A DNA stretch of 64,000 nt from NCBI GenBank assembly GCA_963989385.1, contig OZ022501.1:98130979-98194978 (forward strand). The letters are read 5' to 3'. The notes under the pieces were generated by a model. The model did not search any database. It was not told the origin of the DNA and saw only the letters and a program-made list of their open reading frames with translations. Positions 1 through 64,000 of this stretch are shown in pieces; positions within the stretch are counted from its first letter, which is position 1; each line of letters opens with the position of its first letter. The position numbers were made by a program, and so were the translations under genes. The DNA comes from Ctena decussata (lineage: Eukaryota > Mollusca > Bivalvia > Lucinida > Lucinidae).

Positions 1-751
1 TAAATATATAAATACATGTATATGATATTTCACCAGCATAAAAAGTCTTTCCCGTGGCAAGATGACTAGCAGGAAAAAAGAAACGGGAAAGGTGACGCAA
101 GAGATATAATTCGTTCTACACGAAAACAGAGGACTGTGTAGTAAAACGAAATGAATTATTGTGAAATGGCTAAAAGCTACCGCGCAGGGATATAGTGTGG
201 TTTATATTTGCAGCTTCCGATAGAATTTGTACGACAAACTCAATTCATATCGTGTTCATTAATGCAAATAGATCCGTCATATACTGAAAAAGCAACTGAA
301 TAAGCAAAACTGTAAATAAATTCTCATTGATGTCGTCCTTACAACATGTTTAAAGGATCAGACCGGTTTTCTTTTGTTTCCGTGGCGTGTTTGGTTTTGT
401 TTCACTTCTTTCGGTAGACAGTCGAACCCCGCGGTTAACATTCTCATAAGGCGGAAAAAATAGCCGCTTGACAGTTTGACGTTACGTTTTGTTCCCCAAT
501 ACCTTGCGCGACGTCATACTGTATCTTCGAGTGGCCCGTGCAGTACCTGGGTATTTCTCGGATTTACCCAGGTATTACTCGGGCTACTCCAAGATTTGTT
601 TATGTATTCTTCGGGCTACCGCATATATGCATACATGTATATCTTCGCGTAACACGAGGACTACTTGGGTATTGCTCGGATTTACTCAAATAATTATGCC
701 GAACATGCCCATTAAATGAATCGATAATTACAGAAGAAGAAGAACATGTTG
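1..751. other. Gene-free stretch at left edge
   Basis: No coding segment or RNA gene is recognisable here. The one visible structure is a degenerate direct repeat of a GGGTATT(T/G)CTCGGATTTAC motif near 548-567 and 666-685. The stretch could be intergenic or intronic to the NXPE-like gene to its right. Confidence 0.4.
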
Positions 752-1085
752 TAGACTATCACATAAACATAAATGCATTTATTTACAAATATTAAAGAAA
801 TACTTGTAGTATTTCTTTAATATTTGTAATGTATTTATGTTTATGTGCATAAATACATTACAAATATTAAAGAAATACTTGTAGTATAAATACATTACAA
901 ATATTAAAGAAATACTTGTAGTATAAACGTAAATACATTACAAATATTAAAGAAATACTTGTAGTATTTCTTTAATATTTGTAGTGTATTTAGGTTTAAG
1001 TGCATAAGTACATTACAAATATTGAAGAAATTCTTGTAGTATTTCTTTAATATTTGTAATGTACTTATGTTTATGTGACAGTCTA
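752..1085. mobile_element. Palindromic MITE-like element with TA-flanked inverted ends
   Basis: The ends match as inverted repeats over about 19 bases (TAGACTATCACATAAACAT on the left; one mismatch on the right). If the outer TA is the target duplication, the element is mariner-like. The interior is a series of head-to-head copies of a unit of about 35 bases (ATTAAAGAAATACTTGTAGT), with five forward and three reverse copies, so most of the element can fold on itself. No coding capacity is visible. Confidence 0.6.
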
Positions 1086-1551
1086 TTCCTTATTTTGTTT
1101 TCACTTTTGTACTTTTACCTTTTCAGAAAAGGATGGCAGCTGTTTCCTAATGCAACTGTGAGAGTGAAGGGTAATACTTTTCTTCTGCTCTCAAAAGATT
1201 TAAATACAAATATCAAAATATATAGATCTATGCGTTGTGTTAGTACATGTAATTTCAAACGCCGATCAAAATTATGATACCCTGTACAAAAGGCTACGTT
1301 TTTTTTTTAATGTTGCAATGTTGCTTTTACAGAGAAATGAACGCGGCAGCGTTAAAATAGTTGGTTGTCTGGTTAAAACTGAGTTCTATTCTCAAAAATC
1401 ACATGCTTTGTTTTATATTTCTCGGATTCAACAATATCGGAAGGATATGTTTCGATACGAAATGGGAATAAAAACAAATGTCGCAAATTCTGTGTAAATT
1501 ACGTCACGAACCTACTCGACTTCCAAGAACCTTACCTTTATACTTCTAAAA
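1086..1551. other. No recognised content
   Basis: Small ORFs are present, but none resembles a known family or shows splice-site support. I see no repeat structure apart from a T-run near 1302. Confidence 0.4.
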
Positions 1552-1789
1552 TGAGCCGCGACACGAGAAAACCAACAGTGTGGTTGTGCGCCCAGCGCAG
1601 ACTTAGATCAGCCTGGGCATCCGCCCAGTCTGATCAGAGACTTCGCTGTCCGCATGAAGGTAGCTTAGACCCTTAGCTACCCTTTAAGCGCTTAGCGAAG
1701 AGACTGATTAGCCTGGGTGGATGCCCAGGCTGATCTGAGTCTGCGCTGGGCGCACAGCCACATTGTTGGTTTTCACGTGTCGTGGCTCA
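1552..1789. mobile_element. MITE-A copy 1 (about 240-bp palindromic element)
   Basis: First of seven copies in the window. The left terminus resembles TGAGCCGCGACACGAGAAAA and the right terminus is its inverted counterpart ending GTGGCTCA. The interior is a second inverted repeat based on GCGCCCAGCG...CAGATCAGCCTGGGC. There is no coding capacity. It is a non-autonomous element by structure, and its superfamily is not assignable from one locus. Confidence 0.8.
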
Positions 1790-1957
1790 ATTTAATGATT
1801 ATTATTCCTTTATTTAGAATTATTATCTGAAAATATTTCACACTTTTGCAGCAGATATATTGAGTATCATGGTCGTGATTTTTTCTCGGATTCTTGCATG
1901 GTTATTTATATGGCTTTTTTTATCCGCGAATGGTCAGGTTTAACTGAGAATGTCTCT

Positions 1958-2041
1958 ATGATGTCGCACTGACGTCGATGTGATGTGATGACGTCGCATC
2001 GACGTCAGTATGACGTCATTTCGATGTCATGTGCCCTCTGG
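1958..2041. repeat. TGACGTCA-rich palindromic repeat (copy 1)
   Basis: A cluster of TGACGTC/GACGTCA half-palindromes, ending in ATGTGCCCTCTGG. It is related to a second copy at 24094-24183. TGACGTCA is the CREB/ATF consensus, so these repeats carry potential bZIP sites, but the most direct reading is a short interspersed palindromic repeat. Confidence 0.55.
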
Positions 2042-2518
2042 AATATTTTCACAGGCTACCCGTGAGAAATGCCACATATCCGTGCAGAAAGTGCTGACGG
2101 TTTGCAAAATGCCCATCACATGTTTTCTTTAGATTACTTTTTGTCCGTTTCTTGAAATTGTGCCACTTTTTCGATACCACTCCCACCAGAGACGTGGCTA
2201 ATATCTATATGCAATATACTAAATATGATTTTTTCCAGGATCTTACAACTGATTTCAGATACCTTTGACACGAAAGTTTTTTATGCAGACTAAAGTAACA
2301 AATATTCGTGAATTTAAAAACTAGATTCCTAAAATGGTTCTCTGAGTTTACAAAGGCTAAAGGTTTCTTAACAATAATTTTATTTTGCAAGTAGTTTCTG
2401 ATTTAAAGTTACGGAATAATCAACTCTGCTTCTCCATAACTCGAAGTATGCATAATATTCAAATTCAGTTTGCTTGAAAACGAATTCATAATTCAACTGA
2501 ATTGTTTCTATGTTTCAG
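2042..2518 (+). other. Putative intron upstream of NXPE terminal exon
   Basis: This AT-rich non-coding stretch ends in a pyrimidine-rich tract and AG at 2517-2518 (ttgtttctatgtttcag), which reads as a splice acceptor. No upstream NXPE exon is recognisable in the window, so the intron probably extends past the left edge or contains exons too short to identify. Confidence 0.5.
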
Positions 2519-3300
2519 GTGTTATGAAACGAAGGGATAATCTGCCTTTATGTTCATCTATTTCAAAGTCGGATTCTTGGACAGTAAAGAAGCCTACTGG
2601 ATTTTTCTTCAACGGAAGATGGCATCTCCACCACTGTAAATTCCAGAAAGAAATAAATTATTGGCAGTGTCTGCATAATACCAGACTTATGATTTTTGGC
2701 GATTCGACGACGCGGCAGTGGTACAAATTTCTTATGGACGAGCTGCAGTGCGCTCCCCTCACAGAAAAATGGACGTATGAAAAATGGCACAAAAGGGCTG
2801 CTTGTGCAATACGTGAAATAAATTCTACAATTGAATGGATCCCGCATGCGCAGCCATTCAATACGGGATTAGGGAAAACGGAGACAATGAAATATACAAC
2901 CCATTCTATAGCTGGGTTTTTAAATCAACTGTCTTATTTACCTGCTAACTCAACAGAAAAATTAATTGTTGTAATTCATATGTTTATGCACCCCAGTCAT
3001 TTTCACCATTATGTATTTCTAGATAGAATGAGAGTGATAAGTAAGAGTGTCAAACATTTATTGCAAAGAAATAAAGATATAAAGATTCTTGTTAAAGGTC
3101 CACATACACTGTTAGCAGAAGCCAGTTTTTATCGCGAATTATATACGCAGATTTTAAAAGAAGAATTTAAAGAATTATATGACCAAGTTGTGTACATGGA
3201 GCAAGGCGATATGACAGTTGCCAAGGCCAATACAGAAGTCCATCCAGCAGAAGATATTCTTCGGGAGGCTATCAGACAATTGTTTGGTTATGCTTGTTAA
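2519..3300 (+). CDS. NXPE-family PC-esterase-domain protein, terminal exon
   Basis: About 260 codons are open from the acceptor to TAA at 3298-3300. The product matches the C-terminal PC-esterase domain of NXPE (neurexophilin and PC-esterase) proteins. It has an NGRWHLHHC segment, then the GDS block (IFGDSTTRQW) with the presumed nucleophile Ser codon at 2704-2706. A central V-V-I-H-M-F strand is followed by the C-terminal Asp (3208-3210) and His (3241-3243) region (QGDMT...EVHP) expected for the rest of the triad. Related PC-esterases act on acylated glycans or mucins in the secretory pathway; the substrate here is unknown. There is no frameshift or stop, so the exon looks functional. The start is set by the acceptor, because any in-frame ATG inside would cut the domain. 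The N-terminal signal or anchor and neurexophilin-like portion must lie in upstream exons. A MITE-A copy begins 26 bases after the stop, so the 3' UTR is probably repeat-derived or very short. Confidence 0.85.
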
Positions 3301-3326
3301 ATACTGTATATAGAAATGCTTAGGAC

Positions 3327-3564
3327 TGAGCCGCGACACGACAAAACCAACGAAGTGGCATGTGCGCCCAGCAAACACTCAGATCAGCATGGGCAGCTGC
3401 CCAGTCTGATCAAAGTCTTGGCTTTTTGCGCTTTAAGGGTCGCTGAGGCTCGGAGCTGGCACTATGCGACAGCGAAGACTCTGATCAGACTGGGCGGATG
3501 CCCAGGCTGATCTGGATTTTCGCTGGGCGCACATGCCACTTTGTTTTTGTCGTGTCGCGGATCA
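3327..3564. mobile_element. MITE-A copy 2, next to the NXPE stop codon
   Basis: Same family as 1552-1789, with ends TGAGCCGCGACACGACAAAA and inverted TTTTGTCGTGTCGCGGATCA. It lies 26 bases downstream of the NXPE-like stop, in the expected 3' UTR, so it could fold as a hairpin in the transcript. Confidence 0.8.
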
Positions 3565-3597
3565 GGTAAATCATTATTGCCCAGCAGCCCAGACTGA

Positions 3598-3941
3598 ACT
3601 ACAGCTCATACAGACACTGAAATAAGTCCGTCGGAACTTCTTTTAACCGAAAGTTGGGAACTACGAGTTGGTAAATTACTGACCTTGACTGATTTTTCAT
3701 CGGTCGATATTGAATTACATGACCCAGATAGAGGAAGGAAGGGAAAAGGAGGGAAACTGTATGCTGACGAAAAGAGAAATGCACGCAAACCTGACTTCAA
3801 AGTAGGGGATGCTGTGTTAATGCGGCAGGAAAAAGAAAACAAATTATGGACGCCATTTTGCCCATCTCCGAAAAAAAAGTAGTCAGTACACAAAGGGGGG
3901 AAATCAGGTTGTATTAGAGTCACATGAAGGTGTCAGTATAA
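3598..3941 (+). pseudogene. Ty3/Gypsy integrase C-terminal remnant
   Basis: An open frame at 3598-3882 encodes a segment with the signature of Ty3/Gypsy integrase C-termini. It starts with a TTAHTDTEISPSELL region, continues with KGKGGKLYADEKRNARKPD, then a small SH3-like block (FKVGDAVLMRQEKENKL, TPF). The frame breaks in the A-run near 3875. Integrase-like sequence resumes in another frame (QVVLESHEG) up to 3941, where a CAC-ended element interrupts it. A few further bases continue after 4211. The integrase core, reverse transcriptase and LTRs are not visible, so this is a decayed fragment with no expected function. Confidence 0.7.
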
Positions 3942-4211
3942 CACAGGGTATAATCGATTCCGCCAATTTTCGCGTCCTGCAGAGACTGTACATCATATTT
4001 GGCTTCCGCCGAGACTGTCCGCGTGATTCTGCTTCCTGCCGAGGCTCTCGGCAGGAAGCAGAATCACGCGGACAGTCTCGGCAGGAAGCCATTTTTCGAG
4101 GACAGTAGTCTCTGCAGGAAACAAGAGTTCGCGGACAGTCTCGGCGGAAGCCAAATATGACGGACAGTCTCTGCAGGAAGCGAAAATTGGCGGAATCGAT
4201 TATACCCTGTG
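3942..4211. mobile_element. CAC-ended non-autonomous DNA transposon, copy 1
   Basis: The element starts CACAGGGTATAATCGATT and ends with the inverted AATCGATTATACCCTGTG. It is 270 bp and almost wholly palindromic, with an interior built on CTTCCTGCCGAG and its complement. It interrupts a Ty3/Gypsy integrase remnant and is flanked by ATAA (3938-3941) and ATAAC (4212-4216), a 4-5 bp target duplication. A second copy lies at 26276-26612 with a clean 5-bp duplication. It has no coding capacity. CAC termini with 4-5 bp duplications recall Transib or Chapaev-type elements, but that is only an analogy. Confidence 0.75.
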
Positions 4212-4769
4212 ATAACAGAGATATAAAAGCGTTTTAAGGAGTAAGACTCCTTAATATCAATTCTCTGTAAAAATCGGAAAACGTTGGCCACGCTATGTCT
4301 GGGATTTTAGAAATTTTTTGACTACATATCAGGTTTGATGCAAAACCACCATAAACAGCGTTGAAGTCTTCATTTTATGTTTCGTTGCCATGGAAACGGA
4401 GAATGTTTGTTCTGGGAGGAAGGCAGAAAAATTGAAAATAAAATAATCGAAAATTGGCAAAAATGTTTGTTATTTTCCCGTCTCCACAGAAACTTTTTGG
4501 AAAAGAAATGTTTTTAACATCAAAGCAATAAGTTAGAATAACACAAGGACATAAAGTTGGTGACAAAATTTTGCATAGGTTTCTTACACTAAGGGCCCGA
4601 AAAAGGGGAAAATTGGCATTTTATCAAATATGTGAAAAATGCAATATTACACTTTTTCGGTGGAGTTTTTGAACAGTTTAACAGAAGATGTCCAGACAAA
4701 GACTAGTATGGTCATAAAGAACAATATATGCAAATGTAAAATATAAAAAAAATGGATGGAGAAATTCAA

Positions 4770-5500
4770 ATCAAAAGGTCAAGGTCAATGTTAAAATAAC
4801 TAAAAAATGCTATTTTACTGCCTTTTTTTTCGACATTTATTGGTATAAATATCATTTTTTATGTTTTAAAGGTGGTTTTAAAGTGCAAAGAACTATTATA
4901 CATAATAAATCTGATCATTGCAGCAACACTAGTTTATCCAGAAGCAACAATGTTTCAAGGTGAAGGTCACCAAAATCGAGAAATTTTTAATAAATAACAT
5001 GTTTTACATAAAAATTATAGTCTTTTCCTCCTTCGATAAGGTATGCAATTATAGCAAACAGTCTAGATACAATTTACAGTAACCTTGCTTCAATTTCTGA
5101 CATAATTCAGGTTGAAGGAAATTTCAGTGCCAAGGTCAAGGTCACAAATATCCAGGAAATTATGGCACAAATGAACTCTGTATCATGTATTATGATCATT
5201 TAGAAACTCTGACAATTCTTGATTTCATTTTAATTGGTCATGCATAAATTGCATTTAATGCTATGATACATCATCTGAATCAGGGGGGACCATTCAAGGT
5301 CAAGGTCACTTATTATCAGTCCGAGCTCTCTATCAATACTTAGGAATTTTTGTCGATTATCAGCAATTTTCTAGGCTTTATGCAATGTTTGCTTAAGTTT
5401 GCTGGGTAGACAATCAATTTAATGTTTGCAAATAGTTTATACCATTCATACCATTCATATTGAATGATTCATTGAGGCCAAGGTCATCAGAAATCAAGAG
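4770..5500 (-). repeat. Left-arm array of FB2, about 175-bp units
   Basis: Anchors with the AGGTCAAGGTCA signature recur near 4784, 4962, 5133, 5297 and 5475, spaced about 165-180 bases apart. Sequence between anchors is strongly diverged. Orientation is opposite to the array at 6480-8990. Confidence 0.65.
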
Positions 5501-5602
5501 ATTCCTGTGTCTACAAGTCGTATCATATAAGATAGCTACATTAGTAATCGTCAGACTGGAAATAACGAAATGTTGACAAGCATGTATTTTTTTCTAATCC
5601 AG

Positions 5603-5820
5603 CATGGCAGTTAGAGGAGAAAAGAAGTAACCTGTGGGAGGATCTCTGTAAATCGTGTTTTAAACATTCTGATACACTTTTTGAAAAGCCGGTAGTTGAT
5701 GACTTAATAAATCTGAATTTGTTTCCCCTTAAAGCTCTTGTTTTTGAGAAAGTAGTGTGCCAAAATGTGATTCAGTGTCTTGATCTGATTTTGAATAAAA
5801 TAAGAGATGTAGAATATTAA
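5603..5820 (+). CDS. Candidate terminal exon of unknown protein in FB2 loop
   Basis: A reading frame of 71 codons ends at TAA 5818-5820. It is preceded by a strong acceptor (tttttttctaatccag, AG at 5601-5602). The amino-acid composition looks protein-like rather than repeat-like: an acidic, Trp-containing start, two Cys near the N-terminal third, and a helical stretch including DDLINLNLFPLKALVFEKVV. I do not recognise the family. It sits in the non-repetitive centre of FB2, where an autonomous relative would carry its transposase gene. It could be the last exon of a captured or element-borne gene, or a decayed host exon. No earlier exon or poly(A) signal was identified. Confidence 0.35.
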
Positions 5821-6479
5821 TCATCTGTAGAAATGATTATTTTGAGATGAGAATGCGCTTCTTGCGATATATGTGCATTCTTTCCCAAGATTGTGAAAAC
5901 CACATCTCAAGATTCACGCAAGGGATATGCCTCGTCAGTTTACTATAGATCTACTTCATAGCCAATAAAATATTGCAAGTGGTTTCAAATTACTTGAGAC
6001 TTATCAATGTATAAAATTCATTTTCCATTAGCTATAGTCAAATGAAGTGCACCCCCCCCCCCCTCCTATATTCGAGAAGGCACAGTTTGACTACCTATGC
6101 TGTATTGTCAGTTCTGGATTCGATGTATACCATAGCAGTAGTTTCTCTTTTGAGGTGCATAATCTTATATTAAAAAACTGGATAATCCATCAGAATAATT
6201 TTAACTGGATCATTATTTGGATATTATTAGTGTATGGTTGTCCTGTACATGTATATATGCTTTCACATTCATTTTCATCATCTGCATTAAATATTTTGGC
6301 TTATTGGGCCTTATTGGGCCTTAGCATTTGCTTCTCACTCCTAATTTTACGCCATTAGATTGTAGGTAATTATCCAGTACCATTCATATTTCATAATGTC
6401 AGAGATCTTCTCTAATGCCACAGTGCTGATTTTAGACAAATTGTATGTGGAGCCTCCATGGATCACTTTTTCAACTTGG
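5821..6479. other. FB2 loop, right part, no recognised content
   Basis: AT-rich sequence with a C-run at about 6051-6063. A 103-codon ORF crossing the C-run looks like chance: homopolymeric proline start and no family resemblance. Confidence 0.4.
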
Positions 6480-8990
6480 AACTTTGATGATCTTGACCTT
6501 GAACTTCATATTTATAGTTTTCCATCTGCTCTATGATTTATTTCTTTAAATGATATAGGACTAGTCATATATAGTAATAGTTTTCTTTTTATATTCAGTT
6601 AGTGTTTTCAAACTTTACAAACTAGGAGAAAATCATTTTTTAACAATCATTTAATTGGAGTTGTGATGATTTTGACCTGGACCTTCATATTCAAATTGCT
6701 TCATCTGTTTTATTTTAGTAAATAGTAAATGATAAATGACTCTTCTCAAACTTGGCAATATTATTTCTTAAATTTCCAAAAAAAAATGAAAAAAAAAATG
6801 GTATAATGTGTAAAAAGATCCTGCTTTCTTTCACACAGGTTCAAAGGAAGTTTTGCTGTGCTTGCCCTTGACCATCATTTTAAGCTTTTCTATCTGTGTC
6901 ATGATTTATTTCATTTAATGATATATGACTCTTACTGGAGCTTTGATGATCTTGACCTTGACAGTCAATTTAAATATCTTCAGCTACTTTGTGTTTTATT
7001 TCATTAACGGATATATAACTCTTCACACATATAAACTTTTACAAAGTTTGGTGCATTATATAAGATATCCGGGTGTTTCAACATTTTAAATTTTTTTTTT
7101 AAATGATTTTGACCTTGACCTCCATATTTAAACTCCTTCATCTGTTTTGTATTTCATTAGTTGATATGTGACTCTTCTTAAATACAGTATATGGTTCATC
7201 TCATATTCCAAAAAACAATTGCAAAACTTAGTTCAAAGTATGAGAAAATTCCACTTTTTCTAAATTTTGACAGGAAGCTGTGATTTTCTTGACCTTGACC
7301 TTTGTATTTGAATTTTTCAATCTGATTTATCTTGTGCTTCATTAAATATATATTACTCTTTTCATATATAACAATGGCTGTATCAAATCCAGTGAATCAT
7401 TACAAACATTGTTATAAATAAATCATGAGAAAATTCCTCTTTTTCGACAGTTTGAAATCGGAGCTATGATGTGCTTGACCTTGACCTTTATTTTTGAATT
7501 TATTGATCTGTTTTATATATTGCACATAAAATATGTTGCTCTTTTCAGATATAGCAATGTTTTTTTTTCTATATGCAGTAAACCTTTATAAAAATTGGGA
7601 CAAAAAGGAAATTTCCCTTTTTTGTACATTTTGAAATTGGAGCCTTGTGCTTGACCTTGACCTTCATATTTGCATTTGTTGATCTTTTTTTTTTTTGCTT
7701 CATTGAATGATATATTGCACTTTTCAAATATAGCAAGTGCAATATGTTTTCTGATCATTGTCAGTTAACCTTTACAAAAAAATGGGTCAAAAAACAACGA
7801 GAAATTACCACTTTTTCAACATTTTGAAAATGGAGCCTTTGTTGTGCTTGACCTTGACCTTAATATTTGAATTTCTGGATCTGTTTTATGTATTGCTTGA
7901 TTAAATGATACAGTGTTCTTTTAAAATATTGATATGACTTTCTTATAATATCCAGGTAACCTTTACAAAAATTGGGAAGAAAAATGAGAAAATCCAGAAA
8001 CTTCCATGCTTGGAAATAGGTCCTACGCTGATTTTGACCTTGAAATTTGTATTTGAATTTTTCAATATGTGTTATGCTTTGCTTCATTACATGATATATT
8101 TCTCTTTTCAAATATAGCAATGGTTTTCATATCATATTCAGATAATCTTAACAAAAATTGGGACATAAAATGAGAAATTCCCAGTTTTTCAACATTTTGA
8201 AATTGGAGTTTTGTTGTGCTTGACCTTGACCTTTGTATTTGATTTTGTTGATCTGTTTTTCATTTTGCTTTATTTAATGACATGTTGCTCTTTTCAAATA
8301 TAGCAATGATTTTCTTATGATAATCAGTTAACCATTACAAAAATTGGGACATAAAATGAGAAATTCCCAGTTTTTCATCATTTTGAAATTGGAGTTCTGT
8401 TGTGCCTGACCTTGACCTTCATATTTGAATTTCTGGATCTGTTTTATGTTTTGCTTCATTAAATGATATATTGTTCTTTTAAAATATAGTAATGGCTTTC
8501 TTATGATATTCAGTTAACCTTTACAAAAATTGGGCAATTAAAATGAGAAATTACCAGTTTTTCATCATTTTGAAATTGGACTTTGCTGTGTGTGACCTTG
8601 ACCTTCATATTTGATTTTGTTGATCGGTTTTATGTTTTGCTTCATTAAATGACATATTGCTCTTTTCAACTGTAGCAGTGGTTTACTTATCATATTCAGT
8701 TAACCTGTACAGAAATCGGGATAAAAATGAGAAAATCCAAGTTTTTTCATGTTTAGAAATAGGAGCTTTGCATAATTTGACCTTGACCTTCAAATATTAA
8801 TTTCTCCATCCAGTTTTTTTTATATTATATACTTTGGTATATTACTGGTTATAAATATACTAGTGGCTTTCTGAACATCTTCTGCGAAACTAACCAAAAC
8901 TTGTTCCGAAGAACGTCAAAATCCCAGTTTTTCCACATTTTGGAATTTGCCGATTTGTGTCCCCTTCGAGCCCCCAGTGTGGCCTAAGTG
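6480..8990 (+). repeat. Right-arm array of FB2, about 185-bp units with TTGACCTTGACC
   Basis: Roughly thirteen diverged tandem units share the order TTGACCTTGACCTT, TTTGAATTT...GATCTGTTTTATG, TTCATTAAATGATATATT, CTTTTCAAATATAGCAATGG, TTAACCTTTACAAAAATTGG, TTTTGAAATTGGAGC. Anchors fall for example near 7477, 7655, 7850, 8035, 8222, 8408 and 8592, a period of about 180-190. Small minus-strand ORFs here follow the repeat and are not genes. Confidence 0.85.
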
Positions 8991-9327
8991 TGAGACATAC
9001 TTGTTTTTTATTACTTTCTGTATACAGAGCTAAATTGGTATTATATGTTATAATATGTGTATTAGGGATTTAAGAATTACCTATGGATGGATAGACCACA
9101 CTAATATGCTATTTTTTCAGTTTTTTTCCTCCTAATTTTTGGACTCTCTTGTTTGACTCAAATTGTCTTGGCTACCATGGCAACAGGATGACTCACAGAA
9201 ATTTCACTACTGTTTTTGTAGTTTGGGGGGTCATTTCTGATTCATACACCAAGAATAAAAAAAATCTGAGACGTAGCGTGCCGGACCCCTATGGCAATTT
9301 TCTGATTTTTACAGAGAATTGATATAA

Positions 9328-9956
9328 AGCACTGTCCATGCTGTATTTTGTGTCTTATTTGTCTTAAGTGGTATCTGTTATGTTGTTGTACTTGATTTTT
9401 GTTGCTTTTGTCCTGTGTTTGTACTGTATCTGTGCTAAACTCTCGTGTGTTCTTAGCTATATTTGTTCCAAGGGGAATTACAGCAATGCATTGGATGGGG
9501 CGGGGCTGTCTTCACACTGATTGGAGGCTGGGGTGAAGCTTGATGGTCAACAATTGAGCTGCCACTTGTGAAGCACCACCCTCTAATGCAATGTTTGATA
9601 GAGCCAAATTATGAAGCCTACTCTATGCAGGCATATCATCTCTGTATTATGATTATGCTTGTGCTGTGTTTCTTTTACTCTGTGTTTATCTTTTAAGTGT
9701 ACTTGTACTTGATTTTTATTTTGCTGCAATAACTGATTTGCTATGGCTGGGATGAGGCTCTCCTCATACTGATTGGTGGGTGGTGTGGATCTTAGCAATT
9801 GAGCTATCACTTGTGAAACGTTACCTTCCAGTGCATTCTGATGTGCCTAAATTGTGAGCCCTATCCTATCCAGGTAGATCAACTTTGCATATATTGCTAC
9901 TGTCATGACTTGTTTTATTTAATTAATTATCTTAATTTTGTCTTACAGCCTTATAA
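9328..9956. repeat. Two-copy tandem duplication, possibly Ty3/Gypsy-derived
   Basis: Segments near 9386-9640 and 9700-9890 are diverged duplicates. Both contain GTACTTGATTTTT, a CACACTGATTGG/CATACTGATTGG block and CAATTGAGCT...CACTTGTGAA. Because FB2 split a Ty3/Gypsy remnant, this stretch may be the rest of that retroelement or its terminal repeat, but I cannot show an LTR boundary. Confidence 0.5.
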
Positions 9957-10138
9957 CCTTGACAACCCTCTTTACAACGACACTCTTTGCAACAGCTAAA
10001 TGCTTTATAACGTCATTTTGATACGCACAAAACAGCTACATGTAAATTGTTCTAATTATGCATTCTTTACAACAGCAAATTCAGTTTAACGTCAAAAATT
10101 TTGGGAACAAATGCTGTCGTTGTAAAGAGGGTCCACTG
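9957..10138. mobile_element. Tigger/pogo-like MITE, about 182 bp
   Basis: The right end read inward is CAGTGGACCCTCTTTACAAC, which resembles Tigger/pogo-type termini (CAGT...CCTC...). The left end is more diverged but shares ACCCTCTTTACAACGACA. TA flanks both sides, as expected for Tc1/mariner/pogo insertion. It has no coding capacity. Confidence 0.6.
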
Positions 10139-10354
10139 TATAACTATTATGTTTATAACTGGTTCTAAATTTATGATCTGATAATACCCATTCTTATTTA
10201 TTTGTAGCTGTTCTATATTTGTTAATGTTATATAATTCGTTTGTCAGTTGCCGGTTCAAAAGCTCTTCAGAGCTTATGTTACATGCTGAACGTCTTGCCG
10301 ACTCAAAATAAATCTTGTTTTGCCTTGTCTTTTAATCCACCAAGCAGTTCTGAA

Positions 10355-10706
10355 CATAGAGGATCTTACATGAGTGCTCATGTATTATTGAATTTATTAA
10401 ACGAGTTGGGGAAAAAGATAAGATGCGAGGCTATGCCGAGCATCTTATCGTTTTCCCCAACGAGTTTAATAAATTCAATAATACAGGAGCACGAATGCAA
10501 GATTCTATTTATCATAGACACTACAATCGAATTTTATTAGCAAATTTCGCACTAAAACGTCATGATTTCCCCATTTAGAAAAGGCGACGTTTTATAGACG
10601 TCAACGCATAACGCTACGACGTAATTTGCATATTTAATCCACTAGTGGATTATCGATTTTAATGCATGGCTTTATTACACTCTCGGATGCGACGTCATAT
10701 GATAAA
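10355..10706. mobile_element. MITE-C copy 1 with internal palindrome
   Basis: About 352 bp, highly similar to 29597-29953. It starts CATAGAGGATCTTACATGAG and ends GACGTCATATGATAAA. The first third is a long palindrome whose arms include ATTGAATTTATTAAACGAG and its complement, separated by a short loop around 10430. A 99-codon ORF across it is not a gene. Confidence 0.75.
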
Positions 10707-11045
10707 AAACGTTGCAGAGATGTGAAAGGGAAAGCAGAGAATGGCTATCAGAGCTTGTACTGGTGTTGAGCGCGAAAATACATCTGATCTAAGTCCAGTT
10801 TATAGTTCTCCGAGAGCAGCAAAAGAGAAAAGATACCAGTCAAGTCCAAAGACCATGTTTTATTCAAGCGATGCATTTCAAGATCTTTTTAAGATCAGTT
10901 ATTCATCCAGGACATTTTTTTAGATTCAGATAGGGACTTTCAAGGTTAAAATATTTAATGATCATGTTTAATTTTACACTTTTTTGAGTTTTATTTTTTC
11001 TTTTAAAAAAATGAAGATATGTAGTAGCCTCAGTAAATACAACTA
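10707..11045. other. No recognised content
   Basis: AT-rich spacer between two MITEs. A 60-codon ORF at 10741-10923 lacks family resemblance. Confidence 0.4.
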
Positions 11046-11257
11046 GAGTCAAGTCGGGTAAATTCGGACAGCGGGTAAATGCGGACATACCATTGCAAAC
11101 AGTGAAATTCCAGATGAGACGGCTCATTATGAGCCGTCTCATCAGCATTTTCACTGTTTGTCCAGTTACTTTGTTTAAATTCCAAACAACTGACATATAA
11201 AGGAAACAATGTCACTGTCCGAATTAACCTGCTGTCCAAAGTTACGTGACTTGACTT
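11046..11257. mobile_element. MITE-B copy 1 (Tc1/mariner-like) carrying a hairpin
   Basis: Termini resemble GAGTCAAGTCGGGTAAATTC and its diverged inverted copy, with TA on both flanks. It is the inverted relative of 11491-11703. Its centre holds a 65-bp hairpin (11096-11160) of the CAAACAGTG family, with a GACGGCTCAT/ATGAGCCGTC inner stem. Confidence 0.7.
11096..11160. repeat. Hairpin module H1
   Basis: A near-perfect inverted repeat from CAAACAGTG to CACTGTTTG. The inner stem is GACGGCTCAT/ATGAGCCGTC with almost no loop. One of about a dozen members of this hairpin family in the window. Confidence 0.8.
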
Positions 11258-11490
11258 TATTGACACGGCACCAGAGGTAGGACACGGTTACTGTATTTCG
11301 GTAAAGCATATGCCAAGTGTAAGTCCGCATGATACTTTTTGGTGGCTAAAGAGCCAAAATTATCAAATCAGCCTTTCAAAATATGATCTGGACCGTAACA
11401 TTGCTTCCCGACATGTAATTCGTCGATAAACTTATGGCACAGTCCGCTTTGCTTTTAAAGGAGTTTGTAAAATAGACGATTATCAGACTA

Positions 11491-11703
11491 GGGTCAAGTC
11501 AGCTAAATTCGGACAGCAGGTAAATTCGGACTGTAACATTGTTTCCTTTAAATGTCAGTTCTTTGGAATTAGAACAAAAATAACTGGCCAAACAGTGGAA
11601 GTCCTGATTAGACGACTCATCATGAGCCGTCTCATCTGGATTGTCACTGTTTGCAATGGTATGTCCGAATTTACCTATTGTCCGAAATTACCTGACTTGA
11701 CCC
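11491..11703. mobile_element. MITE-B copy 2 (Tc1/mariner-like) carrying a hairpin
   Basis: 213 bp with matching ends GGGTCAAGTCAG and CTGACTTGACCC and TA duplications at 11489-11490 and 11704-11705, the Tc1/mariner integration pattern. A second set of inverted AAATTCGGAC repeats lies inside. The centre holds hairpin H2 (11589-11653). Confidence 0.8.
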
Positions 11704-11848
11704 TATCTTGCTTCTACAAATATTTGACTTACGTACACGTCTATTTTGTTTTCGTTAGTCAACAGCTATTATTCTCGTAATTATCCAAACTAATCGGTCT
11801 GCCAGCTCGCCAACCGGTCAAACATGTACAACTGTGGAGTGTTACCTT

Positions 11849-11990
11849 AATGGTCAGGACGCTGAAATTCAAAAAGGGCCTATTTTTCGAGTTTAATGCC
11901 CCGACAATTCGAAAGGATGAATTTGGTATATTATAAAAGTTTATCATCCCAACTTTAACTTAGGGTATGATGTGGTCCTGAAAAGTGGAT
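11849..11990 (+). repeat. Left member of a distant inverted pair
   Basis: Matches the reverse complement of 16150-16290 over about 140 bases, through AGGACGCTGAA, TTTAATGCCCCG, ATTCGAAAGGA and GGGTATGATGTGGTC. The two face each other across about 4.2 kb. They could be ends of one decayed element or two independent copies; no target duplication is seen. Confidence 0.55.
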
Positions 11991-13766
11991 CCAGGATGTA
12001 AAATAAGGGGAGATAACTGGGTACCCAAGAAATACTAAAAATGATCGACTGCCTTTCTTCTTATTTTTATGTCATTTGAAGCGGAGTTTCAAGCAAGCAA
12101 CATAAGTTTTAGAAGAAGCCTTTTATACTGCTAACGACTGAAACTTATTAGTTTTCTGTCCATTTTGGCTGAAAGCCGTAACATTCGGTTATAGACTTTA
12201 CGTATGAGAATATCCCCAAAATGTAAATAAATTGAAGGCAGAATCGTTTTGTTTTCTTTTGCTAGTATATCCTCTTTTAAAATCATCTTTAGATATTAGA
12301 AGGATTACAGCCTGCTTGATTCCTTGCCGTTTGCCTATGTTACTACTTGAATTAACGTATTTTTAACGTAGATAACATTTATACAAAATGTATTCCATTA
12401 CATCACAGCTAATCAGCAACCTTAACCCACTCCCAGGAAACTCTAATAAATACGGTATTCAGACATTTTTAAGAAATATTGTTGACAGAAGTGTGTCGCT
12501 ATTTTCACCAAGCAGTTTAAGACCCTCGCAAGCTGCGTTTTATACGTGAAACAGAAAAGAGAGTTATTATGTGTTAAAAGACTTGACAGATACTGAACAA
12601 ACAGTCTTTTTTGCTATTTCTTTCTTCTTGTACCAACGCTCAACACTTTTGCTGACATGATTATACAACGGTTCAATTTTCTTGCTACGCTCACATGACA
12701 TTAACATACGTGACTTTTAGTCAAAGCAGTAAAAAGAAACAAGTAGATAAATCGAGAAACAGAGAAGATATTACTCAAGGGAAAATAAAACTACTGATGC
12801 TCTGAACATTGTTATTTATAGTGGTGTCAGTCAAGTGACAATCAAACACCTTCGTTCTTTTTAATATAAATAAATATAAAATTAGGGAATTACTAGTAAT
12901 TTACACTACAAAACCTGCTGTTACACTGATTATTGAAAAATCGGTTCATAGAGCATAGAAATTGAAAGACTACAGAAAGGTGAGAAAACTAGAATACACA
13001 CTGGAATTTAATGACATGAGGCACAGAAAATTATCTGCCAAATCGAAAATAAGCATCTGCTCACAAGGTACGAATTTCTTTTATGAGACTTGCATGAAGG
13101 TATTTTTCGTTACCAGTAAAAACGACAATGCTCAAGTGAAAGTTTCAGTTAAAATCAAGAAACAGCCCAATTATATCAATTTTTTTGATAAATTGCGATA
13201 TTTTATTGCATTGACCTTTTTGATAGATTTTAAAGTCCCTAAAGACGGTGATACATTATGCGCTTAGTAGTCCAACATCGGAAATATGTAAACTTCTTAC
13301 TATTTAATGTTACTGCTAATCAAAATTTTCACTGCCGAACTGCTACACGTTGAGATAATGTATTTTCACAGCCTCCAGCCTCCGGTCAAATAGTCGCCGC
13401 CCGACTGTAAGTAAAATGTATCATTTTGTAACATTTTGAGTGCAGATAACACCATGTAGGAATAATGTGGCAAATATTGTGAATTACCCGTCCCGTTACC
13501 ATAAACACTGACAAAACTCTTGAATAGACTGATAATTGTTACGGTATTTTCTTTCGGTAACTCGTCACAACAATAATGTTTTTAATATTTTGCCTTTTAA
13601 CTGATGAGAGCGCCGCAAACCGGTAACGTTGATAACAGTTTGGCAAGTTTACCTTGGTACTTAATTGAAACACTGACAGTTTCTTTAAATGGATACGTAA
13701 TTAATGGTCGAATATGCTATTCAAGTTCAATTTTCGGACTTTGTTTTCGATTGAAGTTGAGATGGA
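11991..13766. other. Mostly featureless spacer
   Basis: No repeat family seen elsewhere in the window occurs here. A 101-codon ORF at 12962-13267 opens with a near-cognate TTG and has no recognisable family, so I do not call it a gene. Confidence 0.35.
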
Positions 13767-13958
13767 ATGAAGTATCATAATAATTTAGCTATAAAGCTTT
13801 CGTGCTTCATTGTTGCGATTTTATGCTCAATACTGATAAAAATATACAGTTTAAATACACATGATAAGTTAATTGTAAAGACTGAAGGCTTGAGGCATGC
13901 AGACATTGAGGCCTTCAAAGCAGCTTATTCACAAACAAATATTATCGTTTGGTACTGA
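13767..13958 (+). CDS. Possible first exon encoding a signal anchor (low confidence)
   Basis: A 63-codon ORF starts at ATG with a short basic N-terminus. It continues with a hydrophobic run (LSCFIVAILCSILIKIYSL, about residues 11-29) that would suit a type II signal anchor or signal peptide, then a polar stretch. The ORF ends soon after, so a functional product would need splicing; the only donor-like GT dinucleotides near the end are weak. No family is recognised. Chance is a real alternative in this AT-rich region. Confidence 0.2.
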   Translation: MKYHNNLAIKLSCFIVAILCSILIKIYSLNTHDKLIVKTEGLRHADIEAFKAAYSQTNIIVWY

Positions 13959-16149
13959 ATGAAACAATGTTCAAATTACAATTACATATGTAACGCAGTA
14001 TAACGTCTATTCGAATACATGCCAAACAGTCGAAAGTCTAATACCTCTAACAAACTCGTTTTCTTATTTATTTATTTTCATGGTGGCATGTGCATCCACT
14101 ACTTTCAGATATAATCAATGGCTGTAGCATCTATAGCTATCCTTCATATATCGAATTTTTCCGGCATATGTTAGATTTCTTAGAAAATAAGTTTTAATAA
14201 GTATATATCTGGTATAGCCAGTGCAGCACACACTGATTCAAAATGTTTCAAGCAGTTAAGTGTACGATAGGCAAGATTTTACGTTGAGTAATTATACTAG
14301 ATGTTTAGTAAGAATCTTTCATTTTACTTATTTATGCGGATACTGAATTCTAAGCTGATGCTTTTATTTCTTCTGTTTTAAGTGTGAGATTGTGCGAATA
14401 AAACTAGTTAAAGCCCCTGGTAGATTATGTACACCTGTCTATTATACAAATATGAAAACTTCTACATGCGAAACCCAGTGGTTGGTTTTCTTGCCTTGTG
14501 GTCGCCTGTATAGCTGTCCTATGTGCTTTCTATTTTGTTTTGTGGTTTAAAAAATTAGATGTTTTAAATGTTTGAATGTATTTTGTATTGTTTTTAGTGC
14601 TTACTTATGTGCCGTTTCTCTGTGTTGGCATAGAGTGTGTGCTGTTCCGTTTTGTCGTTTGTATGTTTCCCATCTTCTTTCGGTGTCTTGGGTGGGCTTT
14701 GTTTTGTAATTGTGGCCTTTCCTGGGTAATTTTATTCACATTTTTCTATGTACGTTTTCTACATCTCATATACGTAAACTTGGGTCTGCATGCATATCTA
14801 ATAAATACACTGTAACAATATAGCAAGAAACAAATTAAGGTAGTCAACATGTAAACGCGTTTTTTTCTCTAGAGAGACGTACGACATTGCAAGATAACGC
14901 TGTTCAAAATGGTTTTAACCACCTACTGGAGGAAACAGTGATCCCACAACTCTGCTAATATCTACCATATTCATATTACTGAATAGCTTCTTTTGATATC
15001 TAAGTAGTTTACGTTGTATTTGTCGTCAAACCATAACGTTTGGCTATTGTTTGGACATAAATTTGAATGCCGTTCATTTTTCCGCCTGCCAGTAAGTGCA
15101 AATATTCGTTAGTACATTGTCTTTTTCAATTTTGATACTTCTATCATTACACTAGTGCCATTCTAACTTAACATATTTACAGATGCAGTCAAAATACTTC
15201 ATTTACACACTAAATATCAGTTACATGTACAAAACTTCATTTTGTTACAGTACAGTATTAGCTTTTAAGACAATTGAAAAATGCAGAGTTTAAAAGCACT
15301 ATTTTCAAAAACATATTTGAACGACGAAATGATTTAAAGTTGAAATATTATTTTATTTTATTTATTATTTTCGTTTCATGGGTAATATATATAATTTGTA
15401 TTACTTGCTACGAAAAGCTTTTCGAAACTTTTTTTTTTTTTTACAAATTATAGTAACTATACTATAATGAAGTAAAACAAATATGATCCTGTTTTTGTAT
15501 ACTACATCTTTATATATCTTCTGAATCGTCTTCATTCATTATATTTTTTAACAAAATTATATTAAGTAACGTATGTAACGATCGAGCGGTAACAGACAAA
15601 CGCCAGTAAAAATACGAATGCGTAAGTTGTTGGAAGTCTTTGCAGATCCAGAAGTGGTTGGGCTGGTTTTCTTGTCAAAACTGCACAGCACGGGGAAAAT
15701 TTCAAATTGAAATTCAAATTGAAATGAACGTCTGAGGAAAACGGGAGCCATGGTGGTGGTTAGACTCCAAAGAGAAACGTTTTATGAAGTGCAGAGTGCA
15801 GTGTCATTATCATTGGATATTTTGCGAGTCAGCTGCCCTATAATTCTATGCGCAGTTTGATGAGAATCTGGAAGACAGAGACTTAAAATGAAAGTTAGTA
15901 CCTTCAAACACCAACAATGGGTAGGATGAATTATCCTTGTGTAAATATATGTATACACCGGTTTTCTTAATGTTTTAAGCATGAATTTTGTAAATTATTT
16001 CAGAAACTGATACTTTGCATACAAATACGTCATTTCATGAATTAATCGGAAAACTTTAATGCGCCTCTAAATGGACAGAATTATAGCGTTTTCATTGCGA
16101 GCAAATTAAGGTTTAAAAGGGGTAGGGGTAAAAAGGGTTAATTAAAAGC
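13959..16149. other. AT-rich spacer without recognised features
   Basis: Contains T-runs near 15428-15442 and several ORFs of 60-80 codons with low-complexity or Cys/Phe-rich translations typical of non-coding AT-rich DNA. No splice-supported exon stood out. Confidence 0.35.
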
Positions 16150-16290
16150 ACGGGATCCTATTTCAGTGACCACATCATACCCTATCATAAAGCCCAAATG
16201 TTATGCTTATCAAATTTGGTAAAAATTTCCTTTCGAATCGCCGGGGCATTAAAATTGCATTTTTTCGGCTTCAGCGTCCTGGTTATAATG
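16150..16290 (-). repeat. Right member of a distant inverted pair
   Basis: Reverse-complement match to 11849-11990. Shared blocks include GACCACATCATACCC, CTTTCGAATCG and TTCAGCGTCCTG. Confidence 0.55.
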
Positions 16291-16413
16291 GGCCATCATG
16301 GATTTTCAGTTTTCATTTCATTTTAGATTCCTCAACTTTGACCAACTAAAGAAATATAGCTTCAGAGCCTTGTGCGAAGCAGTGGTGCACAGGTATGAAG
16401 GCGCCCCACTGGA

Positions 16414-16510
16414 CACACAAAGATGAATCAATATTGAATCAACCTTGATTCAACGTCACGACGATGAATCAAGGTTGATTCAATTTTGATTCAACTCTAT
16501 GTGCCTGCTT
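16414..16510. repeat. TTGAATCAA/TTGATTCAA palindromic repeat (copy 1)
   Basis: Alternating TGAATCAA and TTGATTCAA units around a GTCACGACG centre, bounded by GGACACACA and TGTGCCTGC. It shares that layout with 56052-56140. Probably a small foldback interspersed repeat. Confidence 0.6.
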
Positions 16511-16643
16511 GGGCTACAGCTGGGATCCAGTTCTCAAAACCGACTCTTTTTCAGCCTTCGAAACATGGTAAAGGGCACATTGTCTTTCATTTTTCTATGA
16601 TCAGAAGTAGGCTAAATTACTAATCTAATCCAAAGTCTGCCTG

Positions 16644-16757
16644 GCTTGAACATAGTCTTAAAACTTGCCATTCACAGTTTCGCTTGAACATAGTCTTAAA
16701 ACTTGCCATTCACAGTTTCGCTTGAACATAGTCTTAAAACTTGCCATTCACAGTTTC
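16644..16757 (+). repeat. Perfect 38-bp x 3 tandem repeat
   Basis: Three identical units beginning GCTTGAACATAGTCTTAAAA at 16644, 16682 and 16720. Identity between copies suggests a recent tandem duplication, or an assembly or replication-slippage event. Confidence 0.95.
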
Positions 16758-17092
16758 GTACTTTTGGTCAAGGGTAAAAGTGGGGGTTGGCTTGAATTTT
16801 GGGTACTTTTTTTCTCCTGATATACACTTTTGAATGAGCATGTGTTTGATTTCAAACCTTAAAATCCATTCAATGGGTGCGCGGTCTGGGTGCGAAACAA
16901 AAAATAGACAATGGTCAGTAACAAACACAATGAAATCCCATAGCCCGTCCTCAAAACTAAAGGGGAAAGAAATATACGTGTTTCAATAAACTTCAATAAT
17001 TAATGGTTGCTGAGCGTTGATCAAGCTTTTTATGCAAGCTATACTTGTGGGACGCTAGGCATTAATTGGTTGATTTAATAACGACTGATCAG

Positions 17093-17363
17093 AGAGGCGA
17101 CGTGGTCGAGTGGTTAGAAAGATTCAGTTATGGTGCAGAATATCGCCGGAAGGTCGCGGGTTCAAAGCTGGTCATCCGGCGACTGGAAATCTCTGTCATC
17201 CGAGCAGTACATGTAAATGGGTACCTGTTTCGATCAGGGAAAGATAAGGCAGCGAAAAGAGAGGAATGGCTCCGCCTTTCATATGTTGTGCTCAAAATAC
17301 AGTGGGCCTCTAACCCCTACTGCCCCTACGGCCACTAGGCTATTGGAAACCTTTGCCTGTATC
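17093..17363 (+). repeat. tRNA-derived SINE, family 1, copy a
   Basis: The head has a Pol III box A-like TGGTCGAGTGGTTAG and a box B-like GGTTCAAAGC after AGGTCGCG, as in tRNA-Leu/Ser-type genes, but it lacks full tRNA pairing. The body includes CATCCGGCGACTGG, TACCTGTTTCGATCAGGGAA and GGGCCTCTAACCCC, ending near GGCTATTGGAAACC. Copy b at 23395-23654 confirms the boundaries. Confidence 0.75.
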
Positions 17364-17677
17364 CTTTAACTACTGATTACATAGAAGGGAGGTAACACAA
17401 TTCTGTTAGTAACTCTAAGGTAAAATATTCGATAACTTGAATTTAGTCTGTGTTTTAAGGTGGCGTGAAATCGCGCCTAAGCTTCCAATATTTCGTGTCC
17501 GAGCTAAAGCTGAAGAAATCAAAAGAGACAGCTTCAGCAACAAGGCTGTGTCTAGGTCGCTTAATCGATTATTTTAATGAAATAGTCATGTTTTCAGAAT
17601 CCTATTAATTTGAGTCTGAGACTTACGTCTGCTTATCTTTAACTCTTTAAGCCCCAGTGACGAAATAGCAAACTTTG

Positions 17678-17742
17678 CAAACAGCGTAGATCCTGATGAA
17701 GCGGCTCATAAAGAGCCGCCTCATCTAGATCTACACTGTTCG
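17678..17742. repeat. Hairpin module H3
   Basis: Inverted repeat CAAACAGCG...CACTGTTCG with inner stem GCGGCTCAT/GAGCCGCC. Same family as 11096-11160 but with different inner-stem bases that still pair. Confidence 0.75.
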
Positions 17743-17880
17743 CCCTCTAGTCTTTGAATTCTGAATATGAAATGTCTTGGACAAGGCATTTTTTTTTTTC
17801 ATTTTTGCAGACGTAAATTTTATCGTTTGCTTTTTGGCTTTAACCCATTAGAGCCTAGCGTTCTATAAAAGGGACATTGG

Positions 17881-17944
17881 CAAACAGTGCAGACCCTGAT
17901 CAGACGCCGCAGAACGCGCGTCTGAGCAGGGTCTTCACTTTTTG
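17881..17944. repeat. Hairpin module H4
   Basis: Same outer stem (CAAACAGTGCAGACCCTGAT ... TCTTCACTTTTTG) but with a distinct inner stem, CAGACGC / GCGTCTG. Confidence 0.7.
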
Positions 17945-18721
17945 CATAAGACAAATAGGATTTTCTCCTTTAAATAATAATGAAAATGATAGAAATAAAC
18001 TAAACGAAATACCCCTTAATGGACAAATGGACTCATCCATTTGATAGGATAGAATATTTCATTGGGTATAAATGGGTTAAATCCATGTTAACTAAGCATA
18101 CGCGGCTGTAATATCATTTTTAACTTTTTTTTTACATTTGACGACGTAGGCATCAGCATCTACAAAGCTTTGGAGCATGCAAATTCTTTGAGCCCCTGAC
18201 CAAATTTACGCATGCGCAGTGCAGATAGAGCACGTACTTACAGACATGCTTACTTCTGTCTTGAGTGAATATTGCCAAATTATTTAGACGAATGTACACA
18301 CTATCTGGGGTAGCAACTCTGCCGTTTTCATTTTTTCTTCCTTCTAGGAGCAAATTCTTTCCCTAAAGAGTATATCTCATTTTGGATGTGATTGGCGTCC
18401 AGGGAAGCAAATAAAAAGTCAGTTGTTCCCTTTGTAAAAAAAAAATGCAGGCTTACCAATCAGAGAGCAACAAAAAACAGATCAGACTAAGAGGAATGAA
18501 ATCTTCAGTTTTCTTCTTATTTTGCGTCAAAATGTGTTTGTGTCAGTAAATGTGTAAAACATTTCTTGAAGATATGTTAAAAGATATTCTGTCGAAAAAA
18601 TAATTCCTGAGAGATATACCAACTAACTTAACTAATTTGAATGATCCAGTTCGAAATTCTGAGACAAGATTTTAGTTTGTACTAGTAAGGAAACAACATT
18701 TTGATAGCACGTTTGTGACAA
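17945..18721. other. Spacer with one interspersed-repeat fragment
   Basis: About 18345-18460 resembles other copies at 20760-20920 and 41640-41810 (GGAGCAAATTCTTTCCCTAA, then GGGAAGCAA...AAAAGTCA...CCCTTTGTAAAAA). The rest is featureless. Confidence 0.45.
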
Positions 18722-18775
18722 TAATAGTAGTAATAATAATTATCATTATTGTTATTATAACAATGATATTAATAA
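18722..18775. repeat. AAT/ATT microsatellite
   Basis: Imperfect ATA/ATT trinucleotide run (ATAATAGTAGTAATAATAAT...). Confidence 0.8.
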
Positions 18776-18949
18776 AAATGACGTTTTGAACGAATAAAAC
18801 CCATGCAATTTGTATGAATGTGTTGACAATGACCCACTTCGAATCAAACTATATTAGCTACTCTATTTACTCAAGTTCCAATCAAAGTGCGATGGTAGCT
18901 ACTAAAATGACATCATGAATTTACCAAAGATTAACCGAGGTCTGCTTAC

Positions 18950-19399
18950 GGTGGCACTACACTAAAACAATTCCCATACCTCACAGTGCAAATTGGGTCA
19001 AAGTCAATGCACTGCCAATTTTCTAAAGTTTCCAAATTGAGGCATGTCAATAAATAGACACACCTTTACCTACCAGCAACAGCTAAAAAGTTGGGGGTTG
19101 TGTGGCATATTTTTGACTTACTGTACTTTCAGTTTTGGCAGGCCAGGTTCGCAGTAAATGAATCTTGAAACTTTCAGTGGCACCCCCTGTGTATTTTTAA
19201 ACCCCAACAAATATGTAATAAAATAGCTTTGTAAATAAACTCATTTTTTATAATAATAAATAAGCATAACATTCAGAAAAAATATTTAACTTTCATGATA
19301 AAACTAATCAGGAGCCTGCACATTTTCATAATACTCCTGAAAGCTCTCACCAAAAGAGGCGGGGCTTGCATAATGAGCATTTTTTACTGTAGTGCAACC
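18950..19399. mobile_element. 450-bp DNA element with TTAC duplication
   Basis: Termini GGTGGCACTACACTAAAA and the inverted TTTTACTGTAGTGCAACC match over about 18 bases with two differences. TTAC occurs directly on both sides (18946-18949 and 19400-19403). There is no coding capacity, so it is a non-autonomous DNA element. It ends 16 bases before a candidate translation start. Confidence 0.7.
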
Positions 19400-19415
19400 T
19401 TACTCTAGTAGCAAG

Positions 19416-19457
19416 ATGGCGGCCGTTGAAGACTCGCGATTTGTGGGTGTTCAGCAA
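19416..19457 (+). CDS. Candidate first coding exon with TISU/YY1-type start
   Basis: ATG at 19416 lies in GCAAGATGGCGGCCG, a close match to the TISU element (SAASATGGCGGC), which combines a YY1 site with a translation start in genes with very short 5' leaders. The frame reads MAAVEDSRFVGVQQ for 14 codons up to a plausible donor (CAA|GTATTT, GT at 19458-19459), after which it drifts into T-rich intron-like sequence. The partner exon and the gene are unknown. A TTAC-flanked DNA element ends just upstream, where the transcription start would fall. This could also be a chance motif. Confidence 0.35.
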
Positions 19458-20759
19458 GTATTTGTTTACTGCTTGTTTCTTTTTCTTTTTAGGGCATATA
19501 TTGTCATTTAATCTATAAATTATCGTTTTTAAAGACTACATGCACGGAGAAGGCAATGGAATGCAAAGATTTTATTTCAATTTCCATGACAATCTACTAT
19601 TATAGCAACTTTTGGCGTTCGATTGGTAATGCGAGTGTGTATGCCCGAAAATACTACTATGGTAAGTACTCTAGTTCGATACAAAGTGGGCAAATGTTGT
19701 TCAAATTCTCGTAACGATGGTTTCCGGCAATTGGCTCAGCAGAACTAATCCATGGATGTACCCCCTGGCACCAATTCTGTTCTATAAAATGTGTAGACAA
19801 TGAACCTAAGTTTCTTGTGATAGTGGGTGTACCATTCAGCTTGTTCTTGGATATAGTTTTTTCGTTTTCCGTTTCTGAAGTTTATGCATGACTGTACGAA
19901 TCCCATTTACGTTTTTTTTGTATCCATCCATCCATCCATCCATCTATCTCGGCTGGCTTTACTGCAAATGCGTTACAATGTTATAAGTAAAAGAAAAACG
20001 TGTCTTTTTTCATCCCGTAAAATAAATGGATATTCAGTTCGTGAAGAAATTGCTGTTCCTCTGATTTATATGACAATCACATGCGATCAAGTATTCTGTT
20101 GTTGCATTTGGTTCTGAAATTTGATTCTTTAACAACACATTTCTGTATTTACCCTAAATATTCGGATATCTGTATATTTTTTGTATAAACAAAATGGTGT
20201 TTTAAGTAACCACAAACACAGTGTTGATGCAGGTGTGATCGGGACCGGCACGATTTCCTCACAGGCACTTGGCAAGTTGTTTTATCCAAAATAGGCGATT
20301 ATTTTGTATAAAAAGCAAGTAAATTCAACTAAAAATGAAAATGAAGTAAAATCAAATTCTAGAAAAGGTTTCAAAGTCCAGAAATTTTGGTAGGACAAAC
20401 TTTAAGCAGGGATAGCTCCTATAACCAAATACTTCTTTATAATGGATGCTTAAGGCCATTTCTACATCTAGATCCCCGTTATACTGACTCCAGTAAAGAA
20501 AAAAATTGCAAAACTAGAATTTCTGGTGTTGTATTTAAAACCTTATCCATGAAAATATGTCCATAATTCCAATATACTTGATTTTCAGTTTTACTTCAAA
20601 TTTGGGCTTCTTATTCAAATGTCACCAATTTTCGGACAAAACAAATTGGCATAAGTGCCTGTGGATTTACTCAGAATTTCGACCCAAAATATTCAGGGTA
20701 AAAGGGTACACTTTCAGGAGAGGTAACTCTGCTTTTTCTTCATTTTTTTGGCTCCCTTG
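19458..20759. other. Spacer, no recognised gene
   Basis: A short TCCA microsatellite (19922-19942) is the only repeat. ORFs at 19884-20117 and 20557-20766 have no family resemblance. Confidence 0.35.
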
Positions 20760-20920
20760 TCAATAGGATGAACTCTGAAAGTAAAGAATTTGCTTCATAG
20801 GAGCAAATTCTTTCCTTTCAGAGTAGACACAATTTTGGAAGGGCTGTCTCAAACAGGGAAGCAATCAGGAAGTCACAAAAATTGTCTCCCTTTGTTAAAA
20901 TAGCGGTAAAACATGGCGGT
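20760..20920. repeat. Interspersed repeat E, copy
   Basis: Contains an inverted AAAGAATTTGCT...AGGAGCAAATTCTTTCC pair, then GGGAAGCAATCAGGAAGTCA and TCCCTTTGTTAAAATAGCGG. Related segments occur at about 18345-18460, 41640-41810 and 48270-48420. Confidence 0.55.
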
Positions 20921-21479
20921 GTACCTATTCAACTTAAGGTAAATACGGTATATCTGATGGGATCTTAGAAAGGAGAGAAAATGACCATCACAAAACGGGC
21001 CGCTTTGTCAGAAAACCTGCCCAAAGGCACGTACAAACCGTCCATGACCGGCGAAAAAATAGCCTAATGTTAGTTGGTTGTACATTTCACCAATCTAAAG
21101 GTTTGTCTTTAATTCAGAAAAGAAGAGAGAAACAAATATTATTAGGAGAGTCACAAAAGTTTTCTGCTATAGGACATATGTACATGCAAATCTCAGACAT
21201 TTTCCCGATAAATATCTGCCAGATTTGATATTTGCTGCTGTAACGATATACGAATTTGGAATTCTATATCGATTCCAGTTAAACACGCGACTTCTTAATG
21301 ACTTGTTGCTTTACTGTCACACTATCATTGTAACTGGGCCTGTCGTCTGCTGATAAGATTTCTTTAACTTAAAGCACCAAAAAGCAGACGACAAAAGTAA
21401 CTTCTGCAAAATTAATAAAACTGATAGAAAAAAGTGTTTAGTTCAAGCTATATCATATTGAGAATTCAAAGACTAGAGG
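20921..21479. other. Spacer; right part related to units A and B
   Basis: About 21375-21479 (AAAGCAGACGACAAAA, then CAAGCTATATCATATTGAGA) matches sequence preceding hairpins at 26740-26814 and 30010-30100. The hairpin therefore travels with flanking sequence in one larger repeat family. Confidence 0.5.
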
Positions 21480-21544
21480 GCAAACAGTTTAGATTCATAT
21501 GAGGTGGCTCATTTTGAGCCGCCTCATCTGGATCTACGCTGTTT
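21480..21544. repeat. Hairpin module H5
   Basis: CAAACAGTTTAGATTCATATG and its inverted partner, with inner stem GGTGGCTCA/TGAGCCGCC containing a G-T pair. Confidence 0.75.
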
Positions 21545-23394
21545 GCAAATTCAACTATTTTCGTTTTCGGCATTTTCAGTGTAGAATGTCTAAATGTCAT
21601 CATTTGTTAAGTCTGCCAACAAGGCATTTTATTTCTAATAATAAGTGGGCAGACAGATTTGCTTTTGGGAAAATATATTTATAATGTATAGAAAATTTCC
21701 TCTGAGCAATTACATTCCTCATAACATTTGGTATATTTATATTTTGTCAGCGTTTATTTCTAAACACTGAGAGTCTCAAGAGGATTTACCCATCTGTTGT
21801 TCTATCCTTTAACAAATACAATATCATTGTAAATACAAATAAAGGACCTCTGGTAGTATCTATGCAAATTTGCCAATTTTCAACAAATTTTGCAGCTTTC
21901 TCGGGGAACAAAGCTTGAAATATTTGACATTAATATGTAGACATATGCATATGCATTATACAGGAATTTTAACGGTGAATTTGAAAAATAATCATGCCTC
22001 CAGACTAACTTGAACAGATTTTATTACGGGGGGTGAAGGGGGTTAGTGAAATTTTCAACCTATGAAAATAAGTCCTTTTTTGTGCAATATATTGAAATTT
22101 TGTTTAACAAACATGCGTAAATTGATGCACACACTACAGGTTCTAATTGTTTGCAGTATTTTGAAATAATGACATTAACCTGTTTTTTTTAGATACAAAG
22201 GGTGTAATTACCCCACCCACTTTTCAGTTTTTCAGCGATAGAGTATCGTTCCCCTGAGACTCAAGTTGCCACTCATATATAATGTGTGTTATGATAGTAC
22301 ATGCATACATGCAAAGTGGCTAGCTGAGGCACAAGGGTGTGTATCTTTAAAAAAACTTTTCCTATTTCCGTTACTTTTAATTATAAAATCCGGCTTTTTT
22401 ACACCCAAAACTATGGGTGTCTATGTACTAAAACAATCAAAAAGTGAATTTAAAGCCAGTCGTGGGAAGTTGAGTGCAACAAATATCTAGAGAAACTCTT
22501 GGGTATAACAAAATTTTATTTTTGACTAATTTTATAGGCAAGTTACATTAAAACTGTCAGAGGTCCTTTTTGTCAACTGTTTGTCATTCGTTACCTTCAA
22601 AATCCATTTAAAAGTTAGACAGTAAAATTTGCAGTGGCTTAAGAATATATCTCTTTCAAAGACGTTAAAAAATATGTCCTTTAGAAAATATACACCGCGT
22701 ATGCAGAGTTGTCCAGAAATATTAAAGCTTTATATATTTTCTTATCAGAAGTTCTGTCTTTATGGTGGTTACCAAAATAAGACCTCACGAACAGAACTTT
22801 CTGAACATCCCTCGTATGTCGTGTGTTTACATGCTCATGGTCCTTTTCAGCTTATTGCATCAATAAACTTCTCTCTCCCTCTCCATGTTAATGACAAGCA
22901 AATTCTTTATATATGTCATTTCATTTAATCCCATGACTCGAGCAGTCGTAACCTAGAGAAAACTAAATATTGCTTGAAAGCCCTGACACGTTTGATAGAT
23001 TGTTTCCTTAGGAATTGCCAGAAGCCGTCGATGGAGATTCCGGCAGTGCCTGTTAACTGCGCTTTGATCTTGTGCTTAGCTGCTGCTCGTATGTCGATAA
23101 TTAGATGATCTATTCAGCGAGAATGCCATGAAAACAAGATAAGCCTGCGGTCTCTAGACTGACAGACATACACTAAAACATATAAAAACCCATTGTCTAA
23201 CCTGCCATGACTGACTTTTCAAATAGTTATGCCCAGTAAATGATAGCAACTCGCCGTGTTCCTCGGCAGTTGTTGACACCTTAGTCTTTTGCGCATCCCT
23301 GACTGTGTCAAGGCGGTGATTCTGCTGTGGTATATACCTGTTTGTTGTAATTCTTGCATTGTGATCATCTGATTAGCTACGACATTTTAATAGA
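21545..23394. other. Spacer without recognised gene
   Basis: AT-rich with several ORFs of up to about 100 codons (for example 22629-22928) that do not resemble known families. The right end (about 23290-23340) contains GTCAAGGCGGTGATTCTGCTGTGG, similar to sequence downstream of the Penelope-like remnant at 54592-55230. Confidence 0.35.
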
Positions 23395-23654
23395 ACGGCC
23401 GTGGTCGAGTGGTTAGAGCGACTCAGTTATGATGCAGAAGGTCGCCAGAAGGTCGCAGGTTCGAATCCCGGGATGGGCCATCCGGTGACTGGAAAACTCT
23501 CTCTGTCAGCTTACCTGTTTCGAATCAGGGAAGGATAAGGCTGCAAAAGGAGAGGAATAGGCTAAGCATTTTATATGCTTTGCCGACGATATATTGGGCC
23601 TCTAATCCCCGCTGCCCCTAAGGTAATTAGGCTATGGGAAACCCTTACCTTTTC
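23395..23654 (+). repeat. tRNA-derived SINE, family 1, copy b
   Basis: Better preserved than copy a: GGCCGTGGTCGAGTGGTTAG (box A region), AGGTCGCAGGTTCGAATCCC (box B), then the same body and an end near GGCTATGGGAAACCC. It could retain Pol III promoter activity, though the tRNA-like head is not a complete tRNA. Confidence 0.8.
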
Positions 23655-23727
23655 ATGACGTTTTGGGTTAACTGGTACATGTATGTTTATGAAACACTGC
23701 AAAACCTAGGGCGAGAGTAATGATTAC

Positions 23728-23832
23728 GTAAAATCGATTTAACCCCCCCCCCCCGGCCCGCCCGACGGACCTCCCCTGCCCCCATTAATTTATCACTGAC
23801 CGTTCCAAGGGAGTGTTCTACTGGTGTGGCAG
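23728..23832 (+). repeat. Retroelement 3'-region fragment
   Basis: Shares GTAAAATCGATTTAA, a C-run and ACTGACCGTTCCAAGG with 54896-54964, which follows the Penelope-like RT remnant. Probably a second, coding-less copy of that element's 3' region. Confidence 0.45.
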
Positions 23833-24317
23833 ACGGCAACATTGTGGTTTATTGCCGTTATACGAGTGTTATTGTCATCGTTTGACGTCTTTCTGTTAGT
23901 CTTTGGCATTTTGTACATTGTTTTAGAATAATCTCTCTGCCACCTGCCAGGTGAAAGCTGACATCCTGGCTTCTCGTTGGTCTTGTTTTGCTTTGTGTAC
24001 CTGCTTTATTTCCCCTTTCCCATTTGGGGTTTATGGTAGGATGTGTTCAGCTATTGTGTCGGTTTCTGTTCATGAATCCCAGCGGGCACATGTGGTCGAA
24101 ATGACGTCATACTGACGTCGATACGACGTCATAACATAGCATCGACATCATAACTAGGTTACGACGTCATGTGTCTGCTGGATTGCCTTTTGATCTTTTT
24201 TACACTAGGAACTGGGTTTCTGTTACAATTTCCCGTTTGGTATCGCAAGGTGTAAATACTTTATTTAAAGAGGGAATAGCCAATCTTCCCTGAGGCCCTT
24301 TGGACTTTTGAGTCAAG
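23833..24317. repeat. Spacer containing TGACGTCA-rich palindrome (copy 2)
   Basis: Positions 24094-24183 hold repeated GACGTCA/TGACGTC motifs bounded by CAGCGGGCACATG and CATGTGTCTGCTGG. This is the same family as 1958-2041. The remainder shows no gene. Confidence 0.5.
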
Positions 24318-24440
24318 GGTATTTGATTGTTTATGCGAATGTTACAGTTCATAAAGATACCCAGAAAAGGCCAGAGTCATAATGCACAACCAAAAATATG
24401 ATAGAAAAACAGTCATAAACACACTGTCTGATGGTTTAAA

Positions 24441-24674
24441 TGAGCCACGACATGACAAAACCAACAAAGTGGAATGAATCTGCGTCAGGCGAAGACTCAG
24501 ATCAGTCTGGGCAGCCGCCCAGTGTTAGCAGAGTCTTTGCTGCCAGTATGGAGGCAGCTTGACACGTAGCTACCCTTTAAGCGCACAGCGAAGACTCTGA
24601 TGCCCAGGCTGATCTGAGTCTTCGCTGGGCGCACATACCACTTTGCACGGTTGGTTTTGTCGTGTAGCGGCTCA
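24441..24674. mobile_element. MITE-A copy 3 (in unit A)
   Basis: Same ends as the family (TGAGCCACGACATGACAAAA). It occupies the equivalent position to copy 4 in unit B, so this insertion predates the A/B duplication. Confidence 0.8.
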
Positions 24675-25431
24675 AATATTATAGAAACTATACCATTGCA
24701 TAGATCGCTTTTCTAAGTAAACAAGATTCTCCAATACTGCTCTCTAAAATTTCTCTTTCATCATTATTTTGTTGCGTGCCATATGATAAAAGCGGCTGGA
24801 GACTTTTTATATTTCGTATTTTTTATATCTTACGTATTTACCAGTGTCACCAGATTAAATGCACTACCGCATGTACAAATACTGAAAACTCTGTTCAGTA
24901 TGCGCATCCGGACAGTCTACTCAGAGGACATTCGGTGATTCTGATAACATTAAAAGACGCCATATGCGCGAATGTACATGCAGTTAATTTGAGTCTTGAC
25001 TGCTACAAATATGCCATAACTCACCTTTACCTCTAAGCATGACTCTTTCCAACAAATATCCCCTGATTTTTTTGTGGCAGCAACTTACCTATCGATTCTA
25101 GTTATAATAGATATACCGTGTCTCCTTTTTGGATCGTAAACGTGATTTTAAACGTCACACTCTTTATGTCATTATTTTTTCTTAGCCAATGGTTCGGCAC
25201 AAAGAGCTTATAAGAGAAATTATTTGCTCCTGTTCGGCATTAATATTGGCTCTTTATTTATTCATTCAGTACTACGGTTTCTAACTGCATAAAGGTATGC
25301 CTCACCTTTGCTGCAAGAAAAATTTACGTGCCTTTATTTTCACACTTCTCGGTATGATTATGCGATGTAAAACCAGGAAAAGAAGTGCCAAAAGGCAGTG
25401 ATCAGGAACTGATACAATCAAAGTCTACATC

Positions 25432-26205
25432 TCACCTACGACACCAAAAGGGAACCAATAACAGGGCACCAAAAGGAAAACAGTAGCACGACACCAAAAG
25501 GAAAACAATTACACGACACCAAAAGGACAAGAAAAGGGAAACAGTAACATGCCACCAAAAGGGAAACATTAACACGACACCAAAAGGTAAACAGTACGAC
25601 GCCACCAAAAGGGAAAAAGTAACACGACACCAAAGGGTAAACAGTAAGACGCCACCAAAGGGTAAACGGTAAGACGCCACTAAAAGGGAAAAAGTAGCAC
25701 GACACCAAAAGATAAACAGTAATACGACACCAAAAGGGAAACAGTGAGACGACACTAAAAGGACATGAAAAGGGAAACAGTAGCATGACACCTAAAGGTA
25801 AACAGTAATACGGCACCAAAAGGGAAATAGGAACACGACACCAAAAGGAAAACAGTAACACGACACCAAAAGGGAAACAGTAACACGACGCCAAAAGGGA
25901 AACAGTAACACGACATCAAAAGGTAAACAGAAAGACGACACCAAAAGGAAAACAGTAACACGACACCAAATGGTCACGAAAAAGGAAACAGTAAAACGAC
26001 ACCAAAAGGGAAAAGGTAACACGACACCAGAAGGAAAACAGTTACTCAACACCAAAAGGAAAACTGTAACACGACACCCAAAGGTAAACAGTAAGATGTC
26101 ACCAAAAGGTAAACAGTAAGACGCCAGCAAAAGGGAAACAGTAACACGACACCAAAAGGGAAACAGTAACACGACGTTAAAAGGGAAACAGTAACATGAA
26201 GTAAC
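25432..26205 (-). repeat. 25-bp minisatellite, about 30 units
   Basis: Units of the form CACGACACCAAAAGGGAAACAGTAA repeat across about 775 bases with substitutions and a few indels. Overlapping minus-strand ORFs of 68-152 codons (Cys/Phe/Pro-rich repeats) arise from the array and are not convincing genes. Unit B retains only a vestige (29415-29480). Confidence 0.95.
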
Positions 26206-26275
26206 AAAACAGATAGTAAGACCGGTTTTGACGATTAAAAAAACCTTCAAAATTATTGGCTCTTACGCCCATGTT

Positions 26276-26612
26276 CACAGGGTATAATCGATTCCGCTAA
26301 TTTTCGCTTCCTGCAGAGACTGTACATCATATTTGGCTTCCGCCGAGACTGTCCGCGAACTCTTGCTTCCTGCCGAGACTTCTGTACATGATAAATGGCT
26401 TCCTGCAGAGACTGTCCGCGTGATTCTGCTTCCTGCCGAGGCTCTCGGCAGGAAGCAGAGTCACGCGGACCGGCAGTCTCGGCAGGAAGCCATTATTCGA
26501 GGACGGTTGTCTCTGCAGGAAGCAAGAGTTCGCGGACAGTCTTGGCCGAAGCCAAATATGACGGACAGTTTCTGCAGGAAGCGAAACTTGGCGGAATCGA
26601 TTATACCCTGTG
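26276..26612. mobile_element. CAC-ended non-autonomous DNA transposon, copy 2
   Basis: 337 bp, ends CACAGGGTATAATCGATT and the inverted copy. It has a perfect 5-bp direct flank, ATGTT (26271-26275 and 26613-26617). Unit B lacks this insertion at the equivalent place near 29560, so it postdates the duplication. The interior repeats CTTCCTGC(A/C)GAGACTGT and complements. ORFs inside reflect the palindrome. Confidence 0.8.
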
Positions 26613-26814
26613 ATGTTGCACTTCAGTCTCTTTTTGCGTGATTGCCATTTTTTCCGTCTGTTAGTACATCCTTGTGCATCCGCGGGGATTAATTACAAGC
26701 TTCAGTTTCAAGCGCAAAATACCCAAAAAATACAGACGACAAAATGTATGTCTGCAAAATTTAAAAAACTATTCATCCAAGCTGTATCATATTGAGATTT
26801 CAAAGAATAGAGGG

Positions 26815-26864
26815 CAAACAGTGTAGATTCAGATGAGGCGGCTTATCTGTATCTTTGCTGTTTG
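26815..26864. repeat. Hairpin module H6, shortened
   Basis: CAAACAGTGTAGATTCAGAT ... CTTTGCTGTTTG with part of one inner arm deleted. Confidence 0.6.
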
Positions 26865-27071
26865 CAATTTCACTTATTTTCATTTTTTGCGCTTTATTTG
26901 TCAGTGGTTGGTTCCTGCAGCACGCATGCACAGCCTGGTCGCAATCGTGGCTGTCGACACATGCCAGAAGGCATCTTTACTTTCCTGGAATCCATTTAAT
27001 TGTTGAAGCTTCAAAACATAAATCAAGTTACCATAAAAAATTGAAAGTATTGAGACATATATACGTCTGAA

Positions 27072-27132
27072 CAAACAGTGCAGACCCAGACGGCTCCTGG
27101 AAGAGCAGTCTGATCAGCGTCTTCACTGTTTG
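27072..27132. repeat. Hairpin module H7
   Basis: CAAACAGTGCAGACCCAGAC ... GTCTTCACTGTTTG. Degenerate relatives lie at about 27380-27431 and 27673-27720, so unit A contains several in tandem order. Confidence 0.65.
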
Positions 27133-27297
27133 CTATTCTATCTGCATCTTTCGGCCGTATTGCAAACTGTTTCTTTTTTAGGACAACTATCGTAAATATT
27201 TTAGGTGTCCCAATTTTTAGATTTCTTACGGAAATTACCTGATCGACTGATGTCTTTGAAAATGTACTGACATGATCTTGGTGGGAAATTAAGCTAT

Positions 27298-27306
27298 TGA
27301 TTTTAG
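27298..27306 (+). other. Paralogous empty target site for FB1
   Basis: Unit A reads CTATTGATTTTAGGTATATT uninterrupted. In unit B the same TGATTTTAG is duplicated on either side of the 16.8-kb FB1 element. Confidence 0.9.
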
Positions 27307-27467
27307 GTATATTCTTACTGCGACAAATTTCCCAAAACATTGAAATTCCAAGTTGTGACAAAAATGCCAATGAACACCGGTATACAGACCTAGATCAGAC
27401 TGCTCTAGATCACGCTCTACACTGTTTGCAATTCCAACAAGTATTTTCATAAAAAAAATCAACAAAT

Positions 27468-27468
27468 G

Positions 27469-27499
<31 letters not shown>

Positions 27500-27501
27500 A
27501 A
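27468..27501. repeat. AAAT microsatellite
   Basis: About eight AAAT units. Confidence 0.95.
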
Positions 27502-27735
27502 GTAAATTCGTTCGGAATTGTAGAAGAATTACCGTATTAAAATCAGCTGAAAATCAACTGATTTTATTAGTGATGCAGACAAAATAGTAGTTATCGATCT
27601 CAATAATTCTGAGGAACGTGGCAGTAAAATATAAATACCTTGTACAGTATATTTTTATCGTAAAATCTGAGCAAACAGTGCAGACCGAGACCAGACTGAG
27701 GAGCAGACAGATCAGGTTCTATTTCAGTTTCATTT

Positions 27736-28317
27736 GATTGTTGACCTATAAACCGTGTCGTGATGTATCTATATTTCGGTGCAAATCGCTTTTTGCCAAA
27801 GAACATTTCGCCTGTCATGTGGCTCGTGTAAAATATAAAACCAAAAAGATAACTTGACACAGATATCGAAGGCGAAATTAAGTAATTGGTGCTGGCTTAG
27901 TTGTTGGTGTTGTCTTGGAACTGCGACACTTTTAAGGTTTTATGTGGGGATCCCCATTGTTATGTGCCACACGGACAGCTCCTAATAAAAATTCAACAGC
28001 ATTCCTCAACATCAATAACAAATATGCATATCAAAATGCGCATCCGTACAATCTGATCACTCATACGATATCATACATGTACCTGACTCATATATATTAC
28101 AATACTCACTTGTATTTAATCTAAGCTGATTATTTTTTTTAAAAGATATTGCTTGTTACACTTCTTTTCAACACTTAACTCATATTCCAACGAAGGTCAA
28201 ATGTATTATAATTATTAAAGAAGACATAGAAATGGTTCCTCCGTAAGTAATAGCCCCAGTAGGCGAATGACGTCAACATGACGTCGTACTGAACCAACAT
28301 GTATGGAATTTTAATGG
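27736..28317. other. Spacer between units A and B
   Basis: No gene or repeat family recognised; a few ORFs under 90 codons without resemblance. Confidence 0.4.
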
Positions 28318-28460
28318 TATTCGATTCTTTATGTGAATAAATAAATGGTGAATACGTACGTAAACAGGGTAAATATACCCAGGCATGGCCAAAGTCACAA
28401 TGCACAACCAAACAAGACGATAGAAAAAACAATCATAAACACACTGTCTGAAAGTATAAA

Positions 28461-28700
28461 TGAGCTACGACATGACAAAACCAACAAAGTGGAATGTGCG
28501 CCAGGCGAAGACTCAGATCAGCCTGGGCAGCCGCCCAGTGTGAGCAGGGTCTTCGCTGTCAGCATGGAGGTAGCATAGACCCGTAGCTATCCTTTAAGCG
28601 CACAGCGAAGACTTTGATCAGACTGGGCGGATGCCCAGGCTGATCTGAGTTTTCGCTGGGCGCATATACCATTTTGTTGGTTTGGTCATGTAGCGGCTCA
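28461..28700. mobile_element. MITE-A copy 4 (in unit B)
   Basis: Equivalent in position to copy 3 in unit A; 240 bp, ends TGAGCTACGACATGACAAAA and TAGCGGCTCA. Confidence 0.8.
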
Positions 28701-29596
28701 AATATCAATTATACCATTGCATAGGTCTTTTTTTCTAAGTAAACCAGCTTCTCCAATACTGCTCTCTGAATTTTCTCTTTCGTCATTATTTTGTTGCGTG
28801 CAATGTGATAAAAGCGGCTGGAGACTTTCTATATTACGTATTTTATATATCTTACGTATTCAGCAGTGTCATGAGATGAGCGAATAACTGCCCAACATCA
28901 TGTACAGATTCTGAAAACTCTGTTCAGTATGCTCATCCGGATAGTCTGTTCACAGAATAACCGATTTGATTAGACAATCGGTTGATTCTGATGACATTAG
29001 AAGACGTCATTCGCGAAAAATTCCATTTCATTTGAGTCTTGACTGCTATAATATGCCATAACTCACCTTTACCACTAAGTATGGCTCTTACATCTTTCCA
29101 ACAAATACCTCCTGATTTTTTGTGGCAGCAACTTACCTATCGATTCTAGTTATAATAGATATACTGTGTCTTCTTGTTGGATTGTAAACGTGATTTTTAA
29201 CGTCACACACTTTGTGTCGTTACTTTTTCGTAGCCAATGGTTCGGCATTCATTGGTCATTTAGTTCTTCAGTATGCCAATTTTTGTGCTAGAATTTTTTG
29301 GTGTCTTTGGTTTCACACTTTTCGGTATGGTTAGTCAATGTCAGCGCTAAACCAAAACAGGAAAAGTAGGTTACATGGCAATAATCAGGAACTGATAAAA
29401 GTCCACATCCCACTCACGATACCAAAAGGAAACAGTAACGCGACACCAAAAAGACACGAAAAGGGAAACAGTAACATGAACAGAAGTAACAACGCAGGTA
29501 GTAAGACCGGTTTTGACGAGTAAAAAACAAATTAAATTGCTTCTTAAGCCCATTTAGCGCTTCAGAGACAAAATACGCCTCCGTTTGCATGGTTGT

Positions 29597-29953
29597 CATA
29601 GAGGATCTTACATGAGTGCTCATGTATAATTGAATTTGTTAAACGAGTTAGGGAAAAAGATAAGATGCGAGGCTTTGCCGAGCATCTCATCGATTTTCCC
29701 GAACGAGTTTAATAAATTCAATAATACAGGAGCACGAATGCAAGATTCTATTTATCATATGACACTAAAATCGCATTTTATTAGCCAAATTTAAACAAAA
29801 ACGTCACGATTTCGCCATTACAAAACGAAACGTTTTTATGGACGTCAACGTATAACGTTACGACGTAATTTGCATATTTTAAAATCCACTGGTGGATTAT
29901 TGTTTTTAATGCATGGCTTTATTACACTCTCAGATGCGACGTCATATGATAAA
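29597..29953. mobile_element. MITE-C copy 2 (unit B only)
   Basis: About 357 bp, closely matching 10355-10706 through the same internal palindrome and the GACGTCATATGATAAAA end. It is absent from unit A and so inserted after the duplication. Confidence 0.75.
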
Positions 29954-30571
29954 ATTTTATCATCTGTCAGTACATCCCCGAGCACCCGCAGGGATTGATT
30001 TTACATTTAAAGCGCAAAAAAGCAGATGACAAAATTTACCACTGCAAAATTTCAAAAGTTGTTTATCCAAGCTATATCATATTGAGAATTTAAGTGGTAA
30101 TTACGAGCATATACATCCCTGTTGTCAGTAGACTCCTCATGAAAAGAGGGAAATTCTGATCAGAGGGCACGAATGCACAGGCTGGTCGGAATTTTGGTTG
30201 TTTTCAATACCAGAGGACATCACTGATTTCCTGGAATCCATTTAATTGTAGAAGCTTCAAAAAACACAAATCAATTTACCGTAAAACATAAACATTGGGT
30301 CAGATATCAGTACGGACTCAGAAGGAGCAATCTAATCAGGGTCTACACCGTATTGTCATTCCATCTGCATCTTTCAGACGTTATGCTGCATTTTAAAACT
30401 AAACCGTTTCATTTTTTTTAAGACAATCATGGTGATTATTTCAGGTGTCATAATTTTTGAAATTTTATGGTAATTACCTGATCAACTGATGTCTTTGAAA
30501 CTGTACTGACATGATCTTGATGGGAAATTAAACTATTGATTTTAGAGGAAGGTGAAGTTAGTTTGTTTTTC

Positions 30572-30714
30572 GTTTTTCGCTTTTCGTTTTTCGCTTTTCG
30601 TTTTTCGCTTTTCGTTTTTCGATGTTCGCTTTTCGTTTTTGGCTTTTCGTTTTTCGCTTTTCGTTTTTCGATTTTCGCTTTTCGTTTTTCGCTTTTCGTT
30701 TTTCGTTTTTCGAC
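30572..30714 (+). repeat. FB1 left subterminal 14-bp repeat
   Basis: Repeats of CGTTTTTCGCTTTT with local variants (CGATGTTCG, GGCTTTTCG). The mirror copy is at 47158-47309. Phe/Arg-rich ORFs on both strands are by-products. Confidence 0.95.
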
Positions 30715-33700
30715 TTTCAACTCCTATTTTATCATTCGCACTGAAGCCGAATATCGAATTTTGACATTCGAAATCCTATTTTGACTTTCGAACTTAGGCC
30801 GAATGTGGTATTTTGACATTCGAAATCCTATTTTGACATTCGCACTGAAGCTGAATATCGAATTTTGAATTTCGAAATCCTATTTTGACATTCGCACTGA
30901 AGCCGAATATCGAAGTTTGACTTTCGAAATAGTAGTTTGACATTCGAATTCAGGCCAATTATGACATTTTGACATTCGAAATCGTATTTTGACATTCGAA
31001 TTCAGGCCGAATATGATATTTTGACATTCGAAATCCTATTTTGACATTCACACTGAAGCCGAATATCGAATTTTGAACTTCGAAATCCTATTTTGACAAT
31101 CGAACTTAGGCCGAATATGGTATTTTGATATTCGAAATACTATTTTGACATTCGCACTGAAGCCGAATATCGAATTTTGACATTCGAAATCCTATTTTGA
31201 CATTCGATCTTTAGCCGAATATGGTATTTTGAAATACGAAATCATATTACAACAGTCGCTCTGAAGCCGAATATCGAATTTTGACATTCGAAATCATATT
31301 TTGACATTCGAACTTAGGCCGAATATGGTAAGTTGATATTCGAAATACTATTTTGACATTCGCACTGAAGCCGAATATCGAATTTTGACATTCGAAATCC
31401 TATTTTGACATTCGAATTCAGGACGAATAAGATATTTTGACATTCGAAATCCTATTTTGAAATTCGCACTGAATTCGAATATTGAATTATGACTTTCGAA
31501 ATCCTATTTTGACATTCGAATTCAGGCCTATTATGCTATTTTGAAAATCGAAATCCTATTTCGACATTCGCTCTAAAGCCGAATATCGAATTTTGACATT
31601 CGAAATCCTATTTTGACATTCGAACTAAGGCCGAATATGGTATTTTGTTATTCGAAATCCTATTTTGACATTCGCACTGAAGCCGAATATCGAATTTTGA
31701 ACTTCGAAATCCTATTTTGACTTTCGAATTTAGGCCGATTATGATATTTTGACATTCGAAATCCTATTTTGACATTTGCACTGAAGCCGAATATCGAATT
31801 TTGACTTTCGAAATCCTATTTTGACATTCGAATTCAGGCCGAATATGTTATTTTGACATTTGAAATCCTATTTTGACATTCGCACTGAAGCCGAATATCG
31901 AATTTAAACATTCGAAATCCTATTTTGACATTCGATCTTTCGCCGAATATGGCATTTTGACATTCGAAATCCTATTTTGACATTCGCATTGAAGCCGAAT
32001 ATCGAATTTTGTCTTTCGAAATCCTATTTTGACATTCGAATTCAGGAGGAATAAGATATTTTGACATTTGAAATCCTATTTTACATTCGCACTGAATTCG
32101 AATATTGAATTATGACTTTCGAAATCCTATTTTGACATTCGAATTCAGGCCTATTATGATATTGTGATAATCGAAATCCTATTACAACAGTCGCTCTGAA
32201 GCCGAATATCGAATTTTGACATTCGAAATCATATTTTGACTTTCGAACTTAGGCCGAATATGGTAAGTTGATATTCGAAATACTATTTTGACATTCGCAC
32301 TGAAGCCGAATATCGAATTTTGACATTCGAAATCCCATTTTGACATTCGCATTGAAGCCGAATATCGAATTTTGACTTTCGAAATCCTATTTTGACATTC
32401 GAATTCAGGACGAATAAGATATTTTGACATTCGAAATCCTATTTTGACATTTGCACAGAATTCGAATATTGAATTATGACTTTCGAAATCCTATTTGACA
32501 TTCGATCTTTCGCCGAATATATTATTTTGACATTCGAAATCCTATTTTGACATTCGCACTGAAGCCGAATATTGAATTTTGACTTCCGAAATCCTATTTT
32601 GACATTCGAATTTAGGCCGAATATGATATTTTGACATTCGAAATCCTATTTTGACATTCGCACTGAAGCCGAATATCGAATTTTGACTTTCGAAATCCTA
32701 TATTGACATTCGAATTCAGGCCGAATATGTTATTTTGACATTCGAAATCCTATTTTGACATTCGCACTGAAGCCGAATATTGAATTTTATCATTCGAAAT
32801 CCTATTTTGCCTTTCTAATTTAGGCCGAAAATGATATTTTGACATTCGAACTCCTATTTTGACACTCGCACTGAAGCCGGATATTGAATTTTGACCTTCG
32901 AAATCCTATCTTGACATTCGAATTCAGGCCAATTTGATATTTGGAAAATCGAAATCCTATTTTGACATTCGCTCTGAAGCTGAATATCGAATTTTGACAT
33001 TCGAAATCCTAGTTTGACATTCGCACTGAAGCCGAATATCGTATTTTGACTTTCGAGGTCCTATTTTGACATTCGAATTCAGGCCTATTATCATGTTTTG
33101 ACATTCGAAATCCTATTTTGACATTCGATCTTTCGACGAATATCGAATTTTAACATTCGAAATCCTATTTTGACATTCGATCTTTCGCCGAATATGGTAT
33201 TTTAATATTCGAAATCCTATTTTGACATTCGCACTGATCCCGAATATCGTATTTTGACTTTGGAAATCCTATTTTGACCTTCGAATTCAGGACGAATATG
33301 ATATTTTGACATTCGAAATCCTATTTTGACATTCGCACTGAAGCCAAATATTGAATTTTGACTTTCGAAATGCTATTTTGACAATCGAATTGAGGACTTT
33401 TAAGATATTTTGATAATCGAAATCCTATTTCGACATTCGCTCTGAAGCCGAATATCGAATTTTGACATTCGAAATCATATTTTAACATTCGAACTTAGGC
33501 CGAATATGATATTTTGACATTCGAAATCCTATTTTGACATTTGCACTGAAGCCGAATATCGAATTTTGACTTTTGAAATTCTATTTTGACATTCGAATTC
33601 AGGCCGAATATGGTATTTTGATATTCGAAGTCCTATTTTATCATTCGCACTGAAGCTGAAAATCGCATTTTGACATTCGAAATCATATTTTGACATTCGA

Positions 33701-36435
33701 AATTAGGCCGACTATTGTATTTTGACATTCGAAATCCTATTTTGACATTCGCACTTGAGCCGAATATCGTATTTTAACATTCGCAATCCTATTTTGACTA
33801 ACGCATTTAGGCCGAATATGATTTTTTGACCTTTTTTTTTTTAGACTCGCACTGAAGGCGAATATTGTATTTTGACATTCGAAATCCTATTTTGACATTC
33901 GAACTTAGGCCGAATATGGTATTTTGATATTCGAAATCCTAGTTTGACATTCGCACTACAGCCGAAAATCGAATTTTGACATTCGAAATCCTATTTTGAC
34001 ATTCGAATTCAGACCGAATATTGTATTTTGACATTCGAAATCCTATTTTGACATTCGCACAGAAGCCGAATATCGAATTTTAACATTCGAAATCCTATTT
34101 TGACTTTCGAATTTAGGCCGAAAATGATAATTTGACATTCGAAATCCTATTTTGACATTCGCATTGAAGCCGAATACTGAATTTTGACTTTCGAAATCCT
34201 ATCTTGACATTCGATTTTAGGCCAATTTGATACTAGTATTTGGAAAATCGAAATCCTATTTTGACATTCGCTCTGAAGCCGAATATCGAATTTTGACATT
34301 CGAAACCCTATTTTGACATTCGAACTTAGGCCGAATATGGTATTTTGATATTCGAAATCCTATTTTGACATTCGCACTGAAGCCGAATATGGTATTTTGA
34401 TATCTGAAATCCTATTTTGACATTCGATCTTTCGCCGAATATGGTATTTTGACATTCGAAATCCTATTTTTGACATTCGAATTCAGGCCTATTATCATAT
34501 TTTGACATTTGAAATCCTATTTTGACATTCGATCTTTCGCCGAATTTCGAATTTTAACATTCGAAATCCTATTTTGACATTCGATCTTGCGCCGAATATG
34601 GTATTTTGACATTCGAAATCCTATTTTGACATTCGATTTTTCGCTGAAAATATTATTTCGACATTCGAAATCCTATTTTGACATTCGCATTGAAGCCGAA
34701 TATCGAATTTTGAACTTCGAAATCCTATTTTGACATTCGAATTCAGGACGAATATGATATTTTGACATTCGAAATCCTATTTTGACATTCGCACTGAGGC
34801 CGAATATTGAATTTTGACTTTCGAAATCCTATTTTGACATTCGAATTCAGACCGAATATGGTATTTTGATATTCGAAGTCCTATTTTGACATCCGCACTG
34901 AAGCCGAATATCGAATTTTGACATTCGAAATCCTATTTTGACTTCCGAATTTTGACCGAATATGATGACATTCGAAATCCTATTTTGACATTCGCACTGA
35001 AGCCGAAAATCGAATTTTGACATTCGAAATCCTATTTTGACATTCGAATTCAGGCCAAATATTGTATTTTGACATTCGAAATCCTATTTTGACATTCGCA
35101 CTGAAGCCGAATATCGAATTTTGACGTTCGAAATTCTATTTTGACATTTGATCTTTCGCCGAAAATGATATTTTTACATTAGAAATCCTATTTAGACATT
35201 CGCACTGAAGCCGAATATCGAAATTTGCCATTCGAAATTCTACTTTGACATTCGATTTTTCGCCGATAATGGTATTTTGATATTCGAAATCCTATTGAGA
35301 CATTCGCACTGAAGCCGAATATCGAATTTTAATATTCGAAATCATATTCTGACATTCGAACACAGGCCGAATATATTATTTTGACATTCGAAATCCTATT
35401 TTGAAATTCTCTTTGAAGCCGAATATCGAATTTTGACATTCGAAATCCTATTTTGACATTCGATATTAGGTCTTTTATGACATTTTGAAAATCGAAATCC
35501 TATTTTGACATTCACTCTGAAGCCGAATATCGAATTTTGACATTCGAAATCCTATTTTGACATTCGAACTTAGGCCGAATATGGTATTTTCATATTCGAA
35601 ATCCTATTTTGACATTCGCACTGAAGCCGAATATCGAATTTTGACTTTCGAAATCCTATTTTGACATTCGAACTTAGGCTGAATATGGTATTTTGATATT
35701 CGAAATAATATTTTGACATTCGCACTGAAGCCGAATATCGAATGTTGACATTCGAAATTCTATTCTGACATTTGATCTTTCGCCGAATATGATATTTTGA
35801 CATTCGAAGTTCTATTTTTACATTCGAACTTAGGCCGAATATTGTATTTTGATATTCGAAATACTATTCTTACATTCGAACTCAGGCCGAATATATTAAT
35901 TTGATATTCGAAATCCTATTTTGACATTCGCACTTAAGCCGAATATCGAATTTCGACTTTCGAAATCATATTTTGACACTCAAAATCAGACTGAATATGG
36001 TATTTTGACATTCCAAATCATATTTTGACATTCTCTCTGAAGTCGAATATCGGATTTTGTCATTAAAATCCTATTTTGACATTGGAATTCAGGCTGAATG
36101 TGGTATTTTAACATTCGAAATCCTATTTTGACTTTCGGATACAGGCCGAATATGGTATTTTGACATTCAAATTCTATTTTGACGTTCGAATTCAGGCCGA
36201 ATATGATATCTGACATTCAAGCTCCTATTTCGACATTCGCACTGAAGCCGAATATGGTATTTTGTCCTTCGACATCCCATTTTGACATTCTTACTGAAGA
36301 AGAATATCGAATTTCGACATTCGAAATCCTATTTTTATATTATTCAAACGAAAGCCGAATATCGAATTTTGACATTCGAAATCCTATTTTGACTTTCGAA
36401 ATCAGGCCGAATATGGTATTTTGACTTTCGAAATT
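30715..36435 (+). repeat. FB1 left-arm satellite, about 52-bp monomers
   Basis: By length about 110 monomers. Each contains TTTTGACATTCGAAATCCTA followed by a second TTTTGACATTCG half and a variable tail. Two main tail classes tend to alternate, giving a dimer of about 104 bp: CACTGAAGCCGAATATCGAA, and AACTTAGGCCGAATATGGTA or AATTCAGGCC / GATCTTTCGCC variants. A T-run replaces one stretch near 33830. No protein-coding potential is evident. Confidence 0.95.
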
Positions 36436-37261
36436 GAATAACAGCGGACCCGTTTTTTTTTTTTTTTCTTTTTTTTTTTTTTTTTCTTTCTTGCACCAGA
36501 ATTATTTTTGCGTATTACACTCCATTTTGGATTGATGCTCCTTATTTGGACTTAGGCATTATGCCTATATGGAAACCTTGTGAACAAAATATCTGGAGAA
36601 CCTCATGAGCTTGGCCCATTATGTTTGGCATATTCTTATGTCTACATCAGAGATGACCTGATTGATCATTAAACAAATCCGAAAATATTTAATCGAGTTA
36701 TGCCCCTTTTTTGACAAACCGGTTATGCGGAGAAGCGCTAGAGCCTGGCTATTGGATTTTGGTATGCAGTTTGAGTTTAAGGTGAAGATGACCTGATTAA
36801 TGGCCTCGAAGGCTGCAGGCTGGTTATACTAGTTTGCACAGGCATGTTAATCCCATTTCTGACATAATGATGATATATAGAGACAACCTTGTTGGGCAAG
36901 CATATGGCTGGGGGCATAGTGTTTTATTATCACATTTTCTAGTTCTTCGATTAATGGAGAAACTGCTGTCCGGAGGATAGCTCGTTCATTTTGATAAGAT
37001 CTTTGCCAAACTTGCAAGTAGCTAGAAAAAGAATGAATGCTCGGAGGACTTCGAAGTTCGCCCATTTTGGATTTTTACACTTTAAATGCTGAAATAGACG
37101 ATATTGTCTTGTCCAGAGGTCAGCTCCATGACTAGGTTTTTGCTAAATATGTCTAGTTTTCAACAATGTTTCGACGCTAATATTTTTAGCATGTCTTCTT
37201 TCGATGCTGACCTGGTATTGCTCAATTTGGATACAGTTTAACCGAGATGTTTGGGCATAAT
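36436..37261. other. FB1 loop, left part
   Basis: Begins with T-runs (36452-36489), then unique-looking sequence. No transposase signature seen. A 72-codon minus-strand ORF at 36847-37065 is unrecognised. Confidence 0.45.
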
Positions 37262-37915
37262 GGTCACCAGGGCCGTCTCCTTTAGGCGGTTCTGATGAGA
37301 CAGTTCAGCCCCTCTGTTGCTTACGATGCTTGGTAGAAAGGTAGACCAAGGCCCATGGTATGATGAGATATTTCAGCCCCCCCCCCCCCCCATCCCCATC
37401 TGTTGCCTCCATAGCTTGGTGGACAGGAACATCGGAGCCCAAGTGGGATATTTTTTCTTGTATCTTCTGTTGTGTCTTATTACAGCCGTATCCTTGAGGC
37501 GCTCCCGATGAAACATGTCAGCCCCATCCCCCCACCCCCTGTTGCTTCCATTGGTGGACAGGAACATCGCAGCCAAAGTGGGATATTTTTTCTTGTATCT
37601 TCTGGTGCGTCTTATTACAGCCGTATCCTTGAGGCGCTCCTGATGAGACATGTCAGCCCCATCCCCCATGTTGCTTCCATTGGTGGACAGGAACATCGCA
37701 GCCAAAGTGGGATATTTTTTCTTGTATCTTCTGGTGCGTCTCATTAGAGCCGTCTCCTTGAGGCGATTCTGATGAGACATCTCAGTCCTTTATGTTGCTT
37801 GTTTGACAAGAATACATGTACCTCTATCAGAGCTCAAGAGGGATTTTTTTCTTGTGTAGTCTTTTGTGTCTCATTAGAGCCGTTTCCCTAAGGCGATTCT
37901 GATGAGAGATCCTAT
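37262..37915 (+). repeat. About 130-bp minisatellite in FB1 loop
   Basis: The block GCCGT(C/A)TCCTTGAGGCG...GATGAGAC recurs with intervals of 135, 129 and 130 bases (anchors at 37496, 37631, 37760, 37890), plus two diverged units to the left. Units contain GGTGGACAGGAACATCG and GGGATATTTTTTCTTGTATC. Interval lengths near multiples of three keep a repetitive 135-codon minus-strand ORF open (37373-37780), which I regard as incidental. Confidence 0.85.
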
Positions 37916-38562
37916 TGAACGAAATTTCTATTTGAAAACGATGAGAACAATTTGACTAATGGAAATTAACATGGGAAAATTTAATCAGCTAAAAAGAAGA
38001 AAATAGTTGCTGAATTTTCAGAAACTAGGTATCAGTGGATTTGAAAGCATGTTTTTGTACTTATAAAGTACATCGGATAATATTACTTGTGTAACATTGT
38101 CTTTTTTATCGTGAAATAGTAGCACAATAGTTCTTTATCTTTTTTCCTTTGTTGTAAAACCAGACCTGTGATACTGATTTGTTTGTAAACATAGCACAAA
38201 CCGATGCAGGTTAATATGTGCAACTGAAACCAAATTCACTATTTTTAGAAAAGTTTTAACATCGTGGTCAATTTGAAAAGCGTGTAGTCAGTTTGATTCC
38301 ATTTCATCCCGGGAAAATAATTTTTGTTCTGCAAAGCTAGTCGTTTTTTTTTTTTGTTTTTTTTTTTTGTGGCGGGGGGGGGGGGGGGGGGGGGTTGGAT
38401 TGGTTTAATGAAGTCGAATTGAAGTCCCAATAGCAAACTTTACTCTGACGTGAAAACATAAAAACTTAATACAACTATTCAATTTTACCAATTGCTTTTT
38501 ACATGGAAATCCCCATTTATAGGAAGAACTCACTAGTATATTACTGGTTAAGGTTTTATGAC

Positions 38563-38630
38563 CAACTAGTTAGCTCTTTCGACTTCAGCTCACTTAAGGG
38601 AGCAGGCTCAACTCCCGCTTGGGTTTCACC
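38563..38630 (+). repeat. Possible tRNA-derived SINE fragment
   Basis: TAGTTAGCTCTTTCGAC resembles a box A region and AGGCTCAACTCCCGC a degenerate box B. The spacing is tRNA-like, but I could not form a convincing cloverleaf. Confidence 0.3.
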
Positions 38631-39437
38631 GACTTTGTATAATACAGAGTAAAAAGACAGGTAGTAATTATAAATAAACATAATAGAAGACTACAGGGTG
38701 TTAAGAAAGTTCGAAGATTTTACAATATTGCCTATAACTAGTAAAGCGATAAAAGAACAGCATTTTCATAGCAGAAGGCCACAAGGAAATTCTGCCTAAA
38801 ACAAAATGGATTTTTTTAAAACATCGACAGCTAGATAAACCACAAGAAGAATGGGGACAATAATAACGCGCACATAAACCCTGGCCCTGGGGTCTGCTGT
38901 GGTAAATTCACATACTAGCTAATTCATAAACAGAATGCAATTTTGAAAGTACACCATTAAACCGATTTTGCCGCCGATGAACGATGCCTCTGAAAAGAAA
39001 AAAAACAAACAAACATTAAACTGAGTCTACCGTTTTTTTATCACTGGTCATTCTAAATCGGCCGTAATGATGTTGTTATTGCTTTATGTTGATTACCCGT
39101 GTTTTTATGTAACGGCCGCTTCAGGAGTGTATTCAAATCTTTGCTGGGGAGGGCATGCCGGTGTCTTTGCCTAATACACGTATCTTTTTATCGGTTCAAT
39201 CTAAATTGTTTGCATATCGGTTCTCTTCTCTGCACATATCAATCTGCATAGGTTCGTTTTATTTTACAAGCAAGTTATAAAGCACTATTGTGCTACTATT
39301 TCGTTTGTTTTTTGGTGCACAGCTCAAGTATATGCCTAGATTATCTTCCATTCATTCATTCATTTTGTCTTCATTTCATAATGTAAAAATATGCAACAAT
39401 ATTGCAATCTCAGTCATTTTCTTTGATTCATGTTGTA

Positions 39438-39438
<1 letters not shown>

Positions 39439-39487
<49 letters not shown>
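39439..39487. repeat. TG microsatellite
   Basis: About 24 TG units. Confidence 0.98.
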
Positions 39488-39489
<2 letters not shown>

Positions 39490-39892
39490 CTCCATTGTTG
39501 TATGTATTTATACATATAGTAGTATTGTGTAAGAGATTAGGTGATCCTTAGCAGTTTTTTGACATTTGTATACACATTTTTCTTGGCTCACCTATATATG
39601 TTCATATGTATATAATGAGGGCCTCATGGGAGAATAGCTATTACATGTATTATTATATGTGCTAAATATTGTAACCCTCGAAAAATAAAGTCGTTACTTA
39701 CTTACTATGATAAAAAAAAACACTGTTAAATGAGCAATATTAACTGGTGTACTTTAGACGTATAAAAACATGCACTAAAATCCATTGATACCTAGCCTCT
39801 AAAAATTCAGCATGCCCTTCCTTCTTTTTAGCTGATTAAATTTTCCCATGTTAATTTCCATTAGTCAAATTGTTCTCATCGTTTTCAAATAG

Positions 39893-41302
39893 ACCTCCGG
39901 CAAACATTGGGTAAGCGTGTAGTTACAAAAGCCTGCATGTTCTTGAAAGGGTGTTTAGAACGCAGCTATATAAGCTACATGTTATACTTCATAGATAAGA
40001 TTTCTCAAAAAGCCTTTAAATGCACTCAAAAAGCCGATTTAACTGTGCAGGGCTCCCTCCTAGTTTCATTTTCGGTACTGAACCTGGAGGACAAAATTAA
40101 TTTAAGAAATACCGCTTAAAACTGTTCCATGTCATTTGGTCTCAATATACAACTGTAAAATATATAAAGCATGACATTCTCCGATTTTCGGAATACATTT
40201 TCTAGCGAGAAAAATCTGACCTGAACCCTGTCACTAAACCGCGAAAATTCGTGACAGGATGTATTCAAATTGCCTACCGGAAAACAGTCATATTGTTTTT
40301 CTATTTACCTCCGCGGAGGTCAATTTGAAACTTTACCACCCGTGAATATTTGCTCCAGATTCTTATTATACACCTGAGAAGCGAACCCCGGGCCCGTTAA
40401 CGTCTCTGCATTTATCTATATCCATCTTCGCTGGCCAAGGGTACTAAGTCCACTTTGTTCCGTACGTACCCTTGGCCGACGGCCTTTTAAAAAAATCGGT
40501 CGCCTTTTAGCTGCAGCGAGTTGCTCTCCTTGTCGCACGTTATATTTAGACCAGTGCAAAACACAGTTGACCAACAACCTCGCATAATCGTTCAAAAACA
40601 CTGATTTACTGGTTAAATTTTGGTTTAAACAGTATTTTATTTGTATACTTTATACATGTACATAGCACAAATTATACAAATACTACAAATACAATGAATA
40701 TACAAAAGGGATTCAGAAGAAAGTCGATTGACTTATTTGAATCTGTATCCCATGATTGCAATGAATACAAATTCCATACAAATGTGATAGTCAAATTTAT
40801 CTAATTAGCGGTATTTTAGAATAACTTATAAATATTCCGTTAGGTAGTAATACAAGAAAGTTCAAGTTAACAGAAAGGAAGGAAAGAGGAAAAACAGAAG
40901 TAAACCGTTATAACGGTGTAACGTGCTACGTTTGTAATACTAATTCACGGAAGTATAACAGTGAACAAGCTGAGAACTGTGACTCCACGGGGAATGGATC
41001 TACACTCCGTTTGCTCAAAGGCCGCGCCGTAGATACCAGAATCAAAGACTGAGTATTGATTAATATTCAAAGGACATGGCTTTGTGTAATCGAATTTTTA
41101 GAAAAAAAAAGAACAAAGAGAGTTGGTTTTACCTGTATTGTTATATGTCGCGAAATTGGCTAGCAGTATTAGAAAGACTCATTTTTGCAGTCTTTGACGT
41201 CGTATGGTTAAATTTTGACCACCTACTCTTTTTTATGGGGGGGTGGGGGGGGGGTTGTAATAGTTCACGGCAGAAAAGATAGCTTTCTATTGACAAGATA
41301 CA
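39893..41302. other. FB1 loop, centre-right, no gene recognised
   Basis: Contains a small inverted pair, GGCCAAGGGTAC (40433-40444) and GTACCCTTGGCC (40466-40477), and a G-run near 41239-41255. ORFs are short and unrecognised. Confidence 0.4.
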
Positions 41303-41551
41303 AGCAACCAGCTACCAGTCCATTTCCAATTATTTTTACGGGCGTTTGCCTGTAAGAAATTGTTGGAAATCACGATATGGTAGGGTTATGTTAACTGGCC
41401 GCACTCCAAAATAACTATATAGTGTTGAAGGCTATATGACCAAAACGACACCTGTTCTTTTCTATCCTATTCTTCTTATCAATGATTCATGCAATTTTTA
41501 CGGGCGCCCGTAAAAATACTGTGACAGGAAATGGACTGGCAGCTGGTTGCT
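41303..41551. mobile_element. 249-bp MITE in FB1 loop
   Basis: Left end AGCAACCAGCTACCAGTCCA and the inverted right end TGGACTGGCAGCTGGTTGCT match with one difference. A second inner inverted pair is TTTTTACGGGCG / CGCCCGTAAAAA. No clear target duplication was identified. Confidence 0.65.
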
Positions 41552-42744
41552 AGTTATTCTACCGTAAAATCTATGGATTTTTTACAGTGTAGGTTTGTGG
41601 GGTGAATGGGTACGCTAACAGGGGAAGCAGCCCTGTTGCTTCCTTCTAAGGAGGGGTCGAACTTTTAAAGGAGAGAATTTCCTCCCTAAGGAACAAATTC
41701 TTCACTTTATGAGTGGACCTTATTTTAAGGTGGGCTTCATCGCCAGGGAGGCGTATAGGATGGGTCGCAGAATTTGTTTCCCTTTGTAAAAATGGCTGAA
41801 GCATATATGGATGTACCCATGGGTCTTGAATTTCTGTGACATTGATTGATATTGCCACTAACTGGCTCGATGACGGTCTGCCACGTCTTGACGTCGTGAT
41901 GTCATTACATCGTGACAATGGTGTTGTAACGTTATTAGGGCAGCAGCAAAAAGTACGGAGTGGCTAGCGACGGACGTCTGTCAGTAGCCAATATCCGTTG
42001 AATTTGCTAGTGACAGACGTCTGTTAATAGCTGAAACTCGATAAAATTTGCTAGAGACAGATGCAATTTAATTAAACTATAGTGCCCCTGCACAAGCTAG
42101 GAATGTGTCCTGGGAGACGGACGCAGAGTGTCCTCGCACAATCATGACATTTTTTACCCACTAGTTGTGAATGTAGTTCCTTTACGTACGCATTTATCTG
42201 TTTCTGTCGAAGTCAAATGATGGTATGGAATCTGGAGGATATTTTATAATGCTCCAATGACGATAGTCAGCAGGCATTATATTTTACCCCTGTCCTTCTA
42301 TATGTCTGTTCGTCTGTCCGTCGCACGTAAACAGGTTGTATATGATTGAAACTTTGCGAAAATATTATAGGCATATTTAAGACGTGAATGTGCCTTTTTG
42401 AAGGAAAAAAAAACAAAATATTTTTGACGAATTACATCCTTTGCTGACTGTGAAATTTTCATGGCAACTTAATATAATCAACTTCTACAGTTTTCAAGTT
42501 ATGAACTTTGCACAGATGTTCCAGACATATTGAAGATTTGCATGTGCTTATTTAAGAGGAAAGTTATTTCTTATAAATTTGCGGTGTTTTCAAACCTAGA
42601 AATTTATCCGGTTTTGGTTAATACAGAATAAAAAATGTATAATCAACTCCTTCCGCAGTTTTTTTAGCAATCGATTTTTAGCAATCGATGTCTGTTACAG
42701 CATATTGAAGTTGTGCAAATGCCTTTTCGAAGAAAAAAATATAC
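41552..42744. other. FB1 loop, right part
   Basis: Contains an interspersed repeat E-like segment (about 41640-41810), a direct repeat with GACGTCTGT around 41975 and 42021, and a CTGTCCGTCGCACGTAAACA motif near 42316 typical of invertebrate interspersed repeats. No coding domain recognised. Confidence 0.4.
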
Positions 42745-45700
42745 TGACAAAATGACAAATTCCGATATTCGGCTTCAGTACGAATGTCAAAATAGGATTT
42801 CGAATATCAAAATACCATATTCGGCCTAAGTTCGTATGTCAAAATAGGATTTCGAATGTCAAAATCGATATTCGGCTTCAGAGCGAATGTCAAAATAGGA
42901 TTTCGATTTTCCAAATATCAAATTGGCCTGAATTCGAATGTCAAAATAGGATTTTGAAGGTCAAAATTCAATATTCGCCTTCAGTGCGAGTGTCAAAATA
43001 GGATTTCGAATGTCAAAATAACATATTCGGCCTAAATTCGAAAGTCAGAATAGGATTTCGAATGTTAAAGTTCGATATTCGGCTTCAGTGCGAATGTCAA
43101 AATAGGATTTCGAATGTCAAAATACAATATTTGGCCTGAATTCGAATGTCAAAATAGGATTTCGAATGTCAAAATTCGATTTTCGGCTTCAGTGCGAATA
43201 ACAAAATAGGATTTCGACTGTCAAAATATCATATTCGGCCTAAATTCGAAAGTCAAAATAGGATTTCGAATGTCAAAATTCGATATTCGGCTTCAGTGCG
43301 AATGTCAAAATATGATTTCGAATATCAAAATACCATATTCGGCCTAAGTTCGAATGTCAAAATAGGATTTCGAAAGTCAAAATTCAATATTCGACTTCAG
43401 TGCGAATGTCAAAATAGGATTTCGAATGTCAAAATATCATATTCGTCCTGAATTCGAATGTCAAAATAGGATTTCGAAAGTCAAAATTCGATATTCGGCT
43501 TCAATGCGAATGTCAAAATAGGATTTCGAATGTCAAAATACCATATTCGGCGAGAGATCGAATGTCAAAATAGGATTTCAAATGTCAAAATACCATATTC
43601 GGCGAAAGATCGAATGTCAAAATAGGATTTCGAATGTCAAAATACCATATTCGGCGAAAGATCGAATGTAAAAATAGGATTTCGAATGTTAAAATTCGAA
43701 ATTCGGCGAAAGATCGAATGTCAAAATAGGATTTCGAATGTCAAAGTATGACAATAGGCCTGAATTCGAATGTCAAAAATAGGATTTCGAATGTCAAAAT
43801 ACCATATTCGCCGAAAGATCGAATGTCAAAATAGGATTTCAGATATCAAAATCCGATATTCGGCTTCAGTGCGAATGTCAAAATAGGATTTCGAATATCA
43901 AAATACCATATTCGGCCTAAGTTCGAATGTCAAAATAGGATTTCGAATGTCAAAATTCGATATTCGGCTTCAGAGCGAATGTCAAAATAGGATTTCGATT
44001 TTTCAAATATCAAATTGGCCTAAATTCGAATGTCAAGATAGGATTTCGAAAGTCAAAATTCAGTATTCGGCTTCAGTGCGAATGTCAAAATAGGATTTCG
44101 ATTTAACAAATATCAAATTGGCCTGAATTCGAAAGTCAAAATAGGATTTCAAATGTCAAAATTCAATATTCGGCTTCAGTGCGAATGTCAAAAATAGGAT
44201 TTCGAATGTCAAAATACCAATTCGGCGAAAGATCGAATCTCAAAATCGGATTTCAGATGTCAAATTCCGATATTCGGCTTCAGTGCGAATGTCAAAATAG
44301 GATTTCGAATATCAAAATACCATATTCGGCCTAAGTTCGAATGTCAAAATAGGATTTCGAATGTCAAAATTCGATATTCGGCTTCAGAGCGAATGTCAAA
44401 ATAGGATTTCGATTTTCCAAATATCAAATTGGCCTGAATTCGAATGTCAAAATAGGATTTTGAAGGTCAAAATACAATATTCGCCTTCTGTGCGAGTGTC
44501 AAAAAAAAAAATCAAAATATCATATTCGGCCTGATGCGTTAGTCAAAATAGGATTGCAAATGTTAAAATACGATATTCGGCTTCAGTGCGAATGTCAAAA
44601 TAGGATTTCGAATGTCAAAATACAATATTCGGCCTGATTTCGAATGTCAAAATATGATTTCGAAAGTCAAAATTCGATATTCGGTCTAAATTCAAAAGGC
44701 AAAATAGGATTTCGAATGTTAAAATTCGATATTCGGCTTCAGTGCGAATGTCAAAATAGGATTTCGAATGTCAAAATAACAAATCCGGCCTGAATTCCAA
44801 TGTCAAAATAGGATTTTGAAAGTCAAAATTCGATATTCGGCTTCAGTGCGAATGTCAAAATAGGATTTCGAATGTCAAAATATCATATTCGGCCTAAATT
44901 CGAAAGTCAAAATAGGATTTCGAAAGTCAAAATTCGATATTCGGCTTCAGTGCGAATGTCAAAATAGGATTTCGAATATCAAAATACCATATTCGGCCTA
45001 AGTTCGAATTTCAAAATAGGATTTCGAATGTCAAAATTCGATATTCGGCTTCAAAGCGAATGTCGAAATAGGATTTCGATTATCAAAATATCATAATAGG
45101 CCTGAATTCGAATGTCAAAATAGGATTTCGAAAGTCATAATTCAATATTCGAATTCAGTGCGAATGTCAAAATAGGATTTCGAATGTCAAAAAATCTTAT
45201 TCGTCCTGAATTCGAATGTCAAAATAGGATTTCGAAAGTCAAAATTCGATATTCGGCTTCAATGCGAATGTCAAAATAGGATTTCGAATGTCAAAATAAC
45301 ATATTCGGCGAAAGATCGAATATCAAAATAGGATTTCGAATGTTAAAATTCGAAATTCGGCTTCAGTGCGAATGTCAAAATAGGATTTCGTATTTCAAAA
45401 TACCATAATCGGCTAAAGATCGAATGTCAAAATAGGATTTCGAATGTTAAAATTCGATATTCGGCCTCAGTGCGAATGTCAAAATAGTATTTCGAATATC
45501 AAAATACCATATTCGGCTAAAGATCGAATGTCAGAATAGGATTTCGAATGTCAAAATTCGATATTCGGCTTCAGTGCGAATGTCAAAATAGTATTTCGAA
45601 TATCAAAATACCATATTCGGCCTAAGTTCGAATGTCAAAATAGGATTTCGAATGTCAAAATTCGATATTCGGCTTCAGAGCGAATGTCGAAATAGGATTT

Positions 45701-47157
45701 CGATTATCAAAATATCATAATAGGCCTGAATTCGAATGTCAAAATAGGATTTCGAAAGTCATAATTCAATATTCGAATTCAGTGCGAATGTCAAAATAGG
45801 ATTTCGAATGTCAAAATATCTTATTCGTCCTGAATTCGAATGTCAAAATAGGATTTCGAAAGTCAAAAAACGATATTCGGGTTTAATGCGAATGTCAAAA
45901 TATGATTTCGAATGTCAAAATACCATATTCGGCGAAAGATCGAATGTCAAAATAGGATTTCGAATGTTAAAATTCGATATTCGGCTTCAGTGCGAATGTC
46001 AAAATAGGATTTCGAATGTCAAAATAACATATTCGGCCTGAATTCGAATGTCAAAATAGGATTTCGAAAGTCAAAATTCGATATTCGGCTTTAGTGCAAA
46101 TGTCAAAATAGGATTTCGAATGTCAAAATATCATATTCGGCCTAAATTCGAAAGTCAAAATAGGATTTCGAAGTTGAAAATTCGATATTCGGCTTCAGTG
46201 CGAATATCAAAATAGGATTTCGAATATCAAAATACCATATTCGGCCTAAGTTCGAATGTCAAAATAGGATTTCGAATGTCAAAATTCGATATTCGGCTTC
46301 AGAGCGAATGTCGAAATAGGATTTCGATTATCAAAATATCATAATAGGCCTGAATTCGAATGTCAAAATAGGATTTCGAAAGTCATAATTCAATATTCGA
46401 ATTCAGTGCGAATGTCAAAATAGGATTTCGAATGTCAAAATATCTTATTCGTCCTGAATTCGAATGTCAAAATAGGATTTCGAAAGTCAAAATTCGATAT
46501 TCGGCTTCAATGCGAATGTCAAAATAGGATTTCGAATGTCAAAGTACCATATCGGCGAAAGATCGAATGTCAAAATAGGATTTCGAATGTCAAAATTCGA
46601 TATTCGGCTTCAGTGCGAATGTCAAAATAGGATTTCGTATTTCAAAATACCATATTCGGCTAAAGATCGAATGTCAAAATAGGATTTCGAATGTCAAAAT
46701 TCGATATTCGGCTTCAGTTCGAATGTCAAAATAGTATTTCGAATATCAAAATACCATATTCGGCCTAAGTTCGAATGTCAAAATAGGATTTCGAAGTTCA
46801 AAATTCGATATTCGGCTTCAGTGTGAATGTCAAAATAGGATTTCGAATGTCAAAATATCATATTCGGCCTGAATTCGAATGTCAAAATACGATTTCGAAT
46901 GTCAAAATGTCATATTTGGCCTGAATTCGAATGTCAAAATACTATTTCGAAAGTCAAACTTTGATATTCGGCTTCAGTGCGAATGTCGAAATAGGATTTC
47001 GAAATTCAAAATTCGATATTCAGCTTCAGTGCGAATGTCAAAATAGGATTTCGAATGTCAAAATACCACATTCGGCCTAAGTTCGAAAGTCAAAATAGGA
47101 TTTCGAATGTCAAAATTCGATATTCGGCTTCAGTGCGAATGATAAAAAAGGAGTTGA
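42745..47157 (-). repeat. FB1 right-arm satellite, about 52-bp monomers
   Basis: Reverse-complement version of 30715-36435 (TAGGATTTCGAATGTCAAAA), about 85 monomers by length. The same tail classes occur. It is about 1.3 kb shorter than the left arm, so arms have gained or lost units since formation. Confidence 0.95.
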
Positions 47158-47309
47158 ATGTCGAAAAACGAAAAACGAAAAGCGAAAAACGAAAAGCGAA
47201 AATCGAAAAACGAAAAGCGAAAAACGAAAAGCGAACATCGAAAAACGAAAAGCGAAAAACGAAAAACGAAAAGCGAAAAACGAAAAACGAAAAGCGAAAA
47301 GCGAAAAAC
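47158..47309 (-). repeat. FB1 right subterminal 14-bp repeat
   Basis: AAAAGCGAAAAACG repeats, mirror image of 30572-30714, leading to the right terminus CCAACTTCACCTTCCT. Confidence 0.95.
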
Positions 47310-47335
47310 GAAAAACAAACCAACTTCACCTTCCT

Positions 47336-47838
47336 TGATTTTAGGTATATTCTTACTACGACAAATTTTCCAAAAAAATATTCGAACATCAAGTTGCGAT
47401 AAAAACGCCTATGGCAACTAGTGTAGACCCAGATCAGACTGCTCCTCAGCAGTCTGATCAGGATCTTCTACTAAAACATAGAAAAATCTGAAAAAATAGA
47501 AAGACAAAAACACACAAAAAAACGATAAGAGAATAAATAAATTCCTTGATTTAGGGATGAGGTTTACGGAATTACCGTATTATTTCCAGCTGAAAATCAA
47601 CTGATTTGATTAGTGATGCAGACAAAATATTAGCTTCAAGGATCTAAAATCGATCAGAAAAACTTGTAGCACGGGGCTCTGAGGAACAGCATGGCAGTAA
47701 AATATAAAAAGCTTGTATAGCATATTTTTACCGTAAAAAATCTGAATATTGGGATTGACAGGTCTGAACAAACAGTGCAGACAGACCCAGATCAGACTGC
47801 TCCTAAGGAGCAGTCAGATCAAGGTCTACACTGTTTGC
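47336..47838 (+). repeat. Segmental duplicate, unit B, right part
   Basis: Starts with the second TGATTTTAG and continues GTATATTCTTACTACGACAA, matching unit A from 27298 onward through GAATTACCGTATTA, AATCAACTGATTTGATTAG, GTGATGCAGACAAAAT and GGCAGTAAAATATAAA, ending in hairpin H12. Confidence 0.85.
47769..47837. repeat. Hairpin module H12
   Basis: CAAACAGTGCAGAC ... GTCTACACTGTTTG with inner stem GACTGCTCC/GGAGCAGTC. A shortened relative lies at 47417-47467. After it, 47840-47960 repeats the CTGCATCTTT...GGTGTCCC block seen at 27140-27215 and 30364-30450. Confidence 0.75.
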
Positions 47839-47960
47839 CATACCGACTGCATCTTTTTGAAGCATTAATATTGCATTCTAAAACTAAATGTTCCAGTTAC
47901 AGCTAGGACAATTATGGTAATTATCTTAGGTGTCCCTGTGTTTTGAATTTTTACGATAAT

Positions 47961-48194
47961 TGAGCCGCGATACGACAAAAACCAGGCACTTGCGCCCCGC
48001 GAAGACTCAGATTAGCCTGGGCATGCGTACAATCTGATCAGACTCCTCGCTGTGCGCTGAAATGGAAGTTAAGGGTCTAAGCTACCCCCATGCGGATAGC
48101 GAGGACTCTGGTCGGACTGGGCGGATGCCCAGGCTGATATGAGTCTTCGCTGGGCTCAAATGCCACTTTGTTGGTTTTGTCGTGTCGCGGCTCA
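47961..48194. mobile_element. MITE-A copy 5
   Basis: Ends TGAGCCGCGATACGACAAAA and TTTTGTCGTGTCGCGGCTCA. It interrupts a third partial copy of the sequence found in units A and B. Confidence 0.8.
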
Positions 48195-48737
48195 GTTATA
48201 TCACAGGCACAGGAAAGACTGCTATATACTTCTGACTCGAAAACTCATACATTTCCATGACCCCACAATATCAGCCTAACTCTTAGGGGAAGCATTTCTC
48301 CAGTTTCATGTTTTCCTTCTTTCCCAATGAGGTCAACTCTTACAGGAAAGTTTTTGCTCCCGGAAAGCGCAAAGAAAGTCACCAAAGATGTTTACCTTTG
48401 CAAAAATTGGCGGAAACATGGAAGTTTTCCATACTTCTTGTGCTTTCTCGTGGGCGACGTTTACTATACCCTGTCAAAACAATTGAACAAGCATTACGTT
48501 AACAAGCACAATAAAGGTGTATCACGAGCATTTGCCTCTTTATAGCCGAATATGAGAAAAACAGAGAAATTTACATACACTTACAAAGTTTAATGATAAT
48601 AACTGAGAGTGAAATGCAAAACAATCCTTAATTGAAGATTAACTCCCTCATCCCCGCGGCCCCACCTCCAATCCCAAGGCGGAGCTTCTGTTTTCATCTT
48701 TATCACTTTATTATTTGTTTTCTGAAGATCTAAAGAA
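48195..48737. other. Spacer with interspersed repeat E-like segment
   Basis: About 48270-48420 resembles repeat E. Two overlapping ORFs of 64 and 72 codons lie here in different frames. They show no recognised family and end without splice support. Confidence 0.4.
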
Positions 48738-49335
48738 GAAATAAAATTTCTATTCTATTCTATCCCATAACCTTACTAGGTCGTTGGGGCACCACAGATG
48801 ACTTAGAAACAATCCCTTTCCACCTTGCCCTGTTTTCAGCTGCCCTAGTTAAAGGGGCAAAATCCATCCCTGTCCACTCTTTAATATTGGCTTCCCACCT
48901 CTTCTTCTGTCTACCTCTTCTTCCTTTTCCTTTCACTATGCCCTGTAGAATCGTCTTTGCTAAACCAGAAGACCTTGAGACGTGGCCAAACCACCTTAGT
49001 TTCCGTTTCTTGACCAGCGTCAGGAGTTCATCATATTCTCCAATGGCTGCTTGAATCTTCATTGGTTATATGGTCCTTGTACGAAATGTTCAGTAACCTC
49101 CCGTAGCATCTCATCTCAAAGGCCTGCGTTCTCTTCTCTAGCTCTGTTGTCAAGTCCCACGATTCACAGGCATACAGAAATAGGGAACTTTGATCCAAGA
49201 GATATGTTGTTATCTCTCCAAATTGGTTTCAGCTTGGTAAGAGCTGAAGTGGCTTGCGCAATCCTTGAGAGAACCTCCTGTTTTGAGCCATCATCTGAGA
49301 CAACTGCTCCAAGAAATAAAATAGTGTGATAATTA
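48738..49335 (-). pseudogene. LINE 3' fragment (reverse transcriptase ORF C-terminus)
   Basis: The minus-strand frame 48760-49062 encodes the familiar extreme C-terminus of non-LTR retrotransposon ORF2 proteins: KKRKLRWFGHVSRSSG, a TILQG block, and a basic GRRGRQKKRWEANIKEWTG segment. Further upstream in minus-strand sense the same protein continues in shifted frames (ACESWDLTTELEKR, and LGAVVSDDGSKQEVLSRIAQ near 49300), so at least one frameshift separates it. Everything before about 49335 is missing: this is a typical 5'-truncated copy. Its 3' end at about 48738-48765 is a short TAGAA-type tail, as in several non-LTR clades. Clade (RTE, CR1 or Jockey-like) cannot be fixed from this fragment. 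Confidence 0.8.
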
Positions 49336-49446
49336 AAGTTATTTGGTGTTCTGGTTTTTATGTTGAGGCTATTTGGCGACCAATTACCTGTTTACTTAGG
49401 CATCTGAGGCCGTATTTATAAAACGACTTAAGTGGTTGCTATACTG

Positions 49447-49585
49447 TTGCTAAGGCTAAATTTCTTTGGAGGAGATTCCCTACAACTATGAAATTTGCTC
49501 TGGAGGAAAGTCTTACAAAGACTGTTCCTCCAGACCAAATTTCATAGTTGTAGGGAATCTCCTTTAAAGATATTTAGCCTTAGCA
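49447..49585. repeat. Long palindrome, about 139 bp
   Basis: Arms GAGGAGATTCCCTACAACTA...ATGAAATTTG and inverted partner around an inner pair CTGGAGGAAAGTCT/AGACTGTTCCTCCAG. It would extrude as a cruciform or fold as a hairpin if transcribed. Confidence 0.85.
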
Positions 49586-49736
49586 ACCCCTAATGCTAGT
49601 GTCACACATTGGCGTATCAGCTTGAGTACGTACGGCGTATCCGGATACGTGGCAGTAAGAAAGGAACGCCACAGCATCGCCACAGCAACGAAAGCTTACG
49701 TAGTTGATACGCAGCACGATCTCCTTGTACGCCAGG

Positions 49737-49778
49737 GTGCGGCGATTTTTTCAAACCGGTTTGAAAAAATCGCCGCAC
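49737..49778. repeat. Perfect 42-bp palindrome, no spacer
   Basis: GTGCGGCGATTTTTTCAAAC followed by CC and then GG, and the exact reverse complement: 21 bases per arm and zero loop. It lies in the left arm of FB3. Confidence 0.97.
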
Positions 49779-50281
49779 GTACGTAGCACCTTTGATACGC
49801 CATACATACGTCACACGAACGCCGTAAAAGCGAAGACAACGCAGCAGTGACGCAGCGGGTACGTAGCGTGATCGCTTGGTACGCCATGGAAACGCGTACG
49901 GTGTAACTGTGGCGTACGTATGGCGTATAAAGCGTTTTCACTGCGTACCTACGGCGTTCTTTTCTTATCTATAGAGTATCAGGTGCGAATGAATGACGTA
50001 TATTATGCTTCTATGGAGTATCGTGGCGTATGAACTGCGTACGAACTGCGTACGGACTGCGCACCTTGCGCTGTTGTGGCGTTGCCGCTGCGTAGGTGTT
50101 ACGTTGTCAATTTAGTTTCGGCGTTGCATGAGTACCTAATACGTCAACACGACGATCATAGGCAGAGGACACATTTTTCTTGTTTGTTTTCATTCTTTTC
50201 ATAGTCATGGACCTTGAAGATCCACTTTCTCCAGTACTGAAGAAGGGAGCTATTAACTCGGTCTTTCACCATCTAATCCCT

Positions 50282-51020
50282 ATTTATAAATATCATTAAT
50301 TTGATTAATGGATGTCCATTATTCGAATAAGTGATATCCATAACTCAGCCTATCTATTAATATCACAATTCAATTAATAAATATCCATAATTCGAATCAT
50401 GCATATCTTTAAATGGCCTGAATATCCATAATTTGAACGATGGATATCCAAAATTTGCATCAGTGATATCAATAAACCGAACTGAATCGATGAAATCCAT
50501 ACCTCGAATTATACTATGGATAGCCATAAGCCATAAATCACCGTAGAGGCTTGTTATTTAAACAGTATTTGCAAAGACGAATTATTGATACCCATATTTC
50601 TAATAAGTGATCATCCATAAATAGGCCAAACTTTTGACATCCACAATCCGATTCATAAACATCACTTATTCTTATTATGGATCATCTAAATTATAAGTGG
50701 ATATCACTGCTTTGAATAAAGAATATCACTAACTGGACTTATTGAAATCCATTACTCGAACTAGTGAATCCATAAATTTGCAGAGTTATGGATATCCACG
50801 ATTCGATGCATAACTCGAAAAAGTGATATCCATAATTCTAATCAGTGATATCCATCAATATTTTAGATGATGGGGTATCTATAATTAGAATTATGGACAT
50901 CCATAGTTCGACCCATGGATATCCATAATAATTAGGGAAACTCATAAATAATTATGAATATCACTTATTCGGATAATGGATATCACTTTCTCGAATTATG
51001 GATGTCCATACGTTTGATCG
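50282..51020. repeat. GATATC-rich degenerate array in FB3 centre
   Basis: Repeated words GATATCCATAA(T/C)TCGAA, AGTGATATCCATAA and TGGATATCA in both orientations, with unit lengths of roughly 25-35 bases. Because GATATC and TTCGAA are palindromic, strand identity is ambiguous. Confidence 0.8.
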
Positions 51021-51085
51021 ATATCTGTAAATAGGGAATATGTAGTAAAACGGCACCCCATAGGTCCTGGCCTCTTTGTCCCCTG

Positions 51086-51229
51086 TTAGGTTGACTGCTG
51101 TCTCAGACTCAGCTGCTGCTGGATCTCAGTGATGACAGCTGATTGTTTCCGAAGGTCTGTCTCTGTGGGTGCAGCCGATTTTCCCCGTTCCTGAGTGCTT
51201 CTTGGGCGTGACTTCTTGGGGGCGGGCAT
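51086..51229 (-). CDS. 47-codon ORF in FB3 centre (unknown)
   Basis: Starts MPAPKKSRPRSTQERGKSAA and continues through a Gln-rich helix-like stretch (ITEIQQQLSLRQQ) to TAA at 51086-51088. Codon use and GC content differ from the surrounding AT-rich array, and the basic N-terminus looks like a nuclear or DNA-binding tail. It could be a relic of an element-encoded protein (for example a first exon) or of a captured host gene. No family is recognised. Confidence 0.3.
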   Translation of the reverse strand: MPAPKKSRPRSTQERGKSAAPTETDLRKQSAVITEIQQQLSLRQQST

Positions 51230-51606
51230 AATGTTTTGCTAGTGACTTGCAGTGACTGCCTTTGAAAGAAAAAAGCAGTGCAGAGCACAGGAACATTTAG
51301 ACACAGCTGTTTACGCCGCTAGTACGCAGTAGCTACGTTGCATTTAAAAATGAAACGCCGTGCCAACGCAACAGTTACGCCACAGCAACGCATTATACGC
51401 CACACATACGCCACGCATACGCCTCAGATACGCCAAAGGTACGTCGCAAAATCGTCACACATACGCCGTGCACTAGAATTTGCATAAAATACGCCACAGT
51501 TCTTCGCGATCGACACGCGTATGTAATTTTTAAGAAATACGCCGCTGATACGTAATAGTGTGACACTAGCATAAGCAACGACTTAAGTGGCTTTATAAAT
51601 ACGGCC

Positions 51607-53764
51607 CCAGGAGACAGTTTCGTAGGATTGGACGGACACACGGCGCCAAGTGTGTGCAACTATGGTTACGTACCGTTGAGCCACTTGGGTAACGTCGATA
51701 CGAGAATTGAACAGAACAGAACAGAACAGTTTCGTAGGTGGCAGTGACAATAAAGAGAATATTTCTGTATACAGAGGTCCAAAACGGCATGGTTGCTGTT
51801 ATAAATTGAAATCTATGACTACTTTACACCAATTTAGAGTTTTAGAATAAACAGCTGTGTCAACTGAAGGGAAATTCGAGATTAAATTCCAGCTGCAATG
51901 TCCGTTGGAAGGTCAAGGTCAGGGCGGCTTGTTCAAACTGCAGTAGATGATTTCCGGCTGTGAAAATTGCCCTTTTTCTTTAGGATTACTGAAAAAGTTT
52001 CGTGGTCGTGAGCATTGACTGATGAAGGTACCTGAATATGCATTAGATGCTGGTGGCTGACCGATAGAGTTTTGCAGTGGTACAAACTGATGTTCAGTCA
52101 GGGCTCTTTTCATGTTAGAAATAGTGGGTGGGGTACATGCTGATTTATGACTGGCAGTTTATGCACGGCTGTAGGTGGTTTCTTTATATCATGTTCAGTT
52201 TTTGCTAACCATTGGAGCACTTTGTGACAGTAACCACATGCTCGGGCTGATACAGGTATATGTTATGTAGGTTAAAAAATTGTAAGGGGTCATGACCAGG
52301 AAACACGATATTTTACTGTCCCCTGATGCCTCAGATTTCTTCATGTTGTGTCCGAAATTTAGTGACATGACGTGCTGTTTTCTATTCTTCCCCTGTTTGG
52401 TGCTGTGGCAGGGTTGTGGATCATGTCAGTTCCGGGGTATTTCTTTATACACTTTCTATGATTATGAACAAATTGTCCATCCAGTCAAATGATTGTTTCT
52501 CCAGACTGTTCCATGTGTCTCTGGTGCGTATTATATAGTGTTCGTGACAAATCCAAAGACTTAGTTGCAGAGAATAGAATCAGAAAATAAAAGAAAAAAA
52601 AGGTTGTGGTTAATTAAGGCTGTGTTTGATAGGATAATAGGATAAAACCGTATCGTCTATCCTTTTCAATAACAAGCTTAAGGTTAGCTGAAATCAATTC
52701 CACTTTCATAAATCAGACTTGGCAAATGTAATTTCATTTCGCAGAGACATTTCAAGAGTTTCTTGTCTTCTTTTCTCTTTCTTTTAAATGGATTTCAGCA
52801 CGCAAACAAGATACTACTGGCCAGTGACCATATGCATTTCATTTCTATTGTATATCTGCAAAGCCATGTCAGAAAGCCAAAGACATAAATAATACATTTA
52901 TCGTGCATATGCTGCAAAATGCACCTGATAACAGCGGTATGATAACATGATGTGATATGTTACTTCAGAATTGCGCTTGCGCGAATGTTATCAGGCGATG
53001 CCTACAGAAGCGATCTCAGAAGACGATTGGCTACATACTGACGTTGGCCGTGATAACAACGTTCGATTGGTTAAATGACGTCACCGACTTACATCATAAT
53101 GCATTCGCGACGTCAACAAGTTCAAACAAAACTGCGTTTACTTTTCTTTTGTTTGACACTCTTTACACCTGAAAATATTCTAATGATGCATGATAAATAG
53201 AACACCATGTAAGTCTCTTTTTATATCAGGCTCGACCAGAAACACGTCGGACTGGCTCGGCAAGCCTCACCATTCCTACGCTGTTTCTGGTCTCGCCTGA
53301 TAAACTTGATATCATAAGACACTAACACGGTATTCTCTATTTGAATGTTTTTTTCACCATTTTCACAAAGAGATACAACTTTTGTGACTTCCTCTTTACC
53401 TACTTCAATAACGACCATACTGGTACATGAAAACTTCAACAAAATTGCTGTGTCAGCCGAGTTTAAACTGCTCATGGAGTACCCTTGGGCTTTGCAAAAA
53501 TTATTGGGGACCGGCTTTAACTTGAGATGGCACGCATGATTGTATATTTAAGGCAGTCATTCTAATGACAACCCTTCCGCTTTCCCCACACCCCCTGCCC
53601 CCATCACACGCGAACACACACACAACTGACTGAATAATTGACTTTATACTGTCATTTTTATCGTTTCTTTATCGGACTAATGGAATTGTGTAATTATCTT
53701 TCGATCGACAAAATACAATGCAAACAGGAACAGAAAAATTGAAAAAAAAAAGCAGCTGGTTCTG
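51607..53764. other. Spacer without recognised gene
   Basis: A GAACA microsatellite at 51709-51729 could be a retroelement tail. ORFs of 60-85 codons (for example 53221-53475, minus) are unrecognised. The stretch around 53355-53400 contains a CAACTTTTGTGACTTCC motif that recurs near 55230 and 57560. Confidence 0.35.
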
Positions 53765-54591
53765 ATTCGCAAGTCCATGTGCTCCTCTTGTGGCCGATTT
53801 GTTTTTATTTTGTTATGAAAGAGATTTCATGACTTCTCTTTCTGTTGATAATCAAGCAGATATCATTGAGGCATTTAACTCAACGTCTAGATATTTAGAC
53901 GATCTTCTGAATATTGATAATCCTTATTTTGAAAGCATGGTTAACCAAATTTACCCACCTGAACTTAAATTGAATAAAGCTAATACTTCAGATACCGAGG
54001 CCCCCCTTTTTGGATTTACATCTATCTATTTCTAACGGTTTTGTATCTTCTAAAATTTATGATAAACGTGATGACTTTGACTTTGATATAGTTAATTTTC
54101 CATTTTTGGATGGTGACGTTCCACGTCGTCCCTCTTATGGAGTGTATATTTCTCAACTTATAAGATTTGCTAGAGTGTGTAGTCATGTAGATGACTTTAA
54201 TGCTCGTAATAAATGTTTAACTGCTAAACTTCTTCAACAGGGCTATCGGTATCATAAGCTTAGAAAGGCTTTTTCTAAATTCTATCGCAGACACCATGAA
54301 TTGGTTTCAAAATTTGATGTCGGATTAAAATTTCTTTTACACCAAGGCCTATCGGAACCAGAATTTTATGGTGACTTAGTATACAAATTCAAAAAGATTA
54401 AGGGTAGGACTGATTTTTCTGATCAATTCCGAAAAATAATAATACGTCACAAACGTATTGGCTATAATTTAAATGTTATGCGACAGTCTGCATGCTTAGT
54501 GATTAACCCAATCACGGTTGATAGCTTTGCTGCACTCTTTAATTGCACACCGGGGGATCGGTCGTCAGACTCTATGATGGCCCCGACCTAA
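53765..54591 (+). pseudogene. Penelope-like reverse transcriptase, 5'-truncated and frameshifted
   Basis: Sequence begins in the middle of an RT domain (CAPLVADLFLFCYERDFM, the motif-B region). It contains the palm active-site motif SRYLDDLLNIDNPYF with YLDD, and continues through the thumb (KIYDKRDDFDFDIVNFPF, RPSYGVYISQLIRFARVCSH) to a C-terminal segment ending near CTPGDRSSDSM at 54591. This layout belongs to a widespread animal retroelement RT lineage that I assign, with moderate certainty, to Penelope-like elements. A frameshift in a C/T homopolymer at 54001-54012 separates the two frames, and the fingers and everything upstream are missing. A GIY-YIG endonuclease is not visible. The 194-codon second frame is otherwise well preserved, suggesting a fairly young insertion. 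Confidence 0.75.
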
Positions 54592-55230
54592 AGCTATATA
54601 TTTTAGTTGGTTGGGACCGGAGCCTTTTTGTCTGTTGCTTGGTCCACCGGGGCTCAACTGGTGACCTTCTTTTGCTTCAGATTTCCAGTGGGGTTGTTTG
54701 GCAGGACAGGGATCTCCACCTGTCAGACGGCCCGTTGTATCTGTTGAGTCCTCGTCTTTGCTTCTTCATGGTGTTGAAATTTGATTTATGTGTTTACCGT
54801 GATGATTCATTGACGAGTTAGAGGGTTATCATGCGAACCGAACAACCAACTAAATGTTTTGTACCACTTCAGAAACTGAGGGTGAGGTTGGGCCTGTAAA
54901 ATCGATTTAAGCCCCCCAGTAATTCATTACTGACCGTTCCAAGGCGGTAGTTCTGTTGTGGTTCTTTGTTGCCTGTTTTTGGTGTCAGAGTTTATGTGAT
55001 GTTTTACCTTATGTATGTTATTATTATTTTTGGTTCGGTTTGGGTTGCTGAGTGGCCACCTTTTGGGAACAAGCTGCTCACTCGGTTGGCCATATGTTCT
55101 CTGTATCTTGATTATTTGTAATCTTAGTTGTTTCCAACTATGGTTTGAGGGCTGGATTTGGATTTTGATTGTTTCAGTTCCTGGTCTTTGCATACTTTTT
55201 ACTTTTCTTCGCCTTATTTAACAGGGAAAC
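54592..55230 (+). other. 3' region of the Penelope-like element
   Basis: Non-coding GT-rich sequence following the RT. It shares TGTAAAATCGATTTAA and ACTGACCGTTCCAAGG with 23728-23832. The element's true 3' end is uncertain; about 55220-55230 is the likely limit. Confidence 0.5.
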
Positions 55231-56051
55231 AACTTTTGCGACTTCCGGCTTGCCTGGCTGATTTTTCCCTTTCAAGTGAATCTTTAATCTTAAAGGTCAG
55301 AATATCGCTTTTTTGACCCGCGTTAATCGATTGTTACGAGCGTTTTCGATTGCCGCCTACCCGATGTAATTTAGAAGGGAAGCAAGACTATAAGTGGCAA
55401 TGGTGGATGTCAGTAGTATCATGGTATATTTTATTTCAACTTCAGTGAGCTGTAAATTGCAGATTCTGTTGATTGCTGGCTGAACTTGCGGAGGCCGAAA
55501 CTCTCCAGGAAAAAAAACAAAGAGTGAGCAGTTGATCAAAATTGTTACCATTATTCCCCCGTTTACAAACATTATATTTATCTTTGCTGCAATGCGTGGG
55601 AATATTTGGTTATAATGTGTTTGTATGTATGTCGTGGTAAAATATCGAGTATCCTACATTTCTCATTATATGTATCGCCTGATAATGATGAGGGAAATGG
55701 ACATTATGATTTTATAAGTTTGTGCCTAAATAAATTCCTTTTGACTTTGACTTTGGTAATGGTCAAGGTGTGCTAATACGGAGAAGTTATATGGCAATTT
55801 TATTGACCGTTGTATCATTTTTCAGTAAACAATATGTTATCAAAGCAATTTTTCATTGATTTTGGTCTATCCCAGATATATTGAGCTTAGTGCTGGCTTA
55901 GATTGATCTGCCGTATTACTCTCTATATTCGGCCAATGATGTCTGAGGAAATGTAGAGCACTCAGATCAGACTAATTCTGGTCTGATCTGAGCTGTATAT
56001 TATCAAACAGATAATATGCTCAACTACATTATCGGACAGAGGATTAACACA
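55231..56051. other. Spacer with a possible LINE 3' tail
   Basis: GTGCCTAAATAAATTCCTTT followed by TGACTTTGACTTTGG (about 55722-55756) looks like a polyadenylation signal and short tandem tail of a non-LTR element, but no coding part precedes it. Confidence 0.4.
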
Positions 56052-56140
56052 GCAGGCACACAAGGTTGAATCAACGTTCAACGTCACGACGTTGTTTCAA
56101 GGTTGAATCAACGTTGATTCAACCATGTGTGCCCGGTGGG
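56052..56140. repeat. TTGAATCAACG palindromic repeat (copy 2)
   Basis: CAGGCACACAAGGTTGAATC ... GATTCAACCATGTGTGCCCG around the centre GTCACGACG. Same family as 16414-16510. Confidence 0.65.
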
Positions 56141-56356
56141 GAAGTTAATCAAGACTTGGGTTGTTCGCCAACATTTTGCACCTGATAGAAGACATGGCTA
56201 TGGGATAGTCTGGTTTAGGAGATGGATGAAGTAAAAACAATGCCGTGTATCTCTTTCATTTGTTAACCCTTAATGACGACAAAATTCACGTCTTTCAGAA
56301 TTTCAAAAAACGTTTCGCCCAAGTGATATCATATTGAGAATTCGAACTCTAGACGG

Positions 56357-56421
56357 CAATCAGTGTAGATCCAGATGAGGTGGCTCATTGTGAGCCACCC
56401 CATCTGGACCTACACTGTTTG
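56357..56421. repeat. Hairpin module H13
   Basis: The best example of the family: CAGTGTAGATCCAGATGAGG and inverted partner with inner stem GGTGGCTCA/TGAGCCACC and almost no loop. It is preceded by TGATATCATATTGAGAATTC, the same lead-in as at 21450 and 26785. Confidence 0.85.
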
Positions 56422-57037
56422 CTTTAATTTTTGGCGCTTTAAGGGTTAAGTACGCTCAGAAAATATGCTTCCTAGCGACAGCTCTAATGTACTCTCTCAA
56501 TTTTCTCGTTCAGTTTATAAGACTTGCAATTGTTCGACAGGACATTTTGAGAAGATGTGAGAAGAAGCTACGAGAGTGCAGAAATGTGCAAGATGGGCAT
56601 GGTAATGCGTTATTTTACATACATGTATTTCCAGGATTTGTCTCGTATTATCTTTATTGGTGAGGATTTGCGACAAATTTCATTCGCATAATTATTTTAT
56701 TCTTATAGCACCATCCCTAGATACCCAAATCATTAGCAAGAGATACCCTGTACGTACAAGAACTACACTTGGTATCGTGCTATTAGAGAAAGAGAGCGTG
56801 GTTCATCCGCCGTGATGGTCGATACGGTCCACGGGCTAAAAACTCGTGGTTATCTCTGCGTACAGGCGGACGAACCATGCTCTATCTAAAATTTATTTTG
56901 TCTTTAGCCTCTTTCATACTGGTTCAGAATTGTCCCATTCTAAAATAGTTGTTCTAAATATTGGAACACTTCAAACATTCACTGTCATAAACTTTGAACA
57001 TGCTGAGTTTACTATCCAGTTAACTAGTTTTGTACTG
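56422..57037. other. Spacer with a small inverted repeat
   Basis: Positions 56793-56883 have arms AGAGCGTGGTTCATCCGCC and GGCGGACGAACCATGCTCT around about 50 bases, a MITE-sized inverted repeat. No gene seen. Confidence 0.5.
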
Positions 57038-57306
57038 GTTGGTTGGTTGATTTGATGCTTAACGTCCACGGTAAACAACTAAGGTCATGTCGGGACGGTC
57101 AGTTAACATAACCACACTATTCCTGGGCAGGCTTAGACCTCCTAAGCGGTTAACCAGTACTAAGTGCACATACTTTCGCCAGTAACTGACAACTGCCCTT
57201 CTTGAATCAGCGGAAGGAGAAACGAACGTATGTGGACAGACCGGGATTCGAACCCAGGACCTCTGACTTACGAGTCAGGTGCCCTTCCGATTGCGCTACC
57301 CGGCCC
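57038..57306 (-). repeat. tRNA-derived SINE, family 2
   Basis: Read on the minus strand: a tRNA-like head (57306-57234), a body with GGCGGAAGT-like and CTGACCGTCCCGACATGACC segments, and a tail ending GGACGTTAAGCATCAAATCA, a tail style common in mollusc SINEs. A second, headless copy is split around 62187-62722. Confidence 0.8.
57234..57306 (-). tRNA. tRNA-Thr(CGT)-like SINE head
   Basis: 73 nt on the minus strand, starting GGGCCGGGTAGCGCAATCGG. The anticodon arm CTGACTCGTAAGTCAG pairs perfectly around anticodon CGT, and the T arm CTGGGTTCGAATCCCGG pairs. The acceptor stem has one mismatch and wobble pairs. Because a SINE body follows directly and there is no terminator between them, I read it as the SINE promoter rather than a free tRNA gene. 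Confidence 0.6.
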
Positions 57307-57944
57307 GGCAGTGTTGTACTGGAATTTCCAAAAGGGTTATTGGAAAAAGTGGAGACCCAGATCAGACGCCGCAATCTGGGCCTCCACTATCATTTTCCAA
57401 ATAGTTAACATAACCGAACACACCTTAAATTTAAAATGGACCCTTCCAATATATATGACAGTTGAGTTCATTCAATATAAAATGGGTTAAGAGTCAGTAT
57501 TGCTGGCAACATTCAACATGACTGCCTACAAATCCATTTTTAGCCATTTTATCACAGATGAACCAACTTTTGTGACTTCCAGTTTACTTCTAGGACGATG
57601 AAGCCGTTCGAAAAGGAGTCTAGTACTCGTACAAGAAATAATTTACTCCTGAAGGAGTATTTGGTCCTTTAATAGTTGACACCACCACCCCGAAACCCCC
57701 ATCCCGCCACCCCACCCCCTTCCGCATTACAGAAGGGAGGCAAAACTGAAACTGGCTAAGTTGTTTCCCCTTAAGATGTATCCATTTTCCTATATCTCCT
57801 AACAGAATTGGTATGTATCAATTACTTGACGCAGTAACAGAATCTTGAACCTCCACTCACACAACAACACTAATCCAAAAATTGGGATCAAGATTAGACT
57901 GATCCATAAGGGTAGCCTGATCAGGATCTACACCCTTAAACGGT
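57307..57944. other. Spacer with a hairpin-like repeat
   Basis: About 57345-57400 holds a diverged hairpin (AGTGGAGACCCAGATCAGAC ... TGGGCCTCCACT). C-rich sequence at 57680-57725. No gene. Confidence 0.4.
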
Positions 57945-58072
57945 AGCTGAGGGTCTAAGCCACCTCCATGCCAACAGCGAAGACTCTGGTCAGACTGGGC
58001 GGGTGCACAGGCTGATCTGAGTCTTCGCTGGATGCACATTCCACTTTGTTGGTTTTGTTATGTCGCGGCTCA
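57945..58072. mobile_element. MITE-A copy 6, half only
   Basis: Only the right half of the family is present, ending TTTTGTTATGTCGCGGCTCA. The left half is replaced by unrelated or rearranged sequence. Confidence 0.7.
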
Positions 58073-58460
58073 ATATTGATCAGACTGCAGATACATATTG
58101 ACAATTTATTAAATTTCGACAGACGTTTTGGTAAACAACATTCTGACGTATGTTAAAAGTAAATTTTGACTGTTGTAGACAGCCTAATTAGGAGAGTCAC
58201 CGTTCATTTGTATTCTTTTAACAATGAATTAAACTATTTGAGAAAAAAAATGTTTCAATTAAAGTATCTATTATCCGGAAAATTTCTATTCAGGAAAAAC
58301 TTAATTTTCTTTAAACCGAGGCCCCGTCTCCATATGACCTCGTTGTTGGTGGGAAATTAAACCATAGTTCACTCACCCACTTGAACACTGATACCGGTCT
58401 CCAGGGGTATACCTACATGCCGTTGTAGGCCGGAATTCGCAGTGACATGGTAACATGAAA

Positions 58461-58688
58461 TGAGCCGCGACACGAGAAAACCAACAATGTGGTTGTGCGC
58501 CCAGCGCAGACTCAGATCAGCCTGGCCATCCGCCCAGTCTGATCAGAGTCTTTACTGTCCGCATGGAGGTAGCTTAGACCCTTAGCTACCATTTGAGTAC
58601 TTAACGAAGAGGCTGGTCAAACTGAGCGGATGCCCAGGCTGATCTGAGTCTGCGCTAGGCGCACAACCACATTGTTGGTTTTCTCGTG
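58461..58688. mobile_element. MITE-A copy 7 with a 10-bp direct flank
   Basis: Left end TGAGCCGCGACACGAGAAAA is intact. The right end stops at GGTTTTCTCGTG, lacking the last ten or so bases. Both sides are bordered by TAACATGAAA (58451-58460 and 58689-58698), the clearest candidate duplication for the family. Confidence 0.75.
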
Positions 58689-58698
58689 TAACATGAAA

Positions 58699-58919
58699 TT
58701 TGTATACATGAAAGTGTAAGTTACTCAAACAAATCGTTTTCATTTTGATTCAGCATTTGTTTTTATGGCAGGTGCGCTAAAAATCGGTTTTGCTGGTGTG
58801 TGACATAAAAATTCCAACTTACGAAGCAATTCGGAGTAATTCTGTATTATTGCCTCATGCTTTGAAACTTCTAGCAGTTGAATTCCTTTAAACAGATTAA
58901 AAATGAAACGGAAGAGAGA

Positions 58920-58966
<47 letters not shown>

Positions 58967-59292
58967 CATATATCCTCATTAATCCGGATAAATACTGAAG
59001 GAAAATTATTTGGAAGAAGGAACAAAAGTGAAACAAAAATAGCAGATTTGGTTTAATTGAGCTGGTTCATGTGTATTGTGCAGTAATGTACATGTAACGC
59101 TGCAACACGGTACATTTCTTAGTAATCTGAAGACAAAATGTCTTAGAAAATAGTTTTGAAAAAATCCAATTACACTTTTTGAATGCCTTCTGACAAAATA
59201 ATTTAAGTATCCACACTTCGCAACCCCAACCGATGTATTAGCTTAGTTCTATTCTGTTTAGTACGGAGCCCGGGAGGGGACATGGCAATACA
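58699..59292. repeat. Spacer with GA microsatellite
   Basis: A GA run spans 58912-58963 with one AC interruption. No gene; the minus-strand ORF at 58740-59036 includes the run and is not credible. Confidence 0.6.
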
Positions 59293-59690
59293 TATACTGA
59301 TTTCGTTCCCACGAAATGCATTTCGTTCCCACGCATTACTTTTTCGTTCCCTCAGTTTAGTATTTCGTTCCCTCTAATTAACATTCCGTTCCTACGCTTT
59401 ACTTTTTCGTTTCCACGCATTCCTTTTTCATTCCCTCAATTAAGTATTTCGTTTCCTCAAAATAGCTTTCCGTTTCCACGCTTTATTTTTCCGTACCCTC
59501 AAAATAGCATTTCTTTACCTCAAAATAATACACCGTTCTCACGCATTAGTTTTTCTTTGCCTCAAAATAATACACCATTCCCATGCATTACTTTATCGTT
59601 GCCTCAAAATAATAATTCGTTCCCTCAAAATAATAATTGGTTCCTCCAAAACAACATTTCGTTTCCACGCATCACTATTTCGTACGGAAG
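59293..59690 (+). repeat. TTTCGTTCC degenerate tandem array
   Basis: Units of about 28 bases beginning (A/T)TTTCGTTCC, with two alternating tails: CACGCATTACTT and CTCAAAATAATA. About 14 units, more uniform toward the middle. Confidence 0.85.
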
Positions 59691-60653
59691 CGTATATACG
59701 CCACCACTTGCTACATAAAACTGCCAGAAAAATATGTTTTTCTCACGAAAATGCCAGAAATAAGTGGCTTGACTGCGATAATATTAATGATGTTAAAACA
59801 TAGTGCGTTTAGATCATTATTTTCACGGTTAGTCTCAATTTAATGTTGACAGACAAATAAAAGAAAACACTGTGTCTAACTTTTTCTTGTTTGGCAAATG
59901 ATTATCTGATTTTGATAAATAAATATTTCACTATGATCGAAAAGTATACAGCCATATATGTGTTGTGGCAATATTTTTGCCTTTAATTAAAAACTACCTT
60001 TTTGCGCAAAAACATTTTGCGTCTTCACAGATCACTTTCTGGCTTCGGGGTAGAATGATTGTATTATTTCCTTCAAAAATATATATTATAAAGCAAGAGA
60101 GAATAATATTTCGTTCAGATAGTTGAATATGTCGTATTGATAAATTTATATATGTCAGTTCGAGACATTTTATATTTTGTAACAGTATTAATGTCTTTTG
60201 TTGAAAAAATAACAAGTAGTACTAATATTTTTCATTTTATGACACTATTTTTGCCAGTTGCATTTAGAAATATTCATGGTGATATATATGTAAGGAGCGG
60301 TGCTAATATTTTTGTCCACTTGCTACTCATTATCTCATTCAGATTAATCAATTTATTGTCTTAAACGAAGAAAAAGGAGCATGCGGAAAGTATTTTCTGT
60401 TTAGTCGATTTAATTATACGCAATAAGACGAAAGAGAGATCAATATTATATTCTGTATTCAGATAAGATCTAGCAATTGTCAAAATCATTTCCCTTAAAC
60501 AATAAGAGCTCGCTATTTGTTTAAACTAAAAACTACTGTTCGACCACAGTTCAATGGCAGTTTGCGTACCAGTAGGAAGGTAGGGGTAAAATCAAAATCT
60601 GTCAGAGTTCCTTCAAAAGCAGAGAACACATTCAGAAGAAGTAACATGGGCGA
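59691..60653. other. AT-rich spacer
   Basis: No recognised gene or repeat. ORFs of up to 75 codons without family resemblance. Confidence 0.4.
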
Positions 60654-60687
60654 GACTACGTAGTTTCGGCCAATAAGGCCTCATCAG
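60654..60687 (-). ncRNA. Hammerhead ribozyme core (type I layout)
   Basis: On the minus strand the order is CTGATGA, a 4-bp stem II (GGCC/GGCC, loop TTATT), GAAA, then a minimal stem III in which ACTA pairs with TAGT across a CG loop, then the TC before the expected cleavage point. All core positions (CUGANGA, GAA, UH) are present. Stem I would be formed by TGTCA upstream and TCGCCC downstream; its pairing is poor as I read it, so activity is uncertain. Hammerheads with such short stem III are known from Penelope-like elements and retrozymes, where dimers are thought to act. The ACTACGTAGT palindrome would allow that. No RT is adjacent, so this may be a solo terminal segment. Confidence 0.6.
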
Positions 60688-61189
60688 TGACACTGACAAT
60701 ATCTAGTGACGAAACCAGAGAAAAGCAAACTGTATTTTCTTAATATTAATACGGCAGTCGATTCAATGACTGATTATTATCAAAAAGGGTCCATATGATA
60801 TAAAAGACGATGATCTAGAATAAGACTTTAAACCAATCTAAATTTTCAGATTTTTCAAAATATTACCTCTAATCTCAAAGGACGAAAATAAAACATAATG
60901 TGCACTATAGATGATGTACGGGTTTTACGGCCGCCACACGGCACAACACTAGCTGCAATGAGGTAAAATCAACTGTAAGTTAACAGTATAAACACTTAAA
61001 TTGTAACTTGAAATGTTCATTCCAATATAGTGTCATGAGACGGTATCAAAAAGGAGCTACAAGGCCATTCGGAAAAGACGTTTTATCAGTGGCCGAGGAG
61101 GCACATGGTACCCAAGAAATGTTTATGTGTCACAGGATAACTTCCATGTAAATAAAGTATACCTATGGCAAGCCATTTTACTATTTATT
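60688..61189. other. Spacer flanking the ribozyme
   Basis: May include the rest of the ribozyme-bearing retroelement, but no coding part or boundary is recognised. Confidence 0.35.
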
Positions 61190-61870
61190 CTGGAATGTAG
61201 ATATCTCATTTATTATATCAGATATTTAATATATTATATAAAATATCTCATTTTTTGTATAAGACATCTTTTATCTATAAGATATCTTACATAATAAATA
61301 AGATATCTTATAAACTTTTAAATTAATCTTAAATAACATTTAAGGTATCTAATTTAACAGAAGAGATACTTATATCCCATATATCTGATATCAGATATAA
61401 GATATCTTATATAGGATATTGGGATATGAGATATCTCATTTATTTTAACATATAAGATATCTTATATGCTATATCAGATACCTTATAAAATATATAAGAT
61501 ATCTTATATCGCATATAAGACATCATATATGCTATATCAGTTACCTGAAATATAATATAAGGTATCTAATACGTAAATTTAAATAAGATATCTCATATCC
61601 AATATTAGATATTTTATATCCTATATAAGATATCTTATATGCCATATAAGATATGTAATACAGTATAAAAGATATCTGATATATTGTATAAGAAAGGTTT
61701 TAAGAAAAAATAAATAAGATATCTCATATCCGATATAAGATATTTCATATCTTATATCAGATTTCATATATAGAATTTTAAGATGTCTCATATGTTATAT
61801 TAGATATCTTATATGGCATATTAGATATCCTAATCGGCATATTAGAAATCTAATGTACGATATGAGATAT
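61190..61870. repeat. AT-rich AAGATATCTTATAT array
   Basis: Dense variants of ATAAGATATCTTATAT, ATATCAGATATC and AGATATCTCATAT without a fixed period. Much of it is self-complementary. Distinct from the GATATCCATAA array in FB3. Confidence 0.8.
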
Positions 61871-62094
61871 CTACTATGCATTATAAATAGCAAAACGGCT
61901 TGCCATATATACCTGCTGCATCGTCTCACTACCTTGAGATTTATTGGACCCTTAGCTGGGAACAATACACCGAGGTGGGTGGGGAAGGGGGTACTCATAT
62001 TTAGAAGAGGTATAGGGCCTACGTATATGTGCTGCGTAAATTTATATCCTAGGGAGCGACTTGTCACTGACAAAGCGGGGGGTTAAGTTGACTT
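61871..62094. other. Short spacer
   Basis: No feature recognised. ORFs on both strands (61795-62086) extend from the AT-rich array and lack support. Confidence 0.4.
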
Positions 62095-62186
62095 AGTTGA
62101 GGTTTAAAGGCCCAGTAAACAACTAAAGTCACGTCGAGCCGGTCAGTTCCTGTGTCGGCCAAGACATCATAAGCAGTTAACGAGTA
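62095..62186 (-). repeat. SINE family 2 remnant, part 1
   Basis: Matches the tail part of 57038-57306 (CCAGTAAACAACTAAAGTCA, CCGGTCAGTT, AAGCAGTTAAC). It is continued at 62725-62785 after an insertion. Confidence 0.65.
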
Positions 62187-62722
62187 CACTTAACAAAATT
62201 TCTAATTGGTCAGTTTTCTTCGTTGCAGAAATATGATTTCTAGACATTACCTTTGATTATAATAATGATAAAGAATTTAAGTTTTTATCCACTTATTAAA
62301 ATTGAATTTTGTAATCAAAATTTTACTAGAAAAATCAGAGTTATGAGCCCTTGATTGTAAACTATAGAACAGTTTTAAACGCATAAAAGCATCAAACTGG
62401 CACAAAATCATGACATTTCAGAGGTAAATTAAGTTATCCATGATAAAAACATTAAATTTGTACTCAGTTCTCATGAAATTCTTGTCTATATTAATTTTGA
62501 TATTGAAGTTTTGAAATTACTCCCCTTGGAATGTTTGTGTAACTCTTAAAACAGACTTCAAATTGTAATAATCGATTTTGAAAAAGCATGAACGATAGTA
62601 CTGCTTGTAAACTACAAGCATATACAGTCATTTGTTCCTCCCAATTTGTAGACAGATAAATTTGCAATTTGATAAGGCTTAATTCTATGGAAAAAGTGAC
62701 CAATTAGAAATTTTGTTCAGTG
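62187..62722. mobile_element. 536-bp Tc1/mariner-like non-autonomous element
   Basis: Ends CACTTAACAAAATTTCTAAT and inverted ATTAGAAATTTTGTTCAGTG, with TA on each side (62185-62186 and 62723-62724). The SINE homology on either side confirms the insertion boundaries. No transposase ORF. Confidence 0.8.
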
Positions 62723-62724
62723 TA

Positions 62725-62785
62725 CTGTGTGCATATACTTCCGCCACTAATCTTGAATCAGCAGAAGGGAGAGAATGTATCATTG
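62725..62785 (-). repeat. SINE family 2 remnant, part 2
   Basis: CTGTGTGCATATACTTCCGC and CTTGAATCAGCAGAAGG match 57163-57218. The tRNA-like head is absent. Confidence 0.6.
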
Positions 62786-62828
62786 TCAGTCTCCAAGAAA
62801 GCTAAGTGGCAGGGCAACACACAAAAAT

Positions 62829-62831
<3 letters not shown>

Positions 62832-62884
<53 letters not shown>
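62832..62884. repeat. GT microsatellite
   Basis: About 26 GT units, which generate repetitive ORFs on both strands. Confidence 0.98.
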
Positions 62885-62885
<1 letters not shown>

Positions 62886-63319
62886 ATTTCCGCGGTATAT
62901 ACCCGAATAGACTTAATATGGGAGTACCGGCCCTTCCCCCTTCACTCAACAGCACAAATTTTTATCAAATTAACCTTGAATGGAATAATAACATCTAAAC
63001 ACACAAAACGTGCATTTGAAATAGTAACCCATATCAAAAGAACATAAAAACACTTAAAACGTATAGTAGAAATAACCCATATCAAAAGTACCGCCTTTGA
63101 GCGAACAGTAATAAATATCATAAATTACAGGGAACATTGCATTTGTCCGACCGAGACAAAAATTATTCTTTAAGGTAGGCTGATCTTCAACCACATCTTC
63201 TCTGACGGAATTTATTGTTCTCCGATATATTCCTAATTACAGACACACATAAGCAGATGTCTAGTGGTATTAGTTTAATTAAGTTACATCTGCGAAATGA
63301 AATAAGATAAAACAAGAGG
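62885..63319. other. Spacer, no recognised feature
   Basis: A short direct repeat (AACCCATATCAAAAG at about 63026 and 63075) is the only structure seen. Confidence 0.4.
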
Positions 63320-64000
63320 GCCAAGAGGCTCTGAATCGTTCACCCGAACAATAAAGGATAAAGCTCAAACTAGGATCACAATTTGAACAAACCTGATAGT
63401 GTGCAACCATTTCCAAATGGTTCTGAAGAAGAAGATTTTTAAATATTTTTTCTATGTATTGCTACTGGTCAAACCCTGGACCCCCTGAGTCCACCGAGCA
63501 ATGCATCATAACAAATTTTAAGCATCTGAGCCAAGTGGTCCTGAAGAAGAAAATTTCTGAATATTTTTCTATGGTTCGAACTCAGGACCCCCAGCCGCAG
63601 GGCCATTTTGGACCTTGGGGCCATCATTTGAACAAACTTGGCAAAGGACTATAAGTCAGTGCTACATACCAAATTTCAAGCATCTGAGCCTTGCGATTCT
63701 GAAGAAGAAGTTTTCTGAATATTTTTCTACGTATTTCTAAGGTTCAAACCCAGGACCCCCTGGGGCGGGGCCATTTTGATCCCTGGGGCCATCATGTAAC
63801 CAAACTTGGTAAAGGACTATTAGGCAATGATACATACCAAATTTCAAGGAACTGAGCCCTGCAGTTCTTAAGAAGAAGATTTTTGATTATTTTTCTATGT
63901 ATTTCTATAGTTCAAACCTTGGACTCCCTGCCCCGAAGCCAGTTTGGACCCAGGGGCCACCATTTTAACAAACTTGGTAGAGGACTACTAGGCAATGCTA
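63320..64000 (+). repeat. About 170-bp bivalve-type tandem repeat, runs off window
   Basis: Units share GAAGAAGAA(G/A)(A/T)TTTT, TATTTTTCTATGTATTTCTA, CAGGACCCCC(T/A), GGGGCCATCATTT, AACAAACTTGGTA and CATACCAAATTTCAAG. GAAGAAGAA anchors at about 63424, 63544, 63700 and 63873 give spacings of 120, 156 and 173; the first units are shortened. The array continues past 64000. Confidence 0.85.

What the first reader, a model, noticed from the sequence alone, without database searches (positions are those of the whole stretch)
30546..47335. A 16.8-kb giant foldback transposon whose arms are satellite DNA, with target duplication and empty site in the same window
Two opposed satellite arrays 6.3 kb apart could be read as unrelated arrays. 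Instead, both outer ends carry the same terminus (AGGAAGGTGAAGTT...), followed in mirror order by the same 14-bp repeat and the same about 52-bp satellite. Outside both ends is the identical 9-mer TGATTTTAG. The locus is one copy (unit B) of a diverged segmental duplication; the other copy (unit A) reads straight through TGATTTTAG at 27298-27306, and unit-B homology resumes exactly after the right 9-mer. That is strong evidence for insertion of one 16.79-kb unit. Drosophila FB elements (tandem-repeat arms, 9-bp duplication) and sea urchin TU elements are precedents, but arms of 4-6 kb with about 200 monomers and no recognisable transposase would be unusual. It suggests a route by which satellite DNA is dispersed as a transposable unit.
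Basis: partly seen in the sequence, partly recalled or inferred. Interest (0 to 1): 0.95.

Follow-up and report, generated by a model that had tools for sequence, protein, structure and literature searches.

The report
Giant foldback transposon with satellite arms
A 16.8-kb piece of DNA sits in this window as a single insertion whose ends are mirror copies and whose two long arms are built of about 195 copies of one satellite repeat; the same end-plus-satellite combination recurs on many contigs outside this window, and it likely spread by borrowing a transposase, which would make it a vehicle that scatters satellite DNA.

Summary
Window 30546-47335 (16,790 bp) has inverted termini identical for 14 bases (29 of 30), a direct flank of exactly 9 bp (TGATTTTAG), and, in a tandem-duplicated copy of the site, an uninterrupted 9-mer at 27298-27306; flank homology breaks and resumes exactly there. 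Each arm is terminus, ~155 bp of 7/14-bp repeat, then a 52/104-bp satellite (about 110 and 85 monomers). The arms match in register in their outer 1.75 kb (96.7%; at most 91.6% at 51 other offsets) and again near 3.7-4.45 kb, but not in between, so they likely share one ancestral array that later turned over in 52-bp steps. The 6.3-kb loop shows no transposase. New: searching the translated right end against 5.8 billion proteins found 34 of 170 examined proteins with satellite, 7-bp repeat and terminus in that order; three reading frames agree on the end (CAACTTCACCTTGCT), and similarity drops to background right after it. So this is a dispersed family. I read it as a non-autonomous foldback DNA transposon, probably MULE-like by its 9-bp duplication; Tetris, Tm1, Rehavkus-1_TC and Galileo are precedents, so it is an extreme variant of a known kind. 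Not tested: host assembly, paired ends elsewhere, transposase, reads.

The parts
30537..30545 (+). left copy of 9-bp target-site duplication TGATTTTAG
30546..30564 (+). left terminus AGGAAGGTGAAGTTAGTTT
30565..30718 (+). left 7/14-bp subterminal repeat array
30708..36434 (+). left arm: 52/104-bp satellite, about 110 monomers
36435..42750 (+). loop; no transposase or other convincing domain found
37927..39893 (.). inverted-repeat unit inside the loop (arms 37927-38107 and 39713-39893, 86% complementary); no direct flank seen by eye
42751..47167 (-). right arm: same satellite in mirror orientation, about 85 monomers; in register with the left arm in two blocks
47162..47316 (-). right 7/14-bp subterminal repeat array
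47317..47335 (-). right terminus, inverted copy
47336..47344 (+). right copy of 9-bp target-site duplication
27298..27306 (+). paralogous empty site in unit A (single TGATTTTAG, flanks read straight through)
24352..27721 (+). unit A of the tandem duplication, without the insertion
28370..47828 (+). unit B of the tandem duplication, split by the element at 30546-47335

Best explanation
The 16,790-bp segment at 30546-47335 is a single insertion with inverted termini, a 9-bp target duplication and two satellite arms in mirror orientation, and it most likely moved as a non-autonomous foldback DNA transposon cut and pasted by a transposase, probably MULE-like, encoded elsewhere in the genome. Shown: exact ends, 9-bp flanks, empty paralogous site, two blocks in which the arms match in register, a loop without a recognisable transposase, and recurrence of satellite plus 7-bp repeat plus terminus elsewhere with changing sequence beyond. 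Inferred: a transposase supplied in trans binds the terminus and likely the 7-bp repeats; both arms descend from one array, by inverted duplication or by copying between arms, and drifted about 3% apart in the matching blocks; array length and the middle of the arms change by unequal exchange in 52-bp steps; insertion came after the A/B duplication, because unit A keeps one clean 9-mer without a footprint.
For: Ends, 9-bp flanks and empty site. Arms: in register 96.7% over 1,555 positions of the outer part, best of 51 offsets of 208 bp or more 91.6% (five offsets within 156 bp slide back into register and were set aside); best right-arm partner in register in 13 of 17 outer windows and 6 of 7 windows at 3.7-4.45 kb. 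In the whole-arm alignment (94.3% over 4,407 positions, gaps free to fall where they fit) the internal gaps of 50 bp or more are 155, 156, 104, 52, 104, 50 (with a further 2 close by) and 208 bp. Family: 34 of 170 examined proteins carry two or more satellite motifs plus the terminus, in three frames (23, 4 and 7), reading back to CAACTTCACCTTGCT; in 34 of 34 the order is satellite, 7-bp repeat, terminus, and in the 30 with at least 6 residues beyond it the next residues are 30 different strings. On the 23 of the first frame plus the window, pairwise identity is 0.58-1.00 at the last eight positions up to the end codon and 0.03-0.15 beyond. No loop ORF above 138 codons and no convincing Pfam match in 63 of the 70 loop ORFs of 42 codons or more. 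9-bp duplications are usual for MULE-type foldbacks (PMC3169594) and within the 8-11 bp of MULEs (PMC6446971); passages read.
Against: No transposase or autonomous relative was found, so the superfamily rests on the 9-bp duplication alone. The first terminal base is A, whereas a survey of arthropod MULEs says that the first three terminal bases are mostly conserved G/C (PMC13359780, passage read). Between the two matching blocks, 0 of 19 windows have their best partner in register, and 0 of 13 farther in, so a common origin of the whole arms is not shown. The database copies are peptides only: pairing of ends and 9-bp flanks was not seen. One of the 34 (P0038) has satellite peptide beyond its terminus, and six (P0015, P0018, P0028, P0034, P0042, P0069) hold a second terminus-like motif just inside, so the motif does not always mark the outer edge. 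Five of the 23 first-frame rows plus one differ at the end codon (N four times, Q and I once each). P0109, one of the 34, shares similar peptide beyond the terminus with P0031 and P0061, which are not among the 34. The inner junctions lie at non-equivalent points of the arms (left arm 792 bp longer inward). No read data.
Confidence: 0.82

Rival explanations
1. A short foldback or MITE with the same ends inserted first and its satellite arms grew afterwards in place, spread from one arm to the other by gene conversion; the long satellite is then a later outgrowth, not part of the mobile unit.
For: The middle of the arms has turned over (0 of 19 windows in register) in 52-bp steps; growth of arrays inside a foldback is reported for Tetris (PMC4079207).
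Against: Satellite, 7-bp repeat and terminus occur in the same order in 34 of 170 database proteins, so some satellite already belonged to the family; two in-register blocks up to 4.45 kb from the end suggest that a long array was shared early. How many monomers travelled is not shown.
Confidence: 0.3
2. The transposase belongs to another superfamily (P/Galileo, hAT or Merlin type) rather than MULE.
For: Galileo, a P-superfamily element, makes foldback-like arms of 4.2 and 4.7 kb with tandem repeats (PMC4168063); no transposase was seen here.
Against: Duplication is exactly 9 bp; P and hAT make 7-8 bp, Merlin 8-9 bp (recalled).
Confidence: 0.25
3. Two unrelated or secondarily inverted satellite arrays that only look like one element.
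For: Satellite motifs without the terminus are common (118 of the 152 satellite-bearing proteins among 170), though an ORF shows only a small part of an array.
Against: Matching ends, exact 9-bp flank, empty site and the in-register outer block.
Confidence: 0.03
4. Assembly artefact: an inverted duplication made by the assembler.
For: Palindromic satellites are hard to assemble; no reads were available.
Against: Arms differ by 59 substitutions in the outer 1.74 kb and by whole monomers, the inner junctions differ, and a 9-bp flank with an empty site would not arise by misassembly.
Confidence: 0.04

Closest known systems
Tetris (Drosophila virilis foldback, PMC4079207; abstract, section 10 and part 1 of 2 of the Discussion read)
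   Same: Non-autonomous foldback; inverted arms with tandem repeats (TIR-220); 8-10 bp duplications; link to satellite DNA
   Different: Arms up to 1,735 bp in the structurally complete copies, with ~220-bp repeats; longer TIR-220 arrays (up to 66 copies) are described as satellite-like arrays; here 85 and 110 monomers of 52 bp inside one flanked element
Tm1 Mutator/Foldback family (root-knot nematodes, PMC3169594; passages read)
   Same: Mostly 9-bp duplications; composite arms with ~14-bp repeats of variable number
   Different: No long satellite tier mentioned in the passages; some members encode a putative transposase; asymmetric 7-bp end motifs
Rehavkus-1_TC (Tribolium, PMC10218199 and PMC6446971; passages read)
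   Same: Satellite (164-bp unit, TCsat23) inside the inverted termini; 9.5 kb; 9-bp duplications for the Rehavkus group
   Different: [quoted passage not shown] Rehavkus elements have a PHD-finger transposase; here no coding loop was found
Galileo copy 112 (Drosophila willistoni, PMC4168063; section 6 read)
   Same: Arms of 4,246 and 4,680 bp with tandem repeats, no transposase segment, identical target duplications
   Different: P superfamily; 9.0 kb in all; ~140-bp repeats, at most 9 per region, in that one copy only
Cg_HINE Helentrons of Crassostrea gigas (PMC7492417; abstract read)
   Same: Mobile elements that disperse satellite-like arrays in a bivalve
   Different: Central arrays between Helentron ends, not inverted satellite arms
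Drosophila FB and sea urchin TU elements (recalled)
   Same: Inverted arms of short tandem repeats, 8-9 bp duplications
   Different: Shorter arms; repeat units of another size

Membership tests
Foldback transposon (structural class) | long inverted arms built of internal tandem repeats | tested here: met
   in-register identity holds in two blocks only
Foldback transposon (structural class) | target-site duplication at both ends, empty site without it | tested here: met
Foldback transposon (structural class) | dispersed copies with the same termini | tested here: met
   single ends at peptide level only, 34 of 170 proteins, 34 different contig lengths
Foldback transposon (structural class) | paired inverted ends at other sites | not testable with these tools
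   The genome search gave no answer in 14 tries
MULE / Rehavkus superfamily | 8-11 bp (Rehavkus 9 bp) target-site duplication | tested here: met
   9 bp; range from PMC6446971
MULE / Rehavkus superfamily | MULE-type DDE transposase in the family | tested here: inconclusive
   none among 63 of 70 loop ORFs nor 52 of 67 ORFs of 80 codons or more outside the element; autonomous copies could not be searched
MULE / Rehavkus superfamily | G/C-rich first terminal bases (trend in arthropod MULEs) | tested here: inconclusive
   terminus AGG here, AGC in most relatives as read from peptides; PMC13359780
Galileo / P superfamily | 7-8 bp duplication (recalled) and THAP transposase | tested here: not met
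   duplication is 9 bp; no transposase seen
Helentron with central satellite array | central array, no target duplication (partly recalled) | tested here: not met
   inverted arms and 9-bp duplication

The most novel reading that the evidence does not exclude
A family of giant foldback transposons whose arms are the satellite itself: arrays of up to about 110 monomers per arm travel in mirror orientation inside one transposable unit, with copying between arms restoring their match, so that much of the dispersed satellite in this lineage was placed there by transposition rather than by local amplification.
Probability: 0.36. Interest if true: 0.72.

Novelty: new variant of a known kind. Interest (0 to 1): 0.55.

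Why it matters
How short satellite arrays become scattered through a genome is an open question. In the Pacific oyster, Helentrons carry such arrays (PMC7492417, abstract). Here the arrays are the arms of a foldback DNA transposon, with exact ends, an empty site in a local duplicate and a terminus that can be used as a probe. Two arms of one element also give a paired record of satellite evolution: blocks that still match, and a middle that has turned over in 52-bp steps.

Tried and rejected
Terminus pattern in viral contigs and monomer pattern in viral contigs and genome contigs: no match. Of the 170 proteins, 18 have fewer than two satellite motifs and were left out of the family count; most of these are heptad-only proteins, some bacterial; by the looser patterns three of the 18 carry a terminus, by the stricter ones one (P0061). 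The satellite motifs are short peptide strings, so the count of 152 is a working figure. blastn of the left end against phages: none. Four monomer strings in paper full texts: none. Searches for prior reports; I saw none in their listings that describes this repeat or a foldback of this size, but subscription journals are not held. A first classification of termini took the inner LTSPL copy in six rows; one search took the outermost. Nested inverted repeat in the loop: no direct flank by eye, not pursued. The NXPE search served only to judge the host: a bivalve is my guess, not shown.
Full report
Observation. The element spans 30546-47335 (16,790 bp). Its ends are inverted copies (14 of 14, 29 of 30 bases), and no other site in the window comes within two mismatches of the 14-mer. 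Immediately outside lies a direct repeat of exactly nine bases, TGATTTTAG. A tandem duplication gives an internal control: unit A (24352-27721) and unit B (28370-30545 and 47336-47828) are about 68-91% identical over the matched pieces, and in unit A the two flanks meet across one TGATTTTAG at 27298-27306, with no footprint. So unit B took one insertion, after the duplication (the timing is inference).

Arms. From each end inward: terminus, 154-155 bp of a 7-bp unit with 14-bp periodicity, then a satellite of 52 bp with 104-bp higher order (5.7 kb left, 4.4 kb right). The left satellite is A+T rich yet has a CpG ratio of 2.2, against 0.96 in the tested flank (27001-30500) and 0.77 in the loop; TTCGAA occurs 22 times per kb. 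In the outer part the in-register identity is 96.7% over 1,555 positions, against at most 91.6% at 51 shifts of 208 bp or more. A window-by-window search (156-bp windows, 104-bp steps, 56 windows) finds the best right-arm partner in register in 13 of 17 windows of the outer 1.75 kb, 0 of 19 from 1.75 to 3.7 kb, 6 of 7 from 3.7 to 4.45 kb, and 0 of 13 farther in, of which 6 lie beyond the end of the right arm. The whole-arm alignment gives 94.3% over 4,407 positions with large gaps in steps of 52 bp, but in the middle it is not better than other registers. I read this as one ancestral array whose middle has turned over. In the outer 1.74 kb the arms differ at 59 substitutions, only 17 of them transitions; I have no explanation for the low share.

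Loop. The 6.3-kb loop has no ORF above 138 codons. Of 70 ORFs of 42 codons or more I gave 63 to Pfam; eight families came up at E up to 0.1, none convincing; the best, AMPKBI at 3e-4, is below its curated cut-off and lies in the 129-bp tandem repeat. An inverted-repeat unit lies inside. The two inner junctions fall at different points of the arms.

Relatives. The right end is open in one frame, so I searched its translation (78 proteins at E up to 0.001) and then an alignment of 24 rows (531 proteins among the 7,988 candidates scored, the best 120 listed, 92 of them new). The other 411 were not listed and not examined. Of the 170 proteins examined, 152 carry at least two satellite motifs and 34 of these also carry the terminus, with 34 different contig lengths in the tables. 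In 34 of 34 the order is satellite, 7-bp repeat, terminus. The terminus appears in three frames: NFT[LFIM] (23), TSP or TSS (4) and QLHL-like (7); the next residue is L in 17 of 23, C in 4 of 4 and A in 5 of 7, which agree on CAACTTCACCTTGCT; the window has CCT in place of the final GCT. For the 23 plus the window, pairwise identity is 0.58-1.00 over the last eight positions and 0.03-0.15 beyond. Thirty of the 34 have at least 6 residues beyond the terminus, and these are 30 different strings. So similarity stops where the target duplication puts the end in the window. Against a simple picture: P0038 has satellite beyond its terminus, six proteins have a second terminus-like motif inside, and P0109 shares later flank peptide with P0031 and P0061, outside the 34. 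No hit equals the window protein, so these copies probably come from other assemblies than the window's own (inference).

Mechanism. A transposase supplied in trans is inferred; 9 bp points to the MULE group (PMC6446971, PMC3169594; passages read). In Galileo, tandem repeats in the arms carry extra transposase-binding sites (as told in PMC4079207 and PMC3573991); I infer the same role for the 7-bp array here. Arm growth by unequal exchange and copying between arms are inferred.

Known kinds. Satellite or tandem repeats in inverted transposon arms are known from Tetris, Tm1, Rehavkus-1_TC and Galileo. Different here are the size (16.8 kb), the number of monomers in one flanked element (about 195) and the two-tier arms. 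In the parts of papers that I read none is as large; I did not review all foldbacks.

Limits. The host genome could not be searched, reads are not held, and the host species is not known to me.

Noticed in passing
1547-1794, 3325-3573, 24438-24675, 28455-28705, 47956-48203, 57935-58074, 58451-58690: A palindromic, MITE-like element of about 240 bp (one shorter, 140 bp) with seven places in the window; ends like TGAGCCGCGACACGA in the copies looked at.
   Followed up: partly
2440-3297: Open frame with an NXPE4_C domain (E 3e-41); best database relative 78% identical; another is filed under a Candidatus Thiodiazotropha MAG, likely host contamination.
   Followed up: partly
37927-39893: Inverted-repeat unit inside the loop with an apparent insertion of about 410 bp (39303-39712, AATAAA and TTAC repeats like a LINE tail) in its right arm, judged by eye.
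   Followed up: partly
L001:8483-8574: Viral contig with a CGAAAAA heptad array that resembles the subterminal 7-bp repeat by sequence only; some bacterial proteins with the same heptad appear.
   Followed up: yes
57233-57305: tRNA family match on the minus strand (36 bits, Rfam RF00005).
   Followed up: no
P0015, P0018, P0028, P0034, P0042, P0069: A subfamily in which the terminus is preceded by a second, altered copy of itself (LTSPLIEYRKTKNEKQTNFTL).
   Followed up: no
P0038: Satellite peptide continues beyond the terminus, as if one element end abuts or lies inside another array.
   Followed up: no
30546-32285: Substitutions between the arms are mostly transversions (42 of 59).
   Followed up: no
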